Of a stretch of DNA of 64,000 bases, positions 1 through 64,000 are shown piece by piece. The notes beneath the pieces were generated by a model that was not told the DNA's origin, did no database searches, and was given only the letters and a program-made list of their open reading frames with translations. This DNA is from Bacteroidota bacterium (lineage in GTDB: Bacteria > Bacteroidota > Ignavibacteria > Ignavibacteriales > Ignavibacteriaceae), in the NCBI GenBank assembly GCA_022564295.1, contig JADFLR010000013.1, positions 1 through 64,000 on the forward strand, given 5' to 3'. Positions within the stretch are counted from its first letter, which is position 1. Each line of letters begins with the position of its first letter. The position numbers and the translations under genes were made by a program.

Positions 1-4
1 GGAT

Positions 5-250
5 TTGTTGGATCTCAGCGGAGAGTTTCTGAGGCCAAAGATGTCTAAGGCCGGATGGTACAACGCGGGTTTCCAACTGGGCTTCGCGACCGTCGATGGT
101 ATAGAGACGGACTACCACTTATGGCGTGCCGTGCTTTGGTGGAAAGCCGGTAGAGAATTGGAAAGGTTCATTCAGGTCCACATCGATCTGTATTTGGAAC
201 GGACAGCAGAGAGAGAATCACGGAAGCGTGAACGGGATAGCAAAGGCTAA
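5..250 (+). CDS. Phage-type hypothetical protein at the left edge
   Basis: The frame is open to the left edge, so the true start may lie outside. Inside the window the choices are TTG at 5 or, more plausibly, ATG at 41, which gives about 69 residues rich in aromatics (WYNAGF, LWRAVLWW) followed by a charged Arg/Glu C-terminus. I do not recognise a family. The stop overlaps the ATG of the terminase fragment by one base (TAATG), so it is translationally coupled to it. In tailed phages the small gene just before terL is often the small terminase or an HNH nuclease, but nothing seen here proves either. Confidence 0.5.
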   Translation: MLDLSGEFLRPKMSKAGWYNAGFQLGFATVDGIETDYHLWRAVLWWKAGRELERFIQVHIDLYLERTAERESRKRERDSKG

Positions 251-693
251 TGGCTGGAAGAATAGCAGGACAACGTGATCGGCGGATCAAAACGTTCGCC
301 GAGGTGACCGACCCGACCAACAAGGTTGCGCCGCGGGACCGTGAGCGCGATTCGACTTTGACACAGCGGAAACTCGGCGGGAAGACAAAGGCTCGCGGAT
401 GGGTAGCAAACGAGTCTGACGAACTGGCGATCGAGAACGGTTGCCTGTTTGACGAGTACCGCGCCGATCATTTCCGGCAAGTGTGCGAGGACCATTTCCG
501 ATTCTGGGAAGGATCACACTCTGGTCGCCCGTTTATCCTGGAGGACTATCAGTGGGAAGACTTGGCGCCGCTTTGGGGCTGGGTGTTGTTTGACGAACAC
601 CATGGCCGGTTGGTCGTGAGAATGCTCAATGGTCTGGGGCGCAAGCGCCGTGGGCAAGCCCATGATGCTCTTGCCAAAGCCGAGCCCGACTGA
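250..693 (+). CDS. N-terminal fragment of a phage terminase large subunit
   Basis: Residues ~60-120 fit the N-terminal adaptor of Terminase_1-type large subunits (DNA-packaging ATPase): an acidic/aromatic helix, then FWEGSHSGRPFILEDYQWED and LWGWV, the usual lead-in to the Walker A loop. Where Walker A (xxRKxGKS) is expected the frame reads GLGRKRRGQAH and stops at 147 residues, while intact proteins have about 450-550. The +1 frame over the last ~75 bases stays open (reading VGKPMMLLPKPSPTDAAPK), so a frameshift or internal deletion at the Walker loop is likely. The product could not hydrolyse ATP. The first ~50 residues are basic and low in recognisable features. Confidence 0.6.
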   Translation: MAGRIAGQRDRRIKTFAEVTDPTNKVAPRDRERDSTLTQRKLGGKTKARGWVANESDELAIENGCLFDEYRADHFRQVCEDHFRFWEGSHSGRPFILEDYQWEDLAPLWGWVLFDEHHGRLVVRMLNGLGRKRRGQAHDALAKAEPD

Positions 694-698
694 CGCAG

Positions 699-718
699 CA
701 CCTAAATAGGAGGATCAA
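699..718 (+). promoter_or_regulatory. Strong ribosome-binding cassette, copy 1
   Basis: The 20-mer CACCTAAATAGGAGGATCAA lies directly before the ATG at 719. It contains a full AGGAGG at ideal spacing. A copy differing by one base sits at 1889-1908 before the ATG at 1911, so a defined leader appears to have been duplicated. Such strong Shine-Dalgarno sites are absent from the AT-rich genes further right. Confidence 0.6.
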
Positions 719-937
719 ATGGCTTACAAATTCTACTCAGGCCCGCTGGACGTGGTTACAGTCTCCGAGCGCGCCAACGGCGGAGAACGCACTATCGCCC
801 GCGCGACCAATTTCCATCTGGGCTGCCGGTGGCGTCTCCATGTGTTCGGCGATCCGCAGCCCGATCAGGACGTAACCAACATTATCCACGACCATGCCGC
901 GTTGTCAGCCTTGATCGATAAGCGACGGCGCGCCTAA
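719..937 (+). CDS. Small phage-type hypothetical protein
   Basis: A 72-residue soluble protein starting at an ATG six bases after a strong AGGAGGATCAA site. It shows no signal peptide or membrane segment and no motif I can name; it is rich in Arg, Asp and His (GDPQPDQDVTNIIHDH). The GC-rich codon use matches its neighbours and differs from the genes beyond 2.6 kb. It belongs to the run of small accessory genes that in many phages sits between packaging and regulatory modules. Function unknown. Confidence 0.55.
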   Translation: MAYKFYSGPLDVVTVSERANGGERTIARATNFHLGCRWRLHVFGDPQPDQDVTNIIHDHAALSALIDKRRRA

Positions 938-969
938 CCCGCGCCACAGCGCATGAGGAGGATGGGGAG

Positions 970-1194
970 ATGAAGATACAAGCAAGCGAAATCCGTAAAG
1001 GTGATTTTCTAGACCTTGCGGGCGATCCGTTTGTTGACCCGCGTTGCGACCGCGCTGAATTCCAGTTCGAATATATGGAGGTTGTCTCCGTCGAACAAGA
1101 GTGTTCAGGTTGCATCGCCATCGGCTTCGAAGGGTTTGACGTTGTTGGTTTCCCGCCCGAACACATGCTCACCGTTCACGCTAAAGCCGATTAG
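970..1194 (+). CDS. Small phage-type hypothetical protein (MKIQASEIRKGD type)
   Basis: A 74-residue protein with the opening MKIQASEIRKGDFLDL, a pattern common in small phage and plasmid proteins of beta-barrel appearance, followed by alternating hydrophobic and acidic residues consistent with a small all-beta fold. The start is supported by the upstream GAGGAGGATGGGGAG. Two cysteines (ECSGC) are close together but no complete metal site is visible. Function unknown; it lies in the same direction as its neighbours, 32 bases after the previous gene. Confidence 0.5.
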   Translation: MKIQASEIRKGDFLDLAGDPFVDPRCDRAEFQFEYMEVVSVEQECSGCIAIGFEGFDVVGFPPEHMLTVHAKAD

Positions 1195-1246
1195 CCGGGC
1201 ACCCCCCGGCCCTTTGGAGAATTGCTGACCAATAGGAGATTGAACC

Positions 1247-1450
1247 ATGATTAAGACCCTGCTCATCATCGTCGTGATTTGGCTAAACCCAACCACACCG
1301 CATGAGATCATGGATCACGTCGTCATGGTTTCCGAGATAGACACTCTAGCTGAGTGTGAGATCATGCGGCGGGAGACAATATCCGCATGGTCCGAGCCCC
1401 AGATCGGGTTGTTCGCGTGGTCCTGGTGCGTCGAGGCGAGAGCGCCATGA
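1247..1450 (+). CDS. Small exported or membrane-anchored phage protein
   Basis: A 67-residue protein with a short hydrophobic N-terminus (MIKTLLIIVVIWL) that could be a signal anchor, then a polar region with two cysteines. The start follows ATAGGAGATTGAACC. Its stop overlaps the next gene start as ATGA (ATG at 1447, TGA at 1448-1450), typical of coupled phage lysis or accessory genes. The neighbouring gene is a predicted lipoprotein, so the pair could form a Rz/Rz1-like envelope function, but there is no sequence match to prove it. Confidence 0.45.
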   Translation: MIKTLLIIVVIWLNPTTPHEIMDHVVMVSEIDTLAECEIMRRETISAWSEPQIGLFAWSWCVEARAP

Positions 1451-1581
1451 AAACCGTTGTCATGGTCCTCCTGCTGGCTTTCCTCATGGGGTGCGCCGGA
1501 GAGCCAGATCAAGCAGGAGTGACTTGGCAGTGGCTCTGTGGGTGGGAGTTGGACGTGGGAGGGGCTGCTAGCAAGAGATAA
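1447..1581 (+). CDS. Tiny predicted lipoprotein
   Basis: A 44-residue protein starting at ATG 1447 and overlapping the previous stop. It begins with a classical lipoprotein signal peptide: a basic start, a hydrophobic stretch VVMVLLLAFLM and a lipobox ending in Gly-Cys at about residue 16. The mature part is only ~28 residues and contains WQWLCGWEL. Size and architecture recall Rz1-type spanin lipoproteins, but it is not proline-rich as Rz1 usually is. An earlier in-frame ATG at 1387 exists, yet 1447 is the start that produces the signal peptide. Confidence 0.5.
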   Translation: MKTVVMVLLLAFLMGCAGEPDQAGVTWQWLCGWELDVGGAASKR

Positions 1582-1592
1582 GGAGATAGAAA

Positions 1593-1754
1593 ATGGTTAA
1601 ACCGCTTAGTCTGTTTTTCGAGCGTGATCTTACGCTCCAGGAGGTTCGGGAAAATCTTGTCGCTACCGGCGAGGATCAGGCAACACTCAATGCCCTGGAT
1701 GCTCTTATTGCCAAGATTGAAGAGCGGGGGCTCGCTAAGGTCAAGCTGCCATGA
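1593..1754 (+). CDS. Small helical phage-type protein
   Basis: A 53-residue protein read from ATG 1593, preceded by TAAGGAGATAGAAA, a good ribosome site. It looks like two amphipathic helices (LTLQEVRENL and LNALDALIAKIEE) joined by a short turn, with no cysteine. Its stop overlaps the next start as ATGA. It is short enough to be missed by gene finders. Function unknown; a small structural or regulatory protein is possible. Confidence 0.45.
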   Translation: MVKPLSLFFERDLTLQEVRENLVATGEDQATLNALDALIAKIEERGLAKVKLP

Positions 1755-1831
1755 CCTATGAGATTATCATTATAACCATAGCTGGATTCCTTGCCGGGTC
1801 TGCAATCGCTATGCTGTTTCACGTAATATGA
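1751..1831 (+). CDS. Tiny single-span membrane protein
   Basis: A 26-residue protein (ATG at 1751) that is almost entirely one hydrophobic helix (YEIIIITIAGFLAGSAIAMLF). It overlaps the gene before it (ATGA) and the following 19-codon frame (ATGA again), so four successive starts in this region are coupled by overlap. This arrangement and the AGxxxGSA-type helix resemble small phage membrane or holin-like peptides, but no family assignment is possible from the sequence alone. Confidence 0.4.
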   Translation: MTYEIIIITIAGFLAGSAIAMLFHVI

Positions 1832-1887
1832 GAGATCCAATCAAACGCCGCGCCTCTCAACAGGTTTGGTATCAGAGGAAATGGTAG
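1828..1887 (+). CDS. 19-codon basic peptide, HNH-like N-terminus
   Basis: Starts at ATG 1828 overlapping the previous stop and runs for 19 residues (MRDPIKRRASQQVWYQRKW). The pattern of basic residues followed by WYQ-R resembles the first ~20 residues of small phage HNH nucleases (RRAYQRAWYxRN type), but the zinc-binding cysteines are not there, so this is at best a stub of such a gene. Listed because of the overlap chain; may be non-coding. Confidence 0.2.
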   Translation: MRDPIKRRASQQVWYQRKW

Positions 1888-1888
1888 T

Positions 1889-1908
1889 CACCTAAACAGG
1901 AGGATCAA
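1889..1908 (+). promoter_or_regulatory. Strong ribosome-binding cassette, copy 2
   Basis: CACCTAAACAGGAGGATCAA, one mismatch from the copy at 699-718, placed just before the ATG at 1911. It shows duplication of a translation leader within the phage-like segment. Confidence 0.6.
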
Positions 1909-1910
1909 GG

Positions 1911-2246
1911 ATGTTCGACTTTTTACAGGACATAGGAAACTACGAACAACGTAAGATCGCTCGATATGAGAAAGACACCCTTATGATAGATACTTGCTCT
2001 GTCAGCGACGGAAACAAACCATTCGAGACAGCCATTAAACATCCTGATTATAGAAATGGCGAATGGATTATTGTCGAGGCATACAACACAATTTCAGAAG
2101 CCAAAGCTGGACATAAACGTTGGTGCAAAACTATGCAAAAATCAAAACTCCCAATCCAAATAGCTGATTGTGCCAACTCTCATATAGAGCAGTTTATCGA
2201 GCCGAGCGGTAGGACATTCAAACGCGAAAAGCAAGGCTCGTCATAA
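1911..2246 (+). CDS. Phage hypothetical protein (WIIVEAYNTISEA motif)
   Basis: A 111-residue soluble protein. The centre reads EWIIVEAYNTISEAKAGHKRW, a pattern found in small phage proteins of unknown function in which an Ile/Val strand is followed by an alpha helix with a conserved Gly-His-x-x-Trp. The N-terminus contains a charged helix (EQRKIARYEKD). Its GC content is intermediate between the GC-rich left and the AT-rich right. The last base of the stop is the A of the next ATG (TAATG), so it is coupled to the HTH gene. Function unknown. Confidence 0.55.
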   Translation: MFDFLQDIGNYEQRKIARYEKDTLMIDTCSVSDGNKPFETAIKHPDYRNGEWIIVEAYNTISEAKAGHKRWCKTMQKSKLPIQIADCANSHIEQFIEPSGRTFKREKQGSS

Positions 2247-2446
2247 TGTCCCCACACGAATTTAAAACCTGGCGTGAAGAGTGCGAGTTCAAAAGCTGGA
2301 AGGCTGTGGCGAAAGCCCTTGGCCGGTCTGAGAGACAAGTTCACCGCTACCAGAAAGGCACCGCTAAGATTCCAATTGTCGTCAGACTAGCTTGCATCTC
2401 TATTAAGGTCAGGCGACAGACAGAGTATGTCTTTCACATCGCCTAG
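2246..2446 (+). CDS. Small helix-turn-helix DNA-binding protein
   Basis: A 66-residue protein. Residues ~16-45 (KSWKAVAKALGRSERQVHRY, then QKGTAKIP) form a convincing helix-turn-helix of the Xre/Cro kind with the turn at ALGRSERQV. It is followed by PIVVRLACISI, as in small phage regulators of the MTPAEFRAWRE type. Likely a repressor or activator of the phage-like segment. It is the last gene before the composition change; the DNA after its stop includes a near-palindrome (2480-2530) that could be an operator, although that palindrome also spans the suspected junction. Confidence 0.6.
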   Translation: MSPHEFKTWREECEFKSWKAVAKALGRSERQVHRYQKGTAKIPIVVRLACISIKVRRQTEYVFHIA

Positions 2447-2479
2447 ACACACCTCTCCCACAATCTAAGAGTAATATAA

Positions 2480-2530
2480 TCAAGGTTTAAGTAAATGTCA
2501 AGTCTTTTTTTCACTTTTACTTAAACTTGA
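2480..2530. repeat. Inverted repeat spanning the composition junction
   Basis: The left arm at 2480-2495 (TCAAGGTTTAAGTAAA) and the right arm at 2516-2530 (TTTACTTAAACTTGA) are complementary apart from one extra G, with a 20-base loop that contains a T7 run. The right arm lies inside the rhomboid-tail remnant, the left arm in the phage-side DNA. It may be a terminator-like hairpin, an operator, or the signature of a template switch during amplification. Confidence 0.6.
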
Positions 2531-2671
2531 ATAACCACTTTCAGAAATTTTATCAAGTATTTTATCTATATCATCCTGCGATATTTCTTTGTTTATATTT
2601 TGATATGAATAATCATTTTTAGATTTATTGGTTTTTGGTTTATGAAAAAAATTAAGAATGAAATATTCCTT
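2498..2671 (-). pseudogene. C-terminal remnant of a rhomboid-type protease gene
   Basis: On the minus strand an open frame of 57 codons ends at 2498. Its last ~25 residues (INKEISQDDIDKILDKISES, then GYSSLSKSEKK) match the conserved cytoplasmic tail of Bacteroidota-type rhomboid intramembrane proteases (xISQEEIDRILDKISxxGYxSL). The membrane domain is missing: the frame is closed by a stop at 2672 and the lipoprotein gene runs the other way over it. The tail also lacks its usual last residues and ends in KKT at the junction with the phage-like DNA. It is therefore a stub cut on both sides. Confidence 0.55.
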
Positions 2672-3205
2672 TTATCCTCAATAATTATCTTTGCCCAGTT
2701 TTTTTTCTTAACGTGTGATAAAAACAATAATGATATCCCGGAAAGTTCTCTAGCGATACGCGATACGCTAATATATAAAAATGGGAGCGATATTCCGTTT
2801 ACCGGCAGAGAAAAAGCCCGTGTTGAAAATAAGATAATTGAATATGATATAGTTGATGGTATAAAACATGGCGATTTCAGATTGTATTATGAAAGCGGTA
2901 ATATAGAAATAAAAGGACAAATAGATAAGAATAAAAATATTGGTAAATGGCAGTACTTCTATGAATCAGGACAAATTGAATCTGAGGGAAACTTTGTTGA
3001 TGATTTTCCAGAAGGTGAATGGAAATGGTATTATCGATTAGGTGCCCTAAGAGAGCAGGGAAATTTTAAAGGAGGAAAGAGAATTGGTTTTTGGAAACAA
3101 TTCGATGTAAGTGGAAATGTTATTGAAGAAAAAGAATTTTTTGAATCCGATTCACTTAACAATGAAACTGATTATCTGGAGAAACTTAAAAACTATCTTA
3201 ATTAA
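2642..3205 (+). CDS. Lipoprotein with MORN/YwqK-type repeats
   Basis: A 187-residue protein with an N-terminal hydrophobic signal (IFLLSSIIIFAQFFFLTC) ending in a Cys at ~25, consistent with a lipoprotein. Residues ~75-165 are repeats of the type GKWxYFYESGQIESEGNFxx, i.e. the antitoxin-like YwqK/MORN repeat: GDFRLYYESGNIEIKGQ, GKWQYFYESGQIESEGN, GEWKWYYRLGALREQGN, GFWKQFDVSGNVIEEKE. In Bacteroidota such proteins are usually surface lipoproteins of unknown role; the antitoxin name is historical. It is two bases from the DUF72 gene and probably co-transcribed with it. Confidence 0.75.
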   Translation: MKKIKNEIFLLSSIIIFAQFFFLTCDKNNNDIPESSLAIRDTLIYKNGSDIPFTGREKARVENKIIEYDIVDGIKHGDFRLYYESGNIEIKGQIDKNKNIGKWQYFYESGQIESEGNFVDDFPEGEWKWYYRLGALREQGNFKGGKRIGFWKQFDVSGNVIEEKEFFESDSLNNETDYLEKLKNYLN

Positions 3206-3207
3206 AT

Positions 3208-4062
3208 ATGCTCAGGTTTGGTACTTGCAGTTGGAAATATGATTCGTGGAAAGGACTAATTTATTCAGATGAGAAGAATATTAATTTCCTTAAAGAGTAT
3301 TCCGCACATTATTCAACTGTAGAAATAGATCAATGGTTTTGGTCTCTTTTTCCTCCCAATAAGGTTGTTCTGCCAGATTATAAAACCGTTGAGAATTATA
3401 AAAATTCTGTTCCGGGTGATTTCCTTTTCACAATTAAAGTTCCCAACTCTTTAACATTAACTCATTTTTACAATCGCAATAAAAATGAACCATTGGTTGT
3501 AAATCCATATTTTCTTTCAGTAAATCTTTTTGAAGAGTTTCTTAACACGTTAAAACCATTAGAAAAAAACATTGGATGTTTGATTCTTCAGTTTGAATAT
3601 TTGAATAAGCAAAAAATGAAATCGATTTCGATGTTTCTGGATAAGGTGTATCAATTTCATTCAGAATTGCCTAAAGATATACCCCCGGTAGGAATTGAAA
3701 TACGGAATCCAAATTATTTGAATCAAAATTATTTCGGATCTTTAGAAGGGCTGAATTTCTTTCATGTTTTTTTAGAAGGATATTATATGCCTCCAATTAC
3801 TGAAGTTTATGAAAAAAATAAAGAGTATATAAAAGATATTTCAGTCATTAGATTACACGGATCGAATAGAAAAGGAATTGAGAAAATTGCAAATGATAAT
3901 TGGAATAAGATATACATTGATAGGATGAAAGAAATTTCATCAATTATTCAGATTATTAAGGAACTTGAAAATAATGAAGTTGATCTGTTTGTAAATGTTA
4001 ATAATCATTTTGAAGGATCGGCACCACTTACGATTGAAAGAATTAGAAATGCATTAGGGTAG
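3208..4062 (+). CDS. DUF72 family protein (TIM-barrel-like)
   Basis: A 284-residue protein that matches the DUF72 (YecE) family from end to end. It opens with RFGTCSWKYDSWKG (residues 3-16), then STVEIDQWFW, FTIKVPNSLTLTH and a C-terminal VNVNNHFEGSAPLTIERI, the hallmark of the family in which N-N-H-F-E-G-x-A-P is conserved. The biochemical role is not known; the fold is a TIM barrel with a deep conserved pocket. The length is slightly above the usual 240-280 residues. It follows the lipoprotein gene by two bases. Confidence 0.85.
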   Translation: MLRFGTCSWKYDSWKGLIYSDEKNINFLKEYSAHYSTVEIDQWFWSLFPPNKVVLPDYKTVENYKNSVPGDFLFTIKVPNSLTLTHFYNRNKNEPLVVNPYFLSVNLFEEFLNTLKPLEKNIGCLILQFEYLNKQKMKSISMFLDKVYQFHSELPKDIPPVGIEIRNPNYLNQNYFGSLEGLNFFHVFLEGYYMPPITEVYEKNKEYIKDISVIRLHGSNRKGIEKIANDNWNKIYIDRMKEISSIIQIIKELENNEVDLFVNVNNHFEGSAPLTIERIRNALG

Positions 4063-4074
4063 AGAATGATGAGA

Positions 4075-4135
4075 ATGTTTTAAATAACAAATTACAACTC
4101 TCAAACAACAAATAAATAACAAAATTAAATTGTTA
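4075..4135. repeat. Period-7 degenerate tandem repeat
   Basis: The stretch reads as successive seven-base units of the type AAATAAC/AAATTAC/AACTCTC/AAACAAC/AAATAAA. It is one of several period-7 loci in the AT-rich part; see the finding on heptamer repeats. The rest of 4063-4286 has no gene I can support. Confidence 0.5.
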
Positions 4136-4286
4136 AAAATCCAACCTTTTTTAATATAATTGCTCGTTTGTTGAATTGATTATTGATGCTTGTAGATTAT
4201 GTGACTTTTAGTGTTTGGTTATTGTAATTTCCAAAAAAAGCCGTTGATTTACGAGACAAAACCTATTAAATTTGTATTCGGATTTT

Positions 4287-4360
4287 GGGCCCATAGCTCA
4301 GTTGGTTAGAGCATCTGACTCATAATCAGAGGGTCGGTGGTTCGAGTCCATCTGGGCCCA
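4287..4360 (+). tRNA. tRNA-Ile2 (anticodon CAT, lysidine type)
   Basis: A complete cloverleaf: acceptor GGGCCCA pairs with TGGGCCC, the D arm is AGCTCAGTTGGTTAGAGC, the anticodon stem-loop is CTGACTCATAATCAG, and the T arm contains GGTTCGAGTCC. The CAT anticodon could mean Met, but the ACTCATAAT loop context and the lack of initiator or elongator Met features point to tRNA-Ile2, whose C34 is converted to lysidine by TilS so that it reads AUA. AUA is common in these AT-rich genes. The 3' CCA is not encoded (discriminator A then CAC). Confidence 0.88.
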
Positions 4361-4367
4361 CACTTTC

Positions 4368-4400
4368 AGCTCTGTAGCAGAAATGTTGCAGAGCTTTTTT
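4368..4400 (+). terminator. Rho-independent terminator after the tRNA
   Basis: The stem AGCTCTG/CAGAGCT with an additional inner AGCA/TGTT pairing and a GAAA loop is followed by a run of six T, eight bases after the tRNA end. This is a canonical intrinsic terminator for the tRNA transcript. Confidence 0.8.
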
Positions 4401-4447
4401 ATTAAAATTACGATTTAATTAATATTATTTTGTAAATTCATTTGATT

Positions 4448-7400
4448 CTATTTCAAAAGAATCATTTTCTTTGGTTGATTAAATGTTTTATCTGAAACAT
4501 TTGATTTAACTATAAGATAATAGATATAGATTCCGGATGGTAAATTTGATGCAATAAAATCATACCTGAACATCCCCGCCGGCAGAGATTCATTATCAAT
4601 TACAACCGCAACTTCTTGACCAATAATATCATATAGTTTCAACGAAACGCTGGAATGTTCTACGAGCCCAAATTCAATTTTAGTAGATGGATTGAATGGA
4701 TTTGGATAATTTTGGAACAAGATATATTCATCAGGAATTTCGTTAGTAATATATTCAACACCAGTTATGTCGTTAATTGTAAAATCAGCATCCGAAAAAT
4801 CAGAGAAATTAGGTATATCAATGCTCGTGATTTTAATCTTATAATCAGAGCCAGTTGCCACATTTGACGGAATATCCCATGGCTTAGAGCCATCATTAGG
4901 TGTGGAGGCTGATATCTCAGAAACAAAATTTCCGTTTTTGAAGAGTTCAATTTTGATCGCGACACTCAAATTATCAACCCAGGTAATAATTTGCGTAGTA
5001 CCCGTTTGCCAGAATTCATTACCATTAGGAGAAGTCACTGCTATTTCATTTGATAAAGAAAAATCTGCATCAGAAAAATCGAAAACATTATTATTGCCTA
5101 CCATGGTTATTTTTATTTTATAGTCCGAGCCTTCGGGAAGAGAAACAGGAATATTCCAATTCCTGATACTGTCGCTGGATGTGGAATTTACTATCAAGGA
5201 ATGAAGAGCTCCTCCTTTATACAGTTCAATCTTAACATTTTCTGAAAAATTATCAGCCCAGGTAATAGGCTCTGTAGTGTTAAACAGCCAGTTTTCACCA
5301 CCGTTGGGGGAAGTTATAGTGATCTCCTGAGCGAATAAAGTGAAGTTGTTATCGGAGAAATCAAAAATGGTGCTATCGCCAAGACTGATTATTTTAATTT
5401 TGTAATCAGAACCTGGTGGAATAGTCTCTGAAATATTATTCCAGCTCCACGAACTATCGGAAGCTGTACTAACTCTAATTGTAGAGTAAAGAGTATCGCT
5501 CTTAAAAAGTTGAATTTTAACATTATCGGAAAAGTTATCAACCCAGGTGATGACTTGATCTGTACCGATTTGCCAGCTTTCACCTCCATTTGGTGAAGTG
5601 ATAGTTAATTGATTGGCAACGATAGTGAAGTTATTATCAGAGAAATCAAAAACATCAGGATTACCCAGACTTGTTATTTTGACTTTATAATCTGATCCAC
5701 CCTGAATATTATAAGGAATATTCCAGTTGTAGGTGCCATCGCTGGCAGTAGTATCCTTGATGGAAGAATCAAAGACACCACCTTTATAAAGATCAATCTT
5801 AACAGGACCACTGATATTATCTGTCGAGGTTATTTGATGTGAAGAACCGGCCTGCCACATCTCGCCGCCATTCGGGGAAGTTATATTTATTACTGTAGTT
5901 TCTATAGAAAATTCACCATCAGAATCGTCTTCTATAGTAGTATCATTTACACTGTTAATCCATACTTTATAAAATTCGTTTGGCGGGAAATTCAGAGGAA
6001 TATCCCAGGCATAAGAACCAGAGCTTGGTACTGAATTTTCTACAGTAATAAAGTTGCCGAAGAACCAAAGTCTGATGCGTACATTTTCGGTTAAATTGTC
6101 AGTCCAGGTTATAGTTTGGGTAGTGCCGGTCTGCCAGGCTTCTCCGCCATTTGGGTAGATCACCGTTAGCTCAGGAACAAGAAAAATGGTAAAGTTATCA
6201 TCAGAAAAGTCAGAAAGAGTGGGGTCATCCAGACTTGTTATTAAAACTTTGTAATCTGAACCCTCCTGAAAATCAAAGGGGATGCTCCAGTTGTAGGTGC
6301 CATCGCTGTTAGTAGAGTCCTTGATGGAAGAATGAAAGACACCACCTTTATAAATATCAATCTTTACTTTCCCATCAATATTATCAGTCCAGTGTATTTG
6401 TTGTGTAGTACCTGCTTGCCAGCTCTCACCGCCATTCGGAGAGGTTACGGTTATATTAAATGAAAGTGTAAAATTTGCATCAGAATAATCGGAAACATTA
6501 CCATTGCCTTCCATGGTTATTTTAATTTTATAGTCCGATCCTTCAGGAAGAGAAGCAGGAATATTCCAATTATACAAACCGTCGCTTTGCGTACTAGTCG
6601 TTGGCGTATGAATTAAAATTCCTCCTTTTTCAAGTTCAATCTTAACATTTTCAGTAAAATTATCAGTCCAGGTAATAGGCTCTGTAGTGCCAAGAAGCCA
6701 GTTCTCACCACCATTGGGCGAAGTGACAGTTACCTGGTTGCCAACGATAGTGAAGTTATTATCAGAGAAATCAAAAATATCAGGATCATCCAGACTTGTT
6801 ATTAAAACTTTGTAATCTGAACCCTCCTGAATCTCAAAAGGAATAGACCAACCATATGAGCCATTACTTTCAGTTGAAGGTGTAATAATAGAATTGAAAA
6901 CTCCGGCTTTATACAGATCAATTTTAACAAGACCACTGATATTGTCAGTCCAGGTTATTGATTGGGTAGTGCCGGACTGCCAGCTCTCACCGCCATTTGG
7001 AGAGGATACGGTTATATTATATGAAAGTGTAAAATTTGCATCAGAAAAATCGAAAACATTATCGTTACCAATACTGGATATTTTAACTTTATAATCAGAA
7101 CCGGGTGGAATAGTTTCTTCAATAGTCCAGGTGTACGAACCATCGGAAGCTGTACTAACTCTTATTGTAGAGTAAAGAGTATCGCTCTTAAAAAGTTGAA
7201 TTTTAACATTATCGGAGATGTTATCATTCCAATGAATAGTATCAGTAGTACCGATTTGCCAGTTTTCTCCACCGTTGGGGGAAGTTACAGTAATCTCCTG
7301 AGCGAATAAAGTGAAGTTGTTATCGGAGAAATCAAAAACACTGCTATCAACAAAACTGGATATTTTAATTTTGTAATCAGAACCGGGTGGAATAGTATCT

Positions 7401-9757
7401 GAAATATTATTCCAGCTCCACGAACCATCGGAAGCTGTACTAACTCTTATTGTAGAGTAAAGAGTATCGCTCTTAAAAAGTTGAATTTTAACATTATCGG
7501 AAAAGTTATCATCCCAGGTGATGACTTGATCTGAACCGATTTGCCAGTTTTCACCTCCATTTGGTGATGTGACAGTTATCTGATTGGCATCGATAGTGAA
7601 GTTATTATCAGAGAAATCAAAAACATCAGGATTACCCAGACTTGTTATTTTGACTTTATAATCCGATCCCCCCTGAATATTATAAGATATATTCCAGTTG
7701 TAGGTGCCATCGCTTGCAGTAGTATCCTTGATGGAAGAATGAAAGACACCACCTTTATAAAGATCAATCTTAACATCATCGTTGAAATTATCTGTCGATG
7801 TTATTTGATGTGAAGTACCGGCCTGCCACATCTCGCCGCCATTCGGGGAAGTTATATTTATAGCTGTAGTTTCCATAGAAAATTCAGCATCAGAATCGTC
7901 TTCTATAGTAATATCATTTACACTGTTAATCCATACTTTATAAAAATCGTTTGGCGGGAAATTCAGAGGAATATCCCAGTCATAAGAACCAGAGCTTGGA
8001 ACTGAATTTGCTACGGTAATAAAGTTGCCGAAGAACCAAAGTCTGATGCGTACATTTTCAGTAAAGTTGTCAGTCCAGGTTATAGTTTCGGTAGTGCCGG
8101 TCTGCCAGGCTTCTCCGCCATTTGGGTAGATCACCGTTATCTGAGGAACAAGAAAAATGGTAAAGTTATCATCAGAATCGTCGAAAAGAGTGGGATCATC
8201 CAGACTTGTTATTCTAACTTTGTAATCTGAACCCTCCGGAAAATCAAAGGGAATATCCCAGTCATAAGAACTAGTACTAAGTTCAGAAGCTATTTCAGAA
8301 TCAAAACCCCCACCTTTAAATAAGTCTATCTTTACATTCTCAGCAATGTTATCATCCCAGGTAATAGATTGCTGAGTACCTGCTTGCCAGCTCTCACCGC
8401 CATTCGGAGAGGTTACGGTTATATTAAATGAAAGTGTAAAATTTGCATCAGAGAAATCGAAAACATCATCACTGCCTAAACTGGTTATTTTTATTTTATA
8501 GTCCGATCCTTCAGGAAGGGAAGGAAGAATATCCCACATTTTTGAGCCGTCGTTTTGCGCATCAGGATCTACCGTATAAATTAAAATTCCTCCTTTTTCA
8601 AGTGTAATCTTAACACGTTCTGAAAAATTACTAGTCCATGTAATAGGTTCAGTATCGCCAAGAAACCAGTTCTCACCTCCATTGGGCGAAGTGACAGTTA
8701 CCTCATCGCCAACGATAGTGAAGTCATTATCAGAGAAATCAAAAACGCTGCTAAAATCATGATGGGATATTTTAACTTTATAATCAGAACCGGGTGGAAT
8801 AGTTTCTGCAATAGTCCAGGTGTACGAACCATCGTTAGCTGTATTAATTCTAATATCAGAGTCAAGAATATCACTCTTAAAAAGTTGAATGTCAACTCTT
8901 CCCCCGGAAAAGTTAGCAGTCCAGGTGATGAAATGAGTTGGAGGGGAGTGCCAGTTTTCACCACCGTTGGGTGAAGTTAAGGTAATTGTATTAGCAGTAA
9001 TTGTAAAGTTATTATCCGATAAATCAAATATATTTGGATCATTCACACTGGTTATCTTAACCTTGTAATCAGTACCCCCCTTCAAATCGAAGGGAATATC
9101 CCATGTCCAAGATTCATCACTTTGAGTAGAAGATCTAAGCTGAGTTATTTTTTGAATCATAACATCATCAATGTAAAAAGTCGCTACAGTTGCATTAGTT
9201 ATAAAACGAACATTACCAGTATTATTAGCATCAGATGATGTAATAAAATCTTTAGTTACATAAAGCCAAGCTCCTTGGTCAATTCCACTATATGCTGTGC
9301 CAAATGCATCGTTGTTACCATCCCAAATTGCATATCTAAGATTGATATTATCAACACAATATACCCAAAAACTTAATCTATACTGTGTATTGGGTAAGAA
9401 ACCTAGATTTATTTGTTTCATACCGTTCCAACCTACATTACCCATAACAAGTTTTCTGGAATAAGTACCGCTATGAACTTGTGTGGTACTCTGCTCATTA
9501 GTTGTAGGAGCGCCTGTATTTACCCAATGAGCATCAAGTTCCATATCGCCATTGGTAATTACATCACCACCAAGTAGTTCTATAGAAACGTTTTCAGTAA
9601 TATTATCTGTCCAGGTAATAAAATGTTCAGTCCCTGCCTGCCAGTTTTCACCACCATTTGGGGATGTCACTGTTATTTGTTGCGGAAAAATTTCAGACAG
9701 GAGTAGTGAGTTGAATAAGATGAAATAATAAAGTGTTTTTTTCACTATTATTCTCAT
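4448..9757 (-). CDS. Giant secreted repeat protein with type IX sorting tail
   Basis: A 1769-residue protein with an N-terminal signal peptide (LYYFILFNSLLLSEIFPQ). It has 16 Ig-like repeats of about 95 residues, each opening with a version of ITVTSPNGGENWQ-GT--ITW and closing with SDYKVKITS...FDFSDNNFTI. Repeat 1 is interrupted at ~60-210 by a jelly-roll domain of the carbohydrate-binding (CBM4/9-like) kind. Residues ~1677-1769 are a Por/type IX secretion sorting domain (QNYPNPFNPSTKIEF, LYDIIGQEV, SGIYIYYL). It is predicted to cross the outer membrane by T9SS and be attached to the surface as an adhesin or scaffold. No catalytic domain is visible. Repeats 3-8 and 10-15 are near-copies of each other in the same order. 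Confidence 0.9.
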   Translation of the reverse strand: MRIIVKKTLYYFILFNSLLLSEIFPQQITVTSPNGGENWQAGTEHFITWTDNITENVSIELLGGDVITNGDMELDAHWVNTGAPTTNEQSTTQVHSGTYSRKLVMGNVGWNGMKQINLGFLPNTQYRLSFWVYCVDNINLRYAIWDGNNDAFGTAYSGIDQGAWLYVTKDFITSSDANNTGNVRFITNATVATFYIDDVMIQKITQLRSSTQSDESWTWDIPFDLKGGTDYKVKITSVNDPNIFDLSDNNFTITANTITLTSPNGGENWHSPPTHFITWTANFSGGRVDIQLFKSDILDSDIRINTANDGSYTWTIAETIPPGSDYKVKISHHDFSSVFDFSDNDFTIVGDEVTVTSPNGGENWFLGDTEPITWTSNFSERVKITLEKGGILIYTVDPDAQNDGSKMWDILPSLPEGSDYKIKITSLGSDDVFDFSDANFTLSFNITVTSPNGGESWQAGTQQSITWDDNIAENVKIDLFKGGGFDSEIASELSTSSYDWDIPFDFPEGSDYKVRITSLDDPTLFDDSDDNFTIFLVPQITVIYPNGGEAWQTGTTETITWTDNFTENVRIRLWFFGNFITVANSVPSSGSYDWDIPLNFPPNDFYKVWINSVNDITIEDDSDAEFSMETTAINITSPNGGEMWQAGTSHQITSTDNFNDDVKIDLYKGGVFHSSIKDTTASDGTYNWNISYNIQGGSDYKVKITSLGNPDVFDFSDNNFTIDANQITVTSPNGGENWQIGSDQVITWDDNFSDNVKIQLFKSDTLYSTIRVSTASDGSWSWNNISDTIPPGSDYKIKISSFVDSSVFDFSDNNFTLFAQEITVTSPNGGENWQIGTTDTIHWNDNISDNVKIQLFKSDTLYSTIRVSTASDGSYTWTIEETIPPGSDYKVKISSIGNDNVFDFSDANFTLSYNITVSSPNGGESWQSGTTQSITWTDNISGLVKIDLYKAGVFNSIITPSTESNGSYGWSIPFEIQEGSDYKVLITSLDDPDIFDFSDNNFTIVGNQVTVTSPNGGENWLLGTTEPITWTDNFTENVKIELEKGGILIHTPTTSTQSDGLYNWNIPASLPEGSDYKIKITMEGNGNVSDYSDANFTLSFNITVTSPNGGESWQAGTTQQIHWTDNIDGKVKIDIYKGGVFHSSIKDSTNSDGTYNWSIPFDFQEGSDYKVLITSLDDPTLSDFSDDNFTIFLVPELTVIYPNGGEAWQTGTTQTITWTDNLTENVRIRLWFFGNFITVENSVPSSGSYAWDIPLNFPPNEFYKVWINSVNDTTIEDDSDGEFSIETTVINITSPNGGEMWQAGSSHQITSTDNISGPVKIDLYKGGVFDSSIKDTTASDGTYNWNIPYNIQGGSDYKVKITSLGNPDVFDFSDNNFTIVANQLTITSPNGGESWQIGTDQVITWVDNFSDNVKIQLFKSDTLYSTIRVSTASDSSWSWNNISETIPPGSDYKIKIISLGDSTIFDFSDNNFTLFAQEITITSPNGGENWLFNTTEPITWADNFSENVKIELYKGGALHSLIVNSTSSDSIRNWNIPVSLPEGSDYKIKITMVGNNNVFDFSDADFSLSNEIAVTSPNGNEFWQTGTTQIITWVDNLSVAIKIELFKNGNFVSEISASTPNDGSKPWDIPSNVATGSDYKIKITSIDIPNFSDFSDADFTINDITGVEYITNEIPDEYILFQNYPNPFNPSTKIEFGLVEHSSVSLKLYDIIGQEVAVVIDNESLPAGMFRYDFIASNLPSGIYIYYLIVKSNVSDKTFNQPKKMILLK
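5330..6760 (-). repeat. Segmental duplication, copy A (Ig-like repeats 10-14)
   Basis: This stretch and 7300-8730 carry the same ordered set of repeats (ENW-SW-EAW-MW-QIG types). Exact landmarks recur at an offset of 1971 bases, e.g. TCTGCCAGGC at 6130 and 8101, and AGGTGCCATC at 5731 and 7702; at the far end the offset becomes 1968, which indicates a one-codon indel. The block, not the single repeat, was copied. Confidence 0.8.
7300..8730 (-). repeat. Segmental duplication, copy B (Ig-like repeats 3-7)
   Basis: Partner of the block at 5330-6760 with the same order of repeat subtypes and high base identity, including third codon positions, which suggests recent duplication or ongoing gene conversion inside the giant surface protein gene. 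Confidence 0.8.
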
Positions 9758-10159
9758 ATTGATTAAAAAATATTATTAGCTTGACACTTGTAATGAACTC
9801 AGTATCATAAATCTGAATAAAAATAGTTCATATTTCTGATTTCTGTTAGTTGTACCCCACCCCAGTGGATTTACCGAATTAGAGATGGTTCAATCCGCTA
9901 TAAACTCAAACGTTATGCCGTTGATAAATAATTCAAATCTATTAAATTTTAGTTGTAATCTTTCTCGATATGAGACTTATATTAAGCAGTGTACCATTGT
10001 GGAATTAGCAACAGTTAGTAGAATTCAAATAATTGGAGGGATTAAGGCAAATAAATATGGATTTAAAATCATTGCAGAAAAATATTAAGAGAATTTATTC
10101 TTATTACTCAAATAGCAAATAAAATTAATTTATAAAATCTGCTTATTCTGATATAATAT
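9758..10159. other. Intergenic, no gene supported
   Basis: AT-rich spacer between two minus-strand genes. It presumably holds the promoter of the giant repeat protein near 9760-9830, but I could not see a convincing Bacteroidota-type -33/-7 pair. A 67-codon plus-strand frame at 9885-10088 lacks coding character. Confidence 0.4.
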
Positions 10160-11260
10160 TTAATACCAAAAATGAAAATGAATTATAGCTGCATCGTTGT
10201 CTATTGATGGGTCTTCTATGATGAACCTGTATTGCGGTCTTATTTCAATAAAGCTGTAAGGCATAAATTCAAATCCTAATATTAAGTGAGCAATTGTTCC
10301 GGTATCCTTATTAGCATCTTCATCTAACCAATCATAACGAGCATAAGCTTCCAAACCCAAAAAAATTACGTATGATGCTTCAATCATTAACATGTTCGAT
10401 ACTGTATTTGCAGCAAGAAGATCATTAGCGAGATCAAACTCTGCTTGCAGAGTGAATCTATCATATCCAATTCCAGCAAATCCACCATACATCTCAGTTG
10501 TTTGGGGCACCTTTGCAGCAGCATAGGAACCGCCTAACAAAAAGCTAACCTTTCCAATCGATGGTGTTAATTCCAATCGTGCTGTGTATGTTGGATCTTT
10601 GGTTAAAGTACGATTATTAAGATTTGTAGCAATACTTGCAGTTAAAAAAGCAAAGTTAGAAACATATATTCCTAATTCACCCCCTGATTCAATATAAAAC
10701 GGATTATAGATCAAACCGACTCTCGCACCGCTCACAAATAGTAAAAAGAAATCTCCTCCTCGTGTATAAGCTGTATGATCGTCCAATCTTATTCCAAAAT
10801 TGGGTTGAAAAGAACCCACTTTTATATAGCTGTTATTTGGTAAAATATGCGCAACTCCATAAGCTTCCCAAATATCATTTACAAAATCGTACCTTCCAAT
10901 TATATTTATCTTTTTTGATAAACCAATCCTTCCATAAACAGAACCTGACATTCGCTGAAAATCCGTACGATTTTTTTCTTGAGAATATAAATACTGTCCT
11001 CTAAAATCTAAACCGATTGAAATGTTTTCATTCAGTTTGGGCGACATTAAAAAATCTTTTTCTCTTGGAGAAATCATACTTAGCAAATTTTGACCGTAAA
11101 AAAATCCGTTTTCGTTTCGGATAATTCCACCGGTAGGATTATAATGGCAATCCACACATTTATCACCTAGTCTTAACGCAAATCGAGGTAATGGTAAAAT
11201 TTCAAATTGAACTATGATAACCAACATTAAAGCGAGTAGTAAAATGTTTTTTCGCATCAC
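10160..11260 (-). CDS. Outer-membrane beta-barrel with one c-type haem site
   Basis: A 366-residue protein with a signal peptide (ILLLALMLVIIVQF) followed at residues 35-39 by CVDCH, a perfect CxxCH haem-binding motif within DKCVDCHYNPTGG. From ~75 to the C-terminal aromatic residue (FHFWY) it consists of alternating amphipathic strands separated by turns, as in 14-18-strand porins. The combination of one N-terminal haem and a barrel suggests an electron-transfer porin-cytochrome or a barrel gated by a haem plug. No multihaem partner is visible nearby, so redox partners are unknown. It stands alone with ~400-base spacers on both sides. Confidence 0.75.
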   Translation of the reverse strand: MMRKNILLLALMLVIIVQFEILPLPRFALRLGDKCVDCHYNPTGGIIRNENGFFYGQNLLSMISPREKDFLMSPKLNENISIGLDFRGQYLYSQEKNRTDFQRMSGSVYGRIGLSKKINIIGRYDFVNDIWEAYGVAHILPNNSYIKVGSFQPNFGIRLDDHTAYTRGGDFFLLFVSGARVGLIYNPFYIESGGELGIYVSNFAFLTASIATNLNNRTLTKDPTYTARLELTPSIGKVSFLLGGSYAAAKVPQTTEMYGGFAGIGYDRFTLQAEFDLANDLLAANTVSNMLMIEASYVIFLGLEAYARYDWLDEDANKDTGTIAHLILGFEFMPYSFIEIRPQYRFIIEDPSIDNDAAIIHFHFWY

Positions 11261-11696
11261 TATTCTCCGGAGTTTCTGTTTATTATTCTTACTCTAAAAA
11301 TAATATTATATAGTGAATATAGTTGAACTTAAGTGACATATCAAATAAATAATTGATGAAATTAATGTAAAAACTATTTTATGTTTCTTACTCAAAAAGA
11401 TTTGAATGTTTTATATACGAATTTTATTAATTACGTACTTATTTCTTCTGAAAATCACGAAATAAAATTCGATGGGAAAGCATTTGGAAGCAGAATTTTC
11501 GTAAACAAGCAATCGTCATTAAAGTAATATTATTCACTTCAAATATCCATTCTGTTGCAGTTCAATTATGAATCATTTTCTTAATTCGAGATAATTAATA
11601 TTCCGGATATAACTCATTTATCACCCTTTAGCGTTTCGGCATCCCGTTTGCCTTCATAACAGTAACTATTTCATTTGCTTAAACTAAGAGTGTGTT
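11261..11696. other. AT-rich spacer with one doubtful small frame
   Basis: Divergent intergenic region between the haem barrel (minus) and the small barrel (plus), expected to hold promoters for both. Apart from the 48-codon frame at 11381-11527 nothing gene-like is seen. The stretch TTTAGCGTTTCGGCATCCCG (from about 11629) is locally GC-richer and may be structured leader RNA of the downstream gene, but I could not fit it to a known riboswitch. Confidence 0.35.
11381..11527 (+). CDS. Doubtful 48-residue small protein
   Basis: ATG at 11381 followed by 48 codons (MFLTQKDLNVLYTNF...) with a composition like real proteins (mixed charged and hydrophobic residues, a central GKAFGSRIFV). There is no ribosome site, motif or neighbour support. 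It may be a remnant or a chance frame. Confidence 0.2.
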   Translation: MFLTQKDLNVLYTNFINYVLISSENHEIKFDGKAFGSRIFVNKQSSLK

Positions 11697-12320
11697 ATGA
11701 ACAGACTGATTTTAATAATAAGTATTTTATTTGGTGCTAATTTATCAGCGCAAATATCAACATTCGCAGAACTAAAAGCTGGAATGATGATACCTCAAAC
11801 TGTAAATGATAATTCAGGTGCAGTTCAGCAAGGTTCTACATATGGTTTTGATATCGGAATCAATCTAGATGAATCAAACTCTATAGGGATTAGTATTAAT
11901 TATGGTAAAGATGGATATGATAATCAGGTAACGATGAATGGCTTGTTTAAAGGTAACAGCAGCAGGGAGGTAACTGCTTTACAAGGTTCTTCTTCTTCAC
12001 AATTTTCTGTTGGAATTATTTCAAGAACGGCTAACACATCACTTAGCAAACTTTTTTATCCTTATGCTAAATTGTTTTTAGGATACAGTTATATTACTAT
12101 ATCAGGAATTGAAAATCAAAATCAATTTATTGTTAGTGTAAATAGTCTTACAGAAAATAAATTTACAGCAATGTTTGGCTTAGGATTTATGGTCCCGATC
12201 AAAGCTATTGTTGGTGGTTTAGGTTTTGAAGCGGATTATATTATATACATGTCGGAAAATGAAAACGAAAGGTCTCTTTCATTGAAGTTTTTGTACAGGT
12301 ATGATCTAAAATTTAATTAA
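11697..12320 (+). CDS. Small outer-membrane beta-barrel protein
   Basis: A 207-residue protein with a clear signal peptide (LILIISILFGANLSAQ, cleavage after ~19). The rest is a series of amphipathic strands with periodic Gly and aromatic residues (FDIGINLDESNSIGISINYG, LFLGYSYITISG, GLGFEADYIIYM) and ends in a short aromatic strand (SLKFLYRYDLKF). This fits an eight-strand OmpA/OmpW-like porin family barrel. Function unknown. The gene stands alone and divergent to the haem barrel. Confidence 0.7.
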   Translation: MNRLILIISILFGANLSAQISTFAELKAGMMIPQTVNDNSGAVQQGSTYGFDIGINLDESNSIGISINYGKDGYDNQVTMNGLFKGNSSREVTALQGSSSSQFSVGIISRTANTSLSKLFYPYAKLFLGYSYITISGIENQNQFIVSVNSLTENKFTAMFGLGFMVPIKAIVGGLGFEADYIIYMSENENERSLSLKFLYRYDLKFN

Positions 12321-12519
12321 ATCCAAATAAATTATTTGTACTTACATTTTCCACTCTTCAAAGTTTAGCTTCTTTGCTTTCTCAACTTTATATTTAAACC
12401 TATCTAAAATAATTTCTCACATAATTATTTCTCTTTAGTAATTTAGATCACTAAATAACAACTATTGGCGTAATGTTGAACTTGCCGGCAGAACATTCCG
12501 CAGGCGGATAAAAACAAAT

Positions 12520-13182
12520 TTGAATAAAGCTCAATTAAATAAATTTGTACAAAACTTTCAGCATCATCAGGGAATTATAGGTAAAGATAAATACTTTAAT
12601 TCTTCGGTATTAATCCCTTTAATTTTTTTAGGGGATGAATATCATTTCCTGTTTGAAAAAAGGGCTAATAATATTCGGCAGGGTGGGGAAGTAAGCTTTC
12701 CCGGTGGAGAGTTTGACTCGGATAAAGATAAAAATTATATAGATACCGCTGTGAGAGAAACAGTTGAAGAATTAGGAATTGCAAAAGAAAAAATTCAGGT
12801 TATTGGCAGCATGGGTACTCTTGTTGCACCGATGGGCGTAACAGTGGATTCCTTTGTCGGGGTTTTAAACATCAATAAATTAAATGAATTAAAAATTGAT
12901 GAAAGAGAAGTTGCACGAATCTTCACAATCCCGGTATCATACTTTACAGAATTTAAACCCTCCGAATATTTTGTCCGGTTGGAAGTTCACACTCAAAAAA
13001 GAAGTGAAGATGGCGGAATGATTGATATGCTTCCTGTTAAAAAATTAAAATTACCTAAACGTTATCAAAAACCGTGGAAAGGCGGAGAACATAGAATATT
13101 GGTTTATGAAACACACGAAGAAACTGTGTGGGGTATTACTGCAGAGTTAGTCTATGAATTTTGTAAACTGATTAATCAATAA
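12520..13182 (+). CDS. Nudix hydrolase, CoA pyrophosphatase-like
   Basis: A 220-residue protein of the CoA-pyrophosphatase subgroup, which cleaves CoA and its thioesters to 4'-phosphopantetheine and 3',5'-ADP. The Nudix box is visible at ~65-92: SFPGGEFDSDKDKN followed by AVRETVEELGI, with the catalytic REUxEExGU core intact. GTLVAPMGVTVDSFVG downstream corresponds to the UPF0035-type signature. The start is a TTG at 12520 because no ATG precedes the conserved part. Just upstream (12485-12512) is a GC-rich patch unlike the surroundings, possibly one of the inserted micro-elements. Confidence 0.8.
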   Translation: MNKAQLNKFVQNFQHHQGIIGKDKYFNSSVLIPLIFLGDEYHFLFEKRANNIRQGGEVSFPGGEFDSDKDKNYIDTAVRETVEELGIAKEKIQVIGSMGTLVAPMGVTVDSFVGVLNINKLNELKIDEREVARIFTIPVSYFTEFKPSEYFVRLEVHTQKRSEDGGMIDMLPVKKLKLPKRYQKPWKGGEHRILVYETHEETVWGITAELVYEFCKLINQ

Positions 13183-13199
13183 AGAAAATTGCAAATTAG

Positions 13200-13481
13200 A
13201 ATTTACCGTATGCCATTGCGTTGGATGTAGAAAATGAATGGGGCGAAAAGTTTGAAGCAATACTTGAAAAAGCAAGTATGAATAGTGATGGATACTCTCC
13301 TGCTTGGTATTCTGGTTCCACAGCAGGGTTGCTGGGAGCAAGGGCACTTTCATCAAGCATCGGGAGCAGTTTAACAAGTACAGTTTCCTCGTCATCAACA
13401 GCACCGGGTTCAAGTTCAGGTGGCGGAGGTGGTGGATTTTCGGGTGGAGGCGGTGGTAGTGGTGGTGGTGGAGGTTGGTAA
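13200..13481 (+). pseudogene. 3' stub of a DUF2207 membrane-protein gene
   Basis: The frame after the TAG at 13197 reads NLPYAIALDVENEWGEKFE, then SPAWYSG, a Ser/Thr-rich linker and a poly-glycine tail ending GGGGGW. This is exactly the C-terminus of DUF2207 (YciQ-type) proteins: the cytosolic LPYAIALGVE...W helix, PxWYSG and a terminal Gly-rich tail. The N-terminal ~500 residues, including the DUF2207 domain and membrane helices, are missing. The break lies within period-7 repeat-like sequence (13185-13205), 18 bases after the Nudix stop. No start codon or ribosome site belongs to it. Confidence 0.7.
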
Positions 13482-13560
13482 AATGTAGGTACAAATTATA
13501 CAGTTTCATCTAATGTAGTCTCAAGTTTTAGATTGAGTAAATTGTATATAACTTATTAAA

Positions 13561-14655
13561 TTATAACAACTTATATGAGATAATTTCAGCAATCCTTTCG
13601 GCAGTTTTCCCATCCCATTTCTCAGGAATTTTACCTTGTTTTCTCTTCCCATTTAATACCTCTATGGCAACCTGCTCCGCTTTAATATAATCATCACCCA
13701 CAAGCTGGTTTGTACCTATATCAACTGTTACAGGTCTTTCTGTGGTCGTTCTGATTGTTATACATTGTACACCAAGATAAGTGCTTTCTTCCTGTATGCC
13801 ACCGCTGTCTGTTAAAATTAACTCGCAATTTTTAATGAGCGTTATAAAATCAATATATCCAATTGGGTCTGTTAAGATAACATCTGGATTTAATGATGAT
13901 AAAATACCAAATGCATCAAGGTTATTTTTTGTTCTCGGATGAATGGGGAAGACAACTTTTCTTTTTAAAGAAATATTATTAAGAAGATTAACCAATGAAA
14001 TAAGGTTCTCTTTTTCATCTACATTACTCGGGCGGTGGAGAGTTACCAGAACATAATTCTTCGTTTCAATTTTTAGTTGATCTAATATTTTTGAGGTCAT
14101 GGTTTTGGGAAGAAAATGAATCAAACTGTCGATCATAACATTACCAACGAAGAAAACTTTATCTTCAGAAATCCCTTCGTTTTTAAGATTAATTATTCCA
14201 CTCTTCTCCGTAACAAATAAATATTTTGCTATAGTATCGGTAAGAATTCTGTTTATTTCTTCAGGCATTTTTCGGTCAAAGCTTCTCAAACCCGCTTCTA
14301 CATGAACTGTAGGTAAGAGAAGTTTACTTGCAGTTAAGGAACAAGCTATCGTGGAATTAACATCACCAACAACAATTATTAAATCCGGATTCTCTTTTAA
14401 CAGGACTTTTTCAAATTCAATCATTATTGCGCCTGTCTGCTCTGCATGGGAGCCGCTGCCGACACCGAGATAAAAATCAGGTTTTGGTAATTCAAGATCA
14501 TCAAAGAAAATTTTAGACATCCTTTCATCGTAATGCTGCCCTGTATGGCAAATAAGATGATTGATCTCTTCTTTATATTTTTGAAATGCTCTGTGGATTG
14601 GTGCTATTTTCATAAAATTCGGGCGTGCACCAACAACGGAAATAATTTTTTTCAA
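13561..14655 (-). CDS. wecB: UDP-N-acetylglucosamine 2-epimerase (non-hydrolysing)
   Basis: A 364-residue GT-B-fold epimerase that interconverts UDP-GlcNAc and UDP-ManNAc. It has the N-terminal VVGARPNFMKIAPI motif, HTGQHYDERMS (catalytic His region), VHVEAGLRSFDRKMPEE and DSGGIQEESTYLG near residue 285. All key residues appear present and the length is normal. It lies ~250 bases from ompA in the same direction and outside the main glycan cluster, but would supply a ManNAc-type precursor to it. Confidence 0.9.
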   Translation of the reverse strand: MKKIISVVGARPNFMKIAPIHRAFQKYKEEINHLICHTGQHYDERMSKIFFDDLELPKPDFYLGVGSGSHAEQTGAIMIEFEKVLLKENPDLIIVVGDVNSTIACSLTASKLLLPTVHVEAGLRSFDRKMPEEINRILTDTIAKYLFVTEKSGIINLKNEGISEDKVFFVGNVMIDSLIHFLPKTMTSKILDQLKIETKNYVLVTLHRPSNVDEKENLISLVNLLNNISLKRKVVFPIHPRTKNNLDAFGILSSLNPDVILTDPIGYIDFITLIKNCELILTDSGGIQEESTYLGVQCITIRTTTERPVTVDIGTNQLVGDDYIKAEQVAIEVLNGKRKQGKIPEKWDGKTAERIAEIISYKLL

Positions 14656-14800
14656 TGGATAACTTTTTTATTAATAAGACTTATAAAATAGCAGACCTAA
14701 TAAGAATAATTTATTTTGAACAGAAAGATAATTTAAATCTTCAGACAAAAAAAATTTGTGTTTTTAAGTAAGACAAATTTTAACTATTCTTTAAAATAGA

Positions 14801-14826
14801 ACAGCCCAACCAATTAGTTGAGCTGT
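14801..14826 (-). terminator. Possible terminator hairpin after the OmpA gene
   Basis: On the minus strand ACAGCTCAAC and GTTGGGCTGT pair around a short AT loop, 29 bases after the ompA stop. It is followed by TCTATTTTAAAG, a weak T run, so an intrinsic terminator is plausible but not perfect. Confidence 0.5.
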
Positions 14827-14854
14827 ATGAATTTTCTTAATTAAAGTTAGTGTT

Positions 14855-16561
14855 TTAGCGAATTACGTTTGCACGATGATCTCTGGTTTCCTGTAACGAA
14901 TTGAAATATCCAATTCTTACTCTGTACCATGTCCCCTCCAATCCCTGTAAATTGTGCATTTCAACAATAAATGCATTCTCACCCTGTGCCTGTAATCTGT
15001 CAACTTCTCTAACTGCACTATCGTAAGATCGCCAGGATGAAAGTTGGAAACAATAAAGTCTGCCGTCTGTGAAAATCATATTACCGACATTACGTTCAAC
15101 CGCTTTGTTGTAGCTAACGTCATCAAGCGAAGCAGTAGTAACTCTTTCACTTTCAGCAACTCCGTCAATCAATTCGATTGACACACGGCGGTTTAACTTT
15201 CTTCCCGAATTAGTGGAATTATCAGCAATCGGAAAATCGGAACTAACGCCTTCAACCTCAAGTCGCAAGGCATCAATTCCCTTCGAAATTAGATAATCAG
15301 CAACAGCCCACGCACGTTCTAATGATAGCTTTTTATTAAGTGTGTATGAACCGGTATTATCTGTATGACCTTGAATTCTCCAACGAGTATCCGGATTATC
15401 GTACAGCACTTTTACTAATTTATTAAGCTTATTATTTGCTGCAGGCTGAAGATTGGCTTTACCAACAGCAAAGTTAACTTCACCCGATAGGGTCATTCTG
15501 GTTATCTGTGGAAGTTCTTTTTCTTGTGATTTTAATGGACATCCGAATTTATCCACTTCTGTGCCTGCAGGAGTGTCGGGGCAGTTATCCATATAATCCG
15601 GTACTCCGTCACCATCACTGTCAAACGGGCAGCCACGCGTATCTACCGGTACATTTAACGGAGTATTTGGGCACTGATCAAGATAATCAGGAACTCCGTC
15701 CTCGTCACTATCAAGAGGACATCCGTCGGCATTTACAATGATGTTTGACCTTGTACCGGGACACCTGTCAAGATAATCAGGAACTCCGTCACCGTCGGTA
15801 TCAACAGGGCAGCCAAATTCATCAACTCGGACACCCTGAGGTGTTTCGGGGCACACATCATCTTCATCTCTGACGCCATCTGCATCGGAATCTTTTACAC
15901 CTCCGAAATAAAACGAAACTCCGCCAAGGAAAGTAAAGAATATATCGTTATCTCTACCCTTAATAACATCATCCAGTTCATCAGAATTTACATAATATAA
16001 GGAACCGTTAAAGTTTAAACTTAAATCCGTTGAAAGTAAAAATCTGATGCCCAGTTCACCCTGAAGTGAAACTTCGTTCCTGGAATATTTTTTTCTGGAG
16101 TTATTCGGAAGACGGTCACCGTTAACATCCTTGGGATCAAAATAAAGATAGGAGGCACCTGCATAAACGTAAGGGAACACTTTATCGGAAACTTCAAAAG
16201 CATAATTTAATCCACCACCCAAAAGTATAATTGGAGTTTTAAACTCATCTATTAGTAAGCCAGTATTTGGATCTACATATCCGGAAACTCCACCGCTTCC
16301 GTTCAAGCGCCCTAATCCGGTAAAAGCTCTTACACCAAAAATGCCAACATTTTTAGTTGCAAAGAAATACTCACCCATTACTCTTGCGTAATAATCGAAA
16401 AGTGAATTTCTAAAATCTGCTTTCGTATAAGTAGCTCCACCTTCTACAGAGACTGCCCATCTGCCGGATAGCGGATGTAAGCTGTTGAAGCCGGCAACTT
16501 GTGCAATTGTTGAAGTAGAAATAGCTCCTGCTACTAAAATAGAAAGGATTAGTATTTTCAT
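14855..16561 (-). CDS. OmpA-family protein with thrombospondin type-3 repeats
   Basis: A 568-residue protein: signal peptide (ILILSILVAGAISTSTIA), an eight-strand-type barrel to ~residue 220, four calcium-binding TSP3 repeats (DSDADGVRDEDDVCPETP, DTDGDGVPDYLDRCPGT, etc.) at ~225-345, then an OmpA peptidoglycan-binding domain (VNFAVGKANLQPAANNKLNK, QGHTDNTGS, NRRVSIEL) to ~470. A further ~100 residues (FQLSSWRSYDSAVREVDRLQ, TWYRVRIGYF) look like a SPOR-type glycan-binding domain. It links outer membrane to cell wall. A doubled peptidoglycan-binding tail (OmpA plus SPOR) is uncommon. Confidence 0.9.
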   Translation of the reverse strand: MKILILSILVAGAISTSTIAQVAGFNSLHPLSGRWAVSVEGGATYTKADFRNSLFDYYARVMGEYFFATKNVGIFGVRAFTGLGRLNGSGGVSGYVDPNTGLLIDEFKTPIILLGGGLNYAFEVSDKVFPYVYAGASYLYFDPKDVNGDRLPNNSRKKYSRNEVSLQGELGIRFLLSTDLSLNFNGSLYYVNSDELDDVIKGRDNDIFFTFLGGVSFYFGGVKDSDADGVRDEDDVCPETPQGVRVDEFGCPVDTDGDGVPDYLDRCPGTRSNIIVNADGCPLDSDEDGVPDYLDQCPNTPLNVPVDTRGCPFDSDGDGVPDYMDNCPDTPAGTEVDKFGCPLKSQEKELPQITRMTLSGEVNFAVGKANLQPAANNKLNKLVKVLYDNPDTRWRIQGHTDNTGSYTLNKKLSLERAWAVADYLISKGIDALRLEVEGVSSDFPIADNSTNSGRKLNRRVSIELIDGVAESERVTTASLDDVSYNKAVERNVGNMIFTDGRLYCFQLSSWRSYDSAVREVDRLQAQGENAFIVEMHNLQGLEGTWYRVRIGYFNSLQETRDHRANVIR

Positions 16562-16709
16562 CTTGATGCCTTAATAAAGTAATTTTTGTAAGCATTTATA
16601 ATATGTGTAAATAGGCATTTCCTCAGCCATAATACTTTATAAAATATACTATAAAGTTTTACTAAAATATTTAATTATTACGAAAGATGAAAGTATTTGT
16701 TAATATATT

Positions 16710-18317
16710 TTACATTCCATAATACAGAGTTAAAGAGATGTAAGAATTCTTTCCAACCAGATATTCAGGAGTTCGGTCAGTATCATCATCAGCTACATCC
16801 GAATACCGGTAGGAACCATGGAGAATGAGATCGTGAATATATTCAAATCTGAAATTGAGACCGTAGTATTTATCAATTCTTAAGGGGCTGTATAAAAATG
16901 ATTTGTTAAATTCATCTATACCGCCGTAAGCAAAATATATATCATCCAAACCGCCTTTTCTTGTTTGCTCAAAATATAATTCAAATTTTAGTGAACGAAT
17001 TGGTTGATAATCAAATTGAATTCTTACCTGATCTGCGTTTTGTCCTAGCCAGTGACCTAAAGTGAAATCAAGGTGCTTGTAAGTTGTTGATTCTAATTTA
17101 TGTTCGTAAACCCACGGATTAATACGTGTATATTCTATCAGCAGATCAAGATTATCTAAAAAGAGGTTTACTTTTCTTGCCCCAAACGTATATCCTACCC
17201 ACGTATTACTGAAATCATTTTCTAATATATTTCTTATCTCCGTAACATCAATAAAAAGAGTTGAGTAGAATTGAAAATCCTTCGGATACTTAGCTGATAT
17301 ATCTAAATAAAGTGTGCCGTTACCGTCATCCACATCTCCTCTCCCGGTATTATGATCGAGCCATTTAAAAAATAAAAAGGGTATGAACATTTCCGGTCTT
17401 AAATCTCCACTGTAAACAAAGGAGTTCCCGACGGATATATCCAATCCTGAAACCGGTGTTATTGTTAACATATTAGCAACAATATATTTGTTTATATATG
17501 CTTGTTTTACCTGGGGCTCTAAACTTTCAATATGTTCGAATTGGATAGAAGAAGAATCTATCACCAAAGAGTTAAGCCATCCGTGTATGTATGAAAATCG
17601 CAGCCATTCAACCGGTTTTAAGTGAAGCTCGATACGCGGATAATCCGGTGGTTTTGATGAAAGAATTAACTGCCCGAAATTGCCGTGACCCCATGTGAAG
17701 TAATCCTTTATAATAGAAACACTTCCCCAATTCCAGTTAAAGTTAATGCTTCCTTTTACATCATTTGCTTCTATACCATTAGGTGCTCCCTTATAATATG
17801 CACCTGTTACCGGAGAAAAAGATTTCTCACGATCCACGTTATCGCCAAACTCTCCTTTATCTCTTACATCAAAACTAGCTCCGAACCAATTGCGGTAAGT
17901 ACCAAAAGAAGAAAAACCTATCCATCTTGTATGCCCGTTTGCATCTCCGATAGTGGAAACACCGTAACCTGCGATTGGTGAAAATTTTGCAGAGAACAAT
18001 GAATCACCGTAGCTGAATAAATACCATCTTTCATTTTTAAGATCATTTAATTCATAAGCATATTCTTTTTCATAAAAATATAATAGCTTTCTTTCAGTTG
18101 AGTTTAAATTATTTTTTTTCTCAGCAATTTCTTTTAGCAGCCCGGCAATATATTTCCTTGAATAAGGTTTAACTTCATCATCCAGTATTATTACCTGCTC
18201 GATAGACATCCTTTGGAGAAAATCGTATACCTCGCTGTAAAGGGGAGTGTAAACTACCTGTCCAAGAATATTATATGTGAACAGTAGAACCAAAAATTTA
18301 GTAATTCTGAAAAACAT
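16710..18317 (-). CDS. Wzi-like capsule assembly outer-membrane protein
   Basis: A barrel protein of ~535 residues that fits the capsule-assembly Wzi family. After the signal peptide (FFRITKFLVLLFTYNILGQ) comes EVYDFLQRMSIEQVI, VKPYSRKYIAGLL and ERKLLYFYEKEY, the typical periplasmic helical lead of the family, followed by ~14-18 amphipathic strands ending in SLTLYYGM. I chose the ATG at 18317. The frame is open back to 18359, but that extension (DYEQRTTNRTT) is encoded by period-7 repeat DNA and would precede the signal peptide. Wzi proteins attach polysaccharide to the cell surface, which fits the neighbouring cluster. Confidence 0.75.
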   Translation of the reverse strand: MFFRITKFLVLLFTYNILGQVVYTPLYSEVYDFLQRMSIEQVIILDDEVKPYSRKYIAGLLKEIAEKKNNLNSTERKLLYFYEKEYAYELNDLKNERWYLFSYGDSLFSAKFSPIAGYGVSTIGDANGHTRWIGFSSFGTYRNWFGASFDVRDKGEFGDNVDREKSFSPVTGAYYKGAPNGIEANDVKGSINFNWNWGSVSIIKDYFTWGHGNFGQLILSSKPPDYPRIELHLKPVEWLRFSYIHGWLNSLVIDSSSIQFEHIESLEPQVKQAYINKYIVANMLTITPVSGLDISVGNSFVYSGDLRPEMFIPFLFFKWLDHNTGRGDVDDGNGTLYLDISAKYPKDFQFYSTLFIDVTEIRNILENDFSNTWVGYTFGARKVNLFLDNLDLLIEYTRINPWVYEHKLESTTYKHLDFTLGHWLGQNADQVRIQFDYQPIRSLKFELYFEQTRKGGLDDIYFAYGGIDEFNKSFLYSPLRIDKYYGLNFRFEYIHDLILHGSYRYSDVADDDTDRTPEYLVGKNSYISLTLYYGM

Positions 18318-18324
18318 AATGAAA

Positions 18325-18372
18325 GTGGTTCTGTTTGTAGTCCGTTGTTCGTAGTCCATAGTGAATTAGTCT
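18325..18372. repeat. Period-7 repeat (GTTTGTA/GTCCGTT/GTTCGTA/GTCCATA)
   Basis: A run of seven-base units upstream of the Wzi-like gene. It occupies the gap between that gene and the broken four-helix-bundle gene and overlaps the end of the latter. Confidence 0.5.
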
Positions 18373-18763
18373 TTCTTCTTTTTTAGATATTGTATCAATC
18401 CTCCATTTAAGTTCATGATATATTTACATTTCCCATACAAAAAGTCAAATTCATTTTATTAAATATATTTCTGATCACCTACAATATAGAGAAGCGATTG
18501 GACCTCTGATTCGGATCTGCACGAATAATTCAAAAAGTTGGTTAAAGATTTATCTGATCCACTATCAAATCCCTCTGAAACCGTGCCTCCCGGAAGGCAT
18601 TTGCCAATATAGACACCGAAACTCTCTGGATCTGCTCCTTCAATCCAAAATCTTTTGAAAAATTATTTAGTTTTGTAACCCTATATATTTCCTTTGTTAG
18701 TTCCCTTGCTAATTTCCAGAATTCTATTTCTTCAAACTTCTCAATCCTCATAACCTCAACCAC
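18366..18763 (-). pseudogene. Broken four-helix-bundle (23S IVP-type) gene
   Basis: The first ~55 residues (FEEIEFWKLARELTKEIYR and KDFGLKEQIQRVSVSILAN) are a good match to the four-helix-bundle family first found in 23S rRNA intervening sequences. A palindromic insertion at 18582-18599 (TGCCTCCCGGAAGGCA) then shifts the frame. In the next frame the family continues as SEGFDSGSDKSLTNFLNYSC, SEVQSLLYIVGDQKYI, then TAA TAA, then NEFDFLYGKCKYIMNLNGGL and IQYLKKKKD to a stop at 18366. The composite is about 130 residues, the full family length, so the gene is dead by an insertion plus two stops, not by truncation. Confidence 0.75.
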
Positions 18764-18798
18764 GGTCTAACTGACTAAGGACTAAATAACTAAGCACA
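18764..18798. repeat. Period-7 repeat (ACTGACT/AAGGACT/AAATAAC)
   Basis: Seven-base units immediately upstream of the broken four-helix-bundle gene, same general pattern as at 22010-22040 (ACTAAGA/ACGAAGG/ACTAAGA/ACTC). Confidence 0.5.
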
Positions 18799-18833
18799 AA
18801 TAAATTACGAAAAGAGCATTGCCAAGTAATTTA

Positions 18834-20849
18834 TTACGCACTTCTTTCCTTCTTGATAACTATATTATTAAAAGCTTTGAAAAAATATTTCACATCAGTT
18901 TTAATTTTACTCTTGTCATATTCATCAAGATATTTCTTTTCAGATTGAATAATCTCCGAAAGGTTCTTTGGCATATCAGCATAATAAGGGGGTACAAGTC
19001 CTGGTTTATAATTCATTCTTTTTTTTCTGAATTCTTCATTATATAAACTTAAGTATTGCCTGCTAATTGGTCGTACGCCAACAAGTTTGAGATCACCTTT
19101 TGCGAGGTTTACCAGCATCGGAAGTTCATCTATCCAGAGTTTCCTGAACACGGCGCCCCACTTTGTGATACGAAAATCTTTATTAAACTTTCCGCCCACC
19201 TGAAGATTGTTATTATTGTACACAAATTCCTGTAAGTATTCTGAATACGGATGCATTGTTCTAAGTTTATAAACATAAACAGGTCTACCTTTTTTGCCTT
19301 CTCTTTTCATCTTAATTACAGGGCTGAATGAAGGATTTTCATCAGAGGATGGTGGGCTGATTTTTTTTGCTACGAAGTAACAGAGATTATTTATCACTTT
19401 CAGATCAATTATTTCGAATCCGCAATAGTATAATCGACCTAGACCTTCTGCCAGCGATAGTGCTCTATCCTGTCCGTTTGTAAGGAGAAAATAGATTTTC
19501 CGAATAATTGGTAATTTTGGAGCAGCACGCTTCCATAGAAAATCGAAAAAGTAGAGAGTATTAGCTAATAAGAAAGGATACTTATTACGGAACCTATCAT
19601 ACCTGTATTTTATTGGTTCAAAATTGCCTGCGAATATTCCTCCATCGCACATTCTTTTATTCACTTCGATGAAATACTCATTTATTCGTCTAATATCATT
19701 TATCTTATGCAGATTTATAAATAGTTCCAGGTATTTCTCAGGAAATACTTCAACATTATAAAGATTTCTCGATTTTACAATTGCTGTGTTGTCAATATCA
19801 AACGTATTTAGATCGAGCCTTCTTTCTAAAAATGAAAAAATCTCAGGATATTCTTTAAAATAAATAAACTCAAGTTTTTGCGCTAATGGAGATTCATTTT
19901 CAGTATTACGAATCAATTTGTACTTAGTGTTTGTAACCTCTTGTTCTCGTTTGGGGATAGCAGGTGCTTTAATTTCATACGCACGTAAAAAATTAGCCGC
20001 CACATCATCTGTTTTTTGCGGGAGTTTATCAATATATAAAAATAACATTACTATAAACGACCAAGCCGCGTAAACAACTATTGCAGAAAGATAAAGTGTC
20101 CTGTAATATTGATCAATCTGAATTATATACACTATGAACGACATTAGCGCAATGATTAGAAGATAAAATTTTAACTGGAGACTTATTGCACTCCATACAT
20201 TCGTTTTTTCACTGAAAGCGGTAAACTGATGTGTGATGACGGCGGAGAGTAACCAGCTTATATATGTTCCCGATAAAAGTATGATCTGGTTTTCATCAAT
20301 ATTATTAAACCCGATTTTGTATTCATACAGAAAATAAAGAACCCAGGAAAGAAGTAAAAAATCTATTACCGGAGCTATAACAGAAATTTTCTTTTTTGTT
20401 TTACCCGCTTTCTCTAATTGACTTCTGTTCCGGTAACTAAAAATTGCAATTTCTATTAACGGTGCTGAAAAGAAAGAGCCGACTACAACCAATCTTGAAA
20501 TGGAAACTGATTCAAATTCGGCAAGCAGAAACGCTGCAACACCGAGAGAAATTAATAGTGATGTATAAGAAAAACTTAAATAAGATTGTAACGTTGTAAC
20601 TGATTGAAATCTGAATTTTCCTGATATCAGACCGCCGGCAGCCCAGGCGATTAGATAAATAATTAAAAAATTCCAGTAAGTTGCGGTGATATGCAGATGC
20701 TTGTACTTTAAGTAATAAACTATTAAAAGAGCCAGTAAATATATTACCAGATTTCCAAACAGCTTTGGAAGACGTACTGCTATTTTATGTGGTATTCCAG
20801 GTGAGCCGTTAAGCTGCGCAAGTGATTCACTATGTGTAGAATTTGACAT
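18834..20849 (-). CDS. Initiating sugar-phosphate transferase (polyprenyl-P type)
   Basis: A 671-residue membrane protein. The N-terminal ~270 residues form about eight to nine membrane helices, the middle (~280-450) is cytosolic, and the C-terminus (from ~490) is a bacterial sugar transferase domain: YVYKLRTMHPYSEYLQ, ITKWGAVFRKLWIDELP, MLVNLAKGDLKLVGVRPIS and YKPGLVPPYY. These enzymes transfer a sugar-1-phosphate to undecaprenyl phosphate and start a lipid-linked glycan. The family-typical first catalytic helix (KRxFDIxxS) is weak here, so it is a divergent member. It probably initiates the repeat unit encoded by the 24.6-60.6 kb cluster. Confidence 0.85.
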   Translation of the reverse strand: MSNSTHSESLAQLNGSPGIPHKIAVRLPKLFGNLVIYLLALLIVYYLKYKHLHITATYWNFLIIYLIAWAAGGLISGKFRFQSVTTLQSYLSFSYTSLLISLGVAAFLLAEFESVSISRLVVVGSFFSAPLIEIAIFSYRNRSQLEKAGKTKKKISVIAPVIDFLLLSWVLYFLYEYKIGFNNIDENQIILLSGTYISWLLSAVITHQFTAFSEKTNVWSAISLQLKFYLLIIALMSFIVYIIQIDQYYRTLYLSAIVVYAAWSFIVMLFLYIDKLPQKTDDVAANFLRAYEIKAPAIPKREQEVTNTKYKLIRNTENESPLAQKLEFIYFKEYPEIFSFLERRLDLNTFDIDNTAIVKSRNLYNVEVFPEKYLELFINLHKINDIRRINEYFIEVNKRMCDGGIFAGNFEPIKYRYDRFRNKYPFLLANTLYFFDFLWKRAAPKLPIIRKIYFLLTNGQDRALSLAEGLGRLYYCGFEIIDLKVINNLCYFVAKKISPPSSDENPSFSPVIKMKREGKKGRPVYVYKLRTMHPYSEYLQEFVYNNNNLQVGGKFNKDFRITKWGAVFRKLWIDELPMLVNLAKGDLKLVGVRPISRQYLSLYNEEFRKKRMNYKPGLVPPYYADMPKNLSEIIQSEKKYLDEYDKSKIKTDVKYFFKAFNNIVIKKERSA

Positions 20850-21276
20850 ATTTATTTTTTAGACAGCTAACATACTTTTTAGGATACCAAAGTTTGAAAA
20901 TTATTGATTGATTTGCAAATTGTGGGAGAGCAAAAATCCGGAATTGACTTTGGGATAAATCCGGCTCGGCTTGATTTCGCCGGGATTAGGAGAGTTCTAA
21001 TAATAATAAGACCATTAAGCAATATAACAATTATCCATTCAGAGCTAATTCTATCGTGAAAGGGAAGACTTCAAATGTGAAATTAAAAGTTGGTCTGTGC
21101 ACAATTCGGTGAGTCAATAAGCCGTCCTGAAACTAGACAATCCTGATCCTTTTATATTCATCTTTGAAAACCTAAATTAACATCCAAAAATATTAGGAAT
21201 AAATCAACTGAAAAGCTATAAATTAAAAATAGTTTTAGAACTTATACTGATAAATCTTTTTATCTTAAATCTTGCT
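20850..21276. other. Divergent spacer and upstream coding of the ligase
   Basis: Between the sugar transferase (minus) and the ligase-like gene (plus). The last ~85 bases (from 21190) continue the ligase frame upstream (ILGINQLKSYKLKIVLELIL, then INLFILNLAV) without ATG, GTG or TTG; they encode a plausible first membrane helix. A GC-richer patch with CCGGCTCGGC...CGCCGGG at ~20960-20990 may be another inserted micro-element. No other gene is seen. Confidence 0.4.
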
Positions 21277-22539
21277 GTGGGTACGATATCAAATTATTCC
21301 GGGAAGATATTCTTGTTAAAAGGGCTTGTGAGTTTTTTATTAATTATTGCAATGATTGCTCAAGTCAAAATGAACAATGAAAAATGGCAGCCAATGATTA
21401 ACAAAAACGGATTTAAAAAACTGTTTTCGATCCTGTTTTTATTTATCTGCTATCTTTCACTCACATTAGCATATTCATCAAATCCAGTGTATGGTTTCCA
21501 GAAGATATTAAATTTTATTATCAGTGTGGTTCCTTCTGTACTTGTATTTTATTATCTGGTATCAACATTAAATGAACTGCGGCTAAAACTGTTTATTTAC
21601 TCTTTAGGTATAATATCAGTTCTCACAGTCTCATACATTATCATAGTCTATCCCTTTGACCAGAGCACAATCTACCATTACAAACCGGGAAGATGGAGTC
21701 ACGTTATTTACGGAAGAATGATTTCTTCATTTGCAGTAGTTCTTTTGTTATATCTAATGTGGATGATCGAGAAAGGTAAGACCCGCCTTCGCTACGATAC
21801 AGTTAGACAGGCGAAAGAAGAAAGACGAAGAGTATTATTTTTAATGTTTATTACTTCTCTATCTGTTTACGGGACATATCTATCGGCGTTAAGAGCAGCT
21901 TTTGTTGGGTTGATGTTGGTGGGAGTTGGGTTGTTGGTTATTAGTGCGTGGTTTGTTGTTCGTAGTTCTCGGTTTAAAAACTTATTTACCGGTAAGCGTG
22001 TTCATTCCGAATTAACTAAGAACGAAGGACTAAGAACTCAAAATGTAAGCATGGTATACAGTTTACTAATCATCACTATTTTATCAGCTCTACTAATCTT
22101 ACTTATACCTAAACCTGATATTATAAACTACCGTTTCAATAATATGATTGCCATCAACGACCTTCAATTCAAAGGTGATCCGGCGATACATTCGAGGCTA
22201 GATTCCTGGGAGTTGAGTTGGGAAATTATTAAGGATAATCCTGTAATAGGCGTAGGTATGGGTGGATTCTCAAGCTATCATAAAGTTGAAGTGTATCCCC
22301 ATAATATTATGCTTGAGTTTGCAGTTGAAGGGGGAGTGGTGGGGTTATTAATTCTTTGCTCGTTGTTCGTAGTTATGTTTAAATCTTCCTATCGTTTTTC
22401 AAAGTTTACTTTTTACTTTTTACTTTTTACTTTATTCTTATCATTGTTCTCAAAAGAATTCTCTAATCAGACTATGCTATGGATTGGATTGTCGTTTTTT
22501 GGAGTTGAGAAAGACAAACGATCAAAGGAAAAAGATTAA
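21277..22539 (+). CDS. O-antigen ligase / polymerase-like membrane protein
   Basis: A Wzy/WaaL-type protein of 420 residues or more with about ten membrane helices. The hallmark periplasmic loop is at ~285-335: HSRLDSWELSWEIIKDNPVI, then GVGMGGFSSYHKVEVYPHN, matching GxGxGxF...HN of the O-antigen ligase family. The GTG at 21277 is the first usual start, but the frame upstream encodes another helix, so the real start may be a CTG at 21208 or was lost. It contains three insert-like patches: GC-rich at 21781-21825, and period-7 repeats at 21950-22040 and 22400-22440, the last coding part of a helix. It is the only large plus-strand gene between 13.5 and 64 kb. Confidence 0.75.
   Translation: MGTISNYSGKIFLLKGLVSFLLIIAMIAQVKMNNEKWQPMINKNGFKKLFSILFLFICYLSLTLAYSSNPVYGFQKILNFIISVVPSVLVFYYLVSTLNELRLKLFIYSLGIISVLTVSYIIIVYPFDQSTIYHYKPGRWSHVIYGRMISSFAVVLLLYLMWMIEKGKTRLRYDTVRQAKEERRRVLFLMFITSLSVYGTYLSALRAAFVGLMLVGVGLLVISAWFVVRSSRFKNLFTGKRVHSELTKNEGLRTQNVSMVYSLLIITILSALLILLIPKPDIINYRFNNMIAINDLQFKGDPAIHSRLDSWELSWEIIKDNPVIGVGMGGFSSYHKVEVYPHNIMLEFAVEGGVVGLLILCSLFVVMFKSSYRFSKFTFYFLLFTLFLSLFSKEFSNQTMLWIGLSFFGVEKDKRSKEKD
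22400..22440. repeat. Period-7 repeat inside the ligase gene (TTTTTAC units)
   Basis: Four nearly perfect TTTACTT/TTTTTAC units lie in frame within the coding sequence and are translated as FYFLLFTLF in a membrane helix, so the host protein tolerates the repeat. Confidence 0.6.
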
Positions 22540-22543
22540 TGGA

Positions 22544-23470
22544 TTAATTTTTAGATCGGGTTACAATAAAACCTTTAATTATATTTTTCAAGTTTTGTGA
22601 AAGCAATTCTTTTGTCCAAGGTATAGGATTATTTGTCCATCTTTGGGGATGAAAGGTCATCATAATTTTAGAAGGTAATCTGTTTCCTCTTAGTGCATTA
22701 ATAATATCCTGAGTAGAATGAAAAACCAATTCTTGCTCCTCACATTTTTTTTGCTGATTGCTAACCTTATCCCTGATACTAACTTTATATCCATCCCAGC
22801 GTCTTCCCGTATCTGTTAAATAAAGAACTTCATTAAAATCAATATCTAAATATGGTTCTCCAATAATACCTAGTTCACGGTAATCAAATTTCTTCCAGAT
22901 ATCCTTATTATCATACTTTGAACGTGGAGAACCGTGCATACAGATGGTTTTAACATCAGCTACTTTTCTCATTTTTTCAAGGTTACTCTTAAAAGATTCC
23001 CAGGCTGCATTAATGATTTCTTCTTCATTCATTCTAAATTTTGAATTTTGAATTTTGAATTGGCGATTAGCAATGTCCACATCTTCATAGTGATATCCAA
23101 TTTCGTGATCGAGTTCTTCAATTTCTTTTATTACTTTCTCATCATAACTTTGCGGGACAACTCTGAAATAATAAGTCCCTTTTATCCCCATATCATTTTG
23201 TATTTTTGCGAAGCGAAGTGAATTGTTCTTCAATTTATCAACATCGTGGCGGAGAATAATGATTGATTGATCCGTCTTCACTTCGTTACGCCGGGACAAG
23301 TTGTATGCCTGCCCGCCGTGGCGGGATTGGATGTATTCTTTAAAAGGGAGGAAAGTGTAGTTTCTCTTTTTTAATGCAAGTAAAAGCTGATGATATATTT
23401 TCAGTGTGAAATCGTGCATAGTATAATTTACTTTGATGTTTGGAAGTTTATAGGTTTTAAAAACTGCCAT
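22544..23470 (-). CDS. Polysaccharide deacetylase-like / WbmS-type protein
   Basis: A 308-residue protein. The N-terminal half has IIILRHDVDKLKNNSLRFAK, with the HDVD metal-type motif and a following IQNDMGIKGTYYFRV strand, then EIGYHYED and MHGSPRSKYDN, a pattern of polysaccharide-deacetylase-fold proteins that accompany O-antigen clusters. It may deacetylate a sugar, but the full catalytic triad is not certain. Two segments look inserted: QSRHGGQAYNLSRRNEVKTD (a GC-rich palindromic micro-element near 23302-23328) and QFKIQNSKF, encoded by three AATTTTG units at 23035-23060. Starts at residue 1 or Met18 (23419) are both possible. Confidence 0.65.
   Translation of the reverse strand: MAVFKTYKLPNIKVNYTMHDFTLKIYHQLLLALKKRNYTFLPFKEYIQSRHGGQAYNLSRRNEVKTDQSIIILRHDVDKLKNNSLRFAKIQNDMGIKGTYYFRVVPQSYDEKVIKEIEELDHEIGYHYEDVDIANRQFKIQNSKFRMNEEEIINAAWESFKSNLEKMRKVADVKTICMHGSPRSKYDNKDIWKKFDYRELGIIGEPYLDIDFNEVLYLTDTGRRWDGYKVSIRDKVSNQQKKCEEQELVFHSTQDIINALRGNRLPSKIMMTFHPQRWTNNPIPWTKELLSQNLKNIIKGFIVTRSKN
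23302..23328 (-). repeat. GC-rich palindromic micro-element, copy 1
   Basis: On the minus strand the core reads CCCGCCACGGCGGGCAGGCA followed by TACA, a hairpin (CCCGCC/GGCGGG) with a CAGGCATACA tail, in frame within the deacetylase-like gene. The same tail recurs at 63235-63246 and the same hairpin, opened by a loop, at 23811-23860. Confidence 0.6.
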
Positions 23471-23476
23471 GAATGC

Positions 23477-23578
23477 CTATCTAATGCTGTGAAATACGAT
23501 CTTTGGATTTTCAATCTTTTCACGAAAGGTTACTAACCATTCTGGGGAATAGGGTTCCCATAACTCATCTAAAGCCGG
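23477..23578 (-). pseudogene. Short C-terminal stub of an unidentified gene
   Basis: A 33-codon open frame (LDELWEPYSPEWLVTF, then REKIENPKIVFHSIR) overlaps the end of the ParE gene. It has protein-like composition but no start of its own. I do not recognise the family; it may be the tail of a lost glycan gene or a chance frame. Confidence 0.25.
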
Positions 23579-23898
23579 TCAATCCAGTATTCAGGTACTC
23601 TGTTTTGGTGTGCTACGGCAATAATGTAAATCATATTGTCACGCATTGAATAAACTAGATTATATGGGAATTTCCTTAGTACTGCTTTTCTGGTATGTTC
23701 GGAGTTTTGAGCCCATAATTTGGGAAATTGAACAATAAGGACTATAGTTTCTATTACTTCATTAAAGAATCTTCTGGCCAATCCGGTCAAGTGTAATTCA
23801 TAATATTCTATTGCATCCCGCCACAGTGTGATATTCTTAACAAGAGGCGGGCAGGCATCCAATTCAATTGAATCTGGTTCAATAAATTCAATCTGCAT
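23569..23898 (-). CDS. RelE/ParE-type toxin with an in-frame insertion
   Basis: A 109-residue ParE/RelE superfamily toxin: IEFIEPDSIEL at the start, FFNEVIETIVLIVQFPKLW in the middle and RKAVLRKFPYNLVYSMRDN, then IYIIAVAHQNRVPEYW at the end, as in the ParE family that pairs with short addiction-module proteins. Between SIELD and DAIEYYE about 15 extra residues (ACPPLVKNITLWR) are encoded by the GC-rich palindromic element at 23811-23860. Family members normally read ELDDAIEYY there. The insertion keeps the frame, so the toxin may still fold. It starts one base after the antitoxin stop. Confidence 0.75.
   Translation of the reverse strand: MQIEFIEPDSIELDACPPLVKNITLWRDAIEYYELHLTGLARRFFNEVIETIVLIVQFPKLWAQNSEHTRKAVLRKFPYNLVYSMRDNMIYIIAVAHQNRVPEYWIDRL
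23811..23860 (-). repeat. GC-rich palindromic micro-element, copy 2 (with loop)
   Basis: The plus-strand ends CATCCCGCCAC and GCGGGCAGGCATCC match copy 1, but a 22-base AT-rich loop separates the hairpin arms. The element is flanked by GGATGC on both sides (minus strand), which could be a short target duplication. Confidence 0.6.
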
Positions 23899-24108
23899 CT
23901 ATTTATATCGCTCAATAATTTCCTTAAAAGCGATTGTTTTTATTTTGCCTTCTTCCAACGCCTTATATCTTTTCTCGGATTCTTCCGCCCATATCTTCTC
24001 AATATTTTCATCCGGTTTATTCAAACTCCGGGTTAGCATTTCTATTAGCTGAAGTCTTTTGGCGGGACGTAATTGTAAAGCTTCCTTTAAAACCGATTTG
24101 GTATCCAT
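23899..24108 (-). CDS. Addiction-module antitoxin (Unstab_antitox type)
   Basis: A 69-residue, mostly helical protein: SVLKEALQLRPAKRLQLIEM, LTRSLNKPDENIEKIW, AEESEKRYKALEEGKIKT. This is the pattern of the putative addiction-module component family (PF09720-like), which pairs with ParE/RelE toxins. It lies immediately upstream of the toxin with no gap, the usual antitoxin-first order. The pair sits between the glycan cluster and its peripheral genes, so it could stabilise that region. Confidence 0.75.
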   Translation of the reverse strand: MDTKSVLKEALQLRPAKRLQLIEMLTRSLNKPDENIEKIWAEESEKRYKALEEGKIKTIAFKEIIERYK

Positions 24109-24374
24109 TTCTAAATTCCTATAATTTATTTTATTACAATATTAAGAAAAGAAAACATTAAAAAACAGACTAAGAGTAATTGTGGTGAAGGAGGGTGAGG
24201 GGGGAGCAGAGGATCGGAAATAGAAATCACTTTCCTAAATGGAACGAATGCCACAGTGGAATAGCTGTTGGTTATTTCCAAAATCATTTTAAAGCTGTGC
24301 TATTTTAAGTGTGTTGGCAGGGTGGCAGTCAACGGCGTGGCGGAGAATACAGAGGGGAGGGGATGGTAGGATGT
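24109..24374. other. Spacer without a gene
   Basis: Between the antitoxin and the deacetylase relic. It contains a purine-rich stretch (24186-24215) and GC-richer patches near 24310-24360 (CGGCGTGGCGGAG) resembling degraded micro-elements. Nothing else is seen. Confidence 0.35.
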
Positions 24375-24500
24375 TTGAATGATTGTATGATTGTATGACT
24401 GAATGATTGGTTTGGATGTATTTTTTAAAAGGAAGGAAGGTATAACCTCCTGATGAAGTGATTCTATTAAATAGCTGTAAGTGTTTGTGGTAAAATCCAT
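24375..24500 (-). pseudogene. 5' relic of a second deacetylase-like gene
   Basis: Starting at ATG 24500 the minus strand reads MDFTTNTYSYL, and after a frameshift SGGYTFLPFKKYIQT. The intact neighbour at 22544-23470 has MHDFTLKIYHQL...RNYTFLPFKEYIQS at the same positions. The relic is a decayed copy of the first ~35 residues of that family and runs into period-7 repeats (ATTCAGTCATACAATCATAC) at 24375-24415. The rest of the gene is missing. Starts, frameshift and repeat show a dead duplicate. Confidence 0.6.
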
Positions 24501-24607
24501 TTAATTAAAATCACCTGTTGTATTGTTCGCATCTAATTGATAGAAATAAATAGTGATGATTTTAATTATTTGAGCAATTCTCTTTAGTTTTAATAATGAG
24601 ATAACAT

Positions 24608-25624
24608 TTACAAATCTTCTATTTTAATCTCTTTACCCCTGTTTTTAATTGATTGATCAGCAGCTTCTAAAACTTTCACCACCATCCATCCCGCAAAACC
24701 GTCAACTAAGGGTTTGCGGTTTTCCATAATGCTATTAACAATGTTTTGAGTCTCTCTGGTTAAAGCCTCTATACCATCCAGTTTAGGTGCATACATATCA
24801 CCGGTACGATATTGTATTAACGTTCTATAAATATCTTTTTCATCTTGGAGAATATCAATGCCTTTATTATAGATACGTACTTTCTCGCTGGGTTGATTAT
24901 CATCCCAAACGATCATCTTTTTACTACCTGCTATAAGTGTCTGACGAATTTTTACAGGAGATAACCAATTCGTATGAATGTGTGCTATCAAATTGTCAGT
25001 GTAAAAAATAGTCATGTATGCAACGTCTTCTATTCCATTTCCAAGATGGGCTGATCCTGTCGCAACAACGCTTTCCGGCATCTTGTTTAACAGGTAGTAC
25101 ATTATCGAAATATCATGCGGTGCCAAATCCCAAAGTACGTTAATATCATGTTGAAACAACCCAAGGTTAATTCGGACAGAATCAAAATAATATAAATCAC
25201 CAAGCTCTTCACTATCGATTATTTCTTTAATTTTCTTAACCGAATCTGTAAAAATAAATGTATGATCTACAAAGATTTTTAAATTCTTTTGTTCTGCAAT
25301 GTTAATTAATTCTTCTGCCTGGAAAGATTTAGAAGTCATAGGTTTTTCAATAAGGACATGTTTACCGGATAAAAGGGCAGCTTTTGCTATTTCATAATGT
25401 GTATAAACCGGTGTGCAAATGGCTATTAAATCAATTTGTTGGTTTTTTACTATATCTTTATAATCAGTTGTAGTTTTTATGTATGGATAAATATTCCTAA
25501 TATAGTCTAACCGTTCTTGATTTAGATCTGCGCAAAATTCAACTCTTATTGAAGGATTAGTTGCAAAATTGCGAATGATATTGGGACCCCAGTATCCAAC
25601 GCCAACCACAGCTGCTTTAATCAA
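24608..25624 (-). CDS. Gfo/Idh/MocA-family nucleotide-sugar oxidoreductase
   Basis: A 338-residue NAD(P)-dependent oxidoreductase: Rossmann motif AAVVGVGYWGPNIIRNF at the N-terminus, then HVLIEKPMTSKSF (the EKP lysine) at ~95-105 and DLAPHDISIMYYLL at ~165-180 with the catalytic His. It resembles WlbA-type UDP-GlcNAc(A) 3-dehydrogenases that prepare 3-amino sugars. The matching 3-aminotransferase and acetyltransferase of that pathway are not adjacent, so the substrate is uncertain. It is the last gene of the large minus-strand cluster. Confidence 0.85.
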   Translation of the reverse strand: MIKAAVVGVGYWGPNIIRNFATNPSIRVEFCADLNQERLDYIRNIYPYIKTTTDYKDIVKNQQIDLIAICTPVYTHYEIAKAALLSGKHVLIEKPMTSKSFQAEELINIAEQKNLKIFVDHTFIFTDSVKKIKEIIDSEELGDLYYFDSVRINLGLFQHDINVLWDLAPHDISIMYYLLNKMPESVVATGSAHLGNGIEDVAYMTIFYTDNLIAHIHTNWLSPVKIRQTLIAGSKKMIVWDDNQPSEKVRIYNKGIDILQDEKDIYRTLIQYRTGDMYAPKLDGIEALTRETQNIVNSIMENRKPLVDGFAGWMVVKVLEAADQSIKNRGKEIKIEDL

Positions 25625-25809
25625 ATTTTCTACTCTCTCTTTCCAAGAATTATGTTATACAAAAATAGTTTATATTTAATCTCTTTGGGTTAAATTCCCG
25701 TCCCTTGGGGTGAGAAGTAAAATAAACAATCCATCATGATACAACGTCCGCTTTCGGCGGGGAGATTCATTGACTGATTATTTACTGGTTTTTAGAATAG
25801 TAAAAATAT

Positions 25810-26856
25810 CTAACTAATTGCCCCATAGATGATATTAAAATATTTCCTATTCAATTTTGAGATATTTGAATTTGTATAATCATTTCCTTCTTTTCCGATA
25901 ATCATTTTTACCGAGGATAGAAATTCATCAGGCTCGGAATAAAATATTGCTTTACAATCATCATCTAAGAATTTCTTTAAACTACCAAAATCAGTTGTTA
26001 AAACCGGAATTCCACATGCTCTTGCTTCAAGTATTGAAAGCGGCAGTCCAACTGAACCGGTGTTATTAATTACTGGAAAGATATATAAATCAGACAGTTG
26101 ATATATTTCCTCAATTTTGTCTAGATAATCGTCTATAACAATAATACCAGCGCCAATTAATTTATTTCTTAAAGAATCCGGACCAATAGAATCAGTTGGT
26201 GTTGAACTGCTGCCAATAATTACAACCTGGTAATCAGAACTCTGTAATGGAATTAATGATAATAGGTTCCTTCCTTCATTCAAATGACCAACGTGAGATA
26301 TGATGAACCTATCTTTCGGCAAATTGTATTTTTCTCTTAACTTGATTTTTGATGATTCTGACAACAGTGGTTTAAACCTGTTAAGATCTGTATATAATGG
26401 AAATAGTTTATTTGAAATATTTGAGAAATCCAAAAATTGCTTTAACTCCGGTGAAGGAGTAAGCACTAACTGAGGTTTTATGGTTTTAATAATTACTTGT
26501 TGCCATTTATTTATAGGTTTTGGCTGCAACGCTATCATTATTTTTTGTGCAGAAGCGTAGTACCTTGAAATATTTCTCATTCGCAGGAAACTGGCAAATG
26601 TTGCCGAGGCAAATGGGAGATAAATAATTACATCAGGTTTAAAGTGTTTGATTCTATAAGAAATAGATTTACTATAAAATAATTTATTAGTATTAACAGT
26701 CTTTACATTCTCTTTCCCTTTAAATCCTTTTCTGCAATATACCAGCAAATCATATTTTGCATCCAGCTCAGTAAATAAATTGTAAGAAGTTTTCTTTATT
26801 CCCTCATCATAAGGCGGATCTAAAAATTCTGTGAATAAAACAATTCTAGTTTTCAC
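25810..26856 (-). CDS. Glycosyltransferase, family 4 type
   Basis: A 348-residue GT-B enzyme. The nucleotide-binding half has FIISHVGHLNEGRNL, VVIIGSSSTPTD, LSDLYIFPVINNTGSVGLPL and ILEARACGIPVLTTDFG, i.e. the GT4 pattern with the EARACG variant of the EAMAxGxP motif. The N-terminal half is divergent. It is contiguous with the nucleotidyltransferase-like gene (next base), so they form one transcript. Donor and acceptor are unknown. Confidence 0.8.
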   Translation of the reverse strand: MKTRIVLFTEFLDPPYDEGIKKTSYNLFTELDAKYDLLVYCRKGFKGKENVKTVNTNKLFYSKSISYRIKHFKPDVIIYLPFASATFASFLRMRNISRYYASAQKIMIALQPKPINKWQQVIIKTIKPQLVLTPSPELKQFLDFSNISNKLFPLYTDLNRFKPLLSESSKIKLREKYNLPKDRFIISHVGHLNEGRNLLSLIPLQSSDYQVVIIGSSSTPTDSIGPDSLRNKLIGAGIIVIDDYLDKIEEIYQLSDLYIFPVINNTGSVGLPLSILEARACGIPVLTTDFGSLKKFLDDDCKAIFYSEPDEFLSSVKMIIGKEGNDYTNSNISKLNRKYFNIIYGAIS

Positions 26857-27534
26857 CTAATCTATCATACCATTAAGACTTTTAGCTTGAATTAATGAAA
26901 GTTTTTCAGAGTAATAATTAGTAATAATATTATCCGGATCATAAATAACAACAGGATTTTGTTCGTTGCCAAACCTTTTCTTTGAGTTATTTGGTGAATC
27001 GCTTAAAAACATTTCCAAGGGAATGCCTTTTAAATCAGCAAGTTTTCTCTCCTGGACCAATATAATGATTGACTTCAAGCCATTTTTAAAACCTGGTTTC
27101 CTGACTAAAGACACATCCAAATCTGAACTATCTTTCAAATTGCCATTGCAAATACTGCCAAACGATGCACAATAAAGTATAAATGATTTACCATTTAAAC
27201 GATTAGAGAGATTATGAAGGTATAAAAATAAATCTTTCTTTGTAAGCTTTGATAAGTATAAGCGGTGTACTAATAGATTGTAAAAATTACCGTTAACAAT
27301 CCAGTTTAGAGTATGACCGAGCAAAAATCCAAAGAAAATTGACCAAATTATTGAATAATTAAAAGTGTTTTGAAATAATATAAAAAAGCCACACCAAGAA
27401 ATAATTGTAAATAATAACTTATAAATCTTTTCTGTCTTATCTGCATGGAGAATGCCCTGGATTAACCAGTTACTGAACAGTAAGATCCATCTTAGGTAAG
27501 TATTCTGCCTTAGTTTATCTTTAAATCCTTCCAT
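26857..27534 (-). CDS. Membrane-anchored nucleotidyltransferase-fold protein
   Basis: A 225-residue protein with two to three hydrophobic helices in the first ~95 residues (LLFTIISWCGFFILFQ, IIWSIFFGFLLGHTLNWIV). It is followed by a DNA-polymerase-beta-like nucleotidyltransferase signature: YCASFGSICNGNLKDSSDLD, then VSLVRKPG, i.e. G-S-x11-D-x-D. The metal-binding Asp pair is intact. Combination with a membrane anchor and with the kinase-like gene next to it (overlap of 14 bases) suggests nucleotidyl transfer to a lipid-linked sugar or to a partner protein. The pairing has no described function that I know. Confidence 0.6.
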   Translation of the reverse strand: MEGFKDKLRQNTYLRWILLFSNWLIQGILHADKTEKIYKLLFTIISWCGFFILFQNTFNYSIIWSIFFGFLLGHTLNWIVNGNFYNLLVHRLYLSKLTKKDLFLYLHNLSNRLNGKSFILYCASFGSICNGNLKDSSDLDVSLVRKPGFKNGLKSIIILVQERKLADLKGIPLEMFLSDSPNNSKKRFGNEQNPVVIYDPDNIITNYYSEKLSLIQAKSLNGMID

Positions 27535-28174
27535 TTAAGCCAAGTTTATTGAATATTTCATTTCGCACAGTCTCCAATGGACGGTTATTGTCAATGACCT
27601 TTATCCCAAGGTCTTTACTTAGAATATCAAAAACTTCAATCCTTTTAGAAAGATGGGCATCGTATAAAGTATCTTTTTTTCTTAGTCTGATTTCCTTTTC
27701 ATCTACTTTCAAAACAAATATTTTAGTGTTTCGAGGAATAGTATTCAAAAAAGCTTTTCCGACCTTCGTTAAATGCAAACCATATCTGCCGGTATCTACC
27801 ATTAAATCTGCAAGTGTATCGATAGCAAATCTATCTATAAGAAGAATATGATTTTTTCTTCTGTGAAATTTTCTGAATATAATACTTTTTTTAATCTTAA
27901 AATCTATCAATTGAAGAAAAGGAAATAACCAGGATACAAAAGGAGAGCGATAGAATTCATGTACTCCGCATTTTATTCCTCCAATAGTTTTGTATTTAGT
28001 TAATCCTGCAATCCGGCAATAAGCCATTAACGGCTTTGAAAATATTTTTGGAGATCTTATCCAAATTGTATCATATAACTTATTTTCCTCAAGTAACTTT
28101 TTTTCAATAAGATTAATTAAGGTAGTTTTACCGCTACCGTCTGATCCAGTTATGTAGATAATAGAATTAACCAT
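27521..28174 (-). CDS. Thymidylate-kinase-like P-loop kinase
   Basis: A 217-residue protein with a perfect Walker A at the N-terminus (ITGSDGSGKTTLINLIEKKL), a DR motif (LLIDRFAIDTLADLMVDTGRYG) as in thymidylate kinase, and a lid-like arginine region (EIRLRKKDTLYDAHLSKR). It is not the housekeeping Tmk, because it lies within the glycan cluster, is divergent and lacks typical TMP-binding residues. It overlaps the nucleotidyltransferase gene at its end and the GT4 gene at its start, so the three are co-translated. It probably phosphorylates a sugar or lipid intermediate. Confidence 0.65.
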   Translation of the reverse strand: MVNSIIYITGSDGSGKTTLINLIEKKLLEENKLYDTIWIRSPKIFSKPLMAYCRIAGLTKYKTIGGIKCGVHEFYRSPFVSWLFPFLQLIDFKIKKSIIFRKFHRRKNHILLIDRFAIDTLADLMVDTGRYGLHLTKVGKAFLNTIPRNTKIFVLKVDEKEIRLRKKDTLYDAHLSKRIEVFDILSKDLGIKVIDNNRPLETVRNEIFNKLGLNGRI

Positions 28175-29303
28175 TTATCACTTCTTTATACAATTCAATT
28201 ACCTTTTTATTAACCTTATCAGATGTGAAATTTGTAATTGATTTGATACATGCTTCTTTCATATAATAAGACTTATTGATGCACGCCAGAATGCATTTCG
28301 CAAGTTCAGCAGTAGTTTCCTGTCTTACAACATAACCATTTACACCATCCTTAATTATTTCAGAAATATCTCCCACATCATTTGCAACAACTGGTATTCC
28401 ACAAGCTAAGGATTCTTTTACTGAAAGAGGACTACCCTCATTTCCAGAATATAAAATTGAAATATCGGCAGCATTATATATAGCGGGCAATTCCCTTTTT
28501 TTTCTCACACCAAGAAATAATACTGACTCAGTCATTTTCATTTTATTAGTTAATTCTTTCATTTCAGATAATTGTATACCATCCCCAACAAGAAATAATT
28601 TATAATTCTTATTCTCTTCAGAAATTATTTTAAATGCTTCAATAATTTCTTTAATTCTCTTAGGCGGTTCTATCCTACCAATGTAAAGAATAATTTTATT
28701 ATTAGTGGATATTCCTAATTTTTCTCTTTGTTGTGAGCCATCCATGGGTTTAAATACCCTTGTATCTACACTAGTTGGTATAATTACAATTTTTTTAGCC
28801 AGCATCGGGTATAATGAAGAGTAAAATTCCTTTGTTTTATTATCTACAGCGATAAGATAAACCGCTCTCTTAAAAGCATACTTTTCAAGAATACGATAGA
28901 TTGTTCTAACAATTATTCCCTTTCTAATATTCACAGTATGCGCCTGCTGTCCGTGCAAACTTATTATAGAAAGGTTTTTCTTAAAAAAAATAAAAGCAGA
29001 TAAATGGTCAGGTCTGTGAGCATGAATAATTGTATTTTTTCGAAATTTTAAAAAAGGAGATTTGAAAAATAGATGTATTAAAAATTTATTAGTACTGCTT
29101 AATTTATCCTGTATCTGATGATAAATGAGCTTTTTGTGTTTTTCATAGTTATATATTTTGCCAACAAATTGAATATTTAGGTTACGGTCTAAAGAATATT
29201 TAATTAACTCAAGAATATAACTTTGAATCCCCCCAATAGCTTTTGATTCTCTCTCAGTAGTTTGAGATTCAAAACTAATAACACCGATATGACATATATA
29301 CAT
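28167..29303 (-). CDS. Glycosyltransferase, family 4 type
   Basis: A 378-residue retaining GT4 enzyme. The N-terminal loop has GGIQSYILELIKYS; the C-terminal half has ILYIGRIEPPKRIKEIIEAF, LFLVGDGIQLSEM, VLFLGVRKKRELPAIYNAAD and SLSVKESLACGIPVVANDVG (the E-x7-E analogue). Complete and of normal length. The end overlaps the P-loop kinase by eight bases. Confidence 0.88.
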   Translation of the reverse strand: MYICHIGVISFESQTTERESKAIGGIQSYILELIKYSLDRNLNIQFVGKIYNYEKHKKLIYHQIQDKLSSTNKFLIHLFFKSPFLKFRKNTIIHAHRPDHLSAFIFFKKNLSIISLHGQQAHTVNIRKGIIVRTIYRILEKYAFKRAVYLIAVDNKTKEFYSSLYPMLAKKIVIIPTSVDTRVFKPMDGSQQREKLGISTNNKIILYIGRIEPPKRIKEIIEAFKIISEENKNYKLFLVGDGIQLSEMKELTNKMKMTESVLFLGVRKKRELPAIYNAADISILYSGNEGSPLSVKESLACGIPVVANDVGDISEIIKDGVNGYVVRQETTAELAKCILACINKSYYMKEACIKSITNFTSDKVNKKVIELYKEVING

Positions 29304-29304
29304 A

Positions 29305-30387
29305 CTATTTAAAGCGGTCTTGATACTCAGGATTTTCTTTCATCATTCCATGACTTTCCGGGTAATGCTCTATAAACCATAACATAAAAGTATTTACATC
29401 TATACTTTCAGCGACTAATCTTTTTCTTTTAGCCTCAATTGAAGATTTGTCCACTGATTTAAGGATTTCCAGAGCCTTGCGTATTGATTTCTGTTGCTCT
29501 TCTTCACTTTCACCAAAATTAAAAACCAAGTCATATTTATCCTCAAGAATGTCTTGATGTCCTCTACCTACATCATCAAGATAGATTGAAGGTGTCCCCA
29601 AGTAGGCAGCCTCTGCGGCCATTGTTGCACTCTCACCAAAAACTAGTGAACTATAGTATATTGCATGATGCATCCGTACAGGCGAGCATTCAAACTTGTA
29701 TGATTCTAATTCCTCAGGTAGCGGCCCTTCTGAAGAAATAAATACCTTAGCATATTTTTTAAATATATTCACTACCTTTATTTTATTTGAGTCTGAAATT
29801 CCCTTATGACCGATATCGTGATTTGCATTCCAGGAAACAAACCTGAGAATTACAAATTTTTCACCCTCACTTAATCCCAATTGGCGTAGAACATCGGGAT
29901 CCGGAGAAAAGCACTTAGGTCCAAGGTATGCTAATTCAAATCCACCCCTTATGCTAATTTGTTTTTTGCCTAAATCCTTGCGGAAACTAGTAGGTGTAAC
30001 TATAGAATTTGCGAAGGGATTAACAATCTTTTGTAGTAAAGATGAACTCTCAGTATCTTCAAAAACAATAAATGGTTTTCTAATTATATAGCTCGTATAT
30101 GCCAAATGCGGAATTGCCTGACCTATAAAAATATCCGGCTTAAATTTGAGAGAGATTAGAAAAGTTTTTATGGTTAATAAAGGTAGCTGCAGAAGTTTTT
30201 GAATTATTCCTTTTTGATTTGAACCTATTTTCTTATATGAAATGTTAAAACTATCAAGTAATTCACTTGTTATTTCTTTCTCATTGACCAGAACACAATA
30301 TGAGTGACCACGCTTTTCTAATTCAGAGATTAGGTTTTTGAAAATGTGTACCTGTTTGGGATGCGATATACCAACGAGAATATTCAT
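29305..30387 (-). CDS. DUF354 family GT-B-like protein
   Basis: A 360-residue protein of the DUF354 family, which has a GT-B architecture related to UDP-GlcNAc 2-epimerases and is frequent in archaeal and bacterial surface-glycan clusters. Visible: an N-terminal GISHPKQVHIFKNLISELEK, FEDTESSSLLQKIVNPFA, FVILRFVSWNANHDIGHKG and a C-terminal GESATMAAEAAYLGTPSIYL that resembles a nucleotide-sugar site. Likely a glycosyltransferase. It starts 18 bases after the acyltransferase gene. Confidence 0.75.
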   Translation of the reverse strand: MNILVGISHPKQVHIFKNLISELEKRGHSYCVLVNEKEITSELLDSFNISYKKIGSNQKGIIQKLLQLPLLTIKTFLISLKFKPDIFIGQAIPHLAYTSYIIRKPFIVFEDTESSSLLQKIVNPFANSIVTPTSFRKDLGKKQISIRGGFELAYLGPKCFSPDPDVLRQLGLSEGEKFVILRFVSWNANHDIGHKGISDSNKIKVVNIFKKYAKVFISSEGPLPEELESYKFECSPVRMHHAIYYSSLVFGESATMAAEAAYLGTPSIYLDDVGRGHQDILEDKYDLVFNFGESEEEQQKSIRKALEILKSVDKSSIEAKRKRLVAESIDVNTFMLWFIEHYPESHGMMKENPEYQDRFK

Positions 30388-30404
30388 TTTAAATAATAAT
30401 CAAG

Positions 30405-31478
30405 TTAGTGATAAGAAGTAAAAGGTTTGAATCTGATTCCAAAATGTTTTAGAAATTTTAAAAGCTCTTCACTTAAATCATTCTTCCCACAAATCGACAA
30501 ATTAGAAAAATTAAGCAGGACTGACTTATGTGCAATAACTGATTCACGAAAGTTTTGACCATGATCATTAAGAATCAGTATTACAGTATTTTCATTGAGT
30601 TTTAAATCATCTATAATTGATTCGTCTCCCCCGATTAAATAAAGAAGATAATCATGTGTAATTTTGCCTTTTGAGATATAATATACTTTATAGAAAGTAA
30701 GTTTATTTACTTCAATATTATAATCATGCTTCCGCAGATAGTTAATAAAGAGATCGATGATTTCCCCTATCTTATGACTCCTATCTTCCGGATGAGGATT
30801 GCGAGGATATAATCCCTCTGGGATAACTACTTTGGCCGGATTACCTTGTGCAAGACATTTTGCAGGGATGTTTTTTGTTACAACAGAGCCAGCTGAAATC
30901 AAAGAGTCATCACCTACTTGAACACCGGGAAGAATAAAAACACCCCAGGAAATCCATACATTGTTACCTATTATAATGGGTGCGTAAGTGCTAGGATATC
31001 CTTCTAGAACAGATTGCCATGCACTATGAGTAAAAAGATAACTTCCTCCTCCGATTGCACTGCAATTTCCAATTTGAACCGGTAGAGTTGTATTGATTAA
31101 GCAATTTTGGTGAACCTGTGACATCTCACCTATTATTAATTCGGAACTCCCAATGTCCATTCCACCGAACATGTTTCGTTCACGAATAATAGTTTGATAA
31201 CCGATTTTGATTTTATCTACTTTAAAATAACATAAGGAACCAATCTCCACCTCTTTATCAATTATACAACTCTTACATAAAAGTATTGTGAAGTGACCTA
31301 TATTTGTATTCTTCCCTATATTAATCTCATTACCGACAATGATCGATCCAAACCCAATAGATACATTTTTTGCTATTTTGTAACCCTTTATTCTGTATAT
31401 AAATGTTTTTATAAAAGAAGGGAAGAAACCCATTGTAATAATTTTAAGGATAGGTATTCTCTGGTTTTTAATTAACAT
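30405..31478 (-). CDS. Hexapeptide-repeat acyltransferase with extra C-terminal domain
   Basis: A 357-residue protein. Residues ~40-225 form a left-handed beta-helix (NVSIGFGSIIVGNEINIGKN, IIIGNNVWISWGVFILPGVQ, VGDDSLISAGSVVTKNIPAK, NPAKVV), the fold of NodL/maltose-type O-acetyltransferases. About 130 additional residues follow (from RSHKIGEIIDLFINYLRKH) that I cannot assign. It overlaps the ACP gene by 11 bases, which suggests that its acyl donor could be the ACP rather than acetyl-CoA. Confidence 0.8.
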   Translation of the reverse strand: MLIKNQRIPILKIITMGFFPSFIKTFIYRIKGYKIAKNVSIGFGSIIVGNEINIGKNTNIGHFTILLCKSCIIDKEVEIGSLCYFKVDKIKIGYQTIIRERNMFGGMDIGSSELIIGEMSQVHQNCLINTTLPVQIGNCSAIGGGSYLFTHSAWQSVLEGYPSTYAPIIIGNNVWISWGVFILPGVQVGDDSLISAGSVVTKNIPAKCLAQGNPAKVVIPEGLYPRNPHPEDRSHKIGEIIDLFINYLRKHDYNIEVNKLTFYKVYYISKGKITHDYLLYLIGGDESIIDDLKLNENTVILILNDHGQNFRESVIAHKSVLLNFSNLSICGKNDLSEELLKFLKHFGIRFKPFTSYH

Positions 31479-31725
31479 TGTTAGAACTTACATCGGTTAA
31501 ATGTTTAATATAATCAATGCTTTTTTGAATACTAGTAATCTGGTTAATTTCCTGAGTCTTGAATTTAATATCAAATTCAGATTCAAAGCTCATTATTAAT
31601 TGTAATTGACCCAATGAATCCCACGAATCAATATCATCCTTTGTAAATGTTAATGATAAATTTTCAACGCTAATATTAAAGACTTTAGAAAATACAGTTA
31701 ATACTTTTTGTTCCAGTTCGTTCAT
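31468..31725 (-). CDS. Acyl carrier protein
   Basis: An 85-residue ACP. The phosphopantetheine serine lies in DDIDSWDSLGQLQLIMSFES (D-S-L motif, residue ~37), followed by FDIKFKTQEINQITSIQKS, the usual helix III-IV region. It sits between FkbH (overlap of one base) and the acyltransferase (overlap of 11 bases). It is likely not the fatty-acid ACP but a dedicated carrier for a small acyl unit (for example glyceryl) used to modify the glycan. Confidence 0.88.
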   Translation of the reverse strand: MNELEQKVLTVFSKVFNISVENLSLTFTKDDIDSWDSLGQLQLIMSFESEFDIKFKTQEINQITSIQKSIDYIKHLTDVSSNNVN

Positions 31726-33407
31726 TAATTTGTTCCGTTTATTTTTATCCAGGGAATATCTTTTACTTTATACGTTTCAAGGTTAGCCACCCAATAGTTT
31801 TTTCTAATTTGTTTAAAATTATGACTTTTATAAAAATTATTACAAGGCGAATTTTTTTTTGTTTCTATAAATTCCCCAGATATTTTTCTCTTACCTGATT
31901 TAATTGCTTCTCTGATAATGTAATTTAACAAAGCTGTTTCAGCAGTTCTTCCGATTACTCTGCAACTTAAAATAAAACTATCTATGACTGTTTTTTTTGA
32001 TTCTTTTTTAACGATTGCTGTTCCAACAATACCATTATCACCAAATTTATCAGTAAGATTTAATACATACACATCATAATTCTCAGCTATTTGGAAGTTT
32101 TTAATTTCTGTCATAGTATATCTTTTGGTAGTTAAATTAAATTGGTTAGTTTTTTGTGTCATTTGTGAAATCCGGGGAATATCGAAGTCAGTTACTCTTC
32201 CAATAGAGGCAATCATCTTGAGGGAATAGTAGAAATCTTCGATGTTATTAATACTAGTTTTAAGATACTCTCTTTTCTTGTTTTCAATGTACATTTCATT
32301 TCGATGTAAATCATCTTTCGTTATATCTAAAAAATCAAAGACTTCAAGTTTTCTTATAAAATTTGGATATTCGGATGGGTCTTCAGGCAATTCCGGGACA
32401 TAAACCTCAGGGAACCTGGTTGAAATTAACTCTCTTTCAAAAGGTGAATCATCTAAAAAAACGAAACTGTCCATTCCAATATTAATTTCCTGAGCAATTT
32501 CCTCCAGGTTTTGGGCTTTATTATTCCAGTTTATTTTAGAACAGATAAAATGTTTTGATCTTAAAATCATATACGGGTGATTATCAATAGCATTTAAAGC
32601 AATATCTTTTGAATTCTTACTATTTAGAACTAATAAAATACCGCGTTTATAAAGTTTGTAAATTTCTCTTTGGAAATCATAAAATGCTTTGCCTATTCCA
32701 TCGTTTGATAACTGAATGTTTTCAATTCCATCTTCACCTATTATTCCCCCCCATAATGTGTTATCAAGATCAAGAATGAGACATTTTTTTCTCTTTCCCT
32801 TATATGCATTAATGTATCTAATATATAATTTACTTAATTGCTTAATACCATTTAGACTCCAATGCGATTTGGCAATATAATGCATTCTCTCGTCGAAAAG
32901 ATTATTAATACCAAATTGTTTTATTAACGATTTAGTATCAATAATTTTTACATTATGCAATTTCCTGGCTAATTCAGTTAATTTAAGATTGCTAATTTCC
33001 TCTGCTTCTAAATAACTATTGCTTGAATTATATTCAAGGGTTGCCATTGTTGCCGGTCGAAAAAAGAAAAAATTATCTATAAAAATCTGAGAACCGGATA
33101 AATTATCGCTAAGTATAATAAACAATTTTATGTTTTCTTCAATTCTATCTATGATTCGATCTATTCTACTATCCATTTTACTTTCAGTATAAATTAAATC
33201 ATCTAATAGTGTAAATAAGTCAAGGGATAGGATTATAATTTCAGGTTTTAAAGAATATAATAATGATTCTTTATTAATTATTTCCTGTTTGTACTGATTA
33301 TATCCGGAAACAAAAACATTTATATCAGGTGTTTCTTTTTTAGTGATTACCTCAAATTCTTTGGCAATTAATTCTTGAGTATAATTACCTAGAAAATAAA
33401 TATTCAT
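31725..33407 (-). CDS. FkbH-like HAD-IIIC phosphatase/acyl loader
   Basis: A 560-residue FkbH-family protein. The N-terminal ~200 residues have an SGNH-like lead (PEIIILSLDLFTLLDD), the central HAD domain shows KKCLILDLDNTLWGGIIGED (DxDxT-type nucleophile, residue ~210-230), LVLNSKNSKDIA and FVFLDDSPFEREL, and the C-terminus is GNAT-like (DNGIVGTAIVKKES, CRVIGRTAETALLNYII). Known members dephosphorylate 1,3-bisphosphoglycerate and load a glyceryl group on an ACP in methoxymalonyl and related pathways. The direct overlap with an ACP gene strongly supports ACP loading here. Confidence 0.88.
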   Translation of the reverse strand: MNIYFLGNYTQELIAKEFEVITKKETPDINVFVSGYNQYKQEIINKESLLYSLKPEIIILSLDLFTLLDDLIYTESKMDSRIDRIIDRIEENIKLFIILSDNLSGSQIFIDNFFFFRPATMATLEYNSSNSYLEAEEISNLKLTELARKLHNVKIIDTKSLIKQFGINNLFDERMHYIAKSHWSLNGIKQLSKLYIRYINAYKGKRKKCLILDLDNTLWGGIIGEDGIENIQLSNDGIGKAFYDFQREIYKLYKRGILLVLNSKNSKDIALNAIDNHPYMILRSKHFICSKINWNNKAQNLEEIAQEINIGMDSFVFLDDSPFERELISTRFPEVYVPELPEDPSEYPNFIRKLEVFDFLDITKDDLHRNEMYIENKKREYLKTSINNIEDFYYSLKMIASIGRVTDFDIPRISQMTQKTNQFNLTTKRYTMTEIKNFQIAENYDVYVLNLTDKFGDNGIVGTAIVKKESKKTVIDSFILSCRVIGRTAETALLNYIIREAIKSGKRKISGEFIETKKNSPCNNFYKSHNFKQIRKNYWVANLETYKVKDIPWIKINGTN

Positions 33408-33817
33408 TTTAATTGTGGCTTTAGATTTTTTTCAACCAGCTCAATAGTAAGATTTTCAATATTAAACATAAATGCAATCCTTTTACCACGAAAAGCAACT
33501 GCTTCTACGGGGCCGGAAATTAAAATAAAATTTTTCTTGGAAAGCTCTTTAATAGTAGTTTCTATATCATCTACCTCATAACAGAAATGATACAAACTGA
33601 TCCTTTTATGAAGTAGTTTAAAAATTGGGGAGTCTTTACTTGCCGGTTCAAGCAATTCATACAGAATGTCATTATCATCCCCCATAAAGATAACTCTTAC
33701 ATCTTGAATTGGATCATATATAATTTCTGATTTTTTCCACCAACCAAGGCTATCTTCAAAATGGTGAATTGCAGATTTAATATCTTTAACAGCTATACCT
33801 AAATGGTTAAGTTTCAT
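33404..33817 (-). CDS. VOC-family (glyoxalase/epimerase-like) metalloprotein
   Basis: A 137-residue protein with two beta-alpha-beta-beta-beta units: KLNHLGIAVKDIKSAIHHFE, YELLEPASKDSPIFKLL, LYHFCYEVDDIETTIKEL and IAFMFNIENLTIELVE. The His and Glu positions fit the metal ligands of methylmalonyl-CoA epimerase/lactoylglutathione-type enzymes. It overlaps fkbH by four bases, so it probably acts on the same acyl intermediate, for example isomerising or forming the acyl group. Confidence 0.8.
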   Translation of the reverse strand: MKLNHLGIAVKDIKSAIHHFEDSLGWWKKSEIIYDPIQDVRVIFMGDDNDILYELLEPASKDSPIFKLLHKRISLYHFCYEVDDIETTIKELSKKNFILISGPVEAVAFRGKRIAFMFNIENLTIELVEKNLKPQLK

Positions 33818-33853
33818 TTTTACTTAAATAGTTAAGCTAAAAAAACTAAAATT

Positions 33854-34966
33854 TTACATACTTTGATAATCATTTTCATTAAGAGCAGCCAAATATAATT
33901 GATGAAACTTCCTTTCCATTTTTGTAATATTAAAATGTGTTTCGATTATCTTTTTCCCATTTACTCCAAAATTTGTTGCTATTTCAGGATTATCTATGAA
34001 GTAAATTATTTTTTCATTTAACAGATCAGGATTTTTCGGTTCAATTAGATATCCGGATTCACCCTCAATTACTAATTCTGCAGTACCTCCACCTTTTGTT
34101 GCTATTACCGGTTTACGCAAAGCCATAAATTCTACCAGAGCATTTGGAATACCTTCACCATGGATATCAGGATTCGTTAATAACACGCCAACATTACATA
34201 TATTCATGATAGATTCAACTTTGTCGCACCAACCGGTAAATATAATTTTATCAGTATCAGAAAATTCTTTCATAATCTTTGCTCTTAATGGACCATCTCC
34301 AACAGCGAGAAATGTGATATCAGATCTTGTTTTTAATATTGAATCGGCAGTTTGCAGATACGTTTGGTAATCTTTCTGGTTGGAAAATGTCGCTACCATA
34401 CCCACAACTAATTTAGTTTTAATTTTCCACTTACTTTTGACTTCATTTATAGTATCCAAATTTTCTATTCTATCAAAGTTTAAGCCGTTGTGAATGCAGT
34501 ATCCTTTTTTTCTGTTAACCCTGAAAGCTTTCAATCCTGCTTTTGAATTAGCTAGTATAATATCAGACAATGAATTTGACATCATTGATATAAGCATTTG
34601 ATTGCTAACTATATTAATTGTTTTCGGAGCACCTGAAACTCTTGAATCAATGAATTTGATACGGAGTAATTTTGACAACGGAAGGAAATATAATGTAGCA
34701 ATAGAATACCAGCTATGGACGATATCAGGTCGAATCCTTCTGCATAATTTATAAAAATACACCAGGTTTTTAATAATATTTTTTTTATTTCTTTCCAGAA
34801 AATGAATTTTAATTCTTTCATCATCGCCTAAAAAGATTTCTTTGTTTTTGTTAAATACTATTATTTCATAATTTATTTTTCGCTCCAATAAATATTTAAG
34901 TAGTTCACCAAAGCGTCTCTCTTTACCACCAAACTTTAAGGCATCGGTAATAAATAATATTTTCAT
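33854..34966 (-). CDS. Glycosyltransferase, family 4 type
   Basis: A 370-residue GT4 enzyme: LKFGGKERRFGELLKYL (donor-side glycine loop), VVGMVATFSNQKDYQTYLQT, FLAVGDGPLRAKIMKEF and GIPNALVEFMALRKPVIATK with the E-F-M-A variant of EAMA. Full length and apparently intact. It begins the run of GT4 genes after the acyl-carrier module. Confidence 0.87.
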   Translation of the reverse strand: MKILFITDALKFGGKERRFGELLKYLLERKINYEIIVFNKNKEIFLGDDERIKIHFLERNKKNIIKNLVYFYKLCRRIRPDIVHSWYSIATLYFLPLSKLLRIKFIDSRVSGAPKTINIVSNQMLISMMSNSLSDIILANSKAGLKAFRVNRKKGYCIHNGLNFDRIENLDTINEVKSKWKIKTKLVVGMVATFSNQKDYQTYLQTADSILKTRSDITFLAVGDGPLRAKIMKEFSDTDKIIFTGWCDKVESIMNICNVGVLLTNPDIHGEGIPNALVEFMALRKPVIATKGGGTAELVIEGESGYLIEPKNPDLLNEKIIYFIDNPEIATNFGVNGKKIIETHFNITKMERKFHQLYLAALNENDYQSM

Positions 34967-35000
34967 CTTATATAAAGGATTTTCGGAATAGTCAATAAAA

Positions 35001-36149
35001 CTAATATGAGTTATAAGTATTAAGGCTGTTCCGATATGCTAATAGAGTATCTGCAAATATTTCTGCATTTACTTTGTAATCATGGTGAAGAACTAAATAT
35101 TCTTCAAAATAATCTTTTGATTTATTATGATCTAATTCTTTGCATTTCAAAAGAACCTCATGGATATTTTCTTCGTTAACTAAATATCCTATTGAGTATT
35201 GATTGAAGATATCATCCGGATTAACAATTAATGATATCACCGGTGTTGCAACTGAAAAAGCTTCTAAGAATGTGTTTGAAAAGCCCTCGTATCTCGAAGT
35301 ATTAATCAGAGCATAGGAACCTGATAGGAAGGAGAATACTTCATCTCTTTTTATATTGCCAATAAATTCAACATTATCAAGTGCGCTCAGATTATTTATT
35401 GCATTCGAAGTTTCAGGGTCAAGGGCAGTATTGGATTTGCCAGCAATTTTAAACTTATATTTTTTATTGTTTGCTGCGATACGATAAAATGCAGCTAGAT
35501 TTTTTTGATAAGTAAATGAACCTATCCATGCAAAGTATTGCCTTTCATTATTCAATAAAGGGTCAGTTTTGATACTAGTGTGAAAAGGATTTTTGATAAT
35601 TCTAATAACTTTAGCAGGAAATCGTTTGACCAGGCATTTTTTCTGATAATCATTTTGGCAAATAATTATACTGGCTTGTTTCAAGCCAATATTATAAAAT
35701 ATTCTGCTCCTGTGCGAAAGAACTGTAGATAATCTCTCATCAACGTCAATATCATTCGCAACCAAATATACAAAAGGTATCCTTAAGATTTTTGAGATGA
35801 TGGCAATTATACCTGTATCGAAGCCCGCACATCTTTGAATTAAAAAATCCGGTTTGTAGTTTTTAATAGAGAAGAAAAGTCTTGGTATCCGGTAGTAGAT
35901 CCAGCGAAGGTATTTTAATCCGTATTCTTTGTGATAAGATTCTATAATTTCGAAACCAGGATCAGAGCCTACAAATTCTTTCGAACCCTTCCAGGTTAGA
36001 ACTCCTACACTATTGCCATGATAAACTAAACCATTAACGAATGCTAAAAGTCTTACTGAAGCACCACCAATAATTACATCAGAATAGTTTAATAAATAAC
36101 GAATATTATAATCGATGAATAAAAGTTTAAGATTAGAAATTTTGTCCAT
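35001..36149 (-). CDS. Glycosyltransferase, family 4 type (intact paralogue)
   Basis: A 382-residue GT4 enzyme with an N-terminal IDYNIRYLLNYSDVIIGGAS loop, FAWIGSFTYQKNLAAFYRIA, VEFIGNIKRDEVFSFLSGSY and RYEGFSNTFLEAFSVATPVI (E-x7-E region). Its first ~160 residues are nearly copied in the truncated gene at 37102-37596, with long identical blocks such as GVLTWKGSKEFVGSDPGF. This copy is complete. Confidence 0.85.
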   Translation of the reverse strand: MDKISNLKLLFIDYNIRYLLNYSDVIIGGASVRLLAFVNGLVYHGNSVGVLTWKGSKEFVGSDPGFEIIESYHKEYGLKYLRWIYYRIPRLFFSIKNYKPDFLIQRCAGFDTGIIAIISKILRIPFVYLVANDIDVDERLSTVLSHRSRIFYNIGLKQASIIICQNDYQKKCLVKRFPAKVIRIIKNPFHTSIKTDPLLNNERQYFAWIGSFTYQKNLAAFYRIAANNKKYKFKIAGKSNTALDPETSNAINNLSALDNVEFIGNIKRDEVFSFLSGSYALINTSRYEGFSNTFLEAFSVATPVISLIVNPDDIFNQYSIGYLVNEENIHEVLLKCKELDHNKSKDYFEEYLVLHHDYKVNAEIFADTLLAYRNSLNTYNSY

Positions 36150-36249
36150 TTCAATATCATTATTATAAATTAACTATCCCAAATAGATGAATAAATCATA
36201 ACTTTTAAGTAATAATAAATTGTAAAATGCAATAGTCACTAAATGATCT

Positions 36250-37059
36250 TTATATTTTATTTTTTAAAATAAACAATACACTGGAACATATATTGTTATG
36301 AGGTTTCATTGTCGGAATTAATGGCCATTCCGAAGGACCATAAAGTAGAAGAGGAAATTTAGTAATTATATTAAAACCATTAATCTTAAATGTATTTATC
36401 CAATTTTTTATTCTAAAATTTTTATAGCATGCAAAAAAACTATTATATTCACCATGAGCTTGTGGAAATAGTTTTGACAAATAATGGATGAATGTTTTTT
36501 TTGTATTGTTGCTATTTGCTATACTATTAATAATATTATATTTATTATCATATAATCCATTTCTAATTATTCTTAATAATATCTTTTTAATCAATGTTCT
36601 TATGTGAACAATATACTGTGCTGGTATGCTAAGAAGTAACCATATATTAGTTGGTACTGCAAAAGCATAAATACAATTGGATTTTCCTATTCTTTTGAGT
36701 TCAGAAAATGCATCTTGTAAATTTTTCAGATGTTCAATGACATGATTAGAATAAATTAAATCAAACAGATTATCTTTCAAAGGTGCATTTGCTATATCAC
36801 ACTTAATAAAATAAATATCTTTCATTTCTTTAATATTATTATCAAAATAAATATCTGATGCAATTACATCTCCTATTTTATTTAAATGCGGTAGCTGAAA
36901 TCCATTACCACTACCAAATTCCAATATACTTATTTTAGATTTCCTAGCTATATCGGTATTATTTAGAAATGGTTTAATAATAGACAAAGAAATTGATATT
37001 TCCAGTTCTCTTTTATATTGTCTATGTTTTTCTTCGCCTAACAAGGTTTTTGGTAGCAT
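36250..37059 (-). CDS. Class I SAM-dependent methyltransferase
   Basis: A 269-residue methyltransferase: KISILEFGSGNGFQLPHLNK (motif I), DVIASDIYF, DIANAPLKDNLFDLIYSNHV and IEHLKNLQDAFSELKRIGKS, as in Methyltransf_11 O-/N-methyltransferases of sugar or lipid substrates. The C-terminal ~120 residues are divergent and hydrophobic in places. It lies between the intact and the truncated copy of the same GT4 gene and is more AT-rich than both, as if inserted during the rearrangement that broke the second copy. Confidence 0.8.
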   Translation of the reverse strand: MLPKTLLGEEKHRQYKRELEISISLSIIKPFLNNTDIARKSKISILEFGSGNGFQLPHLNKIGDVIASDIYFDNNIKEMKDIYFIKCDIANAPLKDNLFDLIYSNHVIEHLKNLQDAFSELKRIGKSNCIYAFAVPTNIWLLLSIPAQYIVHIRTLIKKILLRIIRNGLYDNKYNIINSIANSNNTKKTFIHYLSKLFPQAHGEYNSFFACYKNFRIKNWINTFKINGFNIITKFPLLLYGPSEWPLIPTMKPHNNICSSVLFILKNKI

Positions 37060-37101
37060 TCAATATTCTCTAAATAAATATAAATAAATAATAATTATGG
37101 T

Positions 37102-37596
37102 TTATTTCAAGCTAAAATTATAAAATATTCTATTCCTGTGCGAAAGAACTGTGGATAATCTCTCATCAAAGTAGATATCATTCGCAACCATATATACAAA
37201 AGGGATCTTTAAGAATTTTGAGCTAACAGCAATAATACCTGTTTTGAAACACGCACATCTTTGAATTAGAAAATCCGGTTTGTAGTTTTTAATAGAAAAG
37301 AAAAGTCTTGGTATCCGGTAGTAGATCCAGCGGAGATATTTTAATCCGTATTCTTTGTGATAAGTTTCTATCATTCCGAAACCTGGATCAGAGCCTACAA
37401 ATTCTTTCGAACCCTTCCAGGTAAGAACTCCTACACTGTGACCACGATGAATTAGTCCCTTGCAAAATGCATACAGTCTTACGGTTGCACCACCAACAAA
37501 AACATCAGAATTTTTAAGGAGATAAGGAATATTAAAATCAAAAAATAAAATCCTTAATTTATACGGCTTATCCATTTGCGGATCGAATTTCCCCAA
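37102..37596 (-). pseudogene. Truncated duplicate of the GT4 gene at 35.0-36.1 kb
   Basis: A 164-residue protein that matches the N-terminal domain of the GT4 enzyme at 35001-36149 (identical blocks SVGVLTWKGSKEFVGSDPGF, YGLKYLRWIYYRIPRLFFSI) and stops at RIFYNFSLK. DNA similarity continues for a few bases after the stop and ends at ~37097, where unrelated AT-rich sequence leads to the methyltransferase gene. The nucleotide-binding C-terminal domain is missing, so it cannot be a functional transferase. Its 5' end overlaps the end of wzy by 29 bases. Confidence 0.8.
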
Positions 37597-38863
37597 TGCT
37601 CCATTTCTTTTTTTGTGCTTGAATTATATTTATTTTATTTAATTTATGCTCATGTAACATATTATTAGATACAACAAACCGATGATAGCTATAGGATAAA
37701 AACATCAGGAAAGCGAATGGTAAATCCGGTCTTCTAAAGATCATTTGAATTAGAATGAGAGATATTATTAAAATTATAAACGGGTGTTTTAGTAAAGAAA
37801 ATTCAACAGTAAATATTTTTAAAATAAAATAAATATATAATATAAAAAAGAATATACCGCTTGAAGCCAAAATTTGAGTGTACTGAAAGTTGCTGCGGGT
37901 AATATGATGGAACATTCCGGCTGCTGCATTTTTATAACCAACTCCGAACCAGGGATAATCTAAAAAATTGTTCCAGGAAGCCAATATCTGACCGCCTCTG
38001 CCAGCATCATCCAAAGTGATTAAGAGAAATCGATTTGCCTTTAAAAATATATTAATGTTCTGCAGCAATATTTCAGAGACCAAAAGGAATATGATGAAGA
38101 TTAAGAAACTGATAAGATATTTTTGAAAGATGTTTTTAGTGGAATATCTGTTCAACATAAAAAAGGACAGGGTAAAGGCAATAATAATCATTGAACCCCT
38201 GGTTTGTGTTAACAAAGGAAGTGAGCATAAGAAAATTATCGCGAAAACGATGTTTAGTTTTCTTGAAGGATTGAAAAAACGGGGAATAAAAAGTATGATG
38301 ACAAGAATCATAATTGCCATTGCATTCATATCGGCAAATGCGTTAAGATTGTTTTCCCCAAGCAATCTGTCAACGCCCGGCACGTAAGTAAAGGGAAATT
38401 GAATGATGCCAAATGCTGCCAGGTCAATTATCAGAGTATTAATTATAATGGCTATTAAAAAAAAATCAACAATAAAACTTATGTTTTTTAAGTTTTTACT
38501 CAAATTAAAAATTATAAAAAAGAACATATATATATATAACCATCTATTAAGCAGGCCAAATCTCGGGTCATTATTACTTTGAGCATGAACTAACTCAATC
38601 AGACAAAAGAGGAATAATGTGAGAATGAAAATGGTAATATGCGGGAATGCTTTTTTCTTTTGTAATAAAGAATTTTTAAGAGCAAACATTAATGGCAGCA
38701 TTGCGAATATTCCATATAGATATCTTAATGGAGGAATACCAAATGTCGAAGTAAGAGCTTTAGACATTATTATAGGTACATAGGTTATCCATAAGATGAT
38801 AAAAAGTATAGGGATCTTGGTACTGTAAGGAATATTTTTAGTATTTCCCTTGAAGAAAATCAT
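37568..38863 (-). CDS. wzy: O-antigen polymerase-like membrane protein (Wzy)
   Basis: A 431-residue protein with about 11-12 membrane helices and a large periplasmic loop carrying the ligase/polymerase motif (DDAGRGGQILASWNNFLDYP, then WFGVGYKNAAAGMFHHITRSN). It belongs to the O-antigen polymerase/ligase superfamily and sits directly after the flippase gene, so it is the best candidate for Wzy of this cluster, polymerising lipid-linked repeat units on the periplasmic side. Confidence 0.8.
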   Translation of the reverse strand: MIFFKGNTKNIPYSTKIPILFIILWITYVPIIMSKALTSTFGIPPLRYLYGIFAMLPLMFALKNSLLQKKKAFPHITIFILTLFLFCLIELVHAQSNNDPRFGLLNRWLYIYMFFFIIFNLSKNLKNISFIVDFFLIAIIINTLIIDLAAFGIIQFPFTYVPGVDRLLGENNLNAFADMNAMAIMILVIILFIPRFFNPSRKLNIVFAIIFLCSLPLLTQTRGSMIIIAFTLSFFMLNRYSTKNIFQKYLISFLIFIIFLLVSEILLQNINIFLKANRFLLITLDDAGRGGQILASWNNFLDYPWFGVGYKNAAAGMFHHITRSNFQYTQILASSGIFFFILYIYFILKIFTVEFSLLKHPFIILIISLILIQMIFRRPDLPFAFLMFLSYSYHRFVVSNNMLHEHKLNKINIIQAQKKKWSIGEIRSANG

Positions 38864-38931
38864 ATGTAAACATCCATAGTAATTTGGGTTTGAATAAATT
38901 GATTTATTTGCATCTGTATTAGTGTAATAAA

Positions 38932-40218
38932 TTAATGATTATAATACGTATTTATATATTTACTATGGAAATATTTAAAATAAAGATAAAAAATAATAAT
39001 ATGATAAATAGCATATCCAAGAACATCAACTATAACAAAAGAATAGAGAGATAATAGTTCCATCGATTGGAGAAGGAACACACTGGCAACCAATAATATA
39101 GTCGCACCAAATTGGATAAATGGAATTATACTCTGTTTGTTCACAGTTTTTGAAATAAGCACAATTGCAACGTAGGAACTAAGAACTTTTAATGGAAGTA
39201 TAAAAAGCATCAATTTTGCTATTGGTATTGCATCAATATATTTAGGAAGAAAAATCGGGACAAAAAAATCTAATAAAAACCATAATATTATAATACTTAT
39301 TATACTAACACCAACCAGCAAAAAGGTTTCTCGGATAACAATCTTATTAACTAAATTATAGTTGTTGGCACCAAGGTTTTCAAAAATATTTACTTTCCTC
39401 ACTCTAATTGCCATCAGAAACAAAGTTGCCATTTGAGCGATAATCATCTGAGCAAATCCGAACAACCCGGCTGAGATGAGCCCAAACAAACTAATTACCA
39501 GGATCTTTTCCATATATATATAAGAGCCATAAGCAACAGTACCCATAGATATCGGGAAACCGATCTTTAGCTGCCTGATAAATTCTATTTTATCAAAAAT
39601 AAAATGAAACTTATAATCTAGTTTCTTAGAATATATATATATTGAAAATACAGATGCGAAAGTTGGAATTATCAGGGATGCATATATCCTTAAAAAGGGA
39701 ACAAGTATAGCAACTAATACAGCGCTAAAGAAACCGGCAGCAAAAGTTATTTTGCTAATTAATACAAATCTTTTATTTATAGTTGCTTCATTATTTAATA
39801 TAGCCTGTAATTTTTGAAATAAAAGCCCAAAAGAAGCAAGGATAACCGATGAAAAAATTAAAATATTATCGGTAAAAAAAAAAGCGCTGCCTATTCCTGC
39901 TAAGAAGAGCAAAACAGATAAAACAATTTCGTATGAATAAGAACTATTCTTTATGAACTTAATATCAGATTCAGATGATTTGGCCCCTTTAAGTTCCAAT
40001 ATTTCCCTGGTGGCAACCTGCTTGAAACCGAGGTTCCCAAACTTTGATAAATTACGAATGAGATTTACACCACTCAGAAGCCCGTAATCAGCCGGACCCA
40101 GATACTTTGCAACCAAAAAACTTTTTATAAATTGAATTGGTTTTAAAGCTATATTCGCACCAGCTAGAGCAGAAAAGTCTCGTATCGACTTCTTCTTAAG
40201 AATCGTTTTTATATTCAT
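38932..40218 (-). CDS. wzx: Polysaccharide flippase (Wzx-like)
   Basis: A 428-residue MOP-superfamily transporter with ~12 helices: RDFSALAGANIALKPIQFIK at the start, VAKYLGPADYGLLSGVNLIR, FGFAQMIIAQMATLFLMAI and IAKLMLFILPLKVLSSYVAI. It flips undecaprenyl-linked repeat units across the inner membrane for Wzy. Full length. Confidence 0.87.
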   Translation of the reverse strand: MNIKTILKKKSIRDFSALAGANIALKPIQFIKSFLVAKYLGPADYGLLSGVNLIRNLSKFGNLGFKQVATREILELKGAKSSESDIKFIKNSSYSYEIVLSVLLFLAGIGSAFFFTDNILIFSSVILASFGLLFQKLQAILNNEATINKRFVLISKITFAAGFFSAVLVAILVPFLRIYASLIIPTFASVFSIYIYSKKLDYKFHFIFDKIEFIRQLKIGFPISMGTVAYGSYIYMEKILVISLFGLISAGLFGFAQMIIAQMATLFLMAIRVRKVNIFENLGANNYNLVNKIVIRETFLLVGVSIISIIILWFLLDFFVPIFLPKYIDAIPIAKLMLFILPLKVLSSYVAIVLISKTVNKQSIIPFIQFGATILLVASVFLLQSMELLSLYSFVIVDVLGYAIYHIIIFYLYFKYFHSKYINTYYNH

Positions 40219-40298
40219 ATTAGTGGAAAAAGCAGATAGCCTGGATTACTATAATTTCACCACCTAAAACAGACTACCAAACCGGAAAATCCTCAAAA

Positions 40299-41480
40299 CT
40301 ATATTACTTTGCGATAGACATTATCTATCTCTTTAATGTATCTCCCAATAGAGAATTTTTCTTGTACCAAAGACCGGGCATTCTTTGTTATGTTCTCAAT
40401 CAATAGTTCGTTACTTGTAAGATTTAAAATAGCATCAATGAGAGCTTTTGTATCTCCATACTCAACCAGGATTCCGTTAAATCCATTCTGTATTACTTCA
40501 GGTATCCCTCCAATCTTAGTGGCTATTACCGGGATACCGGATACCATTCCCTCAAGAATAACTCTTCCAAAAGCTTCATTTTTGGAAGGGACTAATAGAA
40601 TATCTATAAATGAGAGAATTGAAAATGAATCCTCAACATATCCAAGGAAAAGCACTTTATTTTTTATGTTAAGTTCCTCAACTAAATTTCTAATTTTCTT
40701 TTCACTTGAACCTTTGCCTGCTAGAAACAATATATATTTGTCAGATTTTTTTGTTAACTCGTAAAATGATCTGATTAAAAAATCATGTCCTTTAGCGTCA
40801 TTAAAATTTGCGATGCATCCCAATTTTGTTTCTGTTATTTCACTATACTTTGAATTATCTCTAACTTCATTCACATCTCTCAGTTCAATTGCATTATGGA
40901 TAACTTCAATTTTCTTCTCATCAAGTCCGAGATTCTTCCAATGATTTTTCGTTGATTCAGAATTTGCCACATAAACAGTGACCTTCGAATTTGCATAATC
41001 TGCTATTTGTTTTGTAAATCCATTGCTTCGCATTGACCGAAGATGACTTACACAGGGCAGTTTTGTATCGCTGCTTATAAGAACACAGAACAGATCTCTT
41101 AATATCTGATCATTCATATGAATTAAAGAAATATCTTTTGCCTTAATTATTTTTTTTATGATTCTGATTGTTTTAAGATGGCAAATTCTTAACACGTATT
41201 TTAGAATTCTGATATTAAATCTGTGCGCTTTTGAACAAATCTTTCTGATTACTTTTATCGGCAAGGAACTGAGTTCAATTGAATAAACCGGGTCGTCAAT
41301 ATGATGAACATCTACATTTATGGAAGCAAAAAGATTATCATATTTAGTCCTATTAAAAAGTACAACTATTGGGCGGTAGAGTTCCCGGTTGATATATTTC
41401 AAATGCAAGTAAAGACTTTCAAAAGAACCCCCGCCATAAGTACCTGCTTCTATAAAGAGAATTGAAGTCATATTATGCAA
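40299..41480 (-). CDS. Glycosyltransferase, family 4 type
   Basis: A 393-residue GT4 enzyme: EAGTYGGGSFESLYLHLKYI, VVLFNRTKYD, LGCIANFNDAKGHDFLIRSF, LFLAGKGSSEKKIR, ILLVPSKNEAFGRVILEGMV and SGIPVIATKIGGIPEVIQNG (clear E-x7-E). Complete. Separated by only three bases from the FkbM methyltransferase gene. Confidence 0.88.
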   Translation of the reverse strand: MHNMTSILFIEAGTYGGGSFESLYLHLKYINRELYRPIVVLFNRTKYDNLFASINVDVHHIDDPVYSIELSSLPIKVIRKICSKAHRFNIRILKYVLRICHLKTIRIIKKIIKAKDISLIHMNDQILRDLFCVLISSDTKLPCVSHLRSMRSNGFTKQIADYANSKVTVYVANSESTKNHWKNLGLDEKKIEVIHNAIELRDVNEVRDNSKYSEITETKLGCIANFNDAKGHDFLIRSFYELTKKSDKYILFLAGKGSSEKKIRNLVEELNIKNKVLFLGYVEDSFSILSFIDILLVPSKNEAFGRVILEGMVSGIPVIATKIGGIPEVIQNGFNGILVEYGDTKALIDAILNLTSNELLIENITKNARSLVQEKFSIGRYIKEIDNVYRKVI

Positions 41481-41483
41481 CAG

Positions 41484-42314
41484 TTAATTCGAAGGAATTA
41501 ATAAGTATTCAGAGAGGACAAGCTCTTTCACTGATTCTTCTGAGATAGAAAAAACCTTATAACCGAGTTCGTCAATCACCGATAAAAGCTCTTCCACTGT
41601 CTGACCCAACATCTTCAACTGTCGTGGGTGTGCACTCAATATTATTTTTGGTTTAGATTGTGCGGCTGTATTTCTCAAACCTTTAAGTACGTTTATTTCA
41701 GCACCTTCAACATCAATTTTAATAATATCAGGATTCAAATTATTATTATTACAGAAATCATCAATTGAAATTTGATCTTTATATTCTTTCTTATATGTCC
41801 CATTGTTTTTATAAGAAACTAGAGAGTTCATTCCTGATGCATTATATGATTCATAAAACGGAATCGATATATCAGATTTTTCACCAACTAAATTAGGGAC
41901 TACTTTCACATTTTTAAGTTTGTTCAGTTCAATATTCTTTTTCAGGTAGCGAAGGTTAGCAATTGAAGGTTCGAAAGCATAGATTATTCCATCTTGATGT
42001 ATTACACGGGATATCGGCAGTGAACAAAGACCTATATGTGCACCTATATCAAAAACTGTTTTACTCCCTTTACTGAGTTCCAAAAGTTTACTAAACCCCT
42101 CATTGTGATTGGTCCCCCAATCTTTATAACTGGCGAAGATAAAATTGTAATCGAATTTGTACTTTTTTTTATCATTACCTATTTGCTTATTAATTCCTTT
42201 ATTGAAAGTGAGACCCTTTAAAAAGAAAATGATTACTTTCTTCAAACGGAAAAATATACTGTAGTGTTCAGAAAAAAATCCGGTGAGGCGGAATTTTTTA
42301 ATAATGCTTCTCAT
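41484..42314 (-). CDS. FkbM-family methyltransferase
   Basis: A 276-residue SAM-dependent methyltransferase of the FkbM family: TVFDIGAHIGLCSLPISRVI (motif I), YAFEPSIANLRYLKKNIELN, IDDFCNNNNLNPDIIKIDVE and GAEINVLKGLRNTAAQSKPK, the family signature DxxKIDVEGaE. It methylates a hydroxyl or carboxyl group of a sugar or acyl substituent. It is followed upstream by a second FkbM gene of different sequence, so two methylations are likely. Confidence 0.85.
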   Translation of the reverse strand: MRSIIKKFRLTGFFSEHYSIFFRLKKVIIFFLKGLTFNKGINKQIGNDKKKYKFDYNFIFASYKDWGTNHNEGFSKLLELSKGSKTVFDIGAHIGLCSLPISRVIHQDGIIYAFEPSIANLRYLKKNIELNKLKNVKVVPNLVGEKSDISIPFYESYNASGMNSLVSYKNNGTYKKEYKDQISIDDFCNNNNLNPDIIKIDVEGAEINVLKGLRNTAAQSKPKIILSAHPRQLKMLGQTVEELLSVIDELGYKVFSISEESVKELVLSEYLLIPSN

Positions 42315-42343
42315 CTGGTAATAATCATATTAAAATATCGGAG

Positions 42344-43312
42344 CTACTGCTTCACTTTTTGGAACAGAACGTCTCTAACTCCGCCTAACTCGCTGATTAA
42401 TGTAATGGCATCCTGATCAGAAATATTAAGATAAACTGACTGAGTTATACCATCTCCGGTTCTAATTGTTTTAACCGACTTATATCCAAGCTCCCGTATC
42501 CTGCTTTTCTTATCGTCATTTGAAGTCATATACTTTATTTTGTAACCATTGCTGAATAGCATTTCAATCTGTTTCCGGATACTATGTTTATCGTTATCAT
42601 ATTTTGGGAAGTGGCACTCGAATACAATTTTGCCATTGAATAATGATGTGGAAATAGCTTCCTCTAATCCTTCCAATATTTCAACTTCATAACCTTCTAC
42701 ATCCATTCTAATCAGATCGACATTTTTTTTATCTTTTAGAAATGTCGAAAGATCTGTGACTTCAACTTCTAAATAATCATCTGAAACACCCTTAGTTGTA
42801 TAACTCCCGTTAAAACCATCCCGAATAAAAGTATGAAGGTTGGAGTGAGTAGAGAGGAAAAAACGTTCCTGACCAACCGAACTAGATATCCCAATATTAT
42901 ATGTCTTAAATTGAGCATCTAAATTATTTAATTTAATATTGTTTAATAATTGCTGAAAGTTATCAGGCGATGGTTCAATGGCATAAATAAAACCCGTGGT
43001 ACCTACTAACTTTGCTTCCATAATCGGGTAATATCCTATATTGGCTCCAATATCCAATATTGTCATTCCCGGTTCAATTTCCTTTAGCAATACATACCTG
43101 AGTTGTTGTTCTCTAGTGCCATTAATTACCAACTGACGTGCTATGCCCTTATCACTAAGATCCAAAGATAGTTTATAATCGTGTATTCTTCTGGTAAGAT
43201 ATGCTCTATTGAGAAATTTATAACACCAGTAATAGTAAATTGCAAATCTTAAATATTGTAGGAATCCCACAAAACCATATCTCTCATATTTTAAAATGAT
43301 GTTCTTTATCAT
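42344..43312 (-). CDS. FkbM-family methyltransferase
   Basis: A 322-residue FkbM-type enzyme: MTILDIGANIGYYPIMEAKL, YAIEPSPDNFQQLLNNIKLN, VDLIRMDVEGYEVEILEGLE and VFECHFPKYDND. It is longer than its neighbour by ~45 residues at both ends and only distantly similar to it, so the two are not a recent duplicate. Confidence 0.85.
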   Translation of the reverse strand: MIKNIILKYERYGFVGFLQYLRFAIYYYWCYKFLNRAYLTRRIHDYKLSLDLSDKGIARQLVINGTREQQLRYVLLKEIEPGMTILDIGANIGYYPIMEAKLVGTTGFIYAIEPSPDNFQQLLNNIKLNNLDAQFKTYNIGISSSVGQERFFLSTHSNLHTFIRDGFNGSYTTKGVSDDYLEVEVTDLSTFLKDKKNVDLIRMDVEGYEVEILEGLEEAISTSLFNGKIVFECHFPKYDNDKHSIRKQIEMLFSNGYKIKYMTSNDDKKSRIRELGYKSVKTIRTGDGITQSVYLNISDQDAITLISELGGVRDVLFQKVKQ

Positions 43313-43354
43313 TTTTTAAATGTTGTAATATTTCTTGAAATGATTACAAAGTAT

Positions 43355-44455
43355 TTATTCTGTAAAGGATGTTAACATATTAAATCTTTCACAAAATTCA
43401 GCTTTCCCACTATCGGAGAATAGAAAATATTTGTATCTTTTTTGAGCGCTAACAGCTATTGAAATCAGATCACTATACTTATCGGGCAGTGAATCGATCA
43501 ATGATTTAAAATCAGAAAAATCCCATTTAAAAGGTAGATAGGTTTGATTATTAACATAATAATCAGGCCATGTTTCCATATGGCTGCAATTTGGCTTAAT
43601 CAATGTGGCTCCTGCATTGAATGCTTCATAATCGCGATAACATGCCTCACCCCAGCCGAATGGAGAAATTACAACTCTTGAATTGTTAAGTTCACGATAG
43701 TATTTATATTTGTTTACCCTGTTAGTACTGACTTTGTCTCTTAATAATTCTGCAATTTTCTTTCTTGGAAATGATATAGTATTCCTTCTATAATTAGTTC
43801 CAATTCTACAATTGTAAAATACAGATCGTCCTTTTTGTGGGTCTTTCATGCTATTAAAAATCTGATGCGGAAATATATTAATATGTTTATTAACCTTTCT
43901 AATTATATTCCCAATGTAGCTGAAATTATTGAATGAGTTATTCCAGCTGAGTACAACTTTTCTAAGTTCTGATTCTTCGGGAATATGATTCAAGTGTGGC
44001 TCACCCGGATTATCATCTGAAACTTGAAAATGCTTATGATAATAGTCAGTAAAATATCTTGAGCCGTAAAATTTGCGGCGGTAAAGCAATCTATCCTTTA
44101 ATAGAAATCCTTTAAAATATCTATCTACATGAGGAAGAATCTCAAAAAATGTTGTGCCTGTTCCATCCCGAAGATCAGCCCATATTACATTATCAACACC
44201 TTTTTCCATTCTATCGAGGAAACTGAACATTTCGTCTTTTTTGTTTTCAACCCACCACCCATTTTCTGAAGCAACATTTGAAGAAATAATTAATACATCA
44301 CAATCTGACAAATTGTCATTTAAATTTTTCACAAATGAAACATTTATTCCGTATTCCTGTAGAAGTTTTCTGTTAGTAAATAAAGGGTATACAAAGGAAT
44401 CACCGTTGAAAGTAATTTTTTTTTCGCGAAGAATTAATATACTTCTGTTTGACAT
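43355..44455 (-). CDS. Exostosin-like glycosyltransferase (intact)
   Basis: A 366-residue protein. The C-terminal half reads NSRVVISPFGWGEACYRDYE, then AFNAGATLIKPNCSHMETWP and YYVNNQTYLPFKWDFSDFKS, a nucleotide-sugar-binding pattern seen in exostosin-like and CgeB-like GT-B transferases (SPxGxGExxxRxYEAxxxGaxxI). The N-terminal half is an unassigned Rossmann-like domain. A shortened relative is at 46261-47199, truncated exactly at PFKWDFS. It lies between the GT-C gene and fkbM. Confidence 0.65.
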   Translation of the reverse strand: MSNRSILILREKKITFNGDSFVYPLFTNRKLLQEYGINVSFVKNLNDNLSDCDVLIISSNVASENGWWVENKKDEMFSFLDRMEKGVDNVIWADLRDGTGTTFFEILPHVDRYFKGFLLKDRLLYRRKFYGSRYFTDYYHKHFQVSDDNPGEPHLNHIPEESELRKVVLSWNNSFNNFSYIGNIIRKVNKHINIFPHQIFNSMKDPQKGRSVFYNCRIGTNYRRNTISFPRKKIAELLRDKVSTNRVNKYKYYRELNNSRVVISPFGWGEACYRDYEAFNAGATLIKPNCSHMETWPDYYVNNQTYLPFKWDFSDFKSLIDSLPDKYSDLISIAVSAQKRYKYFLFSDSGKAEFCERFNMLTSFTE

Positions 44456-44510
44456 TAGAAGGGCTTGATGTTAGAATAATTCATACAATTCATATTAGTT
44501 ATTGAATATT

Positions 44511-46148
44511 TTATTTTTTTAAATAATTGATTTTATTCCAAAGTATTTTATTCGAATTCTTACGTATAGTTAAGCGAATACCATTAATCACTATTTCACG
44601 ATAGTGATTATCTATGTACAATTTATTTTCTTTTGTTGGTCGCCACAATCCTAGTATTATGTCTGGGTTTAATTGGACTATTGAGTAATTAAAATTATAT
44701 TTTGAATGACCTGGGTAAAAACCAATAAATTTTTCAAATCCAGAATAAACGAATGATTTTTCACGAGCTATCTTTTTATCGTTTCTCCCTAATAAATCAA
44801 TATAGTATCTATTTGAAAAATATGGAGTAACACCAGCAAACACAACGGCTATTTTAGCTTCCTTATTAGTAATTTTATCTATTGTCAGGGCATTATTTAT
44901 ATGTATCTTAAACCTACCAACACCTGTTGGTTTCTTAAATAAAAGTAATTCTGAAAGTGAGTTTGGACCAAAATCATCTCTATAAAAACTATTGAAATTA
45001 GTGAAACTAAATAATAACAACACAATAAATAATACAAAAAGAATATTAGTTCTTAATTTCCTAATTCTATAATAATTATTAACTAGAAAATTAGAAAAAT
45101 TTCGGATCAGTAGAAATGAGGAGTAAGAAAATAAAATAAAAAACACTGGCATTACAATACTGAGATATCTATTACTACCATTCTTTGATTCCCATGCATC
45201 ACCACCAACATATATGCTGTAAAAAATCTGTACTGAAAAGATACATAATAAAAAAACAACGTATTTATCACGGCGAAAAAAAATTATGCTTAGTGGTATC
45301 AGAAATATAATCCAATTCATAGTCCATATAAATTTCACAAATACATATACACCTCTACTTATTCTAAGGAAAAACGGATACCCTGTCATTTTTAAATAAT
45401 AAGTATTTGGCAAAATTTCATCGTAATACAAAATTCTAAATATTGTTTGGAGGAGAATAAAACATAAAAATATTGATAGCCCAAACACGAAGTTTTTCTT
45501 CCTGTTTTTCTCATCTGTGATAATAAGAAAAATCAGAACAGCCATATATATAATTGCAAAATCGGGTCTAATTAATATTCCTATACCTAATAATATAAAT
45601 ATCCCGAATGAAAAGATATTAAACTTAATACAATTAAATAATAGCCATGTTGATATACTTAATAATAGTATTAATATGCTTATTTCCATCCCCTGAAGAC
45701 TCCAAATAGAAAGTGGTAGATAAAACGCAGTTAAGAAAACAGCTGATAAGGAAATTAATTTTGAATTATTTGATATGAAACCAGCAATTTTTTTTATAAA
45801 AAAAAGATTGATTAATAAAAATAATGCACCACTAATCTGAATGAGTAAACTCATTTTAGAAGCAGGTATTGGCATTAAATGAAATAGAGACATATATAAA
45901 ACCCATAATGGATTAGTATAACCCTCTATTTTCTCACTGCCAGGATTCCACACTAATCCATCCCCGTTAGCAAAGTTTCTAGCATATCGCATTGAAATCA
46001 TAGCATCGTCAAAAAGACAATAGTATCTTTCGCCATTTATAACTGTACTCGTTTGATATATGTAGAGCCCCGCATAAAGGCAGTAAAAGAATATTATACT
46101 TATAAAGATTATATTAAATATATTTCTTTTGTTTACTTGAACATTCAT
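44511..46148 (-). CDS. GT-C membrane glycosyltransferase
   Basis: A 545-residue protein with about 11 membrane helices. The first periplasmic loop carries YCLFDDAMISMRYARNFANG, then GLVWNPGSEKIEGYTNPLW, the signature of the arabinofuranosyl/mannosyl GT-C group (DDaxIsxRYarNxaxGxGxvxNpGexVEGYTN). It uses polyprenyl-phosphate sugars on the periplasmic side. No recognisable C-terminal domain beyond ~470 except a soluble region. It is the only GT-C in the cluster and may decorate the finished chain. Confidence 0.8.
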   Translation of the reverse strand: MNVQVNKRNIFNIIFISIIFFYCLYAGLYIYQTSTVINGERYYCLFDDAMISMRYARNFANGDGLVWNPGSEKIEGYTNPLWVLYMSLFHLMPIPASKMSLLIQISGALFLLINLFFIKKIAGFISNNSKLISLSAVFLTAFYLPLSIWSLQGMEISILILLLSISTWLLFNCIKFNIFSFGIFILLGIGILIRPDFAIIYMAVLIFLIITDEKNRKKNFVFGLSIFLCFILLQTIFRILYYDEILPNTYYLKMTGYPFFLRISRGVYVFVKFIWTMNWIIFLIPLSIIFFRRDKYVVFLLCIFSVQIFYSIYVGGDAWESKNGSNRYLSIVMPVFFILFSYSSFLLIRNFSNFLVNNYYRIRKLRTNILFVLFIVLLLFSFTNFNSFYRDDFGPNSLSELLLFKKPTGVGRFKIHINNALTIDKITNKEAKIAVVFAGVTPYFSNRYYIDLLGRNDKKIAREKSFVYSGFEKFIGFYPGHSKYNFNYSIVQLNPDIILGLWRPTKENKLYIDNHYREIVINGIRLTIRKNSNKILWNKINYLKK

Positions 46149-46260
46149 TGGATTAAAAAAGTGAGATATTAACTTTTATATTTTATTCACTACTTTGAGT
46201 ATTGTGGTAGTAATTGAATAGATGAATTAAATTGAGCTGGATAAATTATATGTAGGAAAT

Positions 46261-47199
46261 CTAAGAAAAATCCCATTTAAATGGTAGATAGGTTTTATTA
46301 TTAACATAATAATCTGGCCATGTCTCCATATGAGTTAAATCTGGTTTCATAAGTGCGGCACCACATATAATTATCTCATAATCCCTTAATGTAATTTCAC
46401 CTAATCCAAAAGGACTAAGGCCAATTTTTGAACTTTGTAATTCTTTGAAATATTTTTTTAGTGAAACTTTTCCAAAACTATCGTTATATATTTTTAATAA
46501 TTTGATTGTAGCTCTTCTATGAGATACTATAGATGGACGTGAATGTGAAAGACCAACTCTAAGATTTATATCAGTAACTCGGGGTTTATCAGGTGCAGTA
46601 AATTTGAATTTGAATCGACTCCTTACATATCTGGATGTAAGCGGAAATGCTAAATGTTTCAAGTAGACTAATTTGCTATATCGGTATTTTGTATAATTTT
46701 CAAAACAAGAATTCCATGATAAATTAACTTTTGACAAATCATTTTTTTTAGGAATAAAATAGTCTGTTTCTCTTTCGCCAGACTGGTACAGATTATCAAA
46801 ATAATCAGTGAATATACGCCCGGTATGAAATCTTTTTAAATATAAGCTCTTGTTTTTAAAAATTTGATTTTTCAGATACATTTCCACATATGGTAAAACT
46901 TCAAATTGTGTACTCCATGTACTATCTGTATTATCAAACCAGAATATTCTTAATCTTTGTTCCTGAGCATTTCTAAGGAAAGAAAATATTTCATCTTTAC
47001 TGTTTTTCCAAAAAGGCTTAAAGATATACGAATTAATGAACAAAATGTCAGCATCAAATATTTTTTTTCCTTGCAAATGAGTATAGAATCTTAGAGTAAT
47101 TCCTGCATCGGCCAAATATGATCGTGCTATCAGAAGCGGACAATTGAATGACCTAGAATTTGGGCTTTTACTATTTGTTATAATACTAATTGTTGACAT
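46261..47199 (-). pseudogene. Truncated exostosin-like glycosyltransferase
   Basis: A 312-residue relative of the protein at 43355-44455: SKIGLSPFGLGEITLRDYEI, ALMKPDLTHMETWPDYYVNN and KTYLPFKWDFS. The intact paralogue continues for ~55 residues after this point (DFKSLIDSLPDKYSD...), whereas here the TAG follows directly at WDFS, and no continuation is found in the 110 bases downstream. The C-terminal end is thus lost. It may retain some activity, since the sugar-binding core is there, but the clean cut suggests a broken duplicate. Confidence 0.6.
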
Positions 47200-47502
47200 C
47201 TAAGAATATAAGGGATAGTAGTGATCTCTCTTAATTTAATATTGATTTATTAAGTAACTCGCCTGTCTTAATTCAATTAAAAAGGCAGTGTATAATTTTA
47301 TGCTCTTCAGTATTTCATTTTTCCATATATTTTTAACAACCGGAAGTTAAATCAATAACAATCTTTTATTAATATTTAAAACTTTAATATATGACTGCAA
47401 GAGGGCGAAAACCAAAGAAAGTGAGTAGAAAAAAGATATATCTTCAATATAGAACGGCCCTATATTCTTTGTTCAACATACTTAATTGAATTAATTATAT
47501 AT
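47200..47502. other. AT-rich spacer, no gene supported
   Basis: Between the truncated exostosin-like gene and the first asparagine-synthetase gene. A 32-codon plus-strand frame at 47391-47489 (MTARGRKPKKVSRKK...) has an AT-hook-like basic start but no other support. Confidence 0.4.
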
Positions 47503-49311
47503 TTAAAAGTCTAAAAATTTACTCACTAATCCGTATCTAAGAATTATATCAGTAACATTACTACTCTTTATTTTCCTTTTAGAAAACTCAGGTATTTGAA
47601 ATCGACTTACAATATTTGCAATTTCAATCGGTGAAAAACAATTTTGAATAAATGATTTTCTCGGATTTGTAAATCCTCGTTTAGAGGTATAAACTATGGA
47701 TTTCGGTAAGTATTTTTCTAATAATGACTTTAAAACCCATTTTTGTCCGTTTTTACAAAAAGCAACTGAAGAATATTGTTTTGTTAGTTCAAATAACTTT
47801 TTATTCAAAAATGGTGCTCTAACTTCAATACTGGCCCGCATTGATCCTCTTTCCATGTACGGTATATAACTGTTTGGTAATGTATGGCAAATATCAAACA
47901 TTCTGCCTGTTTCTAACAGATCAGAATCGTGATACTTTGAGAAAGACTGAATAAAATCTTTAAGTGCAGGTAATTCCTTCAAGTAATTAAAACCAATTGA
48001 GTTTTTAACATATAAATATGCCAAGCTTGGATCTAACATTTTATAAAATAATGTTTTGGTAAATTTATTATTTGGGATGAATCGGTGCACTTTATGAAAC
48101 CAGTGTGAAGAACCTTTGAAATAATCATGTGTCGATTTTATTTGAGAAATTTTGGAGAGGGTTTTATATTTATTATATCCATAAAATAATTCATCTCCAC
48201 CTGTCCCGGTTAATGCAACTTTAATATATTCAGAAGCAGCTCTCGAAATAATATTTGCTGAAATTACTGTGAGATTATCATTTAACTCACCATAACTCGA
48301 AAATAGGAAATCTAAATCATCGATACTCAGCGAATTTTCCTGTTGCTCAAGGATTATATGATTTAAGCTGAGGAATTCCGCAGCTCTCTTTGCATCATTA
48401 CTTTCATCTATTACCTCATCATTCGAAAATTTAACTGTTAAAGATAAAATATCTTTATTCAACTCTTTTTTCACTACAGAAGCAATCAGTAAGGAATCTA
48501 CACCGGATGAGAGAAAGATTCCAAGAGGGACATCGGATATGATACGACTTTCAACTGAGCTGATAAGTACATTATGAATTGTTTTTAAGTCATCAACATT
48601 AATTATATCTTTTGTATCATTTTTATTAATGTAGGTATCATATTCCCAATATTTTTCTTTATTTAAATGTTTTGTGGAAATATTATATTCTGCATATGTA
48701 GCTGGTCCCAGCTTCTTTACATTTTTGAAACCAGTTCTGTCCTCTGGCAAGAAACCCAGTCCCACAAAAAGTTCAATATCGGATTGAGTCAATTCTTTCT
48801 CAATATTTAAGTTATCAGTAAAAGCAATAATCTCAGAAGAAAAATAAATTCCTTCTTTTGTTTCATAAATGTATAATGGTTTTTCACCAAATGGGTCAGT
48901 TCCAAAAATAATCTTCCCTTCATGATAATATGCAAAGGCAAACATTCCATCAAACTTCTCTAACGCAGATTTACCCCATATTCTTAATGATTTAATTACT
49001 ACTTCGGTGTCCCCTGAAGTGAAAAAACGTTCACCCATACCTTTTAATTCTTGTTTTAATGATAAGAAATTATATATCTCACCATTATATACAAGTACAT
49101 CTCCATTCAATATCATCGGTTGGGAGTTTTTTTTACTAAGATCAATAATTCTCAACCTTGTATGGCCTAGAAATATCCCGTTATCATAGTCAACCCAATA
49201 TCCGGAATCATCCGGGCCTCTATGCTTCAGACTTTTCAGGGCATCAATTCCCACTTTAATGTCTAAATCATTTAATTTTCTATCTAATGAAAAACCAAAA
49301 ATTCCACACAT
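47503..49311 (-). CDS. asnB: Asparagine synthetase-like amidotransferase (complete)
   Basis: A 602-residue AsnB-type enzyme. The Ntn-glutaminase domain begins MCGIFGFSLD with the catalytic Cys2 and has HRGPDDSGYW, LVYNGEIYNFLSLKQEL and GMFAFAYY. The synthetase domain has the ATP pyrophosphatase loop PLGIFLSSGVDSLLIASVVK at ~260 and ALTGTGGDELFYGYNKY at ~350. In glycan clusters such proteins (WbpS type) amidate uronic acids with glutamine-derived ammonia. That fits the uronate epimerase at 59.5 kb. Three bases separate it from the second synthetase-like gene. Confidence 0.9.
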   Translation of the reverse strand: MCGIFGFSLDRKLNDLDIKVGIDALKSLKHRGPDDSGYWVDYDNGIFLGHTRLRIIDLSKKNSQPMILNGDVLVYNGEIYNFLSLKQELKGMGERFFTSGDTEVVIKSLRIWGKSALEKFDGMFAFAYYHEGKIIFGTDPFGEKPLYIYETKEGIYFSSEIIAFTDNLNIEKELTQSDIELFVGLGFLPEDRTGFKNVKKLGPATYAEYNISTKHLNKEKYWEYDTYINKNDTKDIINVDDLKTIHNVLISSVESRIISDVPLGIFLSSGVDSLLIASVVKKELNKDILSLTVKFSNDEVIDESNDAKRAAEFLSLNHIILEQQENSLSIDDLDFLFSSYGELNDNLTVISANIISRAASEYIKVALTGTGGDELFYGYNKYKTLSKISQIKSTHDYFKGSSHWFHKVHRFIPNNKFTKTLFYKMLDPSLAYLYVKNSIGFNYLKELPALKDFIQSFSKYHDSDLLETGRMFDICHTLPNSYIPYMERGSMRASIEVRAPFLNKKLFELTKQYSSVAFCKNGQKWVLKSLLEKYLPKSIVYTSKRGFTNPRKSFIQNCFSPIEIANIVSRFQIPEFSKRKIKSSNVTDIILRYGLVSKFLDF

Positions 49312-49313
49312 AA

Positions 49314-51119
49314 TTAAAAATCCTGTGATAAAAACTCATTAACTGTAATAATAGTTGTCATAAAAGCTCCTCCTAAAGTATTCTGCTCAGAATTTAATTT
49401 TTTATTTTCTGGATTTAACCAATTGTCGACATCAGTTTTTATTTTAACCATATTAAATATGTCCAATTCCTCAAGCATATGTGAACTTGCTGCTTTAATA
49501 GCAGCAACTTGAAGATTTTTTTCATACTGAAAGGCATCATCCCTTAGCGGCCAGGTTCTTTCATTTTCATTTACCAGAATTTCATTTTTCATAGCTTTTC
49601 TGCTCTTTCTCCATAAGTAATCCCATACCCAAATAAATGTTTTTTCAATTGGAGAGCTTACAGCTCTATAGCGGGTGTTTGCTGATATAACATTTCCGAG
49701 ATCCTTATTTAATATTTTAAGTGTCTCTCTTGCAAGTTTACCACCGATTTTTAGTTGTGGAGGTATCTGATGAAATAAATCAAATAACCTATTTTCAAAA
49801 GTCAATGTCCTTTGTTCTATATAGGTCATCAAACTGGTAATATTTGAATTAGAATAGTGCCTCGACAATGCGTGAGTAATTAAATATTCATAAATATCAT
49901 ATTTGGATTGAAATTCAATTCCAGATTCAGTAATAACATCTGTAGCTGAGCTATATAACATTTCATAATAATCATCCTTATTTTTTAATAGTAAATAATC
50001 CAACAAGTTAACGTGCTTTAGCCGGAAAGGTATATTGTTTATAAAAAATTTTACAGGATCAGTCATAATCGGTTTATATTTTGGGATGTGAGTTCGTTTT
50101 CCGAATAGATGGTAATAAGTAACCGGTACGTACATGCCTTGAAACATATAGTCAAATCCGTGTCCATGAAATGCAACGTCAGCGTATGGAGTAACTTCAT
50201 CTTTATAATCAAGAAAAATAGCATGGTCATAAGCATACATCCCCCCCCCTAATTTAACTGATTTATCAAGAATTAAGGAATATTTATTATCGGGAAGGTG
50301 AAGATAATGATGGTTAGCCCGTTTAATTTTAGCAATCTTTTTTGCAACCTGGAATTCAATATTTCGTGTAACTGCTATTGTAAAACAAACTGGTGGTTGT
50401 TCAAAGGCAGACAACATTGTTCTTGAATCGATCCCCCCGCTTAAAAATAAGCCAGCCCTTGGATTATCACTGGTCTTTAGGATAATAGAATTTTTAATTG
50501 CTCCAGCTAATAAATAAGCAAACTCTTTAACTGAATTATTAGATTTTTGAAAACTTGGTTTCCAGTAATTAATAATAGAGGATGAATTACCAACGATTGA
50601 AAAGACGGATGCCGGTGTTAGAAACTTCGATATTTTGTCAAGTGTTTTATTCCCCAGAAGTTTGTGAAACCACATAAATTCGAATACATTGTAAGGTTCT
50701 ATTACCGTGGCTAGGTTTTCTTTCACCCATAAATCATTATAACTAACTGAAAATATATGTTTCTCAGCAGTTGAAAAATAATAGATTGGGATTGATGCGA
50801 ATCTATCATTAATAATCTGAACTTTTCTATTCTGATTATCAATTATGAAAATTGTAAACTCACCATTGATCTTTTGTAATATGTTAAGGTCATTATTTCT
50901 TTCAAACTCCAATAATTTTTCAACTGTTAGATGCTTATCGATCTTATTCCCAATTATTGGATTACCCAGAATGCAGAATATCCTTTGATCTTTTTGTAAG
51001 AAAAATGGTTCAGGATGATAGTTCTCATATTCTAATTTTATCGTAAATTCTTCTTTATTAATTATTGTTAGATAGAAGTGAAATAATCCGTCATCATTCA
51101 TTGTTTTGATTATTTTCAT
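49314..51119 (-). CDS. Asparagine-synthetase-like protein lacking the catalytic Cys
   Basis: A 601-residue protein with the same two-domain layout: an N-terminal glutaminase-like domain (ILQKINGEFTIFIIDNQNRK, IINDRFASIPIYYFS) and a synthetase domain with ARAGLFLSGGIDSRTMLSAF (PP-loop) at ~220. It begins MKIIKTMNDDG, with no Cys at position 2, so it cannot hydrolyse glutamine. Such a pattern is known from beta-lactam synthetase-like and lasso-peptide cyclase enzymes that form an amide without free ammonia. It might couple an amino compound to a sugar carboxylate. It has no close identity to the adjacent AsnB. Confidence 0.8.
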   Translation of the reverse strand: MKIIKTMNDDGLFHFYLTIINKEEFTIKLEYENYHPEPFFLQKDQRIFCILGNPIIGNKIDKHLTVEKLLEFERNNDLNILQKINGEFTIFIIDNQNRKVQIINDRFASIPIYYFSTAEKHIFSVSYNDLWVKENLATVIEPYNVFEFMWFHKLLGNKTLDKISKFLTPASVFSIVGNSSSIINYWKPSFQKSNNSVKEFAYLLAGAIKNSIILKTSDNPRAGLFLSGGIDSRTMLSAFEQPPVCFTIAVTRNIEFQVAKKIAKIKRANHHYLHLPDNKYSLILDKSVKLGGGMYAYDHAIFLDYKDEVTPYADVAFHGHGFDYMFQGMYVPVTYYHLFGKRTHIPKYKPIMTDPVKFFINNIPFRLKHVNLLDYLLLKNKDDYYEMLYSSATDVITESGIEFQSKYDIYEYLITHALSRHYSNSNITSLMTYIEQRTLTFENRLFDLFHQIPPQLKIGGKLARETLKILNKDLGNVISANTRYRAVSSPIEKTFIWVWDYLWRKSRKAMKNEILVNENERTWPLRDDAFQYEKNLQVAAIKAASSHMLEELDIFNMVKIKTDVDNWLNPENKKLNSEQNTLGGAFMTTIITVNEFLSQDF

Positions 51120-51339
51120 ATCTACTTGCTGAATAAAATTTGTGATAAAGATTTCAAATTATTTTTATTTCCTTGTTATTGATTCAACTTCATTGTTTAC
51201 CGAAAGATAGATTCAATAAAAAGGAAAACATTAAAGAATATTTTACTTTTTTTACTATTATATATAGATATTTATCAGACCATAGAACATTTTATATGTG
51301 GCAAGGATATTGTAGTTGGTAAAAATGTCCAAGTCCGAT

Positions 51340-52920
51340 TTAAAGAAAAAGATTAATAAATTCATCATTATTACATTTTTCCTCATCGTGTAATGCGGTT
51401 TCAATTTTACCTAAATCGAATTCATATAAGTTATCGTTGTTGATTATCACAGAGAATATTGAGCATCGATTCTCCAATATTAATTTCATATTTGGATTTA
51501 TAGGTTCCCAACCTCCATCTAGTATAATAATTGGCTTATTTGTACAAAGAGCTGGACCTAAGGTTGATGTTCTCGTATGATAAAAAATGAAAGCGTCTGC
51601 TAAAGCCATGGATTCTTCAAATGGCTGATATATGATTTCTGCTTTTGGAAAAAATGATATATTTTTATCTCTAAAGTAATCACCGGGGTGTTTTTGGTAA
51701 AGCACACTATATCCAGCATTATAGAGTAGTTCAACTAATTTATATTCAAAATGTAATTTCACCAAATTGGGTACAAAATGTGGTAAAGCTTGATTTTCAT
51801 AGGTATATGGACAGGTAACAATCATTATCTTTTTAGATACCTTTTTTCTTACTCCTGCATATTTATTGACCTTATAAGGTTGAAAGATACTTGTGTTCGC
51901 GCCAATGATTTTACAATTATTCATATTTGGTGCTGGAAATCTTTTTGCTGTATCGCGAAACGCTTTAGCAGAATGATCTGTAAATGTATAAAAATTATCA
52001 GCAAAGGGTAAATCTAGCCATGATACCCAATCAAGTTCATGCGCTAATGGATTACCATGCATGAATCCATTTATTTCTACTCCTCTATTTTTCATAAGTA
52101 AAGTAAACATTCGAGTTTGATGAGATGAATTACAACCTAAAAATATTTTTTCCCCTTTCCATTTCAATACATTGCTTTCCATACTTTTCATTAAAATATA
52201 TGTTTCTAAAAATATATTTGAGGTAATATTTTCTAAGTAGATAAGCTGGCTATCACTAAAAGAAAGATCAAATTGATCTGCTACATCTGAAATTTTCAAC
52301 ACCATTTTATTAACATTTCGTTTAATTGGGATCAAAATCTTATCAGGTGTATTTATAGAAATATTTCGATTCTTTATGATAAAATTGTTGATATCTAATG
52401 GTAACACCAACACCGATCGCTTTTTATTGAAGTAATCAATATTGTGCTCATTATAATTTTGAAAGAGCAAATAATTAAATTCAGAGAATTTATATCGTGT
52501 AAAGCGATTATACTTAATTATTTTTTTAGCTTTGTTAAATAACGGCACAGCATTAACATTGCGGATAGAAAGTTTGGATAAAAAACTATTCCTTGGAACC
52601 CCATGCTCAATAAGTCCTTTAATATAATCAGAATCTTCTGAATATACTGGAATTAAATTAATATCCTGCAAACTGGAAATTATTTTTAGAGAATGTACAA
52701 AAGTGATGTACTCCAATATCACCTTATAGTTAACAAGAACTAATTGACCCCATAGATTGGCAAAATTCGCAGATATTTCTTTATTATAATTGTAATAGAA
52801 GGGAATTGATGTGAATCGATCATTAATGATTTTAAGACTGTCTTCAACCTTATCGAAGATAAGAATAAGAAATTCACCATTGATATTTTTTATAAAGCGT
52901 AGATCTGAATTATGATTCAA
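51340..52920 (-). CDS. GT-like protein fused to a glutaminase-like N-domain (main frame)
   Basis: The C-terminal ~350 residues are a GT-B-like domain: KIFLGCNSSHQTRMFTLLMK, FMHGNPLAHELDWVSWLDLP, YQKHPGDYFRDKNISFFPK and FIFYHTRTSTLGPALCTNKP, resembling capsule-type transferases. The same domain is in the gene at 53338-54912. The N-terminal ~80 residues (FIKNINGEFLILIFDKVEDS, IINDRFTSIPFYYN) match the glutaminase-like domain of the Cys-less synthetase at 49314-51119. The TTG at 52920 is not a convincing start: the same frame is open up to 53085, and beyond a TAG to an ATG at 53163. See the interrupted 5' part. Confidence 0.65.
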   Translation of the reverse strand: MNHNSDLRFIKNINGEFLILIFDKVEDSLKIINDRFTSIPFYYNYNKEISANFANLWGQLVLVNYKVILEYITFVHSLKIISSLQDINLIPVYSEDSDYIKGLIEHGVPRNSFLSKLSIRNVNAVPLFNKAKKIIKYNRFTRYKFSEFNYLLFQNYNEHNIDYFNKKRSVLVLPLDINNFIIKNRNISINTPDKILIPIKRNVNKMVLKISDVADQFDLSFSDSQLIYLENITSNIFLETYILMKSMESNVLKWKGEKIFLGCNSSHQTRMFTLLMKNRGVEINGFMHGNPLAHELDWVSWLDLPFADNFYTFTDHSAKAFRDTAKRFPAPNMNNCKIIGANTSIFQPYKVNKYAGVRKKVSKKIMIVTCPYTYENQALPHFVPNLVKLHFEYKLVELLYNAGYSVLYQKHPGDYFRDKNISFFPKAEIIYQPFEESMALADAFIFYHTRTSTLGPALCTNKPIIILDGGWEPINPNMKLILENRCSIFSVIINNDNLYEFDLGKIETALHDEEKCNNDEFINLFL

Positions 52921-53163
52921 AAAGTATTGGGCTGTTTCGTTTCGTTCGATGGATTCGTTTAGTATAGGATTCCCAAATACAAAAATCGATTTTGATGAAT
53001 TTTCAATACGAATAGGAAGGGGATTAAAATTTGTTTTAATGGTAAATAGATAATCCCGCCCGGAAATGTTATCGCTCTTATCACTCTATGAAGATAATAT
53101 GTTCTTTTGAGATGAGAATGTTACAATCAGTTTTTGCAGAAATATATCGTCATATTTAGGCAT
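52921..53163 (-). pseudogene. Interrupted 5' end of the fused GT-like gene (in-frame TAG)
   Basis: From ATG 53163 the frame reads MPKYDDIFLQKLIVTFSSQK, then NILSS, TAG (53086-53088), SDKSDNISGRDYLFTIKTNF and FVFGNPILNE, and runs into the 51340-52920 frame without another break. The part after the TAG (YLFTIK...IFVFGNPILNE) matches the N-terminus of the synthetase-like paralogue at 49.3 kb (FHFYLTI...IFCILGNPIIG). The gene would encode ~607 residues if the TAG were read or corrected, so this is a single nonsense mutation or a sequencing error. Confidence 0.6.
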
Positions 53164-53337
53164 ACTTAGTTTATTTAAAAAATTCAATTTAAGCGTATTG
53201 TTGGAGTAGATAGTTGGAAGAGACTCGTTTTTCTTCTACTGTTCATTAATAGATTTAAAGAGTTGTGGAAGGATTAAAAGAGTACACAAAAATGAATGAC
53301 AGATTTTCAATATCTTGGAATTTTCAATAAATAAAAA

Positions 53338-54912
53338 CTACATTAAGTAAGTTTCGACAAATTCTTTATTATACTTTTTATCACTTGTTAAAGCATCATT
53401 AATCAAACTTATATCAATATCATACAAATGTTTATCATTTAATGCTAGTTTAATGATGCAACATCTTTTCTCTAATAGTTTTCTTACTTTCGGGTTTATT
53501 GGTTCCCAACCTCCATCTAACCAAATAACTGGTTTTGTAGTACACAATGCAGGTCCAAAAGTAGATGTTCTTGTATGATAAAAAATAAAAGCATCAGCTC
53601 TATGCATTGATTCTTCAAATGTACTATATAATACTTCTGCTTTCGAGAAAAAATCCATTTTTTTATTTTTAAAGTAATCTCCAGGATGTTTTTGGTATAG
53701 TACTTTATATCCATGTTTTACTAGTTTATCGATTATCATATATTCGAAATGCAAACGTATTAAATTTGGAAAATATTGAGGAAGAGCGTGATTTTCTTGT
53801 GTATAAGGACTAGGAACTAACATTATATTTTTAATGTTGGGAGATGTACTATTATTTATGTATTTCTGAAAATGATTTACGTTTGCTGATTTAAATTCAC
53901 AACGATTGCCATTTGGTGCAGAAAACCTTAATGAAGTATCATAAAAAGCTTTTGCTGCATTTTCATTAAATGCATAAAAGTAATCAGCGAATGGAAGTTC
54001 GAGCCAAGAGATCCAATCCAGCTCATGAATTAATGGATTTCCATGCATAAAACTGTTTACAGTTCCTCCATTTTTCCTAATCGCAAGTGTAAACATTCTA
54101 GTATATACATTTTTATTGGCCCCTAAAAAAAGATTAATTGGTGCATGAGGTTTTAATTTATCTAATAATATCTTATAAATTAAATTTGTCTTAGAAAAGT
54201 TTGAAATTAAACGTTCTTTTGTATAATCTAAAATATTTTTAGGAATCACAATAAAATATTTATGTTCAACGATCTCAGATATTTCATCGATGAGTGTAAT
54301 TGCAAGGTTGCGAATTTCCTTTCTTTCAGAAATAGTACATTCTCTGTTCTCTATGATACTTTCTTTATAAAAACTTCGTATATCGAGTGGAAAAATTTTA
54401 CATTTTTTTGCCCTCTGCAAGTAACTTAAAGCAAAAACATTATAACTTTGATGTAATACATAACACTTCTTCCTTGAGAAAAACAAAGTTGAGATATTAT
54501 TATTCTTCAATATAAATTTCATCTTTCTAATAATATCCTTCCAGGATTTAGGCTGTAAATTAGGAATAGAAATTATTAGATTATCAGGGATCTCATTATT
54601 GACTAAACTTTTGAAATACTTGGAATCATCAGCGTATTTAAGGTTATATCCGTTTTTCTTTGCCTCATAAATAATTTTCAAGGTGTGAATTAAAGTAATT
54701 AAATCTAAATAAGTGTAATAATTTACTAGTAGAAGATCACCCAAATAACTATTACGATTTTGATAAATTAAATTATTAAAGACATTCATAATATCTTGTT
54801 CAACATTAAGAAAATCTAACCATGGATATGGCCAATCAAGATCATTAAACCAATCTTCTATACCAGAATCTAATACACTTGGAATGTCTAATGGAAATTT
54901 TCTATCAATCAT
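53338..54912 (-). CDS. GT-like protein (capsule-type GT-B), paralogue of the fused gene
   Basis: A 524-residue protein whose C-terminal half matches the gene at 51340-52920: FMHGNPLIHELDWISWLELP, FADYFYAFNENAAKAFYDTS, YQKHPGDYFKNKKMDFFSKA and FIFYHTRTSTFGPALCTTKP. The final part (PVIWLDGGWEPINPKV) is shared too. The N-terminal ~120 residues are unrelated to the glutaminase-like domain of the paralogue and are unassigned. The KHP...S/T-x-x-x-A-L pattern suggests a sugar-nucleotide site as in KpsS/LipB-type capsule transferases. It starts 16 bases after the CMP-sugar synthetase, so a nonulosonic acid transfer is conceivable. Confidence 0.6.
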   Translation of the reverse strand: MIDRKFPLDIPSVLDSGIEDWFNDLDWPYPWLDFLNVEQDIMNVFNNLIYQNRNSYLGDLLLVNYYTYLDLITLIHTLKIIYEAKKNGYNLKYADDSKYFKSLVNNEIPDNLIISIPNLQPKSWKDIIRKMKFILKNNNISTLFFSRKKCYVLHQSYNVFALSYLQRAKKCKIFPLDIRSFYKESIIENRECTISERKEIRNLAITLIDEISEIVEHKYFIVIPKNILDYTKERLISNFSKTNLIYKILLDKLKPHAPINLFLGANKNVYTRMFTLAIRKNGGTVNSFMHGNPLIHELDWISWLELPFADYFYAFNENAAKAFYDTSLRFSAPNGNRCEFKSANVNHFQKYINNSTSPNIKNIMLVPSPYTQENHALPQYFPNLIRLHFEYMIIDKLVKHGYKVLYQKHPGDYFKNKKMDFFSKAEVLYSTFEESMHRADAFIFYHTRTSTFGPALCTTKPVIWLDGGWEPINPKVRKLLEKRCCIIKLALNDKHLYDIDISLINDALTSDKKYNKEFVETYLM

Positions 54913-54928
54913 AAAGGTTTTATTATTA

Positions 54929-55633
54929 TTAAAATTTATTTAAATATGTAAAAATACATTTTGCCATTTCAAGATCTGCCTCTTCATCAATATCAATTGC
55001 AAACTTCCAATCTATAGGAAATAATTTAAAGTTTGGTCCGTAAAATGTTCTCGCTTTTTTAAACTCATCAATTTTTGCTATCCAGATTGCACCAGTGGGG
55101 CAAAATAATTCATCCAAATCTTGTGATCTCTTCATAAAAGCTTCAGGAAATAACTTCATAGTTTTATTTTGTTTATTTATTCTCATAGCCCACCATGGAT
55201 TCATCCAACCGAACTTATTTACACTAATTTGAAAACAGGTATCTTTAACTATAAAATTCTCAAATGCCTTTATGATTTGTATTTCATTTCGTAATGGGCA
55301 ATTTGGCATGAGTTGCACAATATTATCATATTTTTCAGTATAAAAATTTTCAATTTTATAGGTGGAAGATAATGTTGCTTTATGAACACTAGAATTATCA
55401 TTATAATGAGAATCTCTCAAAAATGGGACATCGAGACCAAAATCCTTAGCAATATCGGCTATAACTTGGGAATCAGTGCTTACAAATATTCTCTTAAATA
55501 ATTTCGATTTAAGGGCGGCTTCAATCGTGTGAACAATTAATGGTTTGCCAAAGAAATCTACAATATTTTTATTAGGTATACGTTTCGAACCACCCCTTGC
55601 CGGGATAATAGCTAAATTTTTCACGCTCGGCAT
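54929..55633 (-). CDS. CMP-nonulosonic acid cytidylyltransferase (NeuA/PseF-type)
   Basis: A 234-residue acylneuraminate cytidylyltransferase: AIIPARGGSKRIPNKNIVDF at the N-terminus (CTP-binding loop), DFFGKPLIVHTIEAAL, VSTDSQVIADIAKDFG and VQLMPNCPLRNEIQI, then PTGAIWIAKIDEF and AIDIDEEADLEMAK. It activates a nonulosonic acid (sialic, pseudaminic or legionaminic type) as CMP-sugar. Which one is not decidable from sequence; the adjacent PseG-like gene favours a di-N-acetyl type. Confidence 0.87.
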   Translation of the reverse strand: MPSVKNLAIIPARGGSKRIPNKNIVDFFGKPLIVHTIEAALKSKLFKRIFVSTDSQVIADIAKDFGLDVPFLRDSHYNDNSSVHKATLSSTYKIENFYTEKYDNIVQLMPNCPLRNEIQIIKAFENFIVKDTCFQISVNKFGWMNPWWAMRINKQNKTMKLFPEAFMKRSQDLDELFCPTGAIWIAKIDEFKKARTFYGPNFKLFPIDWKFAIDIDEEADLEMAKCIFTYLNKF

Positions 55634-55658
55634 AGACTTAATATGATTTACTTACTCT

Positions 55659-56333
55659 TTAGTTATCTGATTTAGCATCACGGTAAATATTTTTTGTATG
55701 CTTTCTGGCTGCGTATCCAATTACAGTAGTTTTTGCTGGAACATTCTTGACTACAGTTGAACCGGCCCCGATTAGTGCTGCTTTCCCGATGTGAATATCT
55801 GGTAAAATTGTTGCACCAATTCCGATAAAAGCCAATTCGTCCACAATTACCCTACCAGCGGTTTTTGAACCTGGTGCCATATGTGCACTAAATCCTATAA
55901 TATTATCATGTTCAATTATAGAACCTGTATTGATTATTGTTGCATCATTAATAATTGATCCATTGTTAATTATTGCACCAGCACCAATGAAACAACCATT
56001 ACCAATTTTTGCTTTTTCACTAACAATAGCCGATGGGTGAATAAGTGAAACAACTTCATAGCCCTGCTTAGTTAACTCTTTAAAGAGTTTCCCCCTGGCT
56101 GCATTGTCACCAATTGCGATATGAAAAATTATCGATTCAAATTTCTGTGTTTTGAAATTACTTGAAGATCCAAGAACGGGAATATTATTGATATAAGTTC
56201 CCTTAAATTCAGGCGTATTATCAAGAAAACCAATAACTTTAAACGTCTTTGTTTTAGCAATAAGGTCAAGAACAACACCTGCATGGCCATCCATTCTTGC
56301 ACCGACAATTACAATTGGTTTTAATTTTATCAT
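55659..56333 (-). CDS. NeuD/PglD-type sugar acetyltransferase
   Basis: A 224-residue protein with an N-terminal Rossmann-like PglD domain (PIVIVGARMDGHAGVVLDLI, VIGFLDNTPEFKGTYINNIP) and a C-terminal left-handed beta-helix (SAIVSEKAKIGNGCFIGAGA, APGSKTAGRVIVDELAFIGI, GSTVVKNVPAKTTVIGYAAR). It N- or O-acetylates an amino sugar in nonulosonic acid or bacillosamine pathways, here probably the 4-amino group produced by the aminotransferase at 58.5 kb. Confidence 0.85.
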   Translation of the reverse strand: MIKLKPIVIVGARMDGHAGVVLDLIAKTKTFKVIGFLDNTPEFKGTYINNIPVLGSSSNFKTQKFESIIFHIAIGDNAARGKLFKELTKQGYEVVSLIHPSAIVSEKAKIGNGCFIGAGAIINNGSIINDATIINTGSIIEHDNIIGFSAHMAPGSKTAGRVIVDELAFIGIGATILPDIHIGKAALIGAGSTVVKNVPAKTTVIGYAARKHTKNIYRDAKSDN

Positions 56334-56355
56334 AACTTATAATTCAAAATATTAT

Positions 56356-57399
56356 TTATTCGTTTTCAATATCAATCCAAGAAAGTAGATGTTCTACATT
56401 CAAATTTGTTTTTGCACTTTTCCCAAGAATATTATCCCAATATTTTGGGGGAATTCCAATACCAGGGCGTTTAACTGTTAAGTTTTTACTTGAGAAAGTA
56501 TCACCAGCGATAATTTTGCTGCCAACTACAATACTACATCTGTGCACTTTTCTCTGGCCAATTTCCTTTTCACCAAATATTCTTACAGTAGTACCAAGCC
56601 CTTGTTCTACTTCTCTAATAGATACGATAAGTTCTTGAAGTTCTTGTGGTTCAATTGATGCAGAATGATCCGGTCCAAAAGCATTTGAATTAAGTGTAAA
56701 ATGTTTCTCAATTATTTTTGCACCTAAAGCTCTTGCAGCTATGGCCATAGTTGAACCTAATGTATGATCAGAATATCCAACAGGATAACCGAAAGCATTT
56801 TTAAGAGTTTGCATAAATAATAAGTTAGTTGTATATATTTCTGCCGGATACCACGATATACAATGTAAAAGGACAATTTTATCATTATTTTCCTTAGTTA
56901 TAACTTCAAGTGCTTCTTCTATTTCTCCCAATGTAGCCATACCTGTAGATAGAATAATCGGTAGCTTCGATGCAGCCATATGCTTTAATAAAGGAATATT
57001 TGTTAAATTGCCTGATGCAACCTTAATAACATCAATCCCTAGTTTGTAAAGAAAATCAAAAGAGTCCTTATCAAAAGGCGTTGATAGGAATTTTATTGCT
57101 TTATTATCACAATATTCTTTAAGCTCCATATGGCTTTCTTCATCCAATTCGAGTCTATGCAATAAATCTCTAAAAGATTCACTTTTGTAACTTCCTTTAT
57201 CAATATAAGTACTGGTTAACGCATTGGGTGTAACAAGTTTTTTCGCTTTGAAGCATTGAAATTTTACATAGTCAGCTTTTGCTTCAATTGCTGCGTCCAC
57301 CATTTTTTTAGCTTTTATTAATTCTCCATCATGGTTGATTCCAGCTTCTGCAATTATAAGAGTATTCGCATTTTCATTTACTAGTTCAGCATAATTCAT
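56356..57399 (-). CDS. Nonulosonic acid synthase (NeuB/LegI/PseI-type)
   Basis: A 347-residue NeuB-family synthase, condensing phosphoenolpyruvate with a 6-carbon amino sugar to a 9-carbon nonulosonate. Visible: IAEAGINHDGELIKAKKMVD, VKFQCFKAKKLVTPNA, KVASGNLTNIPLLKH, VLLHCISWYPAEIY, YSDHTLGSTMAIAARALGAK, IIEKHFTLNSNAFGPDHSAS, and a C-terminal antifreeze-like SAF domain. Catalytic residues are intact. The HCISWYPA form differs from the HCTTEYPA of classic NeuB, so the substrate is likely not ManNAc. Confidence 0.9.
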   Translation of the reverse strand: MNYAELVNENANTLIIAEAGINHDGELIKAKKMVDAAIEAKADYVKFQCFKAKKLVTPNALTSTYIDKGSYKSESFRDLLHRLELDEESHMELKEYCDNKAIKFLSTPFDKDSFDFLYKLGIDVIKVASGNLTNIPLLKHMAASKLPIILSTGMATLGEIEEALEVITKENNDKIVLLHCISWYPAEIYTTNLLFMQTLKNAFGYPVGYSDHTLGSTMAIAARALGAKIIEKHFTLNSNAFGPDHSASIEPQELQELIVSIREVEQGLGTTVRIFGEKEIGQRKVHRCSIVVGSKIIAGDTFSSKNLTVKRPGIGIPPKYWDNILGKSAKTNLNVEHLLSWIDIENE

Positions 57400-58454
57400 A
57401 TTGTACTTGTTTTAATTAATTGATCTAATTTTTGGCAAAACCTTTTTAATCCCTTCCCATCAATTACGTTATGGGATTGTTCATATTGTTTCAGTTGTTT
57501 ATTGTAGTCTAAAATAAAACTTTTAGTTTTTGTTTGTATTTCTTCAACAGTTAAATCTGGCCCGAATCCGATATTATAATTAACATCCATTCTTTCAAAA
57601 CTATCAGCTATTTCCATCTGTCTTTGTAATTGACAAATCGTTACACCAGGAACATGTGTAGCAATACGTTCGAAAAGAGTATTACCCCCAGCTGTGACAG
57701 CGATATCAGCTTTTTGAAAATATGGAGCAAGAGTTGGTACATCTAATACCATTTTAATTTTTTTATTTTTTAATAATGACTTTAGTCTTAAACTATAACC
57801 AGTCGCATGAGAAGAAATAATTAATATTTCATCGATTTCATCAATATTAGAAAGAGCTTGAATAGTTTTAAATGTTAAGTTATGATGATCACTCCCACCC
57901 AGTGTAAGTATTACTTTTTTAAATTTATTCTTATTAGGGTAAGTAGCAACAATATTCTCATATTTTGAAGACATTATAAAGTACTTTGGTCCTAAAAGAT
58001 ATTTATGTCTTAGATCCCCATAATCTGTATATAGTTGATTTGGGTTTCCATTTAAAACTAGATCCGAATCAATTTCCCTTTTATAACTATCATCTGTAAT
58101 CACTGCGATTGGGACATTTATTTTTCTTAAGTTTGCCATGTATAAATGATTCACATCATTTTCTAAAACATCAAGTATTATGAAGAGTGGCTGGTACTTC
58201 TGAGCCATTTTACAGACAAATTCGGTTTCATCTTTAATACTGCATTCAGGATCAATATTAATCAATTCAATACTTGAATAATCAGCAAATACAACATTTT
58301 GGGTATCACTATTCGATAGAAGAATAGTATTAATATTTCTAGTCTTTAATAAAAATTCACTTATAATCACAGCCCGTTTTATATGTCCATAGCCTATCTC
58401 TTTATTTCCATCAGCTCTTATGAATATATTCCGTTTTAAATTATTGACAGCCAT
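57396..58454 (-). CDS. PseG-like UDP-sugar hydrolase
   Basis: A 352-residue GT-B-fold protein matching PseG: IFIRADGNKEIGYGHIKRAV at the start (RxDxxxxIGxGHxxR), LIIDxL-type region FIILDVLENDVNHLYMANLR, YLLGPKYFIMSSKYEN, KVILTLGGSDHHNLTFKTIQ, and ADIAVTAGGNTLFERIATHV. PseG removes UDP from UDP-2,4-diacetamido-2,4,6-trideoxy-hexose and defines pseudaminic/legionaminic-type pathways. It overlaps the NeuB-type gene by four bases. Confidence 0.85.
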   Translation of the reverse strand: MAVNNLKRNIFIRADGNKEIGYGHIKRAVIISEFLLKTRNINTILLSNSDTQNVVFADYSSIELINIDPECSIKDETEFVCKMAQKYQPLFIILDVLENDVNHLYMANLRKINVPIAVITDDSYKREIDSDLVLNGNPNQLYTDYGDLRHKYLLGPKYFIMSSKYENIVATYPNKNKFKKVILTLGGSDHHNLTFKTIQALSNIDEIDEILIISSHATGYSLRLKSLLKNKKIKMVLDVPTLAPYFQKADIAVTAGGNTLFERIATHVPGVTICQLQRQMEIADSFERMDVNYNIGFGPDLTVEEIQTKTKSFILDYNKQLKQYEQSHNVIDGKGLKRFCQKLDQLIKTSTI

Positions 58455-59546
58455 TTATAAATTATTTGCAATAATTTGACATATTTGTTTCACTTTACTG
58501 GTAGATAAACCAACATATAATGGCAGGCATAACATTCTCCTTGACACATCATTTGCTATTTCCAATTTCTGTTGCTTTATATAGTTAAGATTGTTTAATG
58601 AGGGATAAAAATATCTTTTTGGATAAATATCTTTTTTTTCTAAAGAATTAATTATTTTTAATAATGTACCTTCTGAATTTAATATAATAGGATAATAATG
58701 GTAATTATATAATGTAAAATTTGGCATGATGGGTTTTGTAATATTCAATTCACTAAGTAATTCATTATAAATGTAAGTGATGTTTTTACGTTCTTCTATA
58801 ATTGATTCTAAATGAGGTAGTATTGACAGCCCTAATGCAGCGTGAAATTCTGAATTTTTACCATTGATACCTAAACCATGTATTTTATACTCATTTGTCT
58901 TTAGATAACCAAATTCTCTTATATACTCAATTTTCTTGGCAAGTTTATCGTCATTAGTAATTAATGCCCCTCCCTCACCAGTGTGAAAAAGCTTTGTAGC
59001 ATGAAAACTTAATGTACTTATATCTCCAAAACTAACAAGTGATTTATTCAAATAAGTTACTCCAAAGGAATGAGCAGCATCATATATTATTTTAATATTA
59101 TATTTCTTTCCAATCTTTGTTAATGCTTTAATGTCATTTGGTATTCCAAATAAATGTGTAGTAAGTATTCCTGTTGTCTTTTTCGTTATTTTTTTTTCAA
59201 TTAATGTTGGTTCCATATTTAATGTATTACGATTTATATCTGCAAATATTGGCGTACAGCCTTGCCATACTAAACTACTTGTGGATGCAACAAATGACAA
59301 CGGGGTGGTAATAATTTCACCGGTTAGTTCCAATGCTTTTATAGCCATTTGTAAAGCAATTGTTCCGTTAGAAACAAAATATAAATGTTTTACTTTAAGA
59401 ATTTCCTTTAGCTTAATTTCCAGTTTCTGCACTAAAGGCCCATTATTTGTTAATTGATTACTTGCCCAAATTTTATCAATATAAGCTTTATATGTATCGA
59501 CTTCAGGCAAGAATGGTTTGGTTACAAAAATTTTATTCCCAATCAT
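58455..59546 (-). CDS. DegT/DnrJ/EryC1-type sugar aminotransferase
   Basis: A 363-residue PLP-dependent aminotransferase: LYFVSNGTIALQMAIKALEL, IIYDAAHSFGVTYLNKSLVS, DISTLSFHATKLFHTGEGGA (PLP lysine in HATK) and LGLSILPHLESIIEERKN. PseC/LegC/PglE-type enzymes of this family add a 4-amino group to UDP-4-keto-6-deoxy sugars. It overlaps the start of the epimerase gene by four bases on one side and abuts the PseG gene on the other, so a single pathway is likely. Confidence 0.88.
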   Translation of the reverse strand: MIGNKIFVTKPFLPEVDTYKAYIDKIWASNQLTNNGPLVQKLEIKLKEILKVKHLYFVSNGTIALQMAIKALELTGEIITTPLSFVASTSSLVWQGCTPIFADINRNTLNMEPTLIEKKITKKTTGILTTHLFGIPNDIKALTKIGKKYNIKIIYDAAHSFGVTYLNKSLVSFGDISTLSFHATKLFHTGEGGALITNDDKLAKKIEYIREFGYLKTNEYKIHGLGINGKNSEFHAALGLSILPHLESIIEERKNITYIYNELLSELNITKPIMPNFTLYNYHYYPIILNSEGTLLKIINSLEKKDIYPKRYFYPSLNNLNYIKQQKLEIANDVSRRMLCLPLYVGLSTSKVKQICQIIANNL

Positions 59547-60574
59547 ATAGTTAACATTTGTATCTTATTGTACTCAACAAACCAATCCACAAATTTACTT
59601 ATTCCTTCTTCAATCTTTGTTTTTGGTACATATTCCGTAATTGTAATCATATCAGAAACATCAGCCCAGGTTTCATTCATATCGCCCGGCTGCATTTCAA
59701 TATAATTGCAAATTGCTTTTTTCTCTAATTTCGTTTCAATAATATTTATAAAATCTTTTAATTTAGTAGGTGAGTTGTTACCTAAATTTAATATAAACGG
59801 AAGAGTATCGCTCTGCTTCTTTTGAGAATTAAATAAAAGCAATCTTAGTGCTTCTATGTTATCATCTATATAGGTTAAATCCCTGCTCATTCTCCCCTTG
59901 TTATAAACATCAATTGGTTTATTCTCTAAAATAGCTTTTGTAAATTTATAGTAAGCCATATCGGGTCTTCCCCAGGGTCCATAGACTGTGAAAAATCTTA
60001 ACCCGGTTGAAGGAATGTTATACAAACTATGATATGAAAAAGCCATTAACTCATTACTACGTTTTGTGGCAGCATAAAGTGATATCGGTTTTTCAACAGG
60101 GTCAGATTCAGAGAATGGGATTTTAGTATTAGCACCATATACTGAACTGGATGATGCATAAAGTAAATGTTTAACCGGGTAATGCCTGCAAGCTTCTAAT
60201 ATATTTAAAAACCCATAAATATTGCTATCGATATAAGTTTTCGGATTCTTAAGTGAATATCTTACACCCGCTTGTGCAGCCAGATTAACAACAGAATCGA
60301 ATCTTTCATTTTTAAATAGTTCAAAAATATTCTTCTCATCAGTTAAGTCTAACTTTATAAACCTGTAATTATCATATTTTTCACTTTGAACATCTTTGCC
60401 ATATTCGATATTATATTTATTTATTCCAGTTTCATTTAAACGGGCATATTTAAGATTTGCATCGTAGTAATCATTTATATTATCTAAACCCACTATATCG
60501 TAATTCTCACTTACCAGTCTATTTACAAGATGAAAACCAATGAACCCAGCAGTTCCGGTAATAAGTATTTTCAA
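59543..60574 (-). CDS. UDP-uronate-type NAD-dependent epimerase
   Basis: A 343-residue extended SDR protein: ILITGTAGFIGFHLVNRLVS, GLDNINDYYDANLKYARL (UDP-glucuronate 4-epimerase signature), AAQAGVRYSLKNPKTYIDSN, YASSSSVYGANTKIPFSE, YAATKRSNELMAFSYHSLYN (YxxxK) and PGDMNETWADVSD. It interconverts UDP-glucuronate and UDP-galacturonate and is the first gene of the whole minus-strand cluster. It is not a PseB/LegB dehydratase, so the dehydration step of the nonulosonate route is missing here. Confidence 0.88.
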   Translation of the reverse strand: MKILITGTAGFIGFHLVNRLVSENYDIVGLDNINDYYDANLKYARLNETGINKYNIEYGKDVQSEKYDNYRFIKLDLTDEKNIFELFKNERFDSVVNLAAQAGVRYSLKNPKTYIDSNIYGFLNILEACRHYPVKHLLYASSSSVYGANTKIPFSESDPVEKPISLYAATKRSNELMAFSYHSLYNIPSTGLRFFTVYGPWGRPDMAYYKFTKAILENKPIDVYNKGRMSRDLTYIDDNIEALRLLLFNSQKKQSDTLPFILNLGNNSPTKLKDFINIIETKLEKKAICNYIEMQPGDMNETWADVSDMITITEYVPKTKIEEGISKFVDWFVEYNKIQMLTI

Positions 60575-60615
60575 TATAGTTCTTTCAATAACATACTATT
60601 TAAATTTTCTATTCA

Positions 60616-60666
60616 ACTTGTCCGGTGGAATCCGAGTGAAATAATTTCATTTTTCACCGGACAAGT
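60616..60666. repeat. Perfect 12-bp inverted repeat
   Basis: ACTTGTCCGGTG (60616-60627) and CACCGGACAAGT (60655-60666) are exact inverted copies with a 27-base loop; the next bases on both sides are also similar (ATTCA/ATTCTT). It lies at the 3' end of the broken GIY-YIG gene and ~40 bases upstream of the epimerase start, so it might be a terminator of that gene, an operator for the cluster, or a mobile-element end. Confidence 0.6.
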
Positions 60667-60916
60667 AAGAATTGAGCAATCTCTTCTTTAAGTACATTCT
60701 GCCATAATATGTTTTGAAGTATTTTTCTCTTTTAAGTGCATCTTTTTTATTCAGGCATCCTTCAAATTAAATTAACTTCAAAGGTCTTCTGTATTTTGTT
60801 GATTCGACCTCACCTTTTTTATGTCGCTCAATTCTTGATTTTAGGTTATTTGTAAACCCGTAATAAAATTTGTGATCTTTTAAACTCTGTAAAATATAAG
60901 TATAGTAGAAATTCAT
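60647..60916 (-). pseudogene. GIY-YIG endonuclease interrupted by one TAA
   Basis: From ATG 60916: FYYTYILQSLKDHKFYYGFT, then NNLKSRIERHKKGEVESTK, YRRPLKLI, TAA (60767-60769), FEGCLNKKDALKREKYFKTY and YGRMYLKKRL to a TGA at 60647. This is a full 89-codon UPF0213-type GIY-YIG protein, in which the residue at the TAA is normally aromatic (LIYFE). All other family positions are in frame. It lies just upstream of the epimerase gene and may be a decayed solitary nuclease of a mobile element. Confidence 0.75.
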
Positions 60917-60924
60917 TTACTAAA

Positions 60925-60978
60925 CCTAAAATCATTCCACTGGGTGAACCCGGCTCCGCCGGTTACGAGAAATTTCAA
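60925..60978 (-). pseudogene. 5' stub of an epimerase gene, copy A
   Basis: A TTG start at 60978 and the codons KFLVTGGAGF give the N-terminus of an NAD-dependent epimerase (Rossmann GGxGF). The sequence then switches to TQWNDFRF and stops. The same switch (GF then TQWN) occurs in copy B at 61.38 kb. Confidence 0.5.
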
Positions 60979-61334
60979 ATTGTTCACCTTTCTTTTTTCT
61001 TGATAAAAAAGAAACAAAAAATCAAGACTGAAAAATAATTGCTAAAATTATGTTCCGTTACGTTACAGAAAAATAACTCGCTTCGCTTCAAACAGATTTT
61101 CTTCCTGATCGCTTCGAATATCATAATTTCTTAGCGCGTTTCTTTTAATGTCATTTTTTAATTAATAAAAATTCTACTCACCTAAAAAGAATCAGGTATA
61201 AAAATTTAATGAAACGAAACGTAATTAAATAAATGTTGTCTGAGCGAAAGTAGAGAGCGAGTTCATTTATTTTAGTGGAGTGCAGTTAAATTTTAGTGAT
61301 TCTTTTTCAGTGAATGCTTCTTTTGGTACTTTTC
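60979..61334. other. Structured repetitive segment between two epimerase stubs
   Basis: It contains nested inverted repeats: CTAAAAAGAATCA (61182-61194) with TGATTCTTTTTCAG (61297-61310), TAAAAATTTAA with TTAAATTTTA inside, and TTAAATAAATG (61225-61235) with CATTTATTTTAG (61264-61275), which together fold into a ~130-base hairpin. A T-rich/A-rich mini-hairpin (TTTCTTTTTT/AAAAAAGAAA) lies at 60988-61014. There is no coding frame. It may be a non-autonomous mobile element or a structured RNA. Confidence 0.45.
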
Positions 61335-61580
61335 TTACGTTAAGAAAAGGACAAATGACAATCTGAAATAATTCCACTGGGTGAACCCCACGCCACCCGT
61401 AACCAAAAACTTCAATATGTACCTCTGGAAAATTGGAATGTTGGAATTATTCATCCATCTATGAAGGAGTCTTGCCAATCGCCACTCCTCTGTTTGTCTC
61501 GCAGGGCGGGATGTCGTAAGCTCCATTGGGTTTGTAATGATTTCATTAAGGAGATTAAAATTTTTCCTTTTTAAATCCAT
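61335..61580 (-). pseudogene. 5' stub of an epimerase gene, copy B, within a junk frame
   Basis: The frame (81 codons) contains at 61415-61383 LKFLVTGGVGF, the epimerase Rossmann start, then TQWNYFRLSFVLFLT and a stop. The upstream half (residues ~1-52) reads SRPARQTEEWRLARLLHRW, with a sequence like the GC-rich micro-elements (61485-61507), and period-7 bases at 61435-61460. It is a mosaic and not a gene. Confidence 0.5.
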
Positions 61581-61589
61581 ACAATATAT

Positions 61590-61675
61590 ATATTTTATCT
61601 CTTATTCCATCCTTCCATTATTCTATCTAAACCTTCATCCATTTTAATTTATCATTTCTAATTTACAATTGATGC
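61590..61675. repeat. Period-7 repeat (TTCCATC/CTTCCAT; TTTATCA/TTTCTAA/TTTACAA)
   Basis: Two adjacent runs of seven-base units fill the spacer next to the epimerase stub. Confidence 0.5.
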
Positions 61676-61804
61676 TTGTAATTCTTCAACGTCAGGGGCA
61701 GCATACAGGCATTCATTCAGGTAGTCATAAGGAAGAAATACTTTTATCGTTTTACTGTAGTCTTTTGTCTCTCTTTCAATATTACCATCGTTAAGCAGTT
61801 TGCT
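61658..61804 (-). pseudogene. C-terminal stub of an unidentified protein
   Basis: A 48-codon frame with protein-like content (KDYSKTIKVFLPYDYLNECL, then YAAPDVEELQA) preceded by a stop and without a start. I do not recognise it. The FLPYDYxNEC part may be a real domain end. It lies just downstream of the HepT gene. Confidence 0.3.
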
Positions 61805-61852
61805 TTATATCAGAATTACCAGAAGGCGGTTTAATTAGATGACCTGGCAGGT

Positions 61853-62272
61853 TTAAATTTTGCAATAATCTTTAATGATTTTTAGGAAATTTCTAAAATC
61901 GGGCATACGATTATTAACGATATCAACTAAAATATCCAAGTCCAAACCAAGATAATCGTGGCTTAAACGATTTCTGAAACCTGCCATCTGAACTAATAAG
62001 CTTCTTTCGCTTTAACTAATTAAATTTTCATTAAATAGCAGTTCCGGAATATCTGAATATTGTTCCCATTTTAAGTTGAAGTCCGCCGATGCAATATGCG
62101 CCATCATATCGAATAAGTTTTGAATAGAAAGATAAATACCCCTCTCTAATATCCAGAGAAGGTCAGTGTCTTTAGCTATATCTTCAATTGTAATATTATT
62201 ATGTTTTTCAAGATTTTTTAAGTTACTTAATAACGCACTTAAATGTTTTTTGATTCTTTCTATATCCGGCAT
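61853..62272 (-). pseudogene. hepT: HepT-type HEPN toxin interrupted by one TAA
   Basis: From ATG 62272 the frame gives IERIKKHLSALLSNLKNLEK, LWILERGIYLSIQNLFDMMA and YSDIPELLFNENLIS, then TAA (62012-62014), then SERSLLVQMAGFRNRLSHDY with the R-x4-6-H-x-Y RNase motif (RNRLSHDY), and DFRNFLKIIKDYCKI to a stop at 61853. The total of 139 codons is the normal HepT length. The stop removes the catalytic motif, so the toxin is dead unless read through. Its start overlaps the end of MntA by one base. Confidence 0.8.
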
Positions 62273-62697
62273 TATTGAATTTTTTCTTTTATATAAAAAT
62301 CTTTAATTTTTCTTAAGTGTTCCGAATCAATATATTCTTTTCTTATTAGATTTTCAAAAAAAACTCGTTTAAAAATATCGCGGTCGAATAACAATAATCC
62401 TTTATTCACAATTCTATGTTGTATTAATAAACCTGCATTGTTCATTACAAGCACATCTATTTTTTTATTTTTAATAATTTTTAATAGCTCACCTGAAAGT
62501 AAACTTGCATATCCAAATGGATAAAGATTAAAATTTTTATAGTTAATCCCGCTTTTTATATAAACAGCTATGTCTATATCATTATAGGAATCTTTTTGAG
62601 TAAATGAACCAAATATATATGCAAAATCTATTTCAGATTTTTGGTAAAGGTAGTTTCTTATCTTTTCTTTGATATCTTGTTTTTTCATTTCTTTCAT
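62272..62697 (-). CDS. mntA: MntA-type nucleotidyltransferase antitoxin
   Basis: A 141-residue minimal nucleotidyltransferase with FAYIFGSFTQKDSYNDIDIA, i.e. the GSx10DxD motif, and a C-terminal helix region. MntA proteins silence HepT by AMPylating its tyrosine. The gene is intact while its HepT partner has a nonsense codon. It is coupled to HepT (shared base 62272) and to the DUF1902 frame (TGATG at 62695-62699). Confidence 0.85.
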   Translation of the reverse strand: MKEMKKQDIKEKIRNYLYQKSEIDFAYIFGSFTQKDSYNDIDIAVYIKSGINYKNFNLYPFGYASLLSGELLKIIKNKKIDVLVMNNAGLLIQHRIVNKGLLLFDRDIFKRVFFENLIRKEYIDSEHLRKIKDFYIKEKIQ

Positions 62698-62897
62698 CAG
62701 TTTCTAATCTTAATATTTTCATTTTCCTTACCGGATTCATTTTGTGTTTCAAGTAATTTTTTAGCTATATCTTTTGCGATTTCAATCGTTTCTGCAACAG
62801 TTCTTCCTTGAGCAACTTATCCTTGAATATCCTCTGATGTAACCAGAAATACGCATTCTGGTATCATCTCAATATGAATATTAATAATATTTTCCAT
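62697..62897 (-). pseudogene. DUF1902/HicB-like protein interrupted by one TAA
   Basis: From ATG 62897: MENIINIHIEMIPECVFLVT, SEDIQG, TAA (62817-62819), VAQGRTVAETIEIAKDIAKK, LLETQ and a TGA at 62697. This is the DUF1902 pattern (LxATSEDIQGLVAQGRTVAETIEIA), in which the residue at the TAA is Leu, so TTA changed to TAA is the simplest explanation. DUF1902 proteins are HicB-like antitoxin domains. It is the first member of a three-gene toxin-antitoxin string. Confidence 0.75.
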
Positions 62898-63283
62898 TTA
62901 CGACTCTAATTGTTTTGATTATGATAATAATATAAAATATTTTATTAAATCATCACTAGTTCCATATCCTTAAAATTCATTATTTCAATATTCCATAAAT
63001 CCGATTTTCCGTACATTCATAATCCCGTCAAAAGCCGTGCAAGCATACATCCATCCAATCAAAGTAGTTATTAGTCATTGTGCGGGATTCTGCACACAGG
63101 ACTCAGGAGACAGGAGTAAGAAGACATTTATCGTCATTGATAATTTATATTTAGTTCTTAGTGAGTGGTTCGAGTTTAACGGTGTTTATTTTGTCCTTTG
63201 TACTTTATAATCACCTTTCCCCGCCAGGAGCGGCCAGGCATACAAACATTCAATTTTCAATCGTCAATCATCAATCTTTAGTT
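62898..63283. other. Spacer with period-7 repeats and a GC-rich micro-element
   Basis: It holds CAGGACT/CAGGAGA/CAGGAGT/AAGAAGA units at 63095-63125, CAATCGT/CAATCAT/CAATCTT units at 63248-63285 and a copy of the GC-rich element at 63219-63247. No gene is seen. Confidence 0.5.
63219..63247 (+). repeat. GC-rich palindromic micro-element, copy 3
   Basis: CCCCGCCAGGAGCGGCCAGG followed by CATACAA. It shares the CCGCC...GCGG hairpin and the CAGGCATACAA tail with the copy in the deacetylase-like gene (23302-23328), but lies between genes. Confidence 0.55.
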
Positions 63284-64000
63284 TTACAACGAAGTGCCAA
63301 GTTTAAAGCGGAGATTAAAGAAAATTGCTGTGAATCCAAAACTGCCGTCATCAAGGGTTCCTAATGTACCGCTTGGCCCTAAAGCAATGGAACTAAATGA
63401 CCAGTAATCGAATATCTTTTGAATAATAACATCAAAAACAAATTGCGGTTCACGTTCAGGACTGCTTACCATAGCATCAAACCTGAAATCGAATACACTT
63501 CCTGCAAGTGCCATTTCTCTACCGGTGTAACCAATGTGAATTTCATCCATAAAACTTGCAACGTATACTTTACTGCGGGTTGAACCTAAAACCTTTAGAG
63601 GATAACGGAATTCCCATGTTATACCTTCTCCTTCAAAAAGATATGGTTGATAACGAATTGTGCCGTCGGGATTGAGCACAACATTACCATTATTTACACC
63701 TTTATAAAGATAAATTTCTCTTTGAGAATCTGTGAAATCGGATGATGAGCTAATGAAACCAATTTCAAAAAAGTTACCAAAGGGAATAACATAAGTGATC
63801 CTGAAACCATCCGTCACATAAAGATTATTATGTCCGTTAGAACTTCTAAGTTCTGTTATAGCATCTATATTGGAATAAATGCCGCCATAAAACCCTAGTA
63901 TATGAAAACCAGCTTCAATGTAATTTGTTTCTGTAGGACCTGAATATTCTGTTTCAATACCGAAAGAAAATCCGGCATCTTTTTTCAATGCCCAGCCAAA
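63284..64000 (-). CDS. Outer-membrane protein, 5' end beyond the window
   Basis: The frame is open to the right edge, so the gene begins outside; the TTG at 63988 is not a convincing start because FGWALKK precedes it in frame. The visible ~238 residues consist of amphipathic strands (IEAGFHILGFYGGIYSNIDA, FRITYVIPFGNFFEIGFISS, VFDVIIQKIFDYWSFSSIAL) and end in AIFFNLRFKLGTSL, as in outer-membrane barrels. The family is not recognised. Period-7 repeat DNA lies directly after the stop. Confidence 0.6.
   Translation of the reverse strand, partial: FGWALKKDAGFSFGIETEYSGPTETNYIEAGFHILGFYGGIYSNIDAITELRSSNGHNNLYVTDGFRITYVIPFGNFFEIGFISSSSDFTDSQREIYLYKGVNNGNVVLNPDGTIRYQPYLFEGEGITWEFRYPLKVLGSTRSKVYVASFMDEIHIGYTGREMALAGSVFDFRFDAMVSSPEREPQFVFDVIIQKIFDYWSFSSIALGPSGTLGTLDDGSFGFTAIFFNLRFKLGTSL

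Follow-up and report, generated by a model that had tools for sequence, protein, structure and literature searches.

A question raised by this locus is what an FkbH-family protein and an acyl carrier protein (ACP) could be doing in a cluster of glycan genes. In polyketide clusters, glyceryl loading onto an ACP by such proteins has been described, in the accessible text of one report, for the FK520 methoxymalonyl-ACP genes, the tetronate glycerate-utilisation operon, Mad7/Mad8, and Mad14/Mad12 (PMC7489565). Unlike those pairs, the pair found in the window (the whole stretch of 64,000 nucleotides analysed here) has a VOC-family partner, is surrounded by glycan genes, and is accompanied by no ketosynthase in 33 of the 34 cluster ORFs (all but ORF 37102-37596 were scanned). 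For these 33 ORFs, the absence of a polyketide synthase claimed in the initial annotation stands, and the ketosynthase that would mark a polyketide extender-unit pathway is missing from them. The glyceryl chemistry itself is known, and the variant here would be its setting with a VOC protein in glycan clusters.

An ORF check confirmed all four genes on the minus strand (Table 1), with the overlaps of 4 (VOC/FkbH), 1 (FkbH/ACP), and 11 bases (ACP/acyltransferase) that had been noted before. Overlap length was rejected as informative by itself, since overlaps are common in this cluster (8 of 32 neighbouring joints, including the three within the block). Judged from sequence comparison, the four genes are real, yet they are not one conserved unit.

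Table 1. Positions in the window of the FkbH-associated genes and of related features of the glycan cluster.
Feature	Position	Strand	Remarks
VOC protein	33404..33817	-	137 aa, first gene of module; Glyoxalase_4
FkbH-family glyceryltransferase/phosphatase (predicted)	31725..33407	-	560 aa; TIGR01686, FkbH_N
Acyl carrier protein, predicted glyceryl carrier	31468..31725	-	85 aa; ACP models, PP-binding, solved ACPs
Left-handed beta-helix (hexapeptide) acyltransferase with C-terminal extension	30405..31478	-	357 aa; Hexapep
DUF354 protein (glycosyltransferase-like), adjoining the acyltransferase	29305..30387	-	DUF354 match
Nonulosonic (sialic-like) acid pathway, possible acceptor route	54929..60574	-	NeuB_NnaB, NeuD over cut-off

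The family assignments of the four products also hold: the VOC protein matches Glyoxalase_4 at 3.2e-19, FkbH scores 298.1 bits against TIGR01686 (cut-off 146.65; 299.8 bits in a whole-genome search), the ACP lies just above the PP-binding cut-off (21.0 versus 20.8 bits), and the acyltransferase reaches 35.4 against the Hexapep cut-off of 27. The FkbH protein consists of an FkbH_N domain, a HAD-IIIC domain, and a C-terminal domain containing Cys482, for which the predicted model gives a GNAT fold (Z 16.3, pLDDT 95); its only solved relative is 3slr. The HAD motif and the cysteine of the family are both present, and residues D213, D215, K297, D319, D320, C482, and R483 are identical in 78 of 78 relatives. 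The invariant cysteine of the acyl-transfer domain is presumably the residue that carries the acyl group, and we infer from family membership that glyceryl would be the substrate. The ACP matches NCBIfam ACP models down to E 4.8e-11, below those models' own cut-offs, as well as solved ACPs, and its translation shows the DSL serine of a phosphopantetheine attachment domain.

The neighbourhood of FkbH was compared across 95 bacterial and archaeal loci (97 minus two duplicates, L051 and L068), some of them cut by contig ends; 80 of the 97 were the best-scoring of at least 508 FkbH relatives, and the sample therefore leans to the window's kind. Of the 95 loci, 84 have an ACP no more than 5 kb from FkbH, and in 59 it is on the same strand and overlaps FkbH or lies within 50 bases of it. 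A VOC gene is found within 5 kb in 29 loci; the order VOC-FkbH-ACP of the window recurs in 8, and the 4-base VOC/FkbH overlap in this order in 7 (with longest-ORF starts). Plasmid CP049034.1 has the order ACP-FkbH-MBOAT-hypothetical-VOC-hexapeptide acyltransferase. On the FkbH tree, the VOC label switches 19 times, with L034, L063, and L126 labelled as lacking VOC though a VOC gene is nearby. Because VOC is missing from most loci and the label changes so often, it is not required for every product.

Other neighbours were grouped by similarity, each cluster taking its name from the scan of one or a few of its members. On this basis, a phosphopantetheinyl transferase-type cluster occurs near FkbH in 8 of the 95 loci, and fatty-acid-type genes are represented by KASIII in 9 and SDR in 36, and likewise in one plasmid region, suggesting that the acyl group may be extended in such relatives. 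It is conceivable, but improbable, that the acyl-ACP of the window serves as starter or extender of a short fatty-acid-like group (such as dihydroxyhexanoyl) decorating the glycan. In L093, L099, and L106, VOC-FkbH-ACP is bordered by KASIII, SDR, and additional ACP genes, and a dedicated ACP with ketosynthases has been predicted, in the available text of one study, for the N-acyl group of the Flavobacterium psychrophilum O-polysaccharide (PMC6519341); the lack of a ketosynthase in the scanned ORFs of the window argues against the same arrangement here.

Among NCBIfam models, the VOC protein scores best against methylmalonyl-CoA epimerase (TIGR03081), whose cut-off it does not reach (74.0 versus 114.95 bits), and its nearest solved relatives, 2qh0/3hdp from Clostridium acetobutylicum, are named glyoxalase I. 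Both points would fit a VOC gene with no tie to FkbH, encoding a stray methylmalonyl-CoA epimerase or a detoxifying glyoxalase, which is nevertheless very improbable in view of the low score, of a separate VOC copy in the same genome (C45:68535-68879), and of the recurrence of the order and 4-base overlap with FkbH. Moreover, 27 of 30 FkbH-linked VOCs, including that of the window, form one clade (support 99/99), separate from 24 copies located away from FkbH, which are presumed methylmalonyl-CoA epimerases. The three exceptions (L045, L046, and L126) were counted as VOC-positive loci and left out of the 27-row residue counts, and two members of the clade come from genomes without FkbH. Among 294 genomes of the class, two VOC copies are present in 6 of the 27 that have FkbH and in 2 of the 267 that lack it (Fisher p = 9e-6), an association that persists without the window genome (p = 7e-5); each of those six genomes has one copy no more than 1.3 kb from FkbH.

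Like glyoxalase I of C. acetobutylicum and methylmalonyl-CoA epimerase, the linked VOCs appear to keep the four-ligand H, E, H, E pattern of the family, with H5 and E54 in 27/27 and H77 and E126 in 26/27, positions which we take to be the metal ligands. The window protein differs from those enzymes in its linkage to FkbH-ACP and in the signature of its clade (Tyr76/Asp35/Cys79), unlinked copies having His and Val at the positions of Tyr76 and Asp35. The kept ligands, together with glyoxalase I as the nearest solved relative, suggest chemistry on 2-hydroxyacyl thioesters, for example glyceryl-S-ACP; a 2-hydroxyacyl thioester is also the product of glyoxalase I. It is thus proposed that the VOC protein may act as an epimerase or isomerase on a glyceryl (2-hydroxyacyl) thioester on the ACP, which, if true, would hint at the role of a VOC clade in which the solved protein carries the name glyoxalase.

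Taken together, VOC-FkbH-ACP is probably a carrier-loading module that would provide a surface glycan with a glyceryl-type (2-hydroxyacyl) group, a reading given a probability of roughly 0.58. The HAD domain of FkbH would dephosphorylate D-1,3-bisphosphoglycerate, as expected from its family, and Cys482 of the GNAT-fold domain would relay glyceryl to the ACP phosphopantetheine, the residue conservation and the fold being observed. The VOC protein would then act at C2 of glyceryl-S-ACP, most simply by inverting the configuration via an enediolate. Finally, a separate acyltransferase, which may vary by cluster (PseH-type GNAT, beta-helix protein, or MBOAT), would transfer the acyl group onto an amine or hydroxyl of a sugar. 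The acceptor in the window is probably an amino sugar or nonulosonic acid of the same cluster, and two proteins are candidates for the transferase, namely the beta-helix protein next to the module and the NeuD-type protein at 55659-56333. The initial proposal that FkbH and ACP make a glyceryl-type acyl-ACP is supported in this form, with predicted activity outside polyketide synthesis, in glycan clusters, and often with a VOC partner. A lack of conserved linkage elsewhere would have spoken against that proposal, and VOC-FkbH-ACP is indeed linked in further genomes.

In the initial annotation, the beta-helix acyltransferase was part of the same unit, such that FkbH and VOC would prepare an acyl-ACP which the acyltransferase would use, via its extra domain, to acylate a sugar. 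The acyltransferase does adjoin the ACP with an 11-base overlap, 22 of the 95 loci have a hexapeptide-type gene in the vicinity of FkbH (e.g., L119), as does plasmid locus L202, and genome G061 carries FkbH and a full-length acyltransferase relative about 13 kb apart on one contig. On the other hand, overlaps are ordinary in this cluster, and the VOC-FkbH-ACP part of the four-gene string recurs while none of the other 95 FkbH loci showed this acyltransferase with its extension. Full-length relatives were found in 3 of 293 other genomes of the class searched, and two of these genomes (G193 and G103) have no FkbH match at E 1e-3; their acyltransferases have the extension as well. A DUF354-type gene directly follows the acyltransferase in the window, G061 (L157), and G193 (L158), and not in G103 (L159). 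The four genes as a unit were rejected on these grounds (absence from the other loci, two of three relatives in FkbH-less genomes, and two of three before a DUF354-type gene), and a single four-gene pathway is considered unlikely; by sequence, the acyltransferase adjoins the module and is separable from it.

The nearest named families of the acyltransferase are also those of acetyl-CoA enzymes, namely WcaF/maltose O-acetyltransferase (best 62.6 bits, short of the cut-off of 192), and it belongs to the LbH acyltransferase superfamily with no named subfamily among the matches listed. Pfam has no match for the 135 residues of its C-terminal extension, and a 4-sequence profile of this part compared with solved structures gave no credible relative (best E 0.49). 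An AlphaFold2 model of the acyltransferase from the single sequence was useless (pLDDT 35), and a genome search with only the extension yielded hits that were for the most part weak, many of them containing internal stops.

Alternatively, the beta-helix protein could be an ordinary sugar O-acetyltransferase working with DUF354, and glyceryl could reach a nonulosonic acid via the NeuD-type acyltransferase, a route that is possible, with the odds somewhat against it. The DUF354 pairing and the acetyl-CoA families just mentioned favour such a role, and the cluster has its own nonulosonate pathway, comprising a dehydratase, an aminotransferase, a PseG-like hydrolase, NeuB, the NeuD acyltransferase, and a PseF-like cytidylyltransferase. 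NeuD is over its cut-off, and PseF and PseG are below theirs; NeuB_NnaB scores 412 (cut-off 400) and PseI 284 (cut-off 340), pointing to a nonulosonate other than the pseudaminic (PseI) type. Against this route, the nonulosonate genes lie 21 kb from the module and NeuD about 22 kb from FkbH, 12 of 95 loci have a NeuD-type match no more than 5 kb from FkbH, and the usual donor of NeuD proteins is acetyl-CoA.

Relatives also bear on the nonulosonate connection. L035, which comes from a relative of the window's order, is a pseudaminic-acid operon with the trio placed after PseH and before PseI (PseB-PseC-PseG-methyltransferase-PseH-VOC-FkbH-ACP-PseI), in which PseB (519.7/407.75), PseC (489.4/423.5), PseH (107.3/93.1), and PseI (505.6/340.25) exceed their cut-offs; PseG falls below its own (138.1 versus 153.55), yet PseG is the best and only match. 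L129 has FkbH-ACP-PseH-PseI-PseG without VOC. FkbH-ACP beside PseH and PseI in these two loci favours transfer to a nonulosonic acid, such a direct link being present in only 2 of the 95 loci. NeuB lies within 5 kb of FkbH in 3 of 95 and, in a sample of the phylum, within 30 kb in at least 3 of 24 FkbH genomes, including the window genome and one below the FkbH cut-off; the FkbH-NeuB link across the phylum is weak.

Flagellar and S-layer sugars are known to bear glyceroyl and O-methylglyceroyl groups, and the glyceroyl-type group of Campylobacter was reportedly described by Logan et al. in 2009. These pseudaminic acids resemble the proposed product of the window in that a bacterial surface sugar carries an acyl group of glyceryl type, and they belong to the PseI type, as against the NeuB/NnaB type of the window. 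Tannerella has Pse5Am7Gra, for which the gene for the glyceroyl group has been called 'elusive' (PMC6120980), and pseudaminic acid with 2,3-di-O-methylglyceroyl has been reported in C. jejuni 11168 (PMC3068675). The C. jejuni glycosylation locus holds an fkbH-domain gene, cj1302 (PMC7099621), just as the window FkbH lies in a glycan cluster. The 2,3-di-O-methylglyceroyl group borne by strain 11168 is missing from strain 12664, in which cj1302 is a pseudogene, as well as from strain 12661, where cj1301, a gene 'annotated as an epimerase', is absent (PMC7099621). This comparison counts in favour of the proposed module but is confounded because the phase-variable cj1295 is itself needed for the group (PMC7099621, PMC3068675) and the compared strains differ in further genes (PMC7099621). 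The accessible text of the C. jejuni papers names no source of the glyceroyl group, and that of the Tannerella paper assigns none (PMC7099621, PMC3068675, PMC6120980). The trio may be what supplies bacterial sialic-acid-like sugars with glyceric-acid groups, a source so far missing, and the L035 operon would be a directly testable candidate for the 'elusive' gene (PMC6120980).

In the titles, abstracts, and accessible parts of the openly licensed literature, no FkbH was found assigned to a glycan acyl group, though earlier proposals may exist; nothing was found there on FkbH together with O-antigen, and in the literature on FkbH or glyceryl-ACP only one paper concerned glycans by title and abstract (PMC7099621).

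Dlt-type D-alanylation (DltA/DltC/DltB) also loads a small acid on a carrier protein, by means of an adenylating ligase. The proposed module resembles it in its carrier-loaded small acid and in the presence of MBOAT near FkbH in 34 of 95 relatives, and differs from it in that FkbH would do the loading and that no MBOAT was found among the cluster ORFs scanned in the window. If the module acts as proposed, glyceryl-ACP would extend from antibiotic synthesis to surface glycans. A broader version, considered doubtful, is that VOC-FkbH-ACP would be a widespread, undescribed glyceroylation system for bacterial and archaeal surface glycans, in which FkbH would replace the Dlt-type adenylating enzyme, VOC would be a new carrier-bound 2-hydroxyacyl epimerase (D- to L-glyceryl-S-ACP), PseH-type, beta-helix, and MBOAT transferases would be interchangeable, and the unassigned glyceroyl groups of nonulosonic acids would be accounted for. 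Among the seven annotated of eight plasmid FkbH regions inspected, three have neither ACP nor VOC annotated, an ACP lies beside FkbH in four, and one contains a VOC gene.

The VOC, FkbH and acyl carrier protein (ACP) genes constitute a real and recurring module of glycan clusters, with a VOC clade of its own and a predicted function as a glyceryl carrier. The initial annotation had joined these genes to a hexapeptide acyltransferase as a four-gene string predicted to produce a glyceryl- or related acyl-ACP for transfer to a sugar. All four ORFs were recovered at the positions given there; they are minus-strand genes that overlap by 4, 1 and 11 bases. Gene overlap as such is common in the surrounding cluster of minus-strand ORFs (8 of 32 joints, the three between these four genes among them).

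Features of the window and of compared loci (prefix L)
Feature	Location	Strand	Description
VOC	33404-33817	-	Glyoxalase_4 match
FkbH	31725-33407	-	298 bits (family cut-off 147)
ACP	31468-31725	-	Assigned by domain, family-model and solved-structure matches
Acyltransferase	30405-31478	-	Hexapeptide acyltransferase by family match
Cluster	22.5-60.6 kb	-	Glycosyltransferases, two FkbM methyltransferases, flippase-like protein, weakly polymerase-like protein
Nonulosonic-acid pathway	54.9-60.6 kb	-	NeuB_NnaB and NeuD above cut-off, PseF and PseG below
Asparagine-synthase genes	47503-52920	-	Two in tandem, third with weak glutamine-amidotransferase match; near nonulosonate genes
Truncated duplicate	37102-37596		164-aa ORF, 86% identical DNA over 447 bases to first part of glycosyltransferase gene 35001-36149; two genes upstream of it
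Overlapping pair	26857-28174		Weakly nucleotidyltransferase-like and P-loop kinase-like; family-model scan gave nothing over cut-off save KAP_NTPase at threshold
Other VOC copy of window genome	C45:68535-68879		Separate VOC gene
VOC-domain ORF	L160:12545-13735		VOC at C-terminal end of 396 aa, first ~240 residues without Pfam match; after FkbH-ACP, before AMP-ligase and second ACP
Clade VOC	L197:9205-9624		FkbH-less genome; Lys replaces a metal ligand
Clade VOC	L198:9006-9431		As L197; glycan-gene neighbours
Maritalea myrionectae plasmid NZ_CP021332.1	L226:4714-11235		FkbH fused to Antibiotic_NAT domain, then SDR, DUF4910/DUF2172 protein, NeuB-family gene; pseB near fused FkbH; no separate ACP or VOC in region
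Sinorhizobium meliloti megaplasmid CP050512.1	L229:815-5849		MBOAT, one gene, ACP, FkbH; species tractable in the laboratory

Eight aligned FkbH proteins, all from the same class as the window, served as the query against named genomes. The best 80 of 508 relatives were retained; after 17 stretches from class genomes had been added and two duplicates removed, the set comprised 95 loci. In this set, so weighted to the best 80 matches, an ACP gene lay within 5 kb of FkbH at 84 loci, and at 59 it was on the same strand and overlapping or within 50 bases (downstream in 56 of the 59). A VOC gene was found within 5 kb at 29 loci, preceding FkbH with the window's 4-base overlap at seven (L033, L035, L091, L093, L099, L106, L119), and a phosphopantetheinyl-transferase cluster was nearby at eight. 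The same-strand VOC-FkbH-ACP order occurred at eight loci (L035, L074, L081, L091, L093, L099, L106, L119), with hosts from the order of the window and from Bacteroidota, Planctomycetota and Chloroflexota. Among the matches listed, FkbH was also present in thaumarchaea and Asgard archaea, and ACP adjoins FkbH in, for example, L050, L055, L056 and L063. Of eight named plasmid regions, four had an ACP next to FkbH, two had an MBOAT and one a VOC; the FkbH matches included 40 Sinorhizobium plasmid records.

Three members of the proposed string are linked in this order at eight other loci; the fourth is not regarded as a conserved member. Full-length relatives of the acyltransferase, including its extension, were found in three of the 293 other class genomes (G061, G193, G103), and G193 and G103 gave no FkbH match at E 1e-3. 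A DUF354-type gene directly follows the acyltransferase in G061 and G193, as in the window, but not in G103; the G061 contig that encodes the relative also carries FkbH, at a distance of about 13 kb. His151, which corresponds to the catalytic His of such enzymes, is invariant in all four proteins. Because of the FkbH-less relatives, the DUF354-type pairing and its nearest families being acetyl-CoA enzymes, the acyltransferase is treated as adjacent to the module and possibly recruited.

The two HAD aspartates of FkbH and its Cys482 are invariant across the relatives compared (78 of 78). Its C-terminal domain, modelled at pLDDT 95, adopts the GNAT fold and superposes on RimI with Z 16.3 and an rmsd of 2.0 over 134 residues. 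Conversion of 1,3-bisphosphoglycerate to glyceryl-ACP by FkbH is already known from polyketide clusters (available text of PMC7489565), and by that precedent FkbH would catalyze it here too. Within the searchable literature, its use in glycan clusters and its pairing with a VOC protein appear to be new.

Among 294 class genomes, 27 had an FkbH match and 242 a VOC match, the latter single-copy in all but eight. Two copies occurred in 6 of the 27 genomes with an FkbH match but in just 2 of the other 267 (p = 9e-6; 7e-5 with the window genome left out), and in all six FkbH genomes one copy lay within 1.3 kb of FkbH. In a 58-row VOC tree, 27 of 30 FkbH-locus rows formed one clade (support 99/99), which excluded the 24 copies not near FkbH and took in four further rows, representing two proteins of G176 and G119, genomes without an FkbH match at E 1e-3. 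Judged from sequence, the VOC is a partner of FkbH rather than a bystander. On the tree of 94 FkbH proteins, VOC labels changed 19 times (shuffled mean 24.6), which counts against a universal VOC role at FkbH loci.

The linked clade conserves four metal ligands, with Glu54 replaced by Lys in the G176 and G119 proteins. Tyr76, Asp35 and Cys79 occur in 23, 22 and 22 of 27 linked VOCs, whereas all 24 unlinked copies, presumed methylmalonyl-CoA epimerases, carry His, Val, and Ala or Ser, respectively. The clade profile scored 146-147 bits against Clostridium acetobutylicum glyoxalase I (so treated in the available text of review PMC5412262) and 78 bits against human methylmalonyl-CoA epimerase. 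Six held-out clade members scored 92-141 and the unlinked copies 67-93, so the weakest members overlap the best unlinked copies; the G176 and G119 proteins scored 113-118. In the alignment, the C. acetobutylicum enzyme shares the clade's Tyr, Cys and Asp. Glyoxalase I yields a 2-hydroxyacyl thioester, and glyceryl-S-ACP is one such compound; the VOC is therefore proposed to act at C2 of the carrier-bound group.

Nonulosonate genes offer one possible destination. The window-order locus L035 carries PseB-PseC-PseG-methyltransferase-PseH-VOC-FkbH-ACP-PseI (all four of PseB, PseC, PseH and PseI above cut-off, PseG not), and a Lachnospiraceae operon (L129) carries FkbH-ACP-PseH-PseI-PseG without VOC (PseI and PseG above cut-off, PseH just below). 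This context is a minority: NeuB lay within 5 kb of FkbH at 3 of the 95 loci, and of the 24 FkbH genomes in a phylum sample at least three, the window genome being one, had it within 30 kb. In the same 95 loci, drawn largely from the best 80 of 508, MBOAT was near FkbH more often than NeuB (34 loci), which suggests a Dlt-like route for the acyl group; SDR was nearby at 36 and KASIII at 9.

Known glyceroyl sugars are compatible with the module supplying the group, as far as the available texts go. Tannerella makes Pse5Am7Gra, for which the glyceroyl gene is called elusive (PMC6120980). Campylobacter jejuni 11168 bears 7-acetamido-5-(2,3-di-O-methylglyceroyl)amino pseudaminic acid, which requires the phase-variable, aminopeptidase-like cj1295, hypothesised to free the amine (PMC3068675). 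The di-O-methylglyceroyl group was seen in 11168 but not in two other strains: 12664 has only a pseudogene of cj1302, the gene with the fkbH domain, and 12661 has no cj1301, whose annotation is epimerase. The authors draw no connection between these genes and the missing group in the available text (PMC7099621). The strain pattern fits the module's prediction, confounded by cj1295 phase and other gene differences. The description of cj1295 may be set beside the DUF4910/DUF2172 gene of the Maritalea region. Asparagine-synthase-type genes are found, too, next to the G103 relative of the acyltransferase and close to the G119 VOC.
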